A stretch of DNA of 38,075 nucleotides, from contig QHYH01000132.1 in the NCBI GenBank assembly GCA_003223215.1, forward strand, positions 1 to 38,075, given 5' to 3'. Positions 1-38,075 of the stretch are shown in pieces (positions within the stretch are counted from its first letter, which is position 1; each line of letters starts with the position of its first letter). Under the pieces are notes generated by a model, which was not told the DNA's origin, did not search any database, and saw only the letters and a list, made by a program, of their open reading frames with translations. This stretch comes from Acidobacteriota bacterium. GTDB lineage: Bacteria > Acidobacteriota > Terriglobia > Acidiferrales > UBA7541. A program made the position numbers and the translations under genes.

Positions 1-2
1 TA

Positions 3-140
3 ACGGTCTTCCCTCTCAGCAGTGTGGAGGTGTTGGACACGCCAACATCGCGAACGCTAGGTGAGTTGACAGCTGGTGAAGAAGCTGTAGAGGATTCGGT
101 TGGGCGAGTTGGGCAATTCACGGCCTTTTCAAAAAGCTAA
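3..140 (+). other. Possible C-terminal end of a plus-strand gene, cut by the window edge
   Basis: An open frame enters from the left edge and runs 45 codons to a TAA at 138-140. No start codon is inside the window, so it could be the tail of a longer gene. The composition is acidic and hydrophilic (it contains GELTAGEEAVEDSVGR) and I do not recognise a family. It overlaps the last 12 bases of the truncated minus-strand SnoaL-like gene, which suggests a rearrangement point near 140. It may equally be a chance open frame. Confidence 0.2.
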
Positions 141-365
141 CTGATTGTGGCGACGCGTCTTAGCGCGCGTGACCTTACCAAAAAACTGCCCCAGCGCTAC
201 AGGACCGTCTGGAATGAGCGGGTTGTGCTGGATGTACGCCGGACTAACGAATTTGGCCGTTCCCTCCTCCGACTTTTTCCGGTTGATCATCAGTTCGTAG
301 AGGGCAAGAACATTGTCCTTATTGCGAACGGCGCGGCTATCATTGGGGTCTACGAGTACAATCAT
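129..365 (-). pseudogene. SnoaL-like / NTF2-fold protein, 3'-truncated
   Basis: The 78-residue product starts like SnoaL-like (NTF2-fold) small enzymes: the stretch ALYELMINRK followed by YIQHNPLIPDG is typical of the N-terminal half of the family, whose members are usually 130-150 residues. After GQFFGKVTR the sequence becomes unlike the family (AKTRRHNQLAF) and stops, so the second half of the cone-shaped fold is missing. A purine-rich GAGAGG lies about 9 bases before the ATG. It is the last gene of a minus-strand run of oxidoreductase and NTF2-like genes. The truncation is probably a real rearrangement, since neither other frame downstream continues the domain. A functional product is unlikely. 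Confidence 0.6.
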
Positions 366-422
366 GATCTTTTTCCTCTCTAGAGTCTTGATTACGAAGC
401 CAGCGTTGAGGCCGGCTCATTA

Positions 423-1291
423 CTACTCCAGGCCGACCACATGGAGGCGCATCGCATCCAGTTCGGCATCGGACCGCTGACGGACCAGCCGAAGGATCTC
501 TTCGGCGTCGGCGCCCACTGCTCCCCGGCTCGGCGCGGGTATTTGCTCAGAAAGCTCGATAACCCGATTGGCCGCCGAGACTGAATCAAGGCCGCTGCCC
601 TGCATGTGATTGAGGGTCATCGCAAAGGTATTGAAGGCCTTCCCGTACAACTCGCGCTGCTCGGATGTCATCTGTTCGGCGACTCGCTTGAGGGCGGCGC
701 CGTCTTGGCTGGCCCGCCAGTTCTCATGTTGCCGGCAACAGCCAGAACGACATCGATGCCAAAAGGCTTCAGCTCCGCGCGGTAGACGGCAGCAAGTGCG
801 TCGAAAGCGGCCTTCGATGCGCCAGATGGCCCGTTGAAGGGAAACGGCAAAGTGGCCGTCATCGTACTGACTTGGACAATTCGCCCTCGTGCCTTTCGCA
901 GTGCGGGGAGAAAGGAATTCACAACGGCGAGAGCGCCGAAGACATTGACTTCGAATTCGTGCCGGATAGCGTTAAGCGGCAGAACCTCCAGGGGGCCGGG
1001 CGTCAGGATTCCAGCGTTGCTTATGAGAAGATCCATGCGGCCTTCATTCTGGATTGTGACTTCGCCCGCCCAAACTTTGACGGCGGCTTCGTTAGTAATG
1101 TCGCATTGGCCCAGATTGACCGCCCCACCCGACGCCTTTTTGAGGTCCGCGATCTCGTCTAACGACATTGCCGTCCCGAACACGCGGTAGCCCTTCGCCG
1201 CGAGTCCAAGTGCAATGTCCCGGCCAAGGCCGCTGCCCGCGCCGGTGATTACGGCGGAACGCTTTCTTTGTCCGTCATGTGTGGAAGTCAT
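423..1291 (-). pseudogene. Short-chain dehydrogenase/reductase with a frameshift
   Basis: This is an NAD(P)-dependent SDR of about 290 residues split across two frames. The first part shows the Rossmann motif TGAGSGLG (residues 16-23), SNAG (91-94) and a substrate loop, then runs out of frame after MRTGGPAKTA. The second part, 423-671, resumes with AALKRVAEQMTSEQRELYGKA and ends normally. The break lies at about 699-701, where one extra base would restore the frame. The usual YxxxK reads S156-G-A-S-K160, so the catalytic Tyr is Ser (codon TCT). The start at 1291 is chosen because AGGTG sits 6 bases before this ATG; a longer upstream start at 1327 has no such site. It is either a decaying gene or a sequence error, and the Tyr change favours decay. 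Confidence 0.75.
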
Positions 1292-1363
1292 AATTTCACC
1301 TATTCCGTTCCGTACCATTTCTAGCATTGTTCATGTCGCTTCTGCATAATTTATGTATTTCCT

Positions 1364-1732
1364 CTAATCGCTTGGAGCCTTGTCGAGAAAGGCATACAGG
1401 GAGCAAATGCGCCCTTGCTTGAAGACCGCAACATCCATCCCTGTGACAACGGGAGCGGCTCCATTCGGTCCGAAGTGCCACCGTAAGCGGCCGTGATCGT
1501 GATTCACCTCCGCCTGTCCTGCCAAACGAAACACGAATCCTGGAGCTTCCTCCAGAATGTGCCCCACCTTTGCATTGAGGGCGTCGCGACCGATGATTTG
1601 ATCGTCGGCTTCAAAGAAGGTGCAGTCTTCCGTATAGAGTTCGTCGATCACCGACTTGCGGCGCCCGGAATCCCGCTCCCCGAAAACCTCCAAGACGTTC
1701 CTCTCCATAAGCTGGCCGAGTGTAGTGATCAC
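1364..1732 (-). CDS. NTF2-like / SnoaL-family protein
   Basis: This complete 122-residue protein has the NTF2-like cone fold pattern: an N-terminal helix, then DELYTEDCTFFEADDQIIGRDAL, typical of SnoaL-like or ketosteroid-isomerase-like proteins, then a beta-rich half with RLRWHFGPNG. Such proteins are small isomerases, cyclases or ligand-binding proteins, and the substrate cannot be read from sequence. The start is a GTG at 1732 with GAGGAG about 7 bases upstream. It lies between the isochorismatase-family gene and the frameshifted SDR, all on the minus strand with short gaps, suggesting one transcript. Three NTF2-like genes in 3 kb is a feature of this run. Confidence 0.75.
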   Translation of the reverse strand: MITTLGQLMERNVLEVFGERDSGRRKSVIDELYTEDCTFFEADDQIIGRDALNAKVGHILEEAPGFVFRLAGQAEVNHDHGRLRWHFGPNGAAPVVTGMDVAVFKQGRICSLYAFLDKAPSD

Positions 1733-1761
1733 AAGAGTCTCCTCTGCATAGCGCCAAACAA

Positions 1762-2382
1762 CTATGCGCCTGGTTTTTGCGAGTTAGCCCCCAAGAGCTG
1801 AAACTCCCAGGCGAGACTGGTGCCTATGCTGCCGCCGTGCTTCGACATGATTTCGCCAATTCCCGCTATCGTCTTCTCCCGCGCCCAGTCGCGCTGCAGC
1901 TCGCTTGCGAATCCGATCCATGTGAGCGGGGCTGCACCGGCCGGTACCATCCGCTGCACGGCCCTTTCGTGCGCCTCCACGCTGACCCCGCCTGACGCAT
2001 CTGTGACAATGAACACCTCATAGCCTTCTCCGAGAGCGCTCAGCACAGGATACGCCAGACAAATCTCAGTCCATAGCGCCGCGATAACGAGCTTTTTGCG
2101 CCCAATCTTCTTGACGGCATCGACCACGCGCTCATCTTCCCAGGTGTTAAGAGTGGTTCGATTAATTGGTTTCTGGTCCGGGAAGACATCCAATACCGTC
2201 GTCAAGATCGTCGGTACGCCAAAGACCTTGGCTGTTTTGGCCAAGCCAACTACGTTGTTGACTAACAGAGTCTCGTCGATGTTTTGAACACCGGCGAATT
2301 GAAGGGGCTGGTGGTCGATGAGTATCAGTGTGCAGTTCTCCGGGGCGAGAAGATTGTTTACTCCTGTGTAGTAGGTCGACAT
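1762..2382 (-). CDS. Isochorismatase-family (YcaC-like) hydrolase
   Basis: The 206-residue product belongs to the cysteine-hydrolase/isochorismatase superfamily and most resembles YcaC-type proteins in length and in the stretch LNTWEDERVVDAVK followed by GRKKLVIAALWTEICLAYP. The expected Asp-Lys-Cys triad can be placed at Asp23 (LILIDHQ), Lys96 or Lys97, and Cys108 (TEICL). YcaC-like enzymes are octameric hydrolases of uncertain substrate, so only the class is called. AAGGAG lies 8 bases before the ATG. It sits in the minus-strand run with NTF2-like and SDR genes and appears intact, unlike several neighbours. Confidence 0.88.
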   Translation of the reverse strand: MSTYYTGVNNLLAPENCTLILIDHQPLQFAGVQNIDETLLVNNVVGLAKTAKVFGVPTILTTVLDVFPDQKPINRTTLNTWEDERVVDAVKKIGRKKLVIAALWTEICLAYPVLSALGEGYEVFIVTDASGGVSVEAHERAVQRMVPAGAAPLTWIGFASELQRDWAREKTIAGIGEIMSKHGGSIGTSLAWEFQLLGANSQKPGA

Positions 2383-2430
2383 TGCTATTTCTCCTTTTCT
2401 GATTTAGGTCGGCCCGTGGTTCGCTCGGTG

Positions 2431-2892
2431 TCAGACCTCGACCTCTCTCCCCGAGGGATCGCTGTGAAACCGTGTGGCGCCCCCTGTTTTGAACGAGCCG
2501 GCAGTGCCGTAGCTGTCCTCGAGAAACTGGACGTAAGCAACCTTATCTCCTTCGAAGCCCGCCAATAAGCTGAACGGAGATGTGATTTCCTTCCCGGTCA
2601 CGTTCGATTTGTAGGTAAAGGAGCCAAAGAATGCGACGCGGCTACCCTGCTCGATCGTGTCCGTGACCTTGAAGTCGAGTGTTTTCCAGCAGCGCTGGAT
2701 CGCAGAAAAGACGTCAGGCAGCGCCTGAGGCCCCTTATGAGTGCCCGCCCAGGGCATAACCTTCTTCAGCTCCGGGTTGTCAAAATTCAACGAAACGTAT
2801 GTTGCGTCCGTTGTCATCAATTGCCTGAGCAGTTTCAGATTAGTGGTGTTCTGCAAGAGCTCTTCCAGTACTGCGGTCAAGTTGGTTGACAT
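2431..2892 (-). CDS. NTF2-like / SnoaL-family protein
   Basis: This 153-residue NTF2-fold protein has the N-terminal helix LTAVLEELLQN, then TDATYVSLNFDNPELKK, a helix around LPDVFSAIQRCWKTLDF, and beta strands ending in KVAYVQFLEDS. The layout matches SnoaL-like/ketosteroid-isomerase-like proteins with a ligand pocket, and no specific reaction can be assigned. GAGGAG precedes the ATG by about 8 bases. It is followed after 48 bases by the isochorismatase-family gene and preceded by the truncated GMC gene. It appears complete. Confidence 0.75.
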   Translation of the reverse strand: MSTNLTAVLEELLQNTTNLKLLRQLMTTDATYVSLNFDNPELKKVMPWAGTHKGPQALPDVFSAIQRCWKTLDFKVTDTIEQGSRVAFFGSFTYKSNVTGKEITSPFSLLAGFEGDKVAYVQFLEDSYGTAGSFKTGGATRFHSDPSGREVEV

Positions 2893-3006
2893 TTGAAGAT
2901 CTCCTCTTTTGCTTATTTTTTTGGCTCATGTTTCTTCGATCGTCCGCTTTTGATAGGAGCGTTTGTACCAATTTAAGTGCGGTCTCATAAGGAGGATCCG
3001 TCGTTG

Positions 3007-3858
3007 TCAGGCGAGCATGAGCTTTGCTGCGCGACCTCCAATCATATGGGCCGACGCGTTTGTCCCCGGGCCCGTAATGATCCGCGGCATCACGGAGGCG
3101 TCCGCCACGCGTAAACCCAAAATGCCGTGCACGCGAAGCTCTGGGTCGACAACCGCGAGCTTGTCCACACCCATTTTGCAAGTACCAACTGCGTGTCCAA
3201 AACTCGCCGAGGCGAGTCTGGCAAGTTCTCGGATCTCTTCAGCACTCGCCTTGGGCCCGGGAATGAGTTCACTCTCGCGCAAACCCTCAAAGGCATTCTG
3301 GTTCCCGAGTTCACGTGCGGCTTCGATCGCGCGCAGGATGGCCGCAAAATCACGATCCGTGCCGAGGTAGTTGCCATCGATCAACGCTGCATCCTGAAAG
3401 TTATTGGTGGCCAAACGGACTGAGCCTTTGCTCGTCGGCTGCACAAGAGCTGGAGCGATTGTGAACGCGTCCGGGGGAGGAGTTCCAAACCGCGAGGCTA
3501 CTTCGGGCGTAACCACTGGTAGTTGATGAGGCACAAGACTAATGTCTGTGTCACCCGAAGGACTGCTCGACAAGTAAGCCTCTGCTTCGACTGCGTTGCT
3601 GTCGGCCGGCCGATCCGGCATTTTGCCTTTGTACTTGAATACGACTCCGGACAGGAGCACATGGTCCTGCAGGTTTTGGCCAACCCCGGGCAGGTTCTCG
3701 ACGAGGTCAATTCCAAGGCTGCGAAGCGCCTTCGCTTTCCCGACGCCTGAGAGCATCAGAAGCTTCGGACTATGGATGGTGCCCGCTGCCAGGATCACTT
3801 CCTTGTCGGCTGCGATATCCTTGCCCTCGCCGCCTGTCCCTGGCGAATTGGTACGGTG
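3007..3858 (-). pseudogene. GMC oxidoreductase, 5'-truncated remnant
   Basis: This is the C-terminal half of a choline-dehydrogenase-like GMC flavoenzyme. It opens right after an in-frame TGA (3859-3861) with KEVILAAGTIHSPKLLMLSGVG, a conserved mid-protein GMC signature, and ends normally with the FAD/active-site part GHAVGTCKMG, RVADASVMP, NTNASA-like GTNASAHMIGGRAAKLM. The N-terminal FAD-binding GxGxxG domain, about 240 residues, is missing: the intact SDR stop codon lies 34 bases upstream. An ATC at 3798 could be misread as a start, but no ribosome site or domain boundary supports it. A deletion between the SDR and the middle of the GMC gene explains the arrangement best. Confidence 0.8.
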
Positions 3859-3894
3859 TCAAGGGTACAACGCAAATTTTTTCGCCAGCCACAC

Positions 3895-4662
3895 CTAGCG
3901 AGCGGTCCAGCCACCGTCGATGAGAATGGTATGGCCGGTAATGAGCGAAGCGGCGGGTGATGCGAGAAACACAACCGCGCCAACAACATCCACCGGAGCG
4001 CCGATCCGGTGCAACCCGGCGATGCGTTCCAGAACATCGGCACGGAATGCCGGAGCGGCGAGCGCGGCATCAGTCCCTGGCGTGGAGATAAAAGTGGGCG
4101 CGACGGCGTTCACGGTGATGTTGTAGCGGCCCCACTCGATGGCGAGACACTTGGTCAGATGAGAGATCGCCGCTTTCGTCATGCAATAAACGGACTCTCC
4201 CGGCAGAGCTACAAAGCCTGCTTGCGAACTCAAGTTGATGATTCGGCCGTTTCGCTGGCGAATCATGACGCGACCCGCGGCTTGGCTGGCGAAAAAGGTG
4301 CCCTTCAAATTCACGGCCAATGTAAGGTCGAAGTCTTCCTCACGATAATTCTCCGCGAGATTTTCGGGGGCCACTCCAGCATTGTTGACCAGAATGTCGA
4401 GCCTACCGAAGTAGGAAGCAGCCTTGTCAACGGCGCGGCAGATTTGGTCAAGATGAGTCACATCCATTTGCAGAGACAGCGATTTACGACCCATGGATTG
4501 AACTTCGTCCGCTAAGTCTCTGGCGGTGTTCGCGTCGCGTAGGCCGAGGGCAACATCGGAACCGGCGTGAGCTAAAGCAAGAGCAATCGCGCGACCTAAG
4601 CCCCGCGCTGCGCCCGTAACCAGGGACACCTGACCGGTGAGGTCGAATCGCGGATATTCCAT
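3895..4662 (-). CDS. Short-chain dehydrogenase/reductase (SDR)
   Basis: This complete 255-residue classical SDR oxidises or reduces an alcohol/ketone with NAD(P). It has the Rossmann motif TGAARGLG (16-23), NNAG (93-96), and the catalytic Ser146, Tyr159 and Lys163 (YCMTK), plus the C-terminal ITGHTILIDGG usual in FabG-like members. The substrate is not deducible. AAGGAG lies 8 bases before the ATG. It heads the minus-strand run ending near position 129, and a 420-base intergenic region separates it from the divergent GMC pair, so the promoter probably lies there. Confidence 0.9.
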   Translation of the reverse strand: MEYPRFDLTGQVSLVTGAARGLGRAIALALAHAGSDVALGLRDANTARDLADEVQSMGRKSLSLQMDVTHLDQICRAVDKAASYFGRLDILVNNAGVAPENLAENYREEDFDLTLAVNLKGTFFASQAAGRVMIRQRNGRIINLSSQAGFVALPGESVYCMTKAAISHLTKCLAIEWGRYNITVNAVAPTFISTPGTDAALAAPAFRADVLERIAGLHRIGAPVDVVGAVVFLASPAASLITGHTILIDGGWTAR

Positions 4663-5085
4663 CCAGCAGCTCCTTCACGCGATGCCGGGATTAGCGCCAA
4701 GGATATTGCTGAGAATTCGTTGCGCCGTCAACTGGCGTTCACCAGCCCTGCGAGTGGCGCTGTGGAGAAGGCAAGTTCGGCTCCGAGGCCCAATCCAGGA
4801 GGCTTCGGCCTTTTAGCTGATCGGCATGCTTGGGGATCGGACTCGGCGCAAAAGGAGCGTTTGTCACGCTGGAAGAAATCTCACAAGGCCTGCGACTCAC
4901 TGCGCCCGCCCACGAGGCCATCCTGCAAATCGAAGGCTACCCAAGGCGATGTATCACTCTGGGTTGCACTTCTTAGGCTATGCGACAATGTACATTTCAA
5001 CCAGTAGTTGGAGAACCTTACTGATCGCTGGTTGGTGTAGACTTCTCGCCTGCCAAAAAATGCGAGTTGGTCTGAAGGAGTCTGT
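4663..5085. other. Divergent intergenic region, no gene seen
   Basis: This 423-base stretch lies between the minus-strand SDR and the plus-strand GMC pair, so it should carry promoters for both directions. I see no convincing coding frame, since the open frames have no recognisable protein features. AAGGAG 6 bases before the ATG at 5086 is the ribosome site of the downstream gene. A TAGACT at about 5036 could be a weak -10 element, but no matching -35 at proper spacing is visible, so no promoter is called. Confidence 0.5.
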
Positions 5086-5706
5086 ATGAAACGACGCGAA
5101 CTGCTTCGTGCTGGTGTTCTTGCGAGCGCGGCCGCGGCACTGCCGCGAACGCCCGCCCTGGCGCAGAACACGGCACCGTCACCGGAGTTGACTCCGGCGC
5201 AAAGCGGTGTCGATGCATCGAAGGATCTCGCGGCGCCTGGGTGGAAGCCGCTGTTCTTGGATGCTCACCAGAACGAGACGCTCATCGTGCTTAGCGACTT
5301 GATCTTGCCGGCGACCGACACTCCCGGCGCCAAAGAAGCATTGGTCAACCGCTATATAGATCTCGTACTGGCCGCTGAAACACCTGAGACGCAACGCGCC
5401 TTCTTAAATAGCCTCGGGTATCTGGATGGAGAGAGTATGCGGCGCTACCAAGCGGCGTTTCGCTATTTGAAGCGAGAAGATCAGGACGATCTGTTACACG
5501 CGCTGGCCTATCCGCGCGCGAACAGCGGATGGACAGGTGAAGCGGGGGGGCCCGATGTAGGGCACGGACATTTTGAACAGCTCAAGCAGCGCATCATCAC
5601 GGCGTACTATAGCTCGCAGACTGGCGAGCGCGAACTTGGTTGGGATGGCGCATTTGCGCACGGTAGCTACGAGGGCTGCAATCATCCCGAAGGAAGCCAC
5701 AAATGA
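5086..5706 (+). CDS. Gluconate 2-dehydrogenase subunit 3 family protein (Tat-exported small subunit)
   Basis: The 206-residue protein begins with a twin-arginine signal (KRRELLRAGVLASAAAALP, then an Ala-rich end near PALAQ), so it should be folded in the cytoplasm and exported. The body (HQNETLIVLSDLILPATDTPGAKEALV, then RYIDLVLAAE) is typical of the gluconate-2-dehydrogenase subunit 3 family. These small subunits partner GMC flavoproteins that have no signal of their own and carry them through the Tat system. Its stop overlaps the start of the GMC gene in an ATGA, a strong sign of coupled translation and a complex. AAGGAG precedes the ATG by 6 bases. Confidence 0.9.
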   Translation: MKRRELLRAGVLASAAAALPRTPALAQNTAPSPELTPAQSGVDASKDLAAPGWKPLFLDAHQNETLIVLSDLILPATDTPGAKEALVNRYIDLVLAAETPETQRAFLNSLGYLDGESMRRYQAAFRYLKREDQDDLLHALAYPRANSGWTGEAGGPDVGHGHFEQLKQRIITAYYSSQTGERELGWDGAFAHGSYEGCNHPEGSHK

Positions 5707-7400
5707 GCGGAAATTACGCGCAGCAGGATCCTCTTCAGCAACCCTACGACGCTATCGTGGTGGGATCGGGAGCCACAGGTGGGTGGGCGGCCAAGCAGCT
5801 CGCGGAAGCAGGGCTAAGAGTGGCCTTACTGGAGGCAGGGCGCGCAATCAGTCCGAAAGAGTTCACCGAGCACATGCCTTCGTACAAGCTGAGGTACCGC
5901 GACCACTCACCCGAAATTGTGCGCACGCGTCCCGTTCAGAAGCAGTGCTACGCGTGCATGGAATACAACTACGAGTGGTTCGTGAACGATCTAGAGAATC
6001 CATACAGCACGCCGGCTGGAAAGCCGTTTACATGGCAACGGCTGCGCGTCCTGGGAGGGCGCTCGCTCGTCTGGGGCCGTCAGAGCTATCGCCTCAGCGA
6101 TGCGGATTTCAAGGCGGCCAGCCGCGACGGTTACGGAGATGACTGGCCCATTTCGTACGCTGACCTGGCTCCTTACTACGACATCGTGGAACGGTATGTA
6201 GGCATCAGCGGCGCTGCCGAAGGAAATGAGATGTTGCCCGACGGGCGCTTTCTGCCGCCCATGAAGATGAGCTGCGGCGAAGTTCTGCTGCGAGAACGCG
6301 TCAAAGCGAAATTCGGATACACAGTCACCATCGGACGAGCAGCCGTATTGACACAGAATTACAATGGACGGCTCGCCTGCCACTATTGCGGACCGTGCGA
6401 GCGCGGGTGCATGACCTTTTCCTATTTCAGCAGCCCGTTCACGACGGTAAAGGATGCGGTGGCCTCAGGTAAGTGCACGCTCATCACCAATGCCGTGGTG
6501 AGCCACGTGGATATGGATAATGCGCTGAACAAGGCGCAGGGCGTAACGTATGTCGATCGTCTGACGCGACAGGTTAAGGAGGTTCGTGGAAAGGCTGTGA
6601 TCCTGTGTGCGCAGGCGCTCGAATCCACGCGCATCCTGCTGAATTCGTCTACGCGGGAATATCCCAAAGGACTGGCCAACTCGAGCGGCGCGCTCGGTCA
6701 TTATTTGATGGACCACGTCGTTGGCGGAGGCGCCTCGGGCCGTCTGCCGGATTTTAAGACACTTCCCGATGCCAATGAGCCGCAACGGCCTAACGGGATT
6801 TACATTCCTCGGTTCCGGAACACTCCGTCTGGTAACAAGCATTCGCGTTTCATCCGCGGGTATGGCTATCAGGGCGGAGCGGGCGCGGAATTCAACATGA
6901 GCGCCGAAGGCTACGGGGCATCTTTCAAGAAAGCGGTCAAGGAAGGGATTTACGGGATTGGTCTCGGGGGTTTTGGGGAATCCCTGGCGCGATGGGACAA
7001 CTACGTCGAGATTGACACGAATCTGAAAGACGCCTGGGGCATTCCCGCGCTGCACATTGTCATGGCCCACGGCGACAATGAGGTGGCGCTTATGGAGGAT
7101 GCCGCGGCTACCGCGGCGGAAATGCTGGAATCAGCTGGCGCAAAGGACATCCGTGTCCAGGCAAACGTCGAGATGCCCGGTATGGCTATCCACGAACTGG
7201 GCACGGCGCGCATGGGGGCGGATCCGAAAAAGGCCGTGCTGAATCCCTTCAATCAAACCCACGATGTAAAAAATCTTTTTGTAATGGACGGCGCGAGCTT
7301 TGTGTCCTCAGCGTGTCAGAATCCGACTCTTACGATGATGGCTATTACGGTGCGCGCCTGCGACCAGCTCATCGATCGTTTTCACAAGAACGATATCTAG
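5703..7400 (+). CDS. GMC-family oxidoreductase large subunit
   Basis: The 565-residue flavoprotein has the FAD motif VVGSGATGGWAAKQL (about 19-33) with ALLEAG, the GMC stretch RVLGGRSLVWGR, and the C-terminal active site HELGTARMG plus CQNPT, which supply the His and Asn of the family. It has no signal peptide and presumably leaves the cell with its Tat-bearing partner (overlap ATGA). C226, C229, C232 and C236 form CxxCxxCxxxC, which could bind an iron-sulfur cluster as in related FAD glucose dehydrogenases. Likely role: membrane-linked or periplasmic oxidation of a sugar or polyol. The substrate is unknown, and no cytochrome c acceptor gene lies next to it. Confidence 0.9.
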   Translation: MSGNYAQQDPLQQPYDAIVVGSGATGGWAAKQLAEAGLRVALLEAGRAISPKEFTEHMPSYKLRYRDHSPEIVRTRPVQKQCYACMEYNYEWFVNDLENPYSTPAGKPFTWQRLRVLGGRSLVWGRQSYRLSDADFKAASRDGYGDDWPISYADLAPYYDIVERYVGISGAAEGNEMLPDGRFLPPMKMSCGEVLLRERVKAKFGYTVTIGRAAVLTQNYNGRLACHYCGPCERGCMTFSYFSSPFTTVKDAVASGKCTLITNAVVSHVDMDNALNKAQGVTYVDRLTRQVKEVRGKAVILCAQALESTRILLNSSTREYPKGLANSSGALGHYLMDHVVGGGASGRLPDFKTLPDANEPQRPNGIYIPRFRNTPSGNKHSRFIRGYGYQGGAGAEFNMSAEGYGASFKKAVKEGIYGIGLGGFGESLARWDNYVEIDTNLKDAWGIPALHIVMAHGDNEVALMEDAAATAAEMLESAGAKDIRVQANVEMPGMAIHELGTARMGADPKKAVLNPFNQTHDVKNLFVMDGASFVSSACQNPTLTMMAITVRACDQLIDRFHKNDI

Positions 7401-7706
7401 CTGTAATAAATTTAGACCTGATCCAAGCCTGACACCGTCTAGTTTTCATTGGGCTTCTGATCAAAATTATCGAAATCTGCGACAACTGAACCAGGAGAAT
7501 TCATGGAAACAGCCAGGCTGGTCTTTCCACCGGTAAAGGTCGGATCCCGATACTCGCCCACGAAAGCGGAATTCAAAAATAGCTCGGCCGGGCTAAGAAG
7601 CAAAATGCGGCCGCGATTCCCAGGCGAATGGGCCGACAGGTGTTTCTGTTTCGCACAGTCTTAGCCTTAAACTCCAATCTTCGCCACTGACCGCACTCCG
7701 GATTCC
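7401..7706. other. Convergent intergenic region
   Basis: These 306 bases separate the end of the plus-strand GMC gene from the end of the minus-strand fucosidase. No clear terminator with a T-run is visible. The only structure seen is a weak 5-bp CGGCC/GGCCG inverted repeat. It holds one short open frame listed separately. Confidence 0.4.
7503..7664 (+). CDS. Small open frame of unknown function, doubtful
   Basis: A 53-codon frame starts at an ATG preceded by AGGAG with 6 bases of spacing, which is a good ribosome site. The product (starting METARLVFPPVKVG) is basic and has no signal peptide, membrane segment or family I recognise. It could be a small gene, the start of a decayed gene, or chance. 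It lies between convergent genes. Confidence 0.2.
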   Translation: METARLVFPPVKVGSRYSPTKAEFKNSSAGLRSKMRPRFPGEWADRCFCFAQS

Positions 7707-9080
7707 TCACACTCCGTCGCGGGGCTTTTCTTCACGGACAAAAATATTATCTTGGGTAGGTTCGGCGTCGCATTCCAGAGCAAGGGTTGTCACGGGGTGG
7801 TCGGGCGCCTGTTCGGGCAAGCCGGTGAAACGGACACGGTAGGGAACCTGATGGAAATCTATCTTTTGGCCGGACGCAAGGAACCGCGCGGATTTCACTT
7901 TCGTTTGCAATCCTGCGAGCGCGACGTAATTCCCTGGCCAGAAGTGCACGTGCATGAAAAGCGTGTTGCCCTTGCGCGTGAAGCTCGCGTAATTTGAGCG
8001 GCGAGGCTGGCAGGGATCCGATCCGTAGATCGCTTCCCCGTTGCGCCGCAACCATTGTCCGACTTCCGTCAGCACGCGGACGGAATCTTCCGGCACGCTG
8101 CCGTCGGCGCGTGGGCCGATATTAAGCAGATAATTTCCCGTGTCCCGCGAGCAAGCAATCAGATTTTGAATCACTCGCCTGGAGCTCTTCCAATCATCAT
8201 CGGCGCGTTGGTATCCCCAACTGTCATTGAGCGTCATGCAGGTTTCCCAGGCGCGGCCTTCCGTATCCGCCTTAATCTGTTGTTCGGGAGTCGAAAAATC
8301 GCCCGGAAGCTTATTGCGATTGTTCACGATAATATCCGGCTGAAGCTCGAACACCATTTTGTTCATGCGTTCGGATTCCCAACCGACGGCATCGAGCGGC
8401 CACGCCACGTCGTACCAGAGCACGTCGATCTTTCCATAGTTGGTCATCAACTCTCGAATGTGCGTATGAATATATTCGACGAAGCGCTTGCGTGCGGCCT
8501 CATCCTTCGCGCAGCGGGCGCCGTCCGGATGGTGCCAGTCCATCAGCGAATAATAAAAACCGACACGCATGCCCTCTCCTCGAGCGGCATCCAAATATTC
8601 ACGAACGAGATCGTGGCCCGGTCCTTGCTTTGGCGAACAATACTCTGTGGTTCTGGTGTCGAAGTGACAAAAGCCTTCATGGTGCTTCGTGGTCATGACC
8701 ATGTAACGCATGCCGGTTTCCCGCGCAAGCTTGGCCCAATCGCGCGCAGGAAACGGCTTCGGCTTGAATTGCTTGGCCAAGGGAGCGTATTCCGAAACCG
8801 GGATGCCTTCATTCTCCATGACCCATTCGTGCCGCCCGAGAACGCTGTAGAGTCCCCAATGAATGAACATCCCGAAACGGGCCTCGTGCCACCACTTCAT
8901 CCGGCGGACGCGATCCTTTTCGTCGCCGGTTGCCGCTGTCTTAGCTTCAGCCTGCATTGGCTCGAATGCACGGCCATCGATCGTGGCAAAGCTCGCCGAT
9001 CTGCCCGAGAAGGCTGCCGCCGCTACGCCCAAGCCGTTCTCGAAAATCCATTCTCGTCGCGAGGTTTGATTTTTGCTCAT
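7707..9080 (-). CDS. Alpha-L-fucosidase, GH29
   Basis: The 457-residue enzyme hydrolyses alpha-L-fucosides with retention. GH29 marks are FGMFIHWGLYS (69-79), MTTKHHEGF (129-137), YYSLMDWHHP (176-185), and the nucleophile Asp224 in VLWYDVAW. The chosen ATG at 9080 has GGAG 9 bases upstream; a start at 9104 lacks this. The N-terminus SKNQTSRREWIFENGLGVAAAAF is a twin-arginine signal, so the enzyme is probably periplasmic. The C-terminal part is a beta-sandwich. Next upstream on the same strand is a TonB-receptor remnant, a common neighbour of glycan-degrading enzymes. Confidence 0.9.
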   Translation of the reverse strand: MSKNQTSRREWIFENGLGVAAAAFSGRSASFATIDGRAFEPMQAEAKTAATGDEKDRVRRMKWWHEARFGMFIHWGLYSVLGRHEWVMENEGIPVSEYAPLAKQFKPKPFPARDWAKLARETGMRYMVMTTKHHEGFCHFDTRTTEYCSPKQGPGHDLVREYLDAARGEGMRVGFYYSLMDWHHPDGARCAKDEAARKRFVEYIHTHIRELMTNYGKIDVLWYDVAWPLDAVGWESERMNKMVFELQPDIIVNNRNKLPGDFSTPEQQIKADTEGRAWETCMTLNDSWGYQRADDDWKSSRRVIQNLIACSRDTGNYLLNIGPRADGSVPEDSVRVLTEVGQWLRRNGEAIYGSDPCQPRRSNYASFTRKGNTLFMHVHFWPGNYVALAGLQTKVKSARFLASGQKIDFHQVPYRVRFTGLPEQAPDHPVTTLALECDAEPTQDNIFVREEKPRDGV

Positions 9081-9214
9081 TCTCAGTGCTCCCAATTGAC
9101 GCACAGTTAGGTGCTCAGCTCCATCATCTCAGGCATGGCAGCGTGGTGAGCGCTGCCCCGCCACAAAGTAAAAAGTAAATGGTTGTACAATCGAAAAGGT
9201 ACCAAGCGCTCCTC

Positions 9215-10294
9215 TTAAAAAACAAATTTGGCTCCCAGTTGTAACTCACGTGGAGTGCTTGCGATGCTGTGGATGACTCCAAGCGTGCCGGACGTGACGT
9301 CCGCGCCCGGGATTCCCAGAATCTGCATATTGAAGACATTGAAGGCTTCGGCGCGAATCTGCAGACTCTTCAGCTCGGAAATGCGGAAGCGCCTCGACAA
9401 GGAGAAATCAACGTTATAGAAGAATTGGTCACGCAGAACACTTAAACCCAGGTCTCCAAAAACGGAAAAGCTTCCTGGCAGGACGTCCGTGCACATCGGG
9501 GCCAAAGCGCCTTTTGGAACAGTCTGCCCCGGAGAAGACGGGATGATGCACAAGGCTGCTGGATTGAACCACTGGAGTTGACTTTGATTCGAAGGGATCA
9601 AAGGTTGACCAGGCACCACGTCTGGACGGTCGTAGCCGCTCACCGAGGTCTTGCCAATCCCTCCGGTCCCGGAAATGGCCGCAGGGTCGCCGCTCCCGTT
9701 GGTGATCTGAAAGTTCTGTCCGGAGCGCCCGATGAAGAACAGATTCGTTTCCCAATTCCCGAAGGCCCACGCAAGCGGCCCATGCGTGAGGTACTTCTTT
9801 CCGCGTCCAAACGGCAGCCCATAATCAGCGCTCAGGGTAACGTCCTGCGGGATATCAAAGGCGCACGGCCCATAGGATAAGCTTTGGTTGAAATAGTTTT
9901 CGGTCACAGCGCCGCCGTTGGTTCCGTTCTCGACGTTGCACCAGCCGCTGCTGACCCCCAAACACTTCGACCACGTGTAAGACACCAGCGCCTGGAGCCC
10001 ATTCGCGAATCGCCTCTGAAGTTCCGCCTGAAGCGCATGGTAATTCGCGTACCCCGTGGAGGTCGAATAGTGGTAATCAGACCTGCCGCACGGCATTGTC
10101 CGTAGGCTGTCCACCGCAGTGTAGTAAGCCGCTTCACAAGCCGGCGTGTCTGTCGCCGAACCCTTTAGGCCACAACTTGTAACACCCTGCGGGGAAGTCT
10201 GCGGCGCCGAGTGGAGCAACGGCGACGCCAAAGGGGCGGCATTGGCGTTCCCGGTCCAGTCGAGCCGGTCCCGCTTGTCCCTTTCAATGGACCT
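9215..10294 (-). pseudogene. C-terminal remnant of a TonB-dependent / Oar-like outer-membrane receptor
   Basis: The frame opens after a TGA at 10295-10297 and codes for about 360 residues of outer-membrane beta-barrel: YHALQAELQRRFANGLQALVSYTWSK, DIPQDVTLSADYGLPFGRGK, FSLSRRFRISELKSLQIRAEAFNVFN, and the terminal Phe (GAKFVF) expected for BAM recognition. Full receptors of this type are about 1000-1200 residues with an N-terminal carboxypeptidase-regulatory domain and plug, all absent here. Neither other frame upstream continues it. A TTG at 10231 could start a shorter product but has no signal peptide. It is treated as a truncated gene; the lost receptor may have served the flanking fucosidases. 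Confidence 0.75.
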
Positions 10295-10504
10295 TCACTC
10301 GCAACGGCTACTCTCCTCGCTAAAATCGAAAACAAACGTTTCGCACGCCCAGCCTAATGGCCGTTCAAATACGTCACCGTAATTCCGAACGAGAGCACTT
10401 AGCTAACGCGAGACGGCTGCGACGCAGAAACAACGCAGCTTCACATACTCTCGCAACTATTGCGGCGCCACGGCTCGTATCGCCCTCCGCCGCTCACCGG
10501 AAGA

Positions 10505-11977
10505 TTAATTCAGCGTGATCCTCAACACCCAAGCCGGCTGTGCTCGCAGATCGTCGGGAAGCTCTGGCACCTCGATTGCAAGGCCCGATTTTATCGGTTT
10601 GAACTTCACCAGGGTCGGCGAGCCCAGCAGGGCGACTGATTTGGCAGCATTCAGGTCTTTGATGACAAGTCTCTGGCCTAACCAGTGCGGCAGGATGGCG
10701 TAAATATCGTTACCTTTCGCTGTGAAGAACGCCTCGATAGACGCTTTGCCTCCCGACGGCTTTTCGATCAACTTAGTGACATCGTACCCGGATGAAAATT
10801 CCTTGTTATATTCGATCTTGGGCACCTCGCCTGCCGTCCATTGCCGCGTATTCTTCCACGGCTTGGTGCCGTAGATGGCTTCTCCGTTGATCTTCATCCA
10901 ATCACCGATTTCTTTGAGCCGCTGCTCCATGATGACGGGGATGGTTCCATCCGCTTTGGGTCCAATGTCCAGCAGCAGGTTACCGCCGCGGCTAACGGTG
11001 TCGACCAGGATGAAAACCAGCTCACGCCCGGTGTGATAAATGCTGAGGTCTTCGGCGCGATTGTAGCCGTAGCTCACGCCCATGCCGCGGTTCTCTTCCC
11101 AGGGATGGTCGATCCCGTTCATGCCCGCGGTGTATTCGGTCGTCCAGTAGCCGCCGTGCTTGTGGCGGGTATCGCTGCCCCAGCGATCGTTAATCACTGC
11201 TTCATTTTTGACCGGGGACTCATTGAAAAGCCATGCGAGCAGTTCAGGAGAATGCCAGTCGGCAGAGGGCATCTCCCACTCGCCATCGCTGAAGATGGCC
11301 GAAGGTTTGTAGCGCGTGACCAGATCTTTGAATTGGGGGAACATGTGCTCGGTTACGTACCGCGGCCTGTTGTAAAGCCAGAGGGGGTTGTACCACTCGT
11401 ATAGTGAGTAGTAATACCCCATGCGCAAGCCCTTGCGGCGAACCGCGTCGGTAAGATCACCTAACAGATCCCGCTTCGGACCGATCTCGACCGCATTCCA
11501 GGGGCGTCCCCATGTAGCGGAAGCTTCTTTGCTTGGCCACAGAGCAAACCCCTCGTGATGTTTAGAAGTTAGGACAACGTATCTCGCTCCAGATCCGGCA
11601 AAAACGTCGGCCCAGTGGTCGGGATCAAAAAGCTCAGCTTTGAATTGCGACGCAAAGTTCTGGTAAACGAAATCGGTACCATACAATTTTTGATGGAGCG
11701 CCCAGGTACCCCTCTCGAGATCATTCGCCTTGGACTCGTATCTGCCATTTGTCATCGCGTGCCAGTACCACTCGGCGTAGGCTAGCTCGCCGGGGATGAC
11801 CGGAGCATAGGCTGGAACAGAATAGGTTCCCCAGTGAATAAAGATGCCAAAACGCGCTTCGGCAAACCACTCAGGCGTGGGGCGTTGGTCAATGGAATCC
11901 CAGGTAGGCTGGTATGTTTGCGCACCTATCGTTGTGGCCCAGAAGAGTAAGAAAAGAAGAACGGGAAGTCTTTTCAC
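10505..11977 (-). CDS. Alpha-L-fucosidase, GH29 (second copy)
   Basis: The 490-residue secreted GH29 has a Sec signal peptide (KRLPVLLFLLFWATTIGAQ), FGIFIHWGTYS (43-53), LTSKHHEGFALW (136-147), YYYSLYEWYNP (188-198), and the putative nucleophile Asp231 in IFSDGEWE. The frame is open for another 72 codons upstream, but the GTG at 11977 is chosen because it begins the signal peptide and has GGAG 5 bases before it. The C-terminal end is a beta-domain. It is only distantly similar to the first fucosidase, so the two may differ in linkage preference. It shows no visible defect. Confidence 0.9.
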   Translation of the reverse strand: MKRLPVLLFLLFWATTIGAQTYQPTWDSIDQRPTPEWFAEARFGIFIHWGTYSVPAYAPVIPGELAYAEWYWHAMTNGRYESKANDLERGTWALHQKLYGTDFVYQNFASQFKAELFDPDHWADVFAGSGARYVVLTSKHHEGFALWPSKEASATWGRPWNAVEIGPKRDLLGDLTDAVRRKGLRMGYYYSLYEWYNPLWLYNRPRYVTEHMFPQFKDLVTRYKPSAIFSDGEWEMPSADWHSPELLAWLFNESPVKNEAVINDRWGSDTRHKHGGYWTTEYTAGMNGIDHPWEENRGMGVSYGYNRAEDLSIYHTGRELVFILVDTVSRGGNLLLDIGPKADGTIPVIMEQRLKEIGDWMKINGEAIYGTKPWKNTRQWTAGEVPKIEYNKEFSSGYDVTKLIEKPSGGKASIEAFFTAKGNDIYAILPHWLGQRLVIKDLNAAKSVALLGSPTLVKFKPIKSGLAIEVPELPDDLRAQPAWVLRITLN

Positions 11978-12112
11978 ATAAACTCCATACCGCTGAACGG
12001 AACAACGTCCTAGTTCAGTGCCCAATTCGTCTTTTACACCGGGGGCAAACGTTATGGGAAGTGTTCCGATAACCTTCACTTTGTCTCCGACCCGAAACCT
12101 CGGCTTTGCCAT
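11978..12112 (-). pseudogene. Remnant of a small SH3-like protein fused in frame before the fucosidase
   Basis: Upstream of the fucosidase GTG the same frame encodes AKPRFRVGDKVKVIGTLP and GVKDELGTE, from an ATG at 12112. This resembles the N-terminal part of a small SH3-like protein family common in this kind of genome, recalled from general knowledge and not searched. After DELGTE the similarity fades (LGRCSVQRYGVY) and the frame runs straight into the signal peptide. It looks like the leftover of a gene interrupted by the fucosidase insertion. A long fused product would bury the signal peptide. Confidence 0.45.
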
Positions 12113-12193
12113 CGTTTTTGTACTATAAACCACTTTGCCGGGAAGCTCATAAATCGGGGACTGTCTTTTCTTTCCCACTGTTTTGCGTTTCAA

Positions 12194-12549
12194 GCGGAGC
12201 TAGCCACCTAATATGGCCGCACCCACATTAGGCGATAACTGCTTCCATTTGGACTGAGCCTTAGCTCCTGAAAAAACTCTCAACACTCCTCCTTACCATT
12301 TTCTCGGATAACCTCTCGTCCTTGCGGGATGCCGCTTGGCTCGCACAAGTTGCACTTCGCCCGCACAAAAAATTTCAATACGTGTCCTCAATTCTTTTGG
12401 TACTCAATCGCGTAACTTTTCGCCCGCCGAAGAGTCCAAACTGTTGTATGCATTTTGCTGATGATTGTTGCAACGGTGGCCGGTAACGCGCGAGGAATGC
12501 AAGCTCCTCGTTTACTCGCAACGACACCGAAACGTACAAAGGAGACAGT
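12194..12549. other. Intergenic region upstream of a small secreted-protein gene
   Basis: This stretch of 356 bases separates divergent frames. It contains a 6-bp inverted repeat CCTAAT/ATTAGG (12207-12232) and the 5'-UTR hairpin listed at 12491. I see no gene in it; the minus-strand open frame that covers part of it is only antisense to the gene at 12550. Confidence 0.4.
12491..12510 (+). promoter_or_regulatory. Hairpin in the leader of the 12550 gene
   Basis: CGAGGA (12491-12496) pairs with TCCTCG (12505-12510) around an 8-base loop. It lies 39 bases before the start codon, in the probable 5' leader. It could affect mRNA stability or translation; the role is an inference from position only. 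Confidence 0.25.
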
Positions 12550-12972
12550 GTGAAAAAACCATTCTTGTTTATCTTCTTGGCGCTGGCTGGCGTCGCTGGG
12601 CTCATCATTCCGGCGAACGCTCAGGCCCAGGATCAAATCGTAGTGAAAATACCTTTTCAGTTCGTGGCAGCCGGCCAAACCCTTCCCGCAGGCGAATACA
12701 GAATCTCTCGCCTCAGCTATTCCGAGCCAACCATCCTGCTGCTCAGCAGTCTGGAAAATCACACTAACATCGCCATGCTTCGCGCCGTCACCAAAGAGCC
12801 TGCCAAGGACCAGGCAAAGCTCGACTTTACGACCGTCGGCGATCAGCGTTTTCTCAGTCGCATCGAGACGGCAGACAACGCCTACAAACTCGCGGTGCCG
12901 AGCGCCGAGGCTCTTCAGGCGGCAACCCCACACCCGAGTAGCGCTTCCCCTTTATCCTCCGGGAGCAACTAA
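12550..12972 (+). CDS. Small secreted protein of unknown function
   Basis: The 140-residue product starts at a GTG with AAAGGAG just upstream. It has a Sec signal peptide (KKPFLFIFLALAGVAGLI to about AQAQ) and a mature part with VKIPFQFVAAGQTLPAGEYRI, a pattern shared by many small exported proteins in Acidobacteriota. No enzyme motif is visible. The C-terminus is Ser/Pro/Ala-rich and low in complexity. A 59-nt palindromic repeat lies 12 bases after the stop. Function unknown; a structural or envelope role is only a guess. Confidence 0.75.
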   Translation: MKKPFLFIFLALAGVAGLIIPANAQAQDQIVVKIPFQFVAAGQTLPAGEYRISRLSYSEPTILLLSSLENHTNIAMLRAVTKEPAKDQAKLDFTTVGDQRFLSRIETADNAYKLAVPSAEALQAATPHPSSASPLSSGSN

Positions 12973-13288
12973 TCCGCCGCTAACCAGCCCTCGCTCGATG
13001 GCGTCCGGGCAAAAGCAGCCGCTCCGCCATACCCTGGACGCCAGAGCCGCCACTCCCAACAACGCTGGGCAAAATGCCGGTGCATGGAAGCGGCGGATAC
13101 TCCCAGCATGATCGGTATCGGAGTCTCGGAGAGAACACGGCCGCAGTCATCGTGGGAGACCCTGGCCACGCCAATGAACAGACCGTGCTCCACGAGTCCA
13201 GGCATATCACTCTAGCTTGCGAGCGAGTGATGGCGGATCGGAGATCCGGTCAAATATTTTCGACCTGGTGCCGCTCGAACAATACGCT
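12973..13288. other. Convergent intergenic region with a palindromic repeat
   Basis: These 316 bases lie between the end of the secreted-protein gene and the end of zwf. They hold the palindromic repeat at 12985-13043. Open frames cross it on both strands, but none has recognisable domain features. Confidence 0.4.
12985..13043 (-). repeat. Dispersed palindromic repeat, copy B (inverted relative to copy A)
   Basis: Read on the minus strand, this 59-nt block aligns without gaps to 25181-25239 at about 39 of 59 positions. The identical blocks are GGCGTCCAGGG at one end, GGACGCCA internally, and 11 of 14 bases after it ending GGGCTG. On its own it folds: 12999-13009 (TGGCGTCCGGG) pairs with 13032-13043 (CCCTGGACGCCA) with one bulged T. 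It starts 12 bases after the stop of the upstream gene, so it may also act as a terminator-like hairpin. The element is not one I recognise. Confidence 0.55.
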
Positions 13289-14701
13289 TCAGGCAACTTG
13301 CGTCGCAACCCGGAAATCTTCCTTGTCCGAGGCGCTCGGGTTACGCCAGCCGCCAGGTGGCGCCACAACCTCGTCGACCTGAGTCGGGCCCCAAGTGCCC
13401 TTCTCATATTCGCATACCGGGGTGTCGGCTTTCAGAATGGGATCAACGATTCGCCAGGCTTCTTCAACGTAATCCTCGCGCGCAAAATTTGTGCGGTCGC
13501 CCGACAACGCGTCGCCTAAAATGCGCTCGTAGGCCTCCATCTCTTCAGGAGATGGACGACGGCTAGCGATCATTTCGACCTTCTGGCCTTTCATGTCATC
13601 GCTTTCGCCCAGCACGGTCGCGCCTACGGCAATGGTCATTTCTGGACTGATGCGAAACCGCACGTGGTTTTGCAAAAGAGCGCACTCCGGAATAAAGGCG
13701 GGCGGCTTGCGCAATCTTGCCAGGACTTCCGTGGAGGTCACCGGTAAGTTCTTGCCCGCGCGGATGTAGAAGGGCACGCCTTTCCAGCGCCACGAATCGA
13801 TCTCAAGTCTAAGAGCAGCAAATGTTTCCGTTTTGGAATCCGGCGCCACCCCCTTTTCCTGCCGATAACCGCGGTACTGCCCGCGTAGGAGGTTCTTCGC
13901 TTGAATCGAAGGAGCTGCTTTCAGCACCTTAACCTTTTCGTCGCGGACGGTTTCACTGTCGTTGCGGACCGGCGGTTCCATGGCCAGATTCGACAGGATT
14001 TGGAAAAGATGGTTTTGCATCACGTCGCGAATGGCCCCGGTTTGATCGTAGAAGGCGCCTCTCCCTTCGATGCCGAAATTTTCCGCCATGGTGATCTGAA
14101 CGCTTTCGATATGGTTTCGGTTCCAGAACGGTTCCGTGAAGGCGTTTGCAAACCGGAAAACGACCAGGTTGTTCACCGGCCGCTTACCGAGGTAGTGGTC
14201 AATCCGAAAAATCGCAGACTCCGGGAATACCGAATGCAGTGTGCGGTTGAGTTCTTGTGCTGATGCGAGGTCCCTGCCGAATGGTTTTTCAATAATGACG
14301 CGAGCACCTCGGGAACAGCCAGACTTCGCCGATTCTTCCACGACCTTTCCAAACAAGACTGGCGGGATAGCCAGGTAATATGCCGGGCTTCGCGCTCCGC
14401 TAAGCTGCTCGCAAATCTTCTGGAACGTGGCGGGATCGCTATAGTCGCCGGCCACACAGCGCAGCAGGCTACTGAGTCTTGCAAAAGCCGCCGGATCGAC
14501 TCCGTCGCTGTGGGTCTTGATGCTTGCATTCGCGGTCGCTCGGAGCTGCTCGTGATTCCAATCCCCTCTGGCCACCGCGATGACCGGAACATTCAGGCGG
14601 CCGCGTTTCACCATCGCGTGCAGCGCGGGGAAAATCTTTTTGAAGGCCAAATCCCCCTTGGCGCCGAACAAGACCAAAGCATCCGAATGGAATTGACTCA
14701 T
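13289..14701 (-). CDS. zwf: Glucose-6-phosphate 1-dehydrogenase
   Basis: The enzyme oxidises glucose-6-P to 6-phosphogluconolactone and makes NADPH. The 470-residue product shows the active-site block FRIDHYLGK with the catalytic His, VIIEKPFG, and an N-terminal dinucleotide loop LFGAKGDL where most members have GASGDL or GATGDL. The start at 14701 is favoured because GGGAGG lies 5-6 bases upstream; the in-frame ATG at 14752, directly abutting the pgi stop, would add 17 residues. It is the last gene of the glycogen-breakdown cluster and joins that flux to reducing power. No 6-phosphogluconolactonase or gnd follows here. Confidence 0.93.
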
Positions 14702-14752
14702 CCCAGCCTCCCGTGTGGCCTCATGAAGTTCCTCGCCACTGGTGAGAAACAT

Positions 14753-16411
14753 TCACTTGAGTTTCCGATACCGGCGGATCAGGTTGTTCGTCGAACTATC
14801 ATGGCCAAGCGAGGGCTCTGTGCGGCTCTCAACTTCAGGGATAATGCGCTGAGCCAGAACCTTGCCGAGCTCCACGCCCCACTGGTCAAACGAATTGATT
14901 TGCCAGATGGCGCCCTGGGTGAAAACGGAATGCTCGTAGAGCGCGACGAGCTTGCCCAGAATCTCGGGCGTAAGCCGCGTTGCAAGGATGGTGTTCGACG
15001 GGCGATTGCCTTGGAACACTCGATGAGGAACGAGCCAGTCCGGAGTGCCTTCGTCTTTCACTTGCTCCGGCGTTTTTCCGAAAGCCAGCGCTTCAGTCTG
15101 TGCGAACACGTTTGCGATTAGCATGTCATGGTGCCGGCCAAGCGGGTTTAACGGCTGCGCAAATGCGATGAAGTCGCAGGGAATCAGCCTCGTTCCTTGG
15201 TGGATCAGCTGATAGAACGAGTGCTGGCCGCTGGTCCCCGGCTCGCCCCAGTAAATCGGTCCGGTCGCATAGTTAACCTTAGAGCCGTCGAAGGTGACCT
15301 GCTTTCCGTTGCTCTCCATCGTCAGCTGCTGCAGATAAGCCGGAAACCGCTTGAGGTATTGCTCGTACGGCAACACCGCAACCGTCTGCGCGCCGAAGAA
15401 ATCGGTGTACCAGATGCCCAGAAGGCCCATGAGCACCGGCAGGTTTTGCGCAAAAGGTGCGGTATGAAAATGTTCGTCCATTTCGCGGAATCCGTGCAAC
15501 ATGGAACGAAAATGGTCCGGCCCGATGGCCAGCATGGTCGAAAGGCCGATCGCTGAATCCATCGAGTACCGTCCGCCAACCCAATCCCAGAAACCAAACA
15601 TGTTGGCCGTATCAATGCCGAACTTCGTCACTTCCGCCGCATTTGTGGAGACGGCCACGAAGTGCTTCGCCACCGACTGTTCATCGCCGCCCAAAGCTGC
15701 GACCGACCAAGCCCTGGCCGAGTGCGCGTTGGTCATCGTTTCCAGTGTCGTGAACGTCTTCGAGGAGACGATAAACAGCGTTTCCGCGGCGTCCAGATCG
15801 CGCGCAGCTTCAGCGAGATCTGTGCCGTCCACATTGGAAACAAAGCGGAAAGTCAGGTCACGCTCCCTGTAATGTTTTAGCGCCTCGTACGCCATCACCG
15901 GCCCTAGGTCGGACCCGCCAATGCCGATATTGACGATATTGCGAATGCGCTTGCCCGAGTGACCCTTCCATGCGCCGCTGCGTACGCGATTCGAAAATTC
16001 CGTCATTTTGTCGAGGACCGCGTGCACGTCGGCAACGACGTTTTGGCCATCGACCAGAATAGATGTGCCTCTCGGGGCGCGCAGGGCTACGTGCAGGACC
16101 GCGCGCTTCTCCGTAAAGTTGATTTTCTCCCCTCGAAACATCGCGTCTATGTTCGAGCGAAGGCCCGACTCTTCCGCGAGCTGGATGAGGAGCTGGACGG
16201 TTCTGTCGGTGATTCGATTTTTCGAGTAATCCAGGAAGATACCGACAGCTTCGGCGGTCATCCGCTCGCCGCGCTGCGGGTCCTCCGCAAATAGCTTCTT
16301 GAGGTGCTGGGGGCGGACTTCCTGATAATGGTTCTGGAGATCCAGCCAAGCCTTGCGTTTCGCCAGGGGCTCAGCTTTTGGGGTGTAGCCTGGTGTCGCG
16401 GATGTTGCCAT
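14753..16411 (-). CDS. pgi: Glucose-6-phosphate isomerase
   Basis: The 552-residue cytoplasmic enzyme interconverts glucose-6-P and fructose-6-P. Family blocks are [69 protein letters not shown] and the C-terminal [13 protein letters not shown]. The length matches the long bacterial/eukaryotic form. GGAGAGGAG lies before the ATG. Its stop codon is immediately followed by an ATG in the zwf frame and the preferred zwf start is 51 bases on, so the two are co-transcribed. It takes the glucose-6-P made by PGM toward glycolysis. Confidence 0.95.
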
Positions 16412-16524
16412 CGTCGGGCTCCTCTCCTTTTTGATACTGCTGCCTGCTCGAGCTCAAGATTTCGACAGTAGCATGGTCAGGTCGTGCCAAACTGCGCCCT
16501 GCCCGGACTCGGCAGCGTTTGTGG

Positions 16525-18081
16525 TCAGTTTGTTGCTGTGGCCTCCCGCTTCTTCAGGCCGTAGGTTGCCGGAGTTCCGGACCGATTGGTACCCTTCGTC
16601 AGCTCGCGCAGCCACTCAAATGCCGAATCGGAGAGCATGTCCTCGGTCGAGCGCCATCGCCAATTTCCTTCAGCACGGCCTGGCGTGTTCATCCGAGCCT
16701 CCTTGCCAAGATTCAGCAAGTCCGGCAGTGGCGCCATGGCGAGCCCAGCCATAGAAGACCAAGCCAATTCGATCAAGGCATGTGCGGCTTCGCTGCTTCT
16801 GGCTCTTTCGCCTTTTAGGTATTTCCAGATTCTCTCGCGTTGGTCATCGGTTAAATCTTCGAACCAGCCGCGCGTGGTCGGATTGTCGTGCGTACCCGTG
16901 TACACCACCGTGTTTGCGACGTAGTTCGCGGGCAGATAAGGGTTGTCCTGGTGACCGTCGAACGCGAACTGCAGGACACGCATACCGGGAAGTTGAAACT
17001 GATCGCGCAGCGCATGCACTTCGGGCGTGATCAGGCCTAAATCCTCGGCAATGAACGGAAGAGTGCCCAACTCTGTTTCCGCGGCGCGGAAGAAATCGGC
17101 GCCTGGACCTGGCAGCCACTCTCCAGACCGGGCGTCGGGCGCTCCTGCCGGCACGTGCCAGGCCGCCGCGAAACCGCGGAAATGATCCAGGCGAATCAAG
17201 TCCACGTGGCTCAACAACGACCGCAAACGCTCCATCAACCAACGATACCCCGACTGACGATGAACCTCCCAGTTGTACAGTGGATTACCCCAGAGCTGCC
17301 CAAGAGCACTGAAATAATCCGGAGGCACGCCTGCAACAAGTTGCGGCCGCCTCTGCTGATCCAGCAGAAATAGCTCAGGATGCGCCCAAACATCGCTCGA
17401 ATCGGCAGAGACGAAAAAAGGCAAGTCGCCGATCAATCTGAGACCCTTGGCACGCGCGTGGCTCTTCAACCGCTCAGCCTGGCGGAACACCAAGAACTGC
17501 GCAAAGCGCGCCAGGCCGATTCGATCGATAAGTTCGAGGCGAGCCCGCTCCAGCGCCGCGGGCTTGCGCTGGACTAAATCGTCGGGCCACTCCGGGTAAG
17601 GAGCGTTGCCAAACTCCGCCTTCAGCGCCCGGAAGAGGGCGTAATCATCCAGCCAATGACTCTGATCCTGGCAGAACTGCTCGTAGGCTTGACGAAGGTC
17701 AGCGCGAGCGCCAGCTTTGAAGCGGCCCCAAGCTTTTTCGAGCAAGGAATGCTTAAACGGGATCACCGTGTCGTAATCAACGCAAGCGGTTGAGAATGAG
17801 GGATGCCTGGTGTCGTTCCGCTCCAATAGCTCATCCTCAATGAGGCAATCCGGACTGATCACCAGCGCGTTACCGGCAAATGACGATAAAGGCTGATAGG
17901 GTGAATTGCCGTAACCGGTGGGGCCTAAAGGAAGGGACTGCCACCAGCTTTGGCCGAATTCGCTCAGGCGGTTGATCCACGATATGGCAGCCGGCCCAAG
18001 GTCTCCAATGCCATGCGGGGACGGCAGCGAAGTGACGTGCACTAGTACCCCCGATGCACGATAGTTTGCGGAGAATGGCAT
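16525..18081 (-). CDS. malQ: 4-alpha-glucanotransferase (amylomaltase), GH77
   Basis: The enzyme transfers alpha-1,4-glucan segments between maltodextrins, releasing glucose. From the start at 18081 the product is 518 residues, normal for the family. GH77 motifs include SLPSPHGIGDLGP (18-30), GNSPYQPLSSFAGN, the nucleophile Asp299 (LIRLDHFRG), acid/base Glu346 (PFIAEDLG) and Asp399 (YTGTHDNPTT). The frame is open upstream to 18210, but those 43 residues have no family similarity and overlap the broken DUF2934 gene, so the later ATG is used; its ribosome site is weak. It sits between glgP and pgi in the cluster. Confidence 0.93.
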   Translation of the reverse strand: MPFSANYRASGVLVHVTSLPSPHGIGDLGPAAISWINRLSEFGQSWWQSLPLGPTGYGNSPYQPLSSFAGNALVISPDCLIEDELLERNDTRHPSFSTACVDYDTVIPFKHSLLEKAWGRFKAGARADLRQAYEQFCQDQSHWLDDYALFRALKAEFGNAPYPEWPDDLVQRKPAALERARLELIDRIGLARFAQFLVFRQAERLKSHARAKGLRLIGDLPFFVSADSSDVWAHPELFLLDQQRRPQLVAGVPPDYFSALGQLWGNPLYNWEVHRQSGYRWLMERLRSLLSHVDLIRLDHFRGFAAAWHVPAGAPDARSGEWLPGPGADFFRAAETELGTLPFIAEDLGLITPEVHALRDQFQLPGMRVLQFAFDGHQDNPYLPANYVANTVVYTGTHDNPTTRGWFEDLTDDQRERIWKYLKGERARSSEAAHALIELAWSSMAGLAMAPLPDLLNLGKEARMNTPGRAEGNWRWRSTEDMLSDSAFEWLRELTKGTNRSGTPATYGLKKREATATN

Positions 18082-18119
18082 CTCGTCTGAACTACTTTTG
18101 ATTTGCTGATTCACTGGAA

Positions 18120-18311
18120 TCAAACAGTCCCTGGTTTGCTTCGAGCGCGATTCCGTACAGGGGAAGATCCAGTTTGTGCCGAGGCCAAAACCTCTTCGGC
18201 CGCGACCCAATCCAGTTCCGGAGAGCCAAAGGGGCGGCCCCGCTTTCCCAGCGTTGGTAAGCGAACTTCGCCTCCCGTTTCATGCGCGTCCGCTGCCAAG
18301 AGCTCGGCCAT
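18120..18311 (-). pseudogene. DUF2934 protein, frameshifted
   Basis: The frame starting at an ATG with GGAGGAG 8 bases upstream ends with GKRGRPFGSPELDWVAAEEVL, the core of DUF2934, a small family common in Acidobacteriota and Proteobacteria. The helix that should precede it (AKFAYQRWE) lies in another frame, within 18092-18283. A single missing base near 18258, in a GAAAG run, would join FAYQRWE to KRGRPFGSPELDW. It may be a real frameshift or a homopolymer error. Function of the family is unknown. It lies between glgP and malQ. Confidence 0.55.
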
Positions 18312-18356
18312 TTTTCAACTCCTCCCGATGCAAACTAAAGGGCGGTTCCCACTGAG

Positions 18357-20906
18357 CTACGGTCGCCGCCACGAAGGCGAGTCGTGCCACAAGATGAGTG
18401 GCGCCTCAAGCGGCACAGATGCACCGCGATGCTGTGGAACCAGTCGAGGCGTATAGTCGGCTACCGGACGAGTCGCGGGGACTCGCACAGTGTAACCGAA
18501 GCCGCCAGCGGAGCCGACCAGGTGTTCGGCGCGGGCCGCGGGCTCTCGCGTCAGGGCGTGACCATCTTTTGCCTCAGCGTAGAGCTCCACGCTCACCGCA
18601 TCTGGACCGAGTTCGCCGACAAAGACTTGTACCTGGAAAACGTATTGCCCGTCTTTTTCGTCAACTGTCGCGCTGCCAAAACGCAGGCTTGACCAGTACT
18701 GCGCGAGTCGGGCCTGCCAAGTGACCAGATCCGTTCCGAGCGCACCTTGCTTTGCCGCGCGTTCCCGGTACGCCGAGGCGGCCGAAAGATAATGCTGCTC
18801 CACGTACTCGCGGACGACTCGGTTCGTTGAGAAGCGAGGTGTCAGCCGGCACATGCTCTCCCGCATGCGGGCCACCCAGCCGCGCGGAATTCCTGAATCA
18901 TCGCGTGCGTAGAATGCAGGCACGATCTCTCGTTCCAGCAAGCTGTAGAGAGCGTGGGCTTCTGTGGAATCCCAGCCCGGGTCATCACCATGTTCCTGAC
19001 GGTCTCCTATAGCCCAGCCGACCTCGGGAGAGTACGCTTCCGCCCACCAGCCATCTAACTCCGATAGATTCAAGCCGCCATTGACCAGGACCTTCATGCC
19101 GCTTGTTCCGCTTGCTTCCCAAGGACGCCGCGGCGTGTTCACCCAAAGATCAACGCCCTGAACGAGTTGCTCCGCCATGAGCAGGTCGTAGTCGCTAAGA
19201 AAAACGACGCGAGATCGCACTTCAGGGCGGCGCACGAACTCGATCCACTGCCGGATCATGCCTTGTCCCGCGGCGTCTTGTGGGTGAGCTTTCCCCGCGA
19301 GGACGAGCTGGACGGGGCGTTCCCGGTTAGCAAGGATGCGCACAAGCCGCTCCGCATCGTGCAACAGAAGGTTTGGGCGCTTGTAAGACGCAAAGCGCCG
19401 CGCAAACCCTAGAGTGAGTGTGTCCGGATCAAGCACCTCGGCGGCCTTGGCAACCTCTTCCGGGGAAGCGCCCCGGACGCCTACCTGTTGAGCGTGTCGT
19501 CTGCGAACATAGTGCACGAGAGCGCCACGGCTATCCGTCCGAAGCTGCCATAGATCGGAATCGCTGACCTTCCGAACATTCTGCTCCATGCCTGCTGTAG
19601 CTCCGTGCCAGCGGCCTTTCCCGCACGCGCCCTCCCACAAATCATCCGCGCGCACAGAATCCCACGTAGGCGTGTGTACCCCGTTTGTCACGTGTGTCAC
19701 CGGCACTTCGATCTCCGGCCAACGGGGAAACAGCACCTGGAAGATTCCTCGGCTGACTTGGCCATGCAACTGACTTACTCCATTGACAGCGCCACTGCCT
19801 CTGACTGCCAAATAAGCCATGTTGAAAGGTTCTGCTGAGTCTGTTCGATCGCGGCGTCCCAGTGCCATGAGGTCCTGGAGGGAAATCGACAGGCCCTGTT
19901 CCGCGTAGTTTTTGAGGTACCAGGCAATCAGGCCAGGATCAAAGCGGTCAAAGCCTGCTTCCACCGGAGTGTGGGTGGTAAAAAGATTGCCAGCGCGCGT
20001 GATCGTGAGCGCCACGTTGAATGGTTGCCGGTTGTTCGCCATATACGACCGCGCTCGTTCTAACACTGCGAATGCGGCGTGGCCCTCGTTGAGGTGACAA
20101 ACTTCCGGATGCAAGCCGAGAGCCTCCAGAAGCCGCCAGCCTCCAATACCGAGAACCAACTCTTGCTTTAGGCGCAGTTCCGAACCGCCTCCGTAGAGTT
20201 CGCTGGTAATGCCGCGATGCGCGGGGATGTTCGCTGGATCGTTCGTGTCCAACAGATACAATCGCGCTCGACCCACCTGCGCTTGCCAGGCGCGGATCCA
20301 AAGTTTGGTACCAGGCAAGTTGGTGGATAAGCGCAGCCATTCACCGTTCGGCTCGCGCAACGGTTTGATGGGTAATTGGCCGGGGTCATTGTAGGGATAA
20401 AGGGCCTGCTGCTGACCTTGGGCGTCGATTTCCTGTCGAAAATATCCCTGCTGATACAGCAGCCCTATCCCTGTCACCGGGACGGATAGATTGCTTGCCG
20501 ATTTGAGTTGATCGCCTGCGACGTTGCCGAGGCCGCCCGAATAAATGGGCAGGCCCTCCGTCAGCATAAATTCCATGGAGAAATACGCCACTCCCGTAAG
20601 GTCCGAACGCGGGTGGGCCTCCTGAAACCAGCCTCCCGGGCGCTCTGCCGTTTGCTTTTCGCGATGCAGGTCAGCGACTAACGTTTGGAAATCCGGATCG
20701 GCGGCAACGCTCTCGAGCTTTTCCTGAGAAATGGTCTGCAGAATGATCCAGGGATTGTGCGTCAGTTCCCAAAGTTCAGGGTCGAGCCGTTCCCAGAGGT
20801 GATCCGCGGAGTGATTGAATGACCATCTCAGGTCCAGCGCCAATTCGCTGAGAGCTTCCGGGATGGTTTTATCCAAGGGACGACTGCCGATTGCTGGACT
20901 GCCCAT
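18357..20906 (-). CDS. glgP: Alpha-glucan phosphorylase, GT35
   Basis: The 849-residue enzyme phosphorolyses glycogen or maltodextrin to glucose-1-P. The N-terminus (SELALDLRWSFNHSADHLWERLDPELWELTHNPW) is the DUF3417 module of the archaeal/bacterial phosphorylase branch. The core has YFSMEFMLTEGLPIYSGGLG, CHLNEGHAAF, FTTHTPVEAGFDRF and the pyridoxal-phosphate block EASGTSGMKVLVNGGLN with its Lys. A C-terminal beta-domain follows, VQVFVGELGPDAVSVELYAE. GGAGGAG precedes the ATG. It starts 21 bases after pgm ends, so the two are coupled in supply: GlgP makes the glucose-1-P that PGM uses. Confidence 0.95.
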   Translation of the reverse strand: MGSPAIGSRPLDKTIPEALSELALDLRWSFNHSADHLWERLDPELWELTHNPWIILQTISQEKLESVAADPDFQTLVADLHREKQTAERPGGWFQEAHPRSDLTGVAYFSMEFMLTEGLPIYSGGLGNVAGDQLKSASNLSVPVTGIGLLYQQGYFRQEIDAQGQQQALYPYNDPGQLPIKPLREPNGEWLRLSTNLPGTKLWIRAWQAQVGRARLYLLDTNDPANIPAHRGITSELYGGGSELRLKQELVLGIGGWRLLEALGLHPEVCHLNEGHAAFAVLERARSYMANNRQPFNVALTITRAGNLFTTHTPVEAGFDRFDPGLIAWYLKNYAEQGLSISLQDLMALGRRDRTDSAEPFNMAYLAVRGSGAVNGVSQLHGQVSRGIFQVLFPRWPEIEVPVTHVTNGVHTPTWDSVRADDLWEGACGKGRWHGATAGMEQNVRKVSDSDLWQLRTDSRGALVHYVRRRHAQQVGVRGASPEEVAKAAEVLDPDTLTLGFARRFASYKRPNLLLHDAERLVRILANRERPVQLVLAGKAHPQDAAGQGMIRQWIEFVRRPEVRSRVVFLSDYDLLMAEQLVQGVDLWVNTPRRPWEASGTSGMKVLVNGGLNLSELDGWWAEAYSPEVGWAIGDRQEHGDDPGWDSTEAHALYSLLEREIVPAFYARDDSGIPRGWVARMRESMCRLTPRFSTNRVVREYVEQHYLSAASAYRERAAKQGALGTDLVTWQARLAQYWSSLRFGSATVDEKDGQYVFQVQVFVGELGPDAVSVELYAEAKDGHALTREPAARAEHLVGSAGGFGYTVRVPATRPVADYTPRLVPQHRGASVPLEAPLILWHDSPSWRRP

Positions 20907-20927
20907 AAGCTGACTCCTCCTGACACC

Positions 20928-22595
20928 TCAGCTACCTGCGGCTACGCGAGCGCGACGCGTGAGCGCCTCCGAAACAATTGCTTGGGCTTCATCCTCGATG
21001 CGCCGCAGATGGTCTGGCCCGAGGAAGCTCTCTGCGTAAATCTTGTAGATTTCTTCCGTGCCTGAGGGCCTCGCGGCAAACCAGCCATCCTTCGCGATCA
21101 CCTTGATTCCGCCGATCGGATTGCCGTCGCCCGGCGCGCTGGACAAGATCTGCTGGACCTTCTGACCGGCAACCTCCACAACGTGCACATCGCTTGGCGA
21201 TAATCTTTGAAGAGCGGCTTTTTGCTCCGGCGTGGCGGGTGCGTCAATGCGCTCATAAACCGGATCACCCAAATCACGGGTGAGTTCACGATAGAGCTCA
21301 CCGGGGTCCTTACCTAGGCACGCGGTGATTTCGGCGGAGAGCAAGCAAGGAATGATCCCGTCCTTGTCGGTGGACCACACCCTGGCGTTGCGGTCGAGAA
21401 ACGAACAGCCGGCGCTCTCTTCTCCTGCGAAACCGAGCCGCTCGGACAACAGGCCTTCGACGAACCACTTGAAACCGACGGGAACCTCGTACAGCGCGCG
21501 GCTCAGCCGCGCGCTGACTCGATCAATCATGCTGCTGCTTACTACGGTTTTGCCAACCGCCACGTTTTGCCGCCAGTCCTTGCGATTCGAAAACAAGTAG
21601 TGAATGCAGGCGGACAAATAGTGGTTCGGTGGCAGCAGCCCGCACCCCTTGGTAACAATTCCGTGACGGTCGTGGTCGGTGTCGCTGGCAAATGCGATGT
21701 CGAACTTGTCTTTCCATCCGATCAACCTCTGCATCGCATAAGGAGAGGAAGGGTCCATGCGAATCTTGCCGTCCCAGTCCACGCTCATGAATCGAAAGGT
21801 TGGATCGATCGTTTTGTTTACAACCGTTAGGTTGAGGCCGTACCGCTCGGCAATCAGCGGCCAATAATCAATACCGGCTCCGCCCAGGGGATCGACACCC
21901 AGCGTGATCCTGGAAGCGCGAATGGTCTCGAGATCAATTACATTTTCGAGATCGCTGACGTAGCACTGGAGGTAGTCGTAGCGATGAATGGTCGAAGCGC
22001 GAAGCGCCTGCGTGAAAGCAACCCGCTTGACGGCTTGCAACCTGTTGCGAAGGAAATCGTTGGCCCGCGATTCGATCCACGAGGTCACATGCGAGTCGGC
22101 CGGTCCGGCGTGCGGAGGGTCGTATTTGAAGCCCCCGTCATCCGGTGGATTGTGAGAGGGAGTAATCACGATGCCGTCGGCGAGTCCCGTTTTTCGTCCG
22201 GCGTTGTAACCCAGGATGGCATGGGACACTGCCGGGGTCGGCGTGTACCTAGTGCCTTCCGACAACATCACGTCGACGTTGTTTGCCGCAAGCACCTGCA
22301 ACGCGCTCGAAAATGCAGGTTCCGATAGCGCGTGCGTGTCCATTCCCAGGAAGAGCGGCCCATCGATCTTCTGCGCCTTGCGGTGATCACAAATGGCCTG
22401 AGTGATTGCCAGGATGTGCCACTCGTTGAAGGCTCCGTCGAAAGCAGAGCCACGATGACCGGACGTGCCGAACACAACCCGTTGCTTCGCGTCAGCGAGG
22501 TCAGGCTGCACGTTGTAGTAGGCAGTGACCAGCTTCGCGACATTCACCAAGATTGCGGGATCCGCTGGCTTTCCAGCGGATCGGTCGATTTCCAT
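20928..22595 (-). CDS. pgm: Phosphoglucomutase, alpha-D-glucose-specific
   Basis: The enzyme interconverts glucose-1-P and glucose-6-P. The 555-residue product has FGTSGHRGSAFDGAFNE (42-58), the phosphoserine loop TPSHNPPDDGGFKYDPPHAG with Ser147, the metal loop ASDTDHDRHG, and the sugar-binding GEESAGCSF and phosphate-binding ARPSGTEEIYKIYAESF. The start at 22595 has GAGGTG 6 bases upstream; an in-frame ATG at 22643 would add an Arg-rich stretch without family similarity. It lies between glgX and glgP, which places it as the central step of the pathway. Confidence 0.95.
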   Translation of the reverse strand: MEIDRSAGKPADPAILVNVAKLVTAYYNVQPDLADAKQRVVFGTSGHRGSAFDGAFNEWHILAITQAICDHRKAQKIDGPLFLGMDTHALSEPAFSSALQVLAANNVDVMLSEGTRYTPTPAVSHAILGYNAGRKTGLADGIVITPSHNPPDDGGFKYDPPHAGPADSHVTSWIESRANDFLRNRLQAVKRVAFTQALRASTIHRYDYLQCYVSDLENVIDLETIRASRITLGVDPLGGAGIDYWPLIAERYGLNLTVVNKTIDPTFRFMSVDWDGKIRMDPSSPYAMQRLIGWKDKFDIAFASDTDHDRHGIVTKGCGLLPPNHYLSACIHYLFSNRKDWRQNVAVGKTVVSSSMIDRVSARLSRALYEVPVGFKWFVEGLLSERLGFAGEESAGCSFLDRNARVWSTDKDGIIPCLLSAEITACLGKDPGELYRELTRDLGDPVYERIDAPATPEQKAALQRLSPSDVHVVEVAGQKVQQILSSAPGDGNPIGGIKVIAKDGWFAARPSGTEEIYKIYAESFLGPDHLRRIEDEAQAIVSEALTRRARVAAGS

Positions 22596-22676
22596 CTGCT
22601 CACCTCGGCGTCTACGGCGAAAACCCCAAAAGGCGCGTGCCAAAAAGAATGCGAGTTTTGTGCTTCCTCTATCCGG

Positions 22677-24824
22677 TTACCCACGCGCTAAAAGTATGGC
22701 ACTCGATCGAGGCCCGACGCGAAAAGTAACCTGATCCTCCGTCGATGGCTCTTTCCCAGGTTCGTAGAGATCCCCAGGCGCCGGACGTGAAGTGTCTACC
22801 GCCAGGCGCCAGAGGTTATTGCCCGACGCGGCGGGAATTGAAAAATCGGACGGTGCTGTGTCGGCATTAAACATCAGGAATAGGTCGGCCTCTGCGTGCC
22901 GCAAAATCAGACACGCAAACGACTTTCGTTCGGGATCAGCCCAGGCGGGAGTCGTGCCTTGCGGTCCAAACCATTGTACCTCGGCGTCGGTGTAGAAGGC
23001 CGCTTTTCTGAGCACCGGATGGGCGCGGCGAAACGCGATCATTCCCCGGGCGAAGCGATGAATCTCCCGGTGCTTTTCGAGAAAGCTCCAGTCCAGCCAG
23101 CTGACGGCGTTATCCTGGCAGTACGCGTTATTGTTACCTCGTTGGGTCCGACGAAATTCGTCTCCGCCCAGCAACATCGGGACGCCACGAGAAATAAAGA
23201 GTGTGAGGAGAAAATTCTTGATCAAGCGATTTCGCAAGGCTTCGACATCGGCGGAATTGCTTGGGCCTTCAACTCCGCAATTGTCGCTGTAATTGGCATC
23301 GGTGCCGTCCCGCCCGTACTCGCCGTTTTCCTCATTGTGCTTTTGTCTATAGGAAACCAAATCATTCAGTGTGAATCCGTCATGACTGGTGACAAAATTG
23401 AGGCTGTTTTCCGGCCCTTTGCCTGATCTTTGGTATAGATCCGCGCTCCCGCAGATGCGGCTAGCGAATAGCCCCATCATTCCCGCCTCACCGAGCCAGA
23501 AGCGGCGCACGTCATCCCGAAAGCGGCCATTCCATTCTGCCCAACGCTTTTCGGAGAAACTTCCCACTTGGTAGGCTCCGCCTGCATCCCAAGCCTCGGC
23601 GATGAGCACGACATCGCGCAAGATGGGGTCTTCCGCGATGCTTTCGAGCAACGGAGCGTTCTGAAGAAGATTGCCATGCTCATCTCGGCCTAGCACGGAA
23701 GCCAGATCGAAGCGAAATCCGTCAACGTGCATGAAAATCACCCAGTACCGGAGCACGTGCACAATGAACTCCCTCACGACCGGGTGGTTTGCGTTGAGCG
23801 TATTACCAACCCCAGAAAAATTTTTGTAATATCGGCGTTCATCCTCCTCGAGCATGTAAAAGATCGAATTATCCGTGCCACGGAGGCAGATTGTTGGACC
23901 GAGTTCATTTCCTTCGCCGGTGTGGTTCAAGACAATATCCAGAATTACTTCGATTCGAGCGCGGTGAAAGCTCTTGACCATTTCACGGAATTCGAGCACC
24001 TGCTGCGCGGCTGATTCCTGGGTGCTGTAAGTTTCTTTGGGGGCGAGGAAGGCGGCCGGATTGTAGCCCCAAAAATTCCTTAGTCGCCCTTTGCTTATCG
24101 GATTTACACGAGATAATTCGTTTTCGTTGAATTCCTGGACGGGCATCAACTCAATCGCGGTCACACCTAAATCTTCTAAATAAGGGATCTTCTCCGTCAA
24201 ACCGCGGTAGGTTCCAGGGTGGACGGCGCGCGAACTCGGGTCGATCGTAAAACCACGAATATGCGTTTCGTAAATGACCGTGTCTGTGGCGGAATGCCTG
24301 AGCGGCAGGTCGCCCTCCCAGTCGAAGTGCGCGTGTGTCAACATGCACTTCGGCATGCAACCTGCATTGTCCACAGTCGAGAAACTTAGATCCCTTAGAC
24401 GGCTCGACGAATCGTAGCCCCGCGCCGCTTCAAAATCCCAGTTCTTCGTTCCGACAAGAGCGGTAGCAAACGGATCGAGGAGCAGCTTATGGACATTGAA
24501 TCGATGTCCGTCTCCCGGCTGATAGGGTCCATCGATCCGGAAGCCATAGAGTTGGCCGGAGGTGATACCTCGAACCCATACGTGCCACACGTCACCGGTT
24601 CGATGTCGTGCCGGATCCAAATCGATCACCCTGGTGGGCGAACAGCCGTCCGGGCTTTCATAGAGCTCCAGGAGAACGCGGGTTGCATGACGGCTGAATA
24701 GCGCGAAATTGACTCCTCCCTCGTATTGGCATGCCCCAAACGGCAGGGGGCTTCCGGCACGAACTTCGCCGCTCGGACTCTCGACACGATTCGACCTACC
24801 CTGTTTTCCGGCCGAGGCAGTCAT
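22677..24824 (-). CDS. glgX: Glycogen debranching enzyme GlgX, GH13
   Basis: The enzyme removes alpha-1,6 branches from phosphorylase-limit glycogen. The 715-residue product has an N-terminal CBM48-like domain (PLPFGACQYEGGVNFALFSR), then the GH13 barrel: VILDIVLNHTGEGNE (region I), DGFRFDLASVLG with nucleophile Asp, LIAEAWD with Glu acid/base, and VTSHDGFTL with Asp. Neither the ATG used here (24824) nor the in-frame ATG at 24902 has a clear ribosome site; the shorter length fits the family better. It is first in the cluster, so the promoter should be in the region above 24902. Confidence 0.92.
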   Translation of the reverse strand: MTASAGKQGRSNRVESPSGEVRAGSPLPFGACQYEGGVNFALFSRHATRVLLELYESPDGCSPTRVIDLDPARHRTGDVWHVWVRGITSGQLYGFRIDGPYQPGDGHRFNVHKLLLDPFATALVGTKNWDFEAARGYDSSSRLRDLSFSTVDNAGCMPKCMLTHAHFDWEGDLPLRHSATDTVIYETHIRGFTIDPSSRAVHPGTYRGLTEKIPYLEDLGVTAIELMPVQEFNENELSRVNPISKGRLRNFWGYNPAAFLAPKETYSTQESAAQQVLEFREMVKSFHRARIEVILDIVLNHTGEGNELGPTICLRGTDNSIFYMLEEDERRYYKNFSGVGNTLNANHPVVREFIVHVLRYWVIFMHVDGFRFDLASVLGRDEHGNLLQNAPLLESIAEDPILRDVVLIAEAWDAGGAYQVGSFSEKRWAEWNGRFRDDVRRFWLGEAGMMGLFASRICGSADLYQRSGKGPENSLNFVTSHDGFTLNDLVSYRQKHNEENGEYGRDGTDANYSDNCGVEGPSNSADVEALRNRLIKNFLLTLFISRGVPMLLGGDEFRRTQRGNNNAYCQDNAVSWLDWSFLEKHREIHRFARGMIAFRRAHPVLRKAAFYTDAEVQWFGPQGTTPAWADPERKSFACLILRHAEADLFLMFNADTAPSDFSIPAASGNNLWRLAVDTSRPAPGDLYEPGKEPSTEDQVTFRVGPRSSAILLARG

Positions 24825-25180
24825 CGACAGATCGCTTTCAAGCCGTAACCATGACCGACCTAACTTGCTGAAAAATTGGCTACTTCTCGCAGATGGAAAC
24901 ATCCAATGATGCGCGATTCAGCGGTCGACATACCTTCGATGTATCAAAACAAGACGCCGATGTAACTTTTTTTTTGAACGGCTCACTTTCCGACTGAGAC
25001 GGCGCATTTGGAACGGCAGTTACGCCGAACCTTTCGCCACATTTCTGGTGCGTCGCGTAGGACTGGCGCAATAACCGTACAGCCGCACCACCGCCAAGCC
25101 TCTGATTCGTCCACAAAGCGGTAAAGTCCAAGCTGTTCCAAAAGCCAGGAACGGGATAATGCACCGCAGTCATGGCAGTG

Positions 25181-25239
25181 AGGCGTCCAGGGGGTGGCAG
25201 CGGGGGCTGCCGTTAGTGGACGCCATCCGGCGGGGGCTG
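25181..25239 (+). repeat. Dispersed palindromic repeat, copy A
   Basis: An outer stem of 8 bp (GGCGTCCA at 25182-25189 with TGGACGCC at 25217-25224) encloses a second stem, GGCAGC (25196-25201) with GCTGCC (25206-25211), loop GGGG. The 59-nt block matches the reverse strand of 12985-13043, with identical arms and a shared GGGCTG tail. Both copies are intergenic. It resembles REP/MITE-type elements in form; the family is unknown to me. Confidence 0.6.
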
Positions 25240-25513
25240 ACGCGTAACGAGTCACACTGCGGTCTCAAAAACGGGAGCATGCTGTCGGATAGAACACGAC
25301 GACGTATCGGTGGATAGTGCCGGCAACCCCGCGGGTCGGTTGAACGGAGGCCAATTGCAGGGCTGGGCCGTCTCCAAACTAAACCGATTCTCCAGTCCGC
25401 TGCGCGCATTCCATGTCGCGCAACCGAAAGCGGCAATCGGGCGGCACCACCCCGCGCTTTTCAGTCGCCTTCTGGGGGAGCTAAACACGTGGGAACTTAA
25501 GCATATTAGAATT

Positions 25514-25532
25514 CGTACAGACATTGAGTACG
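25514..25532 (+). promoter_or_regulatory. Inverted repeat upstream of the DUF4097-type gene
   Basis: CGTAC (25514-25518) and GTACG (25528-25532) form an inverted repeat with a 9-base gap, about 70 bases before the start codon at 25603. The position suits a repressor or activator site. No matching regulator gene is in the window, so this is tentative. Confidence 0.25.
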
Positions 25533-25602
25533 GATAACGGTTGGGCCTTTTGGTGTCCGGCGTAGAAAGTAGGATTCTTCTCAAGACAGAAGGAGATAGA
25601 CC

Positions 25603-26433
25603 ATGGGGGACATAAAACATTCGGTACCGAAGTGGATAACCGGAACGATTTGTCTCGTAATGATTTCACTGCTGGGCGCTGCCCCAGCATGGGCTCAGAC
25701 CGAGAAGCACACGGTGTTCACCGAATACGATTTCCATTGGCTGGGACAATTGAAGGCTGGGCAGACGCTGGAAGTAATCAATCGAAACGGGCAGATTGAG
25801 GCGAGCGCTGTTGCGGGCGACGAAGCGCGTGTCGAAGGCATTAGGAGAGGCAACGATGACGACCGCGATTTGTTTATCGAAGTCGTTGAGTATTCCGACG
25901 GCGTGACGATTTGTGCCGTGCACGCCAACGACAAGACGCCCGGGCGATGCCATCGCGGCGGTGTGTCCTCCGAGTCCAATAGCTGGCACGGGAATCGCGC
26001 GAAGATTAACTTCGACGTGCAAGTGCCGCCGGGCGTCCGCTTCAATGCCCTGACGACCAACGGAAACGTACTGGGCCGCAACCTGGCAAGCGTGGTGGAG
26101 GCGGCGACGACGAACGGCAACGTGGAAGTTTCCACAAGCCAGTGGGCCTCAGCCACAACAACCAACGGTGGAATCCGCCTGTCTATGGGCAGCGCGAAGT
26201 GGAACGGCGAGTTGCAGGTGAAAAGTACAAACGGCAGCGTGGATGTGACCCTCCCGGCGTCGGCGGAATTCAAACTAGATGCGGTCACCACGAATGGCGG
26301 GATTCACACGGATTTTCCGATTACCGTACAGGGGAGCTTCAGTTCGAAGGAACTTTCCGGGACCGTGGGCGGAGGCGGAAGGGAATTAAAAGTCGCAACA
26401 ACCAACGGCACGATTAAGCTGATGAAGAGCTGA
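25603..26433 (+). CDS. Secreted DUF4097-type beta-repeat protein
   Basis: The 276-residue product has a Sec signal peptide (hydrophobic core ICLVMISLLGAAPAWA, cleavage near AWA-QTE). The mature part contains repeated turns of the form TTNGxI/V: NRNGQIEA, TTNGNVLG, TTNGNVEV, TTNGGIRL, STNGSVDV, TTNGGIHT and TTNGTIKL, about 15-30 residues apart, as in the DUF4097 putative-adhesin family that folds as a beta-helix-like stack. Two Cys (CAVH and CHRGG) could form a disulfide. AGAAGGAGATAGACC precedes the ATG, a strong ribosome site. It is probably an envelope or surface protein; the function is not known. Confidence 0.8.
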   Translation: MGDIKHSVPKWITGTICLVMISLLGAAPAWAQTEKHTVFTEYDFHWLGQLKAGQTLEVINRNGQIEASAVAGDEARVEGIRRGNDDDRDLFIEVVEYSDGVTICAVHANDKTPGRCHRGGVSSESNSWHGNRAKINFDVQVPPGVRFNALTTNGNVLGRNLASVVEAATTNGNVEVSTSQWASATTTNGGIRLSMGSAKWNGELQVKSTNGSVDVTLPASAEFKLDAVTTNGGIHTDFPITVQGSFSSKELSGTVGGGGRELKVATTNGTIKLMKS

Positions 26434-27320
26434 AGAGAAAAGACGAGATAATCCACCAACTCACTGGCGAAGCTATCAAGTTGAAGCCCGGGCTTCATAA
26501 GAAAACTCGCGATTCCATTCTCGAGCTTCTAGCGTCGCTGCCCGTTTCCCGGACTCCTCCTCTTGACAACCAGGATGAGAAGCGTAGGGTCCTGTTGGTA
26601 GCCAAGGGATGAACGGGGATTTGCGGGATGCACATGCCGAGCTTAACGCCGCCAATGCGGCTGTTGGAAGTTGACACGCCGAATGGGCAGCACTTTTGCA
26701 CGATCTTCGACCTCGCCTCCCTCCCATGATTCGCCTATGCATTGACAACCTTGGTTTCACTCGGCAAGAATCCACACGCAAAGAATGGCTCGCAAGAAAT
26801 GCAATCCTTTGCCTCCCGAAATCCTCGCCGTGCCGCGAGGCTCGCCAAACCTCGAACCCTGCCGGAAATTCCGCCGCAGAAGGCATGTAGAGATTCTGGG
26901 TCGCTCGGGCCGGCACCGGGTTCGAGCAGCGGGAAGAGCCGCAGGGAGGTGACTTGGGAGCCGAAGGTCCAAGCTGCAAGCGCAAACTGCTCGTTTCGAC
27001 GAATCATCTTGGTTTTGCTCATGGCTTTTTGTGCGCTGTTCACCCGGCTCCTTAGCGCCTCGCGGCCTCAGAAAAACGGCGACTCTGCACTTGCAGGGAT
27101 TGCCCACACCATCATCTTTTGGGCCACGCCGGAAGATGCGCTGCGTCTGGGCGCGGCTTCGGCCGCAGCAAACTGCCTTGCCGGTTCTCCGGGCGCAACG
27201 CGGCTCGGGCACATTCGCCGCTTGCAGAACGAGATTCGTCTGGAAACAATCGAGACGGGTCCTGAGCATTTCCGGTATGACAGCTTTCTACGAAGCAGCT
27301 GGTCCGCGCAGGAGGGTGTT
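26434..27320. other. Mostly noncoding stretch with a sugar-kinase remnant
   Basis: This 887-base gap between the DUF4097-type gene and the TIM-barrel gene has an open frame that continues in frame into the TIM-barrel gene. Its first part (26742 to about 27060) resembles nothing known and is Arg/Ser/Pro-rich. Its last part is the PfkB remnant listed separately. Confidence 0.5.
27070..27252 (+). pseudogene. C-terminal remnant of a PfkB-family sugar kinase
   Basis: The translated stretch NGDSALAGIAHTIIFW, then TPEDALRLGAASAAANCLAGSPG, matches the C-terminal end of PfkB-type hexose kinases (1-phosphofructokinase / tagatose-6-P kinase branch). There the GDS block follows the catalytic GAGD-like anion hole and the helix APEDALRLGVAAGAAN is typical. 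The rest of the ~310-residue kinase, including the catalytic Asp motif in full, is absent. It lies in the same frame as the next gene but ends before it. It is a relic left by deletion. Confidence 0.55.
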
Positions 27321-28157
27321 ATGAAAAAATCGATCGGCGACAACATGATCCCGAGAGGTTGGAGTTTCGAGCAGGGGCTCGAGCTGGTAAAGAAGGCCGG
27401 CTACGACGGTATTGAGCTGTGGCTCGGGGAGGTCCCTTGGTTCCAGATGAACACCACCGACACGCAGGTAACGGAGCTGCGCCGCAAGGTGGAAAATGCC
27501 GGTCTGGTGGTCTCCAACGTTTCGACCGGCCTTCATTGGAAGACTCCGCTCTCGGCGCGCGATCCCAAGGTCCGAGCCGAGGCCATTCGCATCGTCGAGC
27601 GCGAGCTGGAGACGGCTCAGCTGCTCGGTTGCGACGCCATCCTTGTGGTGACTGGGCTGGTGACCCAAGAGGTTCCGTACAACGAGGTGTACCAGCGCTG
27701 TCTCGACGCCATGCAGCAACTTACTCCGGTTGCAGCCAAGGCGCGAGTCAAAATCGGTTGCGAGAACTGCAATTCGGAACAACGCTTCCTGCTGACGCCC
27801 AGGGAATTCTGGACATTCCTCAATGAGGTGGATAGTCCTTTCGTCGGCATCCATCTTGATGTTGGAAATATCCACGACACGGGCTTCGCCGAGCAATGGA
27901 TTGAGATGCATGGCCCGCGCATAACGCGCATTCATCTAAAGGACGTCATGAAAAAGCGTGGACGATGCTGCGACACCGTCTATACGAGTCTTTTCATCGG
28001 CGACAACGACTGGCCTGCCATCCGAGCAGCGCTGACGAAAGTGCGCTATGACGGGTGGTTGATCGCGGAGATGGAAGCGCGCTATCGTTACGCCCAGGAC
28101 CAGCAGTTTTACGACACCGCGGCTGATATGGACCGCCTGATTTCCGCCAAGTTATGA
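27321..28157 (+). CDS. Sugar-phosphate isomerase/epimerase-like TIM-barrel protein
   Basis: The 278-residue protein belongs to the xylose-isomerase-like TIM-barrel (AP endonuclease 2) superfamily. The metal-site residues expected of the family are visible at Glu148 (IGCENC), Asp180 (GIHLDVGN), His205 (TRIHLKD) and Glu250 (LIAEMEA). Related proteins include sugar epimerases/isomerases and lyases acting on 3-keto-glycosides. There is no signal peptide, so it acts in the cytoplasm. The start at 27321 has GGAGG about 6 bases upstream; the open frame continuing upstream is the kinase relic. Its stop overlaps the next ATG (ATGA). Confidence 0.9.
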   Translation: MKKSIGDNMIPRGWSFEQGLELVKKAGYDGIELWLGEVPWFQMNTTDTQVTELRRKVENAGLVVSNVSTGLHWKTPLSARDPKVRAEAIRIVERELETAQLLGCDAILVVTGLVTQEVPYNEVYQRCLDAMQQLTPVAAKARVKIGCENCNSEQRFLLTPREFWTFLNEVDSPFVGIHLDVGNIHDTGFAEQWIEMHGPRITRIHLKDVMKKRGRCCDTVYTSLFIGDNDWPAIRAALTKVRYDGWLIAEMEARYRYAQDQQFYDTAADMDRLISAKL

Positions 28158-28924
28158 ACCCAAAGGCTGCAGGGGCGTGGATGCACATCTCGCGCCGAAA
28201 TTTTCTGCATGGTATGACCGCATCGGCCGGCACGCTATGGTCATCCCGCGTTACCGGATTGGATAACCTTGCTGGTCGGCAGTTCGATTGCGTTGTTCTC
28301 GATCTGACGTCACATTGCGTTCTGGGCGAATCGTTGCAAGGCTACCAGGCGGCATTCGCCGATGAGCATCATTGTCTTGCGGCAGACAGACTCGACTCAC
28401 GATGGCGCTGCCGGATGGTAATTGCTCCAGGCGTTGGAATGATGGACCCCGCGATAGGGCGCATGCTGCTGGAGTTAGTCCAAGGAGGGACGCGCCTTGT
28501 GCTGGAATCCGGCGCGGGATTTCTAAGCCCGGCCGAGACTGCCGCGCACCAGCGGATGTTGTTTCGTTGCTTTGAGCTGGAGGTTGAGCCGCCTGTCGAT
28601 CTGTGGTCTGGAAAGCTTGCTGATGACGATCTTTTCGCCAGCCGCAGCAGCCCACATCGAAGAAAGACGATCGACGGCCGCCAAGCGATCCCCTATGTCC
28701 GCTACGTTTGGCCGCGCGAGATAATGGTCCGGGGCTTCACCCGGGTGATTCCTGTGTCCGCGAAACTCGGAGAAGTAATCGGCTGGGTCGGATCACTCGC
28801 AGTGGCGTCGAAGCGCCCAGTAGGCAGGGGAACGTTGATTTTCCTCGGCTCCCCGCTGGGTCCGGCGCTCCGGGCAAGCGATCCTGAGGCGCGATCCTGG
28901 CTCCAGTCGGTTGTCTCGGTCTGA
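28154..28924 (+). CDS. Tat-exported protein of unknown function, possibly amidotransferase-like fold
   Basis: The 256-residue product has a twin-arginine signal (HISRRNFLHGMTASAGTL) and is probably exported folded. The body has MVIAPGVGMMDPAIGRMLLELVQGGTRLVLESGAGF and GRGTLIFLGSPLGPAL, which recall the Rossmann-like glutamine-amidotransferase/ThuA fold, but no catalytic Cys-His pair can be placed. It overlaps the TIM-barrel gene by ATGA, implying coupled translation. An alternative start is the ATG at 28181. Function unknown; context suggests a part in the same sugar pathway. Confidence 0.6.
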   Translation: MNPKAAGAWMHISRRNFLHGMTASAGTLWSSRVTGLDNLAGRQFDCVVLDLTSHCVLGESLQGYQAAFADEHHCLAADRLDSRWRCRMVIAPGVGMMDPAIGRMLLELVQGGTRLVLESGAGFLSPAETAAHQRMLFRCFELEVEPPVDLWSGKLADDDLFASRSSPHRRKTIDGRQAIPYVRYVWPREIMVRGFTRVIPVSAKLGEVIGWVGSLAVASKRPVGRGTLIFLGSPLGPALRASDPEARSWLQSVVSV

Positions 28925-29236
28925 GCGTCGGCATCCAGCCGCTGCGGCGCAGCCAGCGTTTGATGACAACCTAGCGGATGAGAATCACAACAGCGTCTAC
29001 AGAGACTACCACTACCAGCGCCTCAACATGGGCAGCGCTCCCGGGTTGCGCTCGATCCACCCCCGGGTAGGCCTTTCCCTACGAGACCCAGGCGAAGCGC
29101 CGGACAGGGTGCGCCCGATGTCCCTAGATCGGTCGCATTTTTTTGATTTTGGGACACCCCTGGCGTTTGCTATAGTCGGCGTCTTGCAAGGTGCAATCCT
29201 GAGATCTATGTTTCATGGATTGCGGGGAGTTTTTCT
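28925..29236. other. Intergenic region with a promoter
   Basis: These 312 bases separate the Tat-exported gene from the GMC gene. They contain a CCCGGG-based inverted repeat (29039-29067), a T-run near 29138-29144 and the promoter called at 29149-29176. I see no gene in it. Confidence 0.5.
29149..29176 (+). promoter_or_regulatory. Sigma70-type promoter for the GMC/subunit-3 genes
   Basis: TTGGGA (29149-29154) as -35 and TATAGT (29171-29176) as -10 are separated by 16 bases. TGC directly before TATAGT makes an extended -10. Transcription would begin about 29183, leaving a leader of roughly 54 bases to the GTG at 29237. This suggests the GMC block has its own promoter, separate from the TIM-barrel gene. 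Confidence 0.5.
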
Positions 29237-30994
29237 GTGACGGAACCAGAGGCGAATCTCAGCAAAACTTACGATGCGGTAATTGTCGGCTCGGGCGCGG
29301 CCGGCGGCATGGCCGCACACGTCCTCACCTCTCACGGCCTGCAGGTGCTGTTGCTGGAGGCCGGGAAAAAGCTGCCCATCGAACAGGAATTGCGCTCGAT
29401 GGAGTGGCCTTACGACAATGCTCACCGCGGAGACCTCCCGCCGGAGTCGCATGCGCTGACCTTCAACGAATACACCATTCGCAATCCGCCCTACGGCGCA
29501 GGCTTTGAGAAGGCCCGGCACCTTCGCAGCTACGTCGGGAACAGCGATTACGTCAAAAATATTGTTGTTGACGAGCGCGAGAATCCGTTCACGGGCACGA
29601 ACTACGCGTGGGTGCGCGCGCGATGTCTGGGCGGAAAAACAAATATCTGGGGAAGGCTGGCGCTGCGCCTCTCCGACTACGACTTCAAGGCCAAGAGTCG
29701 CGACGGTTTCGGCGAAGATTGGCCTATCAGCTATAGCGACATCGCCCCTTACTACGACAAGGTGGATTTGTATCTCGGCATCATGGGCGTGAAGGAGAAC
29801 TTGCCGCATCTTCCCGACGGCATATTTCAGCGTCCGCAGAAATTGAATTGTGCCGAAGTCACGCTGAAACAAAGTCTGCAAAAAATGGGCCGCGTGTTGA
29901 CACAGTACCGCGCCGGCGTCACCAGCGAAGGACTGAAGCACAACAAATATCGCAGCCGGTGCTACGGGCGCGGCTCCTGTGAACGCAAAGGCGGATGCGA
30001 CATTCATGCCGCGTTTGACTCGCCGACCGGCCTGATCTATCCCGCGATGGACACGGCGAATCTGAGCTTGCGCACCAACGCAGTGGTGCGCGAAGTTACG
30101 GTAGATCCGCAGACAGGCAAAGCCAGCGGCGTGCATTTCATCGATGCGCAGACGATGAAGGACTACACCGTTCGCGCAAAGGTCGTAGTGCTAGCGGCGT
30201 CCACGCTCGAATCCGCCAGGTTGCTGTTGCTGTCGAAGTCGCGGTCGCATGCGAATGGGCTGGCGAACTCGAGCGGCCACGTCGGCCACAATTTCTGCGA
30301 GCATATTATGGGACCGGGGGTGACCGGCCGTGCGAAAGACTTGGTCGGCAAGCCGTCGACTCTGGACGATGGGCGTCCCGGTGGATTCTACTTGACCAGA
30401 TTTCGCAATCTTTCAGAGAAACACCCCAAATTCATCCGCGGTTATGGCTTTGAAGGCGGCAGCGGGTGCCGCATGTTTCCGAGTGGGACCGACGTGCACG
30501 GCTTCGGCGCGTCCTTCAAAGAAGAAGTTCGCAAGAACCAGGGCGCGTACATTGGCATGGGTGCCTTCGGTGAGGTTCTGGCGCGCTACGAAAACTACGT
30601 TGATTTGGATCCTGTAGTGAAAGACAAGTGGGGCATTCCCGCCTTGCGTTTTCACTATAAGTTCGGAGACAACGAGCACCGCATGGCCGAGGACATGAAA
30701 GAGACGGCGCAGGAGATGTTCGAGGCCGCGGGATTCGAGATTGTGCACGTCAGAAGCCGGGTGCTCACTGAAGGCTGGTCGATTCATGAGCTAGGCACCG
30801 CGCGCATGGGCGACGATCCCAAAACCTCGGTTCTGAATCAGTTTCAGCAGTCGCACGATGTACAGAATTTGTTCGTCGTCGATGGCAGCGGCTTCGTCAG
30901 CGCCAGTTGCCAAAATCCCACCTGGACCATCATGGCGTTGTGCTGGCGCTCCTGTGACTACCTGGCGGACGAATTTCGAAAAGGAAATTTGTAG
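29237..30994 (+). CDS. GMC-family oxidoreductase large subunit (second locus)
   Basis: The 585-residue flavoprotein has VIVGSGAAGGMAAHVL with LLLEAG (FAD domain), RCLGGKTNIWGRLALRL, and the active-site end HELGTARMG with CQNPTWT. C242, C248 and C254 form C-x5-C-x5-C in the place where the first GMC gene has CxxCxxCxxxC, so any cluster would be of a different type. GGGGAG lies 7 bases before the GTG start. No signal peptide is present, so export with the Tat-bearing subunit encoded just downstream is likely. Probable role: oxidation of a sugar or glycoside in the periplasm; the substrate is unknown. Confidence 0.9.
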   Translation: MTEPEANLSKTYDAVIVGSGAAGGMAAHVLTSHGLQVLLLEAGKKLPIEQELRSMEWPYDNAHRGDLPPESHALTFNEYTIRNPPYGAGFEKARHLRSYVGNSDYVKNIVVDERENPFTGTNYAWVRARCLGGKTNIWGRLALRLSDYDFKAKSRDGFGEDWPISYSDIAPYYDKVDLYLGIMGVKENLPHLPDGIFQRPQKLNCAEVTLKQSLQKMGRVLTQYRAGVTSEGLKHNKYRSRCYGRGSCERKGGCDIHAAFDSPTGLIYPAMDTANLSLRTNAVVREVTVDPQTGKASGVHFIDAQTMKDYTVRAKVVVLAASTLESARLLLLSKSRSHANGLANSSGHVGHNFCEHIMGPGVTGRAKDLVGKPSTLDDGRPGGFYLTRFRNLSEKHPKFIRGYGFEGGSGCRMFPSGTDVHGFGASFKEEVRKNQGAYIGMGAFGEVLARYENYVDLDPVVKDKWGIPALRFHYKFGDNEHRMAEDMKETAQEMFEAAGFEIVHVRSRVLTEGWSIHELGTARMGDDPKTSVLNQFQQSHDVQNLFVVDGSGFVSASCQNPTWTIMALCWRSCDYLADEFRKGNL

Positions 30995-31001
30995 GTGGAA
31001 C

Positions 31002-31616
31002 ATGTCTAGCAATGATCCGGTTGATCTGCGGCAAGATCGTCGGGAATGGTTGAAGAGTTCGGCCGCGGCACTCGGCGCATCGCTGCTGCCTTTGCCTGCC
31101 CTGAGCGGAGAGCAGCCGCAAACCGCGACGCCGCCGAGTAAGCCGGCGGCAAGCTCCGCGCCAAACAAACCCGCGGGGCGTTTCTTTACTCCCGCCCAGC
31201 ATGCGCTGGTCGAGGAGTTGTCAGAGACGATCATCCCCGCGGACAGCCATTCCGGCGGCGCAAAAGCAGCAAAAGTTGCCGATTATATCGAGCAGTTTCT
31301 CAGCGAAACCGATGACGACAATCAGAAGGCGCTGTGGCGTGAAGGCCTGCGACTGGTCGATTTAATGAGCCGCCATTACCACCAAAAATCCTTTGTTGAC
31401 TCGGGCCCAGAGGAAAGGATCGCACTTCTTCAGGTGCTTTCCGATAACGATCACATGACCGACCTTCCCGAAGTGCGCTTCTTTATTGAATTGAAACGGC
31501 TTACGGTGCGCGGCTATTACACGTCCAAAATCGGCATCCACGCTGAGCTCGACTACAAAGGCAATCGGATTCTCCAGGAGTATGTCGGCTGCGACGACCA
31601 AGGCACTTCGTCGTAA
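31002..31616 (+). CDS. Gluconate 2-dehydrogenase subunit 3 family protein (second locus)
   Basis: The 204-residue small subunit begins with a twin-arginine signal (RQDRREWLKSSAAALGASLL) and continues with HALVEELSETIIPADSHSGG and VADYIEQFL, the gluconate-2-dehydrogenase subunit 3 pattern. The start at 31002 is chosen because AGGTGG lies just upstream and it begins the signal; the frame is open further back inside the GMC gene. It begins 8 bases after the GMC stop, so the two form one unit, here with large subunit first, the reverse of the 5086-7400 locus. Such subunits escort GMC partners through Tat. Confidence 0.88.
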   Translation: MSSNDPVDLRQDRREWLKSSAAALGASLLPLPALSGEQPQTATPPSKPAASSAPNKPAGRFFTPAQHALVEELSETIIPADSHSGGAKAAKVADYIEQFLSETDDDNQKALWREGLRLVDLMSRHYHQKSFVDSGPEERIALLQVLSDNDHMTDLPEVRFFIELKRLTVRGYYTSKIGIHAELDYKGNRILQEYVGCDDQGTSS

Positions 31617-31706
31617 CCTGGGAGCGCGGCGGTCTTGCATCCCAAGCGAAGTCGCAGGGCCGCCTGCTTGGCAGTGCTCAATCGGATTTTTGAGGCAGAG
31701 ACGGAA

Positions 31707-32828
31707 ATGGCGGACGGCAAAGTAAAGGTCGGCATCATCGGCTCGCAATTCCAGGCGGACATTCACGCCGCGTCCTTGCAAATCATGCCGCATGAGGCGG
31801 AAGTGCTTGCCATCGCCTCTCCGACTGCCGGCAATGCTGCGGCGTTGGCAAAAAGGTTCGGCATTCCGCGAGTCTTCACCGATTACCGCGAGATGCTGAA
31901 AGAGCGCGACCTTGAGATGATCACCATCGCCGCGCCCAACAGCCTGCATGCACAGATGACCAAGGACATCGCTGCCGCCGGCAAGCACATCGTCTGCGAA
32001 AAGCCCCTGGCCATGACCATTGCCGAAGGCGAAGAAATGATCGCGGCAGCGAAACGCCACGGCGTTCTCCTGATGTACGGCGAGGAACTTTTCTTTACCC
32101 CGAAATATCTAAAAGCCAAGGAAATGGCGGATTCCGGCGCATTTGGCAAGGTCTATCTGGTCAAACAAAGCGAAAAGCATTTCGGGCCGCACAGCGCGTG
32201 GTTTTGGGACGTGAATCGCTCCGGCGGTGGCGCACTGATGGACTTGGGCTGCCACGGTATCGCGTTTTGCTATTGGCTCCTCGGCCGCTCGCCAATCAAG
32301 TCGGTCTACTGCCAGATGGGCACCTACGTTCACGGCGACAAGACCAAAGCCGAAGACGATTCTTTGTGCATCCTGGAGTTCGCCAATGGCGCCGTAGGAC
32401 TGGTTGAAAACAGCTGGGCGCGCCGCGGCGGCATGGACGATCGCATTGAAGTTTTCGGCGAGGATGGGTGCACTTACGCCAATTTGCACATGGGCAACGC
32501 CCTGCCGACGTACAGCGAAAACGGTTACGGATACGCCGTCGAAAAGGCGCCTAGTACGAAAGGTTGGACGTATCCCGTCTTCGAGGAACTCTGGAATTAC
32601 GGCACGCCGCAAGAGCTGACCCACTTCGCGCGCAGCGTTCGTGGGAAAGAGACGCCGCAAGCTACGGGCGAAGATGGCTTGGTCGTGCTGCGCGCGATTT
32701 ATGCGGGTTATGCCTCCGCGGGCGAGGGCCGCAAAATCGCGCTCCCTTACCTGCCGCCTCCTGGCGTCAAAAAGCCCATCGATCTGTGGCTGGACGGCGC
32801 GTCCCGACAGCAACGCGCGCCGCATTGA
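31707..32828 (+). CDS. Gfo/Idh/MocA-family oxidoreductase
   Basis: The 373-residue cytoplasmic dehydrogenase binds NAD(P) through VGIIGSQFQADIHA and has the catalytic-Lys motif CEKPLAM and the GGGALMDLGCHGIAF block with Asp and His. The dinucleotide loop lacks the third Gly of the classic GxGxxG. Family members oxidise or reduce sugars, including steps that reduce 3-keto-sugars. The start at 31707 begins the conserved domain; upstream frame residues are unlike the family. It follows the GMC pair and precedes an MFS permease, suggesting one sugar-processing operon. Confidence 0.88.
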   Translation: MADGKVKVGIIGSQFQADIHAASLQIMPHEAEVLAIASPTAGNAAALAKRFGIPRVFTDYREMLKERDLEMITIAAPNSLHAQMTKDIAAAGKHIVCEKPLAMTIAEGEEMIAAAKRHGVLLMYGEELFFTPKYLKAKEMADSGAFGKVYLVKQSEKHFGPHSAWFWDVNRSGGGALMDLGCHGIAFCYWLLGRSPIKSVYCQMGTYVHGDKTKAEDDSLCILEFANGAVGLVENSWARRGGMDDRIEVFGEDGCTYANLHMGNALPTYSENGYGYAVEKAPSTKGWTYPVFEELWNYGTPQELTHFARSVRGKETPQATGEDGLVVLRAIYAGYASAGEGRKIALPYLPPPGVKKPIDLWLDGASRQQRAPH

Positions 32829-32907
32829 GGACCGTCATTCTTGTGTGTCCCCTTTCCTTTAACTATGGCACTCTTGCATCGGCCGACGGCTGTCACGAGG
32901 TGATTCC

Positions 32908-34152
32908 GTGCCTTTCTCGATGAGAATGCGTCTCTCCCTGATGATGTTTCTGGAGTATTTCATTTGGGGCGCGTGGTACGTCACCCTGGGGACTTGGCTA
33001 GGACAACAATTGCATTTTTCGGGCGAGCAGATCGGCGTCGCCGCCGGGACGACCGCCTTGGGCGCCGCGATTTCACCGTTCCTCGTCGGACTCATGGCGG
33101 ACGAGCTGTTCGCCAATCAGCGGCTGCTGGCCGCGCTGCACGGTATCGGCGGCGTGCTCCTGTGGTTTGCCTCCACACAAAAAGCTTTCGGTCCGATGTA
33201 TGCGGTCTTGCTCATCTATTCGCTTTGCTACATGCCCACGATGGCGCTGACCAATGCGCTCGCCTTTCGCCAGATGAAAGACCCCAAGCAGGATTTTGGA
33301 TCGATTCGCGTCCTGGGGACCGCCGGGTGGATCGTTGCCGGCCTGCTTATCGGTTTTCTTCGCGTCGAACCGACAGCCATTCCCATTCGTATCGCAGGTG
33401 CGGCCTCTCTATTGATGGCCATTTACAGCCTGACACTGCCCCACACGCCGCCTTTGCGCTCTGCCCACGGATTCAAACTGAGCAATATCTTTCCGCCGGA
33501 GGCCTTTACGCTTTTTAAGGATCGCAACTTCTCGATCTTTGTCCTGGCCTCATTCCTTATCTGCATTCCTCTGCAGTTCTACTACACGTTTACCAATCCA
33601 TTCCTGAATGAAATCGGCATGCAAAATGCCGCCGGCAAAATGACCATGGGCCAAATGTCCGAGTTGCTCTTCATGGTAACGTTGCCATGGTTCTTCCGCC
33701 GGGTCGGCGTGAAGTACACCCTCATGCTGGGCATGTTCGCCTGGGTTGTGCGCTACATTTGCTTTGGCACAGGGAACACCGGCAGCTTGCTGCCGCTGCT
33801 CTATCTGGGAATCGTCCTTCACGGCATCTGCTATGACTTTTTCTTCGTGACCGGACAGGTGTATGTGGACCAAAAAGCGCCTCCGGCACTCCGCGCTGTG
33901 GCGCAGGGGTTGATCTACTTCATTACCTATGGCATCGGGATGTTCGTCGGGTCCTGGATCTGTGGCGGCATTGTAGATAGGTACGCGAAATCCCTGGTGT
34001 CAGGCGGAGTGGTCCATGACTGGCGCTCCATCTGGATGGTGCCGGCCATCGCGTCGGCGGTAGTCTTACTATTCTTCTGGGTCGGATTCCGGCGTGAAGA
34101 ACGTCCGCCCCAGCAGCCCACGCCTGTCGCCGAAGCTACGGTGAGTCGCTAA
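32908..34152 (+). CDS. MFS permease of the nucleoside:H+ symporter (NHS) type
   Basis: The 414-residue membrane protein has about 12 hydrophobic segments; the first reads LSLMMFLEYFIWGAWYVTLG, a signature of the NupG/XapB-like NHS branch. This branch is often found beside Gfo/Idh/MocA and TIM-barrel genes and may carry sugars or derivatives. GAGGTG lies 6 bases before the GTG at 32908; the ATG at 32920 is a shorter alternative. Likely role: import of the oxidised sugar produced outside. It ends the plus-strand operon. Confidence 0.85.
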   Translation: MPFSMRMRLSLMMFLEYFIWGAWYVTLGTWLGQQLHFSGEQIGVAAGTTALGAAISPFLVGLMADELFANQRLLAALHGIGGVLLWFASTQKAFGPMYAVLLIYSLCYMPTMALTNALAFRQMKDPKQDFGSIRVLGTAGWIVAGLLIGFLRVEPTAIPIRIAGAASLLMAIYSLTLPHTPPLRSAHGFKLSNIFPPEAFTLFKDRNFSIFVLASFLICIPLQFYYTFTNPFLNEIGMQNAAGKMTMGQMSELLFMVTLPWFFRRVGVKYTLMLGMFAWVVRYICFGTGNTGSLLPLLYLGIVLHGICYDFFFVTGQVYVDQKAPPALRAVAQGLIYFITYGIGMFVGSWICGGIVDRYAKSLVSGGVVHDWRSIWMVPAIASAVVLLFFWVGFRREERPPQQPTPVAEATVSR

Positions 34153-34265
34153 GGGACTAATTCCACAGCAACAAACGAAAAACGGCAGGAGCGGCCGCAA
34201 CACCACTGTTTAGAACATTTGCCTTTTGACCTGGATGATCGGACCGACGCGAGAAGATTGGTGCG

Positions 34266-34288
34266 GCTAGCGGTAGTTTACCGCTAGC
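34266..34288. terminator. Strong hairpin between convergent genes
   Basis: GCTAGCGGTA (34266-34275) and TACCGCTAGC (34279-34288) form a perfect 10-bp stem with a GTT loop. It lies between the permease stop (34152) and the stop of the minus-strand gene (34374). Neither side has a clear T-run, so it is at most an atypical bidirectional terminator or an mRNA-end stabiliser. Confidence 0.5.
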
Positions 34289-34373
34289 GAGAAGCGATCC
34301 CTATTCAGCCGTGACGCCATTTTTGCGGTTGGAGGACAGCAGGTCGGCGAACGATGGGTAGCAAAAAACGAAT

Positions 34374-36050
34374 CTAACGTGTCTGCACTTCGACAGGGTC
34401 CGGCAAGTGCATCGAGCCCTCCGTCAGCTCTCCAATCGTCACGTTTTGCCCATGCTCGACGTAGCGCAAGAGCACACTAGGCTGCAACCATGCAGAACCC
34501 CAGGCGTCCTCTACCGCGACGATCGTATATGCTCCGGGAATCACTCCTCGGAGCACGAAGCTTCCATCTAAATCGCTCTGATCCCTTCGGAACATTTCCT
34601 GGTGCAATTCAGGATCTTTTGGCACCAGGATCACCATGACACCAGCCATGGGCTTCTCTCCGCGTTTCGCGAATCCTTCCAGGGTCACCACGCCGCCGGC
34701 CAAGAACACCGTTAGGTCGAGAGACGCACCCGGCGTTACATTCAGCTCGTGGCCAGAGGTTTCGACTCCCTGAGACGAAGTGCGAACCACGGAATATGGC
34801 TTGGTGGGAGAGGAGACCAGGATCGCGTATTTGCCCGCAGGAAGCTCCTCGAATCTCACTTCGCCGGCACTATCAACGGGCCTGACGGCTACAACGCGCT
34901 GCCGCGAGTCTTGCAAAGCGATAGAGAACTGCTTCGGGAATGGGTCTCCCCGCGGAAGCTTTACCGACAATTTCGCGGTACCTGCCGGTTCGCTGATGGG
35001 TTCGTCCAATTCTTGACCATTTCTGGCCAGGTCCATCTCAGTCGGCTGTAGGAGTTGGCTAGTCTTTGGTTCACGCCGGCGGACGATGTATTTCCCCGCC
35101 GGAACCCCCTTCAACTCATAAACGCCAGGAGCCACCATTTGCATTCCTTCGGGTTGAACGTGTTCCTCCGAATCAAAGACCCGTTTCCGAAGCACCGGCA
35201 TGCTGAACCCGTGCTGATCGTCGGATACACGGAAGATGAAATGAAGGGCAGGGACGGGACTCAGGTGCACATCGATCTGCAGGCGATCGCCACCTCTGAC
35301 CGGGATGGCTGTAGCCCCATCGGCTTCCGTTGCCCCGTTGTAATAGGTCGTCGGATAGGCCACGTCCAGCGACGGCGCAACTCCTGGCGGCGGATTTGCC
35401 GTGCCATCGGCAGAAGAAGAAACAGGGTGGACGGCATACCATGGGTTCGCTGCCACGGACACAAAGTAATTCCCAGGCGCTAGAGACGGAAACTCGTAGG
35501 AACCCCGGTCGTCGGTCAAAGCGGTGCCCACGGGCATAATGCGGTTCAGCCCGCCAGCGTGGTTTTCCTGATAAAGCGTGATGCGTGCATGGCGGACGGG
35601 ATCCCCCGACTCATCGAAGATTTGGCCGGCCAGCAGCGCCCGCGGCGTGAGCCGCAAAACGAGGCTCTCGGTGTCGAGGCCGGCCCCGGTCACGATTGCG
35701 GTGGAATATTGTTCGTGCTGATCATAAGCGGCGGAGATAAATCCGCGTTTCGCTCCCTGCAACGAGAACTTGCCCGCCTTGAGCTGAGGGAATTCAAAAT
35801 GCCCATTCTCAGAAGTGATCGTCCATGCGGAGTTCGCGCGGTTGCTGGTATCGAAGATCGAAACGCGGGCTTTCCCGATCGGCGCCCCGTTGAGTGCGTT
35901 TACGATCGTGCCCGCGATTCTAAACTTTGTATCATGAGAGTTGCTTTGCTCGGCGTTCTGTGCGCCGAGAGTAGCGCAGCAGGGCAGCAGGAGAAGCACC
36001 AGCGCGAGGGGTCGCAATCGAATCGCTCGTAAAAGGCCGAACATGCTCAC
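34374..36050 (-). CDS. Secreted protein with carboxypeptidase-regulatory-like domains
   Basis: The 558-residue product has a Sec signal peptide (RPLALVLLLLPCCATLGAQ) and at least three beta-sandwich repeats of the CarboxypepD_reg-like type: one around AGTIVNALNGAPIGKARVSIF (about 46-66), one at GQIFDESGDPVRHARITLYQ, and a C-terminal one at VTLEGFAKRGEKPMAGVMVILVP, each ending in GxFxxxxLxPGxY. These domains are probably structural or ligand-binding. The ATG overlaps the stop of the upstream gene in an ATGA. No catalytic motif is visible. Tandem pairs like this occur widely in Acidobacteriota. Confidence 0.8.
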   Translation of the reverse strand: MSMFGLLRAIRLRPLALVLLLLPCCATLGAQNAEQSNSHDTKFRIAGTIVNALNGAPIGKARVSIFDTSNRANSAWTITSENGHFEFPQLKAGKFSLQGAKRGFISAAYDQHEQYSTAIVTGAGLDTESLVLRLTPRALLAGQIFDESGDPVRHARITLYQENHAGGLNRIMPVGTALTDDRGSYEFPSLAPGNYFVSVAANPWYAVHPVSSSADGTANPPPGVAPSLDVAYPTTYYNGATEADGATAIPVRGGDRLQIDVHLSPVPALHFIFRVSDDQHGFSMPVLRKRVFDSEEHVQPEGMQMVAPGVYELKGVPAGKYIVRRREPKTSQLLQPTEMDLARNGQELDEPISEPAGTAKLSVKLPRGDPFPKQFSIALQDSRQRVVAVRPVDSAGEVRFEELPAGKYAILVSSPTKPYSVVRTSSQGVETSGHELNVTPGASLDLTVFLAGGVVTLEGFAKRGEKPMAGVMVILVPKDPELHQEMFRRDQSDLDGSFVLRGVIPGAYTIVAVEDAWGSAWLQPSVLLRYVEHGQNVTIGELTEGSMHLPDPVEVQTR

Positions 36051-37831
36051 TCGCCTTGGGTAATCAGCGGCAGTTGCAAGTGCTCCTTCTGTCCCGCGAC
36101 CACCCGAATGACCTGTGCCTTGGCCTCATATTTGCTCAGGGCCTCCTCGCTCGCGTACTCCAAGTCGGGCTGTTGGCGATCGAATGCCAGCACCCGGTAA
36201 ACGCCCGGTGGGAGCTGCTGCAGTTGAAATTTCCCATCGGGGGAAACCCAAGCCATGCGGAACTGGCCACTGCTACCGGTCGTAGGACAGAAATAGACGT
36301 TGCCTGGGGATTGACCCTGTGATCGGAATCCAGCTCCAGCTGCGTCCCTGGTTGACGCACCTACAATTGCGCCTTCGACCTCCGCGCCGTCGTCTCGCAC
36401 GGTGATCTCAATCGGCGGAGTCGCGCCACCCAGGGCTACCACCAAAGGCTGGTGCTCGAGATCGGTACCGTTGGAAGTGACCGATGAAGCAAATCCGATT
36501 GCCGTGTTCACCAGCACCCGGTAGCGGCCAGGTTGCACATTTTCGATCATGAGCGGCGAATCGTCGTCCGGGCCCCTGGGCGGGCGCAAAGAAGCGCCGG
36601 GCGCGAAGCCGAACTCCTCGATCGGTAGCAACGACACTTGCAGATAGCCTGGCCGCCTCCCGTTTCCAGAGGCATTGCGAATACTGTCAACGACCATAGG
36701 CCCCTGAGTCGCGGTTTCACGGTGTTGAAATTCCTCTCGAACGCTAACGACGATGGAACTGTTGGGCAACATCATCAGCGCCGGTCCCTCCGCAGCGGCA
36801 CCTTTGACCGTGAGAGTCGACATTCCGGTCATCGCATTGGAACCAGCGGCTGTTGCCCGGACGACATACGTTCCATCTGGTAGCAACCCCTGGATCAACT
36901 GCTCCTCGGCGTTGTATCCAAGAGAGTATCCGGGGCCTTCGTGCCCTTGTAGCCACACCTGAATACCGATCGGGAGGCCAAGTGGTGCGCCTCCGACGGG
37001 CACTTTTACCGCGTAGTACTCTCGCCGTGCAGGCGAAACATCTGCCTCGGTAGTGCTCCCCGCTGATAGCTGAATGACCGAGGCTGTGGTGAAGTCGGTT
37101 GCCGCAGGGTAGTACACCGGTGGGTACCCAAATAACTGCCCACGAGGGTTAAAGGCCAACGGATCGCGGTCAAGTAGTTCGTGGGTCACAAGTTTGTAGG
37201 ACCCTGCTGAAAGTTCAGCATACCGGTACTCTCCGTCTGATTTTGAGATCACCGTTCCTACAGAATCCCAGTGCTCCCGGCCTTCCCGCACCTGGCGTCG
37301 AAACAGTTCCACCTGGATTCTGTTAGAGCCGTCGGACTCTGGCAGAAGAATGTGCCCAATGATTAGAGCTTCGGGCGCGAGGGGGATGGTTAGCTCCTGC
37401 TGCGTTTCGCTTAACGGGAATGTCTGCTGTCCGTCATGATCCGGTAAAAAGCCCGTCTTTCGTGCCATCAACATGGAAGGACGATTTGTCGCGCCATATT
37501 GGCGCGGATAGGATGGCGAGGGCCCAACGTTTGATGTGGCCGCAAACCCTGCATTCGGTTCGCGTTCCGCCCTTGCGAATTTGAATTCAAAACGGCCTTG
37601 ACCGTCCGTCATGGCGGCGTAGCGATTATCCGGAGAGTAGACCAGCGCACGACCTATGGGTTCATGGGTCAGACTGTTCACGACCGTGCCGCGGAGGGTG
37701 TCGCTCTCCTGATCGGGTGTGCCGGCAGTTTGTGCGCACAAAGGATAAATGGCCCCGGAGCAACAGAGAAACACGGTGCCAAGTGCAAGCGCACCAAGTG
37801 ATTGCAGGCCGAACATACACTTCGAATGCAA
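36047..37831 (-). CDS. Secreted protein with carboxypeptidase-regulatory-like domains
   Basis: The 594-residue product has a Sec signal peptide ending near PLCAQ and beta-sandwich repeats: LRGTVVNSLTHEPIGRALVYSPD followed by TDGQGRFEF, IGHILLPESDGSNRIQVELFRR, and a C-terminal part, DGKFQLQQLPPGVYRVLAFDRQQ. It resembles its downstream neighbour in build and presumably arose by duplication. The stop overlaps the neighbour's ATG, so both are translated together. Function unknown; a cell-surface or receptor-associated role is likely. The start ATG at 37831 and a later ATG at 37816 are both possible. Confidence 0.8.
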   Translation of the reverse strand: MHSKCMFGLQSLGALALGTVFLCCSGAIYPLCAQTAGTPDQESDTLRGTVVNSLTHEPIGRALVYSPDNRYAAMTDGQGRFEFKFARAEREPNAGFAATSNVGPSPSYPRQYGATNRPSMLMARKTGFLPDHDGQQTFPLSETQQELTIPLAPEALIIGHILLPESDGSNRIQVELFRRQVREGREHWDSVGTVISKSDGEYRYAELSAGSYKLVTHELLDRDPLAFNPRGQLFGYPPVYYPAATDFTTASVIQLSAGSTTEADVSPARREYYAVKVPVGGAPLGLPIGIQVWLQGHEGPGYSLGYNAEEQLIQGLLPDGTYVVRATAAGSNAMTGMSTLTVKGAAAEGPALMMLPNSSIVVSVREEFQHRETATQGPMVVDSIRNASGNGRRPGYLQVSLLPIEEFGFAPGASLRPPRGPDDDSPLMIENVQPGRYRVLVNTAIGFASSVTSNGTDLEHQPLVVALGGATPPIEITVRDDGAEVEGAIVGASTRDAAGAGFRSQGQSPGNVYFCPTTGSSGQFRMAWVSPDGKFQLQQLPPGVYRVLAFDRQQPDLEYASEEALSKYEAKAQVIRVVAGQKEHLQLPLITQGE

Positions 37832-38000
37832 GAAACCTGCCCGGTCTTTTGAAAGAAGATAATGAAGCCTTCGACGTCCTGGGTTTGCCGAGGACAGGTT
37901 CGCCTTGCGTTGCGTAGGATGCCGCAGCGCAGGGACCGGTTGTCCCCGAGGTCGAACCCAAACCGGGTGCCAACCGTAGCAGATTCATCCATGCGCCGAC

Positions 38001-38022
38001 AATTGGGGTGAAACCCCTAATT
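38001..38022. promoter_or_regulatory. Hairpin upstream of the 36047-37831 gene
   Basis: AATTGGGGT (38001-38009) pairs with ACCCC-T-AATT (38013-38022) with one bulged T and a GAA loop. It lies 170 bases before the start codon on the minus strand, so it may end an upstream gene or be part of the leader of this one. Confidence 0.3.
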
Positions 38023-38043
38023 CCTCGCGCAGGCAAAAACCTG

Positions 38044-38053
38044 AGCATATGCT
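38044..38053. promoter_or_regulatory. 10-bp palindrome AGCATATGCT, possible operator
   Basis: A perfect 10-bp palindrome lies upstream of the minus-strand gene, near the window edge. Its size and symmetry fit a dimeric regulator site, but no promoter elements can be placed next to it with confidence. Confidence 0.2.
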
Positions 38054-38075
38054 TAGTAAACCGTACGCGGTGAGG

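Follow-up and report, generated by a model that had tools for sequence, protein, structure and literature searches.

Routes through keto-glycosides have recently been recognised as an alternative to glycoside hydrolysis. In Agrobacterium tumefaciens, the paper on the GlycDH/AtOGE/AtHYD/Gfo operon (PMC10628242) presents a flavin glycoside dehydrogenase, a Gfo protein and two TIM barrels of the sugar phosphate isomerase type, and its authors co-expressed the dehydrogenase with a Tat-signal protein. The eliminase AtOGE requires His134 as its base, the counterpart of His143 in the C-glycoside eliminase PuCGE. In Caulobacter, LacABC and a DUF1080 protein form a 3-ketoglycoside system to which we liken the locus described here; it has a membrane-bound dehydrogenase and C3 oxidation of sugars in the periplasm (PMC9007349). 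The FAD glucose dehydrogenase of Burkholderia (PMC6719666) and the fructose dehydrogenase of Gluconobacter combine a GMC subunit with a Tat-signalled small subunit and 3Fe-4S cysteines, as does our locus. E. coli YcjR is a 3-keto-D-glucoside 4-epimerase (cited in PMC11543891).

We analysed a 38,075-nucleotide stretch of DNA from an Acidobacteriota bacterium (contig QHYH01000132.1), hereafter the window, which carries a related set of genes on its plus strand at 27321-34152. The proposed plus-strand block is real: all six genes were confirmed where the original prediction had placed them, and Pfam backs five of the six proteins (Table 1). It was also correct that no glycoside hydrolase lies among the six genes themselves. 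Elsewhere in the window, at 5.1-12.2 kb, there are two genes for alpha-L-fucosidases and another pair of GMC and small-subunit genes.

Table 1. Features of the six-gene block, in window positions
Feature	Position	Strand	Evidence
P0001, xylose-isomerase-like TIM barrel, 278 aa	27321..28157	+	Pfam AP_endonuc_2, 1.3e-44
P0002, Tat-signal protein with predicted stand-alone GH42 trimerisation-like (GH42M) domain	28154..28924	+	Tat motif, predicted fold
Intermodule gap, 312 nt	28925..29236	+	Terminator-like site 29115-29132, promoter-like site 29149-29176
P0003, FAD GMC dehydrogenase catalytic subunit, 585 aa	29237..30994	+	Pfam GMC_oxred_C, 2.6e-21; GMC_oxred_N, 1.1e-16
P0004, small subunit with Tat-like signal	31002..31616	+	Pfam Gluconate_2-dh3 (PF13618), 1.4e-27
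P0005, Gfo/Idh/MocA NAD(P)-dependent oxidoreductase	31707..32828	+	GFO_IDH_MocA (PF01408), 1.2e-28; PF22725, PF02894
P0006, NHS-family (nucleoside:H+ symporter) MFS permease	32908..34152	+	Nuc_H_symport (PF03825), 3.4e-116

The block consists of two modules, A (P0001 and P0002) and B (P0003, P0004, P0005 and P0006). The conserved P0001-P0002 pair is its new part; module B is of a kind already known. In the gap between A and B, a consensus scan picked out one site resembling a terminator and one resembling a promoter, both weak, which give a faint hint that the modules may be two transcripts; across 27100-34400 the scan returned a single promoter-like site (3.0 in shuffles) and, over both strands together, 16 terminator-like sites (8.2 in shuffles). 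Compared with the Agrobacterium operon, the window has a single TIM barrel without the eliminase His, and in addition the GH42M-like Tat protein and the NHS permease. We take the subunit types of LacABC to match those of the window's dehydrogenase. However, unlike the Caulobacter system, the block has no DUF1080 hydrolase (the genome has its DUF1080 matches at other sites), and no cytochrome or electron-transfer subunit gene was found among its six genes.

Against solved structures, P0003 scored 128-133 bits to glucose and fructose dehydrogenases (PDB relatives 6a2u and 7w2j) and, among the matches listed, at most 66 bits to other GMC proteins (sugar and glycoside oxidases) and 22-23 bits to alcohol and choline oxidases. 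Curated models for choline dehydrogenase, mycofactocin-type proteins, pyranose oxidase and cholesterol oxidase gave it 47-65 bits, all under cut-off. P0003 is therefore nearest to the sugar dehydrogenases and not to the alcohol or cholesterol-type oxidases, the placement on which the original prediction had depended. Its likeness to the Burkholderia and Gluconobacter enzymes amounts to about 132 bits only, and no electron-transfer subunit gene adjoins P0003/P0004. His517 and Asn560 are presumably the GMC catalytic pair. C242, C248 and C254 align with the 3Fe-4S ligands Cys212, Cys218 and Cys222 of BcGDH; the closest solved GMC relative has these ligands and a hitchhiker small subunit (PMC6719666). 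P0004, whose translation contains by eye an RR motif (QDRREWLKSS), is presumed to be the hitchhiker carrier of P0003; its sequence matched solved structures at nothing better than E 0.22. By eye, there is no export signal on P0005 (best PDB relatives 6nor and 6jw6) or on P0006, which matches PF03825 at 389 bits and NCBIfam TIGR00889 at 392.5 bits, under the cut-off of 446.1.

The same gene types are annotated together elsewhere, bearing out the proposed kinship with keto-glycoside clusters. Nine of 12 annotated, hand-picked plasmid neighbourhoods of GMC relatives contain a sugar phosphate isomerase/TIM barrel, Gfo or DUF1080 gene within 7 kb, and plasmids of Hymenobacter and Xanthomonas sacchari unite GMC, small subunit, Gfo, nucleoside permease and TIM barrels, without the Tat protein. 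No P0002 relative was found in the 12 neighbourhoods (best E 0.065), and neither the P0001-P0002 pair nor the exact cluster appeared, by title or abstract start, among the matches listed from the open-licence PMC literature.

Another genome from the same genus (G017) carries all six genes in unchanged order, with protein identities to the window of 77-92% for five and 59% for P0002. Between the two genomes, five genes have dN/dS values of 0.04-0.11; the Tat gene, at 0.34, has about eight times the value of P0001 (0.335 vs 0.043). The same six-gene order and these dN/dS values argue that the block is more than chance. Two further genomes, G082 and G096, keep the order TIM barrel, Tat protein, GMC, small subunit, with a GMC that is a distant paralog (45-46%). 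The expected conservation of the neighbourhood thus held in part: a single close relative has the block in full and another has it in fragments, and the modules are distributed separately. A GMC match was present in only 6 of the 54 P0001 loci, counted in the available DNA with many contigs short, and one further locus had a small-subunit piece without a GMC match. We rejected the idea that GMC genes generally accompany module A: when ORFs of 100 aa or more from the 54 loci were clustered, those found in more than 10 loci were only P0001/P0002 (54 loci) and an opposite-strand cluster at the same place (52 loci). Module A nevertheless recurs beside GMC genes in varied arrangements (the window, G017, G082, G096 and locus L103), P0001 without P0002 lies beside GMC at L109 and L113, and four Gemmatimonadota loci hold module A near a Gfo relative of 65-68%. 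These recurrences make it unlikely that the modules are chance neighbours, with P0001/P0002 acting on another sugar and the GMC/Gfo/NHS unit on keto-sugars, even though module B occurs in two genomes where no P0001 ortholog was found (G025, none; G033, a 31% paralog only), in most cases no GMC gene is seen near module A, and the intermodule gap has its terminator-like and promoter-like sites.

P0001 (AlphaFold model, pLDDT 90.8) has the AP_endonuc_2-type TIM barrel of the OGE/CGE eliminases but not their catalytic His. An HMM alignment puts its metal-site residues E148, D180, H205 and E250, invariant in 32 aligned rows, in register with the Glu-Asp-His-Glu site of D-tagatose/psicose 3-epimerases. 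The best fold matches of the model were L-ketose 3-epimerase 5h1w and Art22 (Z 28.6), and YcjR, whose metal ligands we take to form a site of the Glu-Asp-His-Glu type, was at Z 26.9. P0001 therefore shares its predicted fold with the ketose 3-epimerases and YcjR, and its aligned site with D-tagatose 3-epimerases, but identity is only ~19-22% and the conserved Tat partner is particular to P0001. Where eliminases have their base His, P0001 has C150, a Cys in 32 of 32 aligned rows. This column was assigned by aligning P0001 with His-x-His TIM barrels from other clusters rather than with AtOGE; Glu148 stands where the eliminase has His132. Judged from these residues, P0001 does not look like a lyase of known type, and its active site appears to resemble those of ketose 3-epimerases.

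These features bear on the classical non-hydrolytic beta-elimination, in which GMC would oxidise C3, P0001 would be a 3-keto-glycoside lyase and Gfo would reduce 3-keto-glucose. Published operons of Agrobacterium, Bacillus smithii and strain PUE follow such logic; the cluster types match, and PuCGE (7bvr/7exz) is a distant profile match of P0001 (E 0.03). However, Cys150 and Glu148 are invariant in P0001 where AtOGE has His134 and His132, and the His-x-His pattern, absent from P0001, is kept by six exported barrels among 18 TIM barrels from GMC-type clusters. Moreover, DUF6379, which we take to be the second subunit of CGE and whose gene sits next to a TIM-barrel gene in a Croceicoccus cluster, is missing from the block; P0002 gave no DUF6379 match and is predicted to fold differently. 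Lyase chemistry is less likely because P0001 combines the missing eliminase His with a ketose-epimerase-like site, and we set P0001 back as an eliminase; the beta-elimination route as a whole seems to us quite improbable.

At 52 of the 54 P0001 loci, the presence of P0002 could be assessed. A P0002-family gene occurs in 43 of these and directly downstream in 41, and the hosts of the pair are Acidobacteriota, Gemmatimonadota and one Nevskia bin; one of the loci, L101, is that of Acidobacteriaceae bacterium KBS 96, an isolate. Where the start was set, the P0002 homolog begins -4 to +8 nt from the P0001 stop in 35 of 40 cases. Across 396 genomes of the phylum, P0001 was present in two and stand-alone P0002 in the same two, one being the window's own. 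The distances of P0001 and P0002 are correlated (Mantel r 0.80, 0 of 2000 permutations, 39 rows), with shared species history contributing. The pair has hitchhiker traits, namely coupled genes and a signal on P0002 alone, as judged by motif and by eye: RR is present in 40 of 40 aligned P0002 rows, whose starts were picked to favour an RR where one was nearby, and no export signal was seen by eye in 51 P0001 start regions. The true start of P0002 is probably codon 10 (28181, MHISRRNFL), which matches the closest relative. P0001 can work without its partner, since nine assessable loci (L072, L081, L088, L090, L108, L109, L111, L112 and L113) lack P0002; by eye, P0001 has no export signal of its own there, and no convincing substitute Tat protein was found downstream in ten loci inspected. 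One 73%-complete genome (G021) has a P0002 end piece, and only a 28% P0001 paralog was found in it. The two trees disagree in places: in that of P0002, Gp11 rows group with the window (94/95), whereas in that of P0001 they are placed in a different group; the Gemmatimonadota are united in a single group by P0001 (98/96) but not by P0002.

P0002 matched no Pfam or NCBIfam family except for a weak TAT_signal match. Its conserved residues include E59, E118, R193 and a GSPLGP stretch. Its AlphaFold model (pLDDT 85.6) resembles residues 435-647 of 7vl0 (Z 18.6) and GH42 5xb7 (16.9). The P0002-family profile A3 matches GH42+GH42M proteins at 3.7e-18 and 8.6e-16, and the profile relatives are Tat-signalled GH42 proteins of genome G207 that carry PF08532. 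PF08532 itself directly matches 11 of 40 P0002 rows (best 0.0013) and not P0002; the GH42 catalytic barrel PF02449 matched neither P0002 nor appeared among the families listed for the 40 rows. PF14258 (DUF4350) weakly matches 9 of 40 rows (best 0.004), and among solved structures the profile ranked adenosine kinase first (0.013) and beta-galactosidases next (0.022-0.062), weak evidence alone. We rejected a ThuA-like or glutamine-amidotransferase identity, because the GATase-fold Z of ~13 is below the 14.2 to 18.6 of GH42-type domains and the profile relatives found are GH42+GH42M proteins. From its model, P0002 is predicted to consist of a Tat signal followed by a free-standing domain related to the GH42 trimerisation domain, with the fold of that domain in GH42 beta-galactosidases (PF08532); it differs from them in having no catalytic GH42 barrel, its neighbouring barrel being separately encoded and of another family. 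The Tat protein singled out earlier is no random extra: its GH42M-like domain is tied to the TIM barrel, in an unusual pairing.

An export signal was seen by eye in 12 of the 18 TIM barrels from GMC-type clusters, and the six without one make a cytoplasmic P0001 plausible. In such a YcjQRS-like scheme, P0001 would be a C4- or C2-epimerase acting on an imported 3-keto-sugar, Gfo would reduce the product, and P0002 would be a separate periplasmic sugar-binding or assembly protein, merely co-regulated. The lack of a visible P0001 signal, the alignment with D-tagatose/psicose 3-epimerases, the fold match to YcjR and the nine loci without P0002 all fit this scheme; we consider it possible but on the unlikely side, as it leaves unexplained why a Tat-signalled GH-type accessory protein directly follows P0001 so often, why the two reading frames mostly abut or overlap, and why the divergence of the two proteins is correlated.

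We favour, with a probability of about one half, a whole keto-sugar pathway of two modules in which P0001 is in complex with P0002 and co-exported by it. P0003, carried via Tat by P0004, would oxidise a hydroxyl of a sugar or glycoside in the periplasm, most likely at C3, and its electrons would pass through the 3Fe-4S cluster to the respiratory chain. P0001, in complex with the carrier of the pair's only Tat signal, would then rearrange the keto-sugar by metal-assisted proton transfer beside the carbonyl, in an epimerisation or hydration rather than a classical elimination. Finally, P0006 would import the product and P0005 would reduce the keto group in the cytoplasm. The frequency of the pairing, the gene coupling, the RR on P0002 only, the co-occurrence in 396 genomes and the correlated distances support this pathway, as do the 3Fe-4S cysteines, the hitchhiker in the closest solved GMC relative, the annotated plasmid clusters, the G082/G096 gene order and the 12 signal-bearing TIM barrels. 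Against it stand the loci without P0002, the P0002 piece in G021, the few GMC matches, the dN/dS of P0002, the tree disagreements, the missing cytochrome gene and the gap sites. From the original prediction, the keto-sugar pathway survives through its sugar-dehydrogenase-type GMC and the known cluster types; the lyase step has become the less likely chemistry, the block is two modules, and a periplasmic site would now apply to the first steps and not to the signal-less Gfo and permease.

More tentatively, P0001 and P0002 may be one two-subunit periplasmic sugar enzyme, with P0001 exported by P0002 already folded and with its metal in place. P0002 would then be what is left of a Tat-exported GH42 beta-galactosidase, derived from its trimerisation domain; the catalytic barrel of that enzyme would have been lost, and a separately encoded barrel of another superfamily would have taken its place.

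Little is known of how sugars are used in Acidobacteriota and Gemmatimonadota, two large groups that are for the most part uncultured. Should our reading of the pair hold, it would add a Tat partner family that Pfam does not confidently recognise, offer a testable case of hitchhiker export beyond redox enzymes, and make the TIM barrel with its GH42M-like Tat protein a marker for keto-sugar steps without a known eliminase. If the two-subunit reading is true, it would mean Tat hitchhiking of a non-redox sugar isomerase together with domain replacement across subunits.

All six genes that the original prediction had placed in the plus-strand block were confirmed in gene calls and translations, five of them also by Pfam matches (all but P0002): a TIM barrel (P0001), a Tat-signal protein (P0002), a GMC dehydrogenase (P0003) with its Tat small subunit (P0004), a Gfo/Idh/MocA protein (P0005) and an NHS permease (P0006). 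The window spans a complete contig; the genome comprises 279 contigs and 8.8 Mb. Read from its first ATG, the P0002 frame overlaps the P0001 gene by 4 nt, and its start is likely codon 10, which matches the start of the closest relative. The following gaps measure 312 nt (P0002-P0003), 7 nt (P0003-P0004), 90 nt (P0004-P0005) and 79 nt (P0005-P0006). Elsewhere in the window, two alpha-L-fucosidases could be the source or co-users of a fucoside substrate with the second GMC pair, and a 263-aa ORF may be a GMC gene that has been truncated or frameshifted.

Features in the window and in two further loci found in the searches (L128, L140)
Sequence	Positions	Strand	Feature
Window	3007-3798		263-aa ORF; matches only the end of GMC_oxred_N and nearly the whole GMC_oxred_C profile
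Window	5086-7400		Second GMC and Tat small subunit pair, small subunit first; GMC 48% identical to P0003
Window	7707-9104 and 10505-12193	minus	Two alpha-L-fucosidase (PF01120) genes, near the second GMC pair
Window	13289-24902	minus	Read by eye: glucose-6-phosphate dehydrogenase, phosphoglucose isomerase, 4-alpha-glucanotransferase, glycogen phosphorylase, phosphoglucomutase, debranching enzyme
Window	25603-26433		DUF4097 (Toastrack) protein, next to the block on its upstream side; N-terminus resembles a signal by eye
L128	1769-3103		Gfo/Idh/MocA gene that itself encodes a Tat-like signal (NRRSFLG), a short way upstream of P0001/P0002
L140, Croceicoccus plasmid	274-1688		TIM barrel then DUF6379 gene, in a GMC/Gfo cluster

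Sequence comparison gives good support to P0001 and P0002 as a conserved unit. A P0001-profile scan of the species-genome collection found 54 loci with identities of 55-91%, all from Acidobacteriota or Gemmatimonadota except for one bin labelled Nevskia soli. A P0002-family gene was present at 43 of them, or 43 of the 52 assessable loci: L118 and L119 each hold half of one gene and count once, and L094 offers no more than 381 nt past the gene. P0002 starts, chosen with a preference for RR near the N-terminus, were assigned in all of the 43 loci but L078, L082 and L120, which are cut or split; 35 of these 40 starts fell at -4 to +8 nt relative to the stop of P0001. The two genes lay 2.1-2.5 kb apart in two of the 43 loci (L093, L119). 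With starts so chosen, RR occurred in every row of the P0002 alignment (the window and 39 of the 40), and no export signal was seen by eye on P0001 in the 51 loci with an examined start. A thin sample of 396 phylum-wide genomes held P0001 in 2 and P0002 in 3, with 2 in common (one the window's own); the third P0002-positive genome, G207, is a GH42 case.

Divergence of the two proteins was correlated (Mantel r 0.80, 0/2000 permutations, 39 rows), to which shared species history contributes. Their trees agreed in broad groups, not everywhere: Gemmatimonadota formed one group in the P0001 tree (98/96) and needed two changes in the P0002 tree, and Gp11 rows grouped with the window in the P0002 tree only. 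For the same genome pair, dN/dS was 0.335 for P0002 versus 0.043 for P0001; P0002 is thus fast-changing, yet with dN/dS below 1. The pair is also present in the bin labelled Nevskia soli (Pseudomonadota), which sits among Acidobacteriota rows in both trees, a placement that suggests misbinning or transfer.

The predicted fold and independent profile relatives carrying Glyco_hydro_42 and Glyco_hydro_42M domains indicate that P0002 consists of a Tat signal followed by a GH42M-like domain that stands alone. Its AlphaFold model, built from 40 rows, had a pLDDT of 85.6, with block means of at least 89 over residues 41-150 and 181-256. VIA-align matched it to an Ignavibacterium beta-1,2-glucosyltransferase domain (Z 18.6, 172 residues, rmsd 2.5), GH42 5xb7 (Z 16.9), GH164 (Z 16.9) and GATase-like folds (near Z 13). 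The profile relatives are two proteins of one same-class genome, G207 (3.7e-18 and 8.6e-16), with Tat-like starts, MSISRRNF and MTISRRSF. Direct PF08532 matches were weak (11 of 40 rows, best 0.0013), and the profile's first PDB match was adenosine kinase (0.013), followed by beta-galactosidases (0.02-0.06). P0002 may have descended from a Tat GH42 protein after barrel loss.

P0001 had been proposed as a TIM-barrel isomerase or lyase. The predicted fold favours the isomerase side: the closest folds to its model (pLDDT 90.8) were ketose 3-epimerases (Z 28.6), and the E. coli 3-keto-D-glucoside epimerase YcjR reached Z 26.9. The lyase side became less likely, as C150 occupies the position of the eliminase base His; the alignment behind this used other His-x-His TIM barrels rather than AtOGE. 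In passages of PMC10628242, the base of the 3-keto-glycoside beta-eliminases is His134 in AtOGE and His143 in PuCGE. E148, D180, H205 and E250, like C150, were invariant in 32 aligned rows. P0001 was compared with 18 TIM barrels, namely 15 from seven plasmid clusters (a sixteenth annotated there was cut by the stretch end) and one each from genome G033 and loci L109 and L113. Six carried His-x-His, all with an N-terminal signal by eye; five, of about 350 residues and without signal, carried Glu-x-His; three, Tat-exported, carried Glu-Leu-Leu. The remaining four were a Catenovulum protein, the Tat proteins of L109 and L113, and a barrel beside a DUF6379 gene, which we take to be CGE-like. As with P0001, the TIM barrel of the Croceicoccus plasmid has a small partner. 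A signal was present on 12 of the 18, and P0001 matched none of these site and signal patterns; its predicted site fits epimerisation or hydration better than elimination.

The expected grouping of P0003 with sugar dehydrogenases was confirmed by sequence search: its best solved-structure relatives were Burkholderia glucose dehydrogenase and Gluconobacter fructose dehydrogenase (128-133 bits), versus at most 66 bits for the next GMC entries among the solved-structure matches listed. Curated GMC models scored 47-65 bits, all under their own cut-offs. C242, C248 and C254 align with Cys212, Cys218 and Cys222 of 6a2u, named as 3Fe-4S ligands in passages of the structure paper (PMC6719666), which also describe the small subunit as a hitchhiker protein whose twin-arginine signal aids the secretion of the catalytic subunit. 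A signal of the same kind is present on P0004, and P0003 shows none. The genome holds 12 Gluconate_2-dh3 genes (13 matches, two being pieces of one frame), two of them in the window.

Three genomes share the gene order GMC, small subunit, Gfo, NHS: G017, G025, whose permease runs off the contig, and G033, where a Tat-exported TIM barrel with eliminase-type His-x-His adjoins the block. The block is probably split up in G030: one short contig there carries GMC, small subunit and Gfo together with a P0002 gene end, and the end of another contig holds the first 46 residues of a P0001 of 91% identity. Within the 20 kb examined, G006, G016, G031 and G043 had GMC and small subunit only. Among plasmids, 49 records had a P0003 relative, and 12 were examined, hand-picked from 25 of these among annotated ones. 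Within 7 kb of the GMC relative, a sugar phosphate isomerase or TIM barrel occurred in 7 of the 12 stretches, Gfo in 6, DUF1080 in 6 and any of these in 9; a nucleoside permease was near in 2. The three stretches with none carried GH92 and TonB genes (H1), aromatic-type genes (H5) or a feruloyl esterase (H22).

Recurrent GMC and Gfo neighbours support keto-sugar chemistry for P0001. In G082 and G096 the order is again TIM-Tat-GMC-small subunit; the GMC there is a paralog of 45-46%, and a 47% Gfo lies about 4 kb upstream. G082 has PfkB, SIS and amidohydrolase genes in between. At three loci P0001 has a GMC gene from the group of P0003 (69-71%) nearby: L103, where P0002 is present, and L109 and L113, where it is absent. 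Gfo relatives (65-68%) lie within 10 kb of P0001 in four Gemmatimonadota loci, at 0.7 kb in L084, and two haloarchaeal plasmid P0001 relatives examined (36 and 38%) have Gfo and PIG-L genes as neighbours, along with sugar ABC transporters. Most P0001 loci showed no GMC gene in the surrounding DNA examined (GMC in 6 of 54, plus one small-subunit fragment).

Family knowledge, family and structure matches and passages of PMC6719666 suggest that P0003/P0004 would oxidise a sugar in the periplasm. Judging from the cluster types, oxidation would be at C3, and P0001 would next act beside the keto group. The accessory-domain fold of GH42 enzymes packs with a TIM barrel. We favour co-export of P0001 by P0002, by analogy with P0004, because P0001's only constant companion has a Tat signal and a GH42-type accessory fold; a physical complex of the two is putative. 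Against co-export stand the signal-less TIM barrels of sibling clusters and nine loci with P0001 and no P0002. Of these nine, three Gp13 MAGs (L072, L081, L090) share a different neighbourhood, a multi-haem cytochrome gene follows P0001 in L109 and L113, and a frame with haem motifs does so in L112. Co-export aside, family and context suggest that P0006 would serve the permease step and P0005 the Gfo step, which may be periplasmic in some relatives because the Gfo of L128 has a Tat-like signal. The window's gene set minus P0002 is of a known kind, ordinary for a keto-glycoside cluster, because plasmid clusters carry the same gene types (in Hymenobacter volaticus and Xanthomonas sacchari: GMC, small subunit, nucleoside permease, Gfo, TIM barrels, cytochrome c and DUF1080), with no P0002 relative in any of the 12 stretches. 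The pair of TIM barrel and Tat GH42M-like protein is a new variant.
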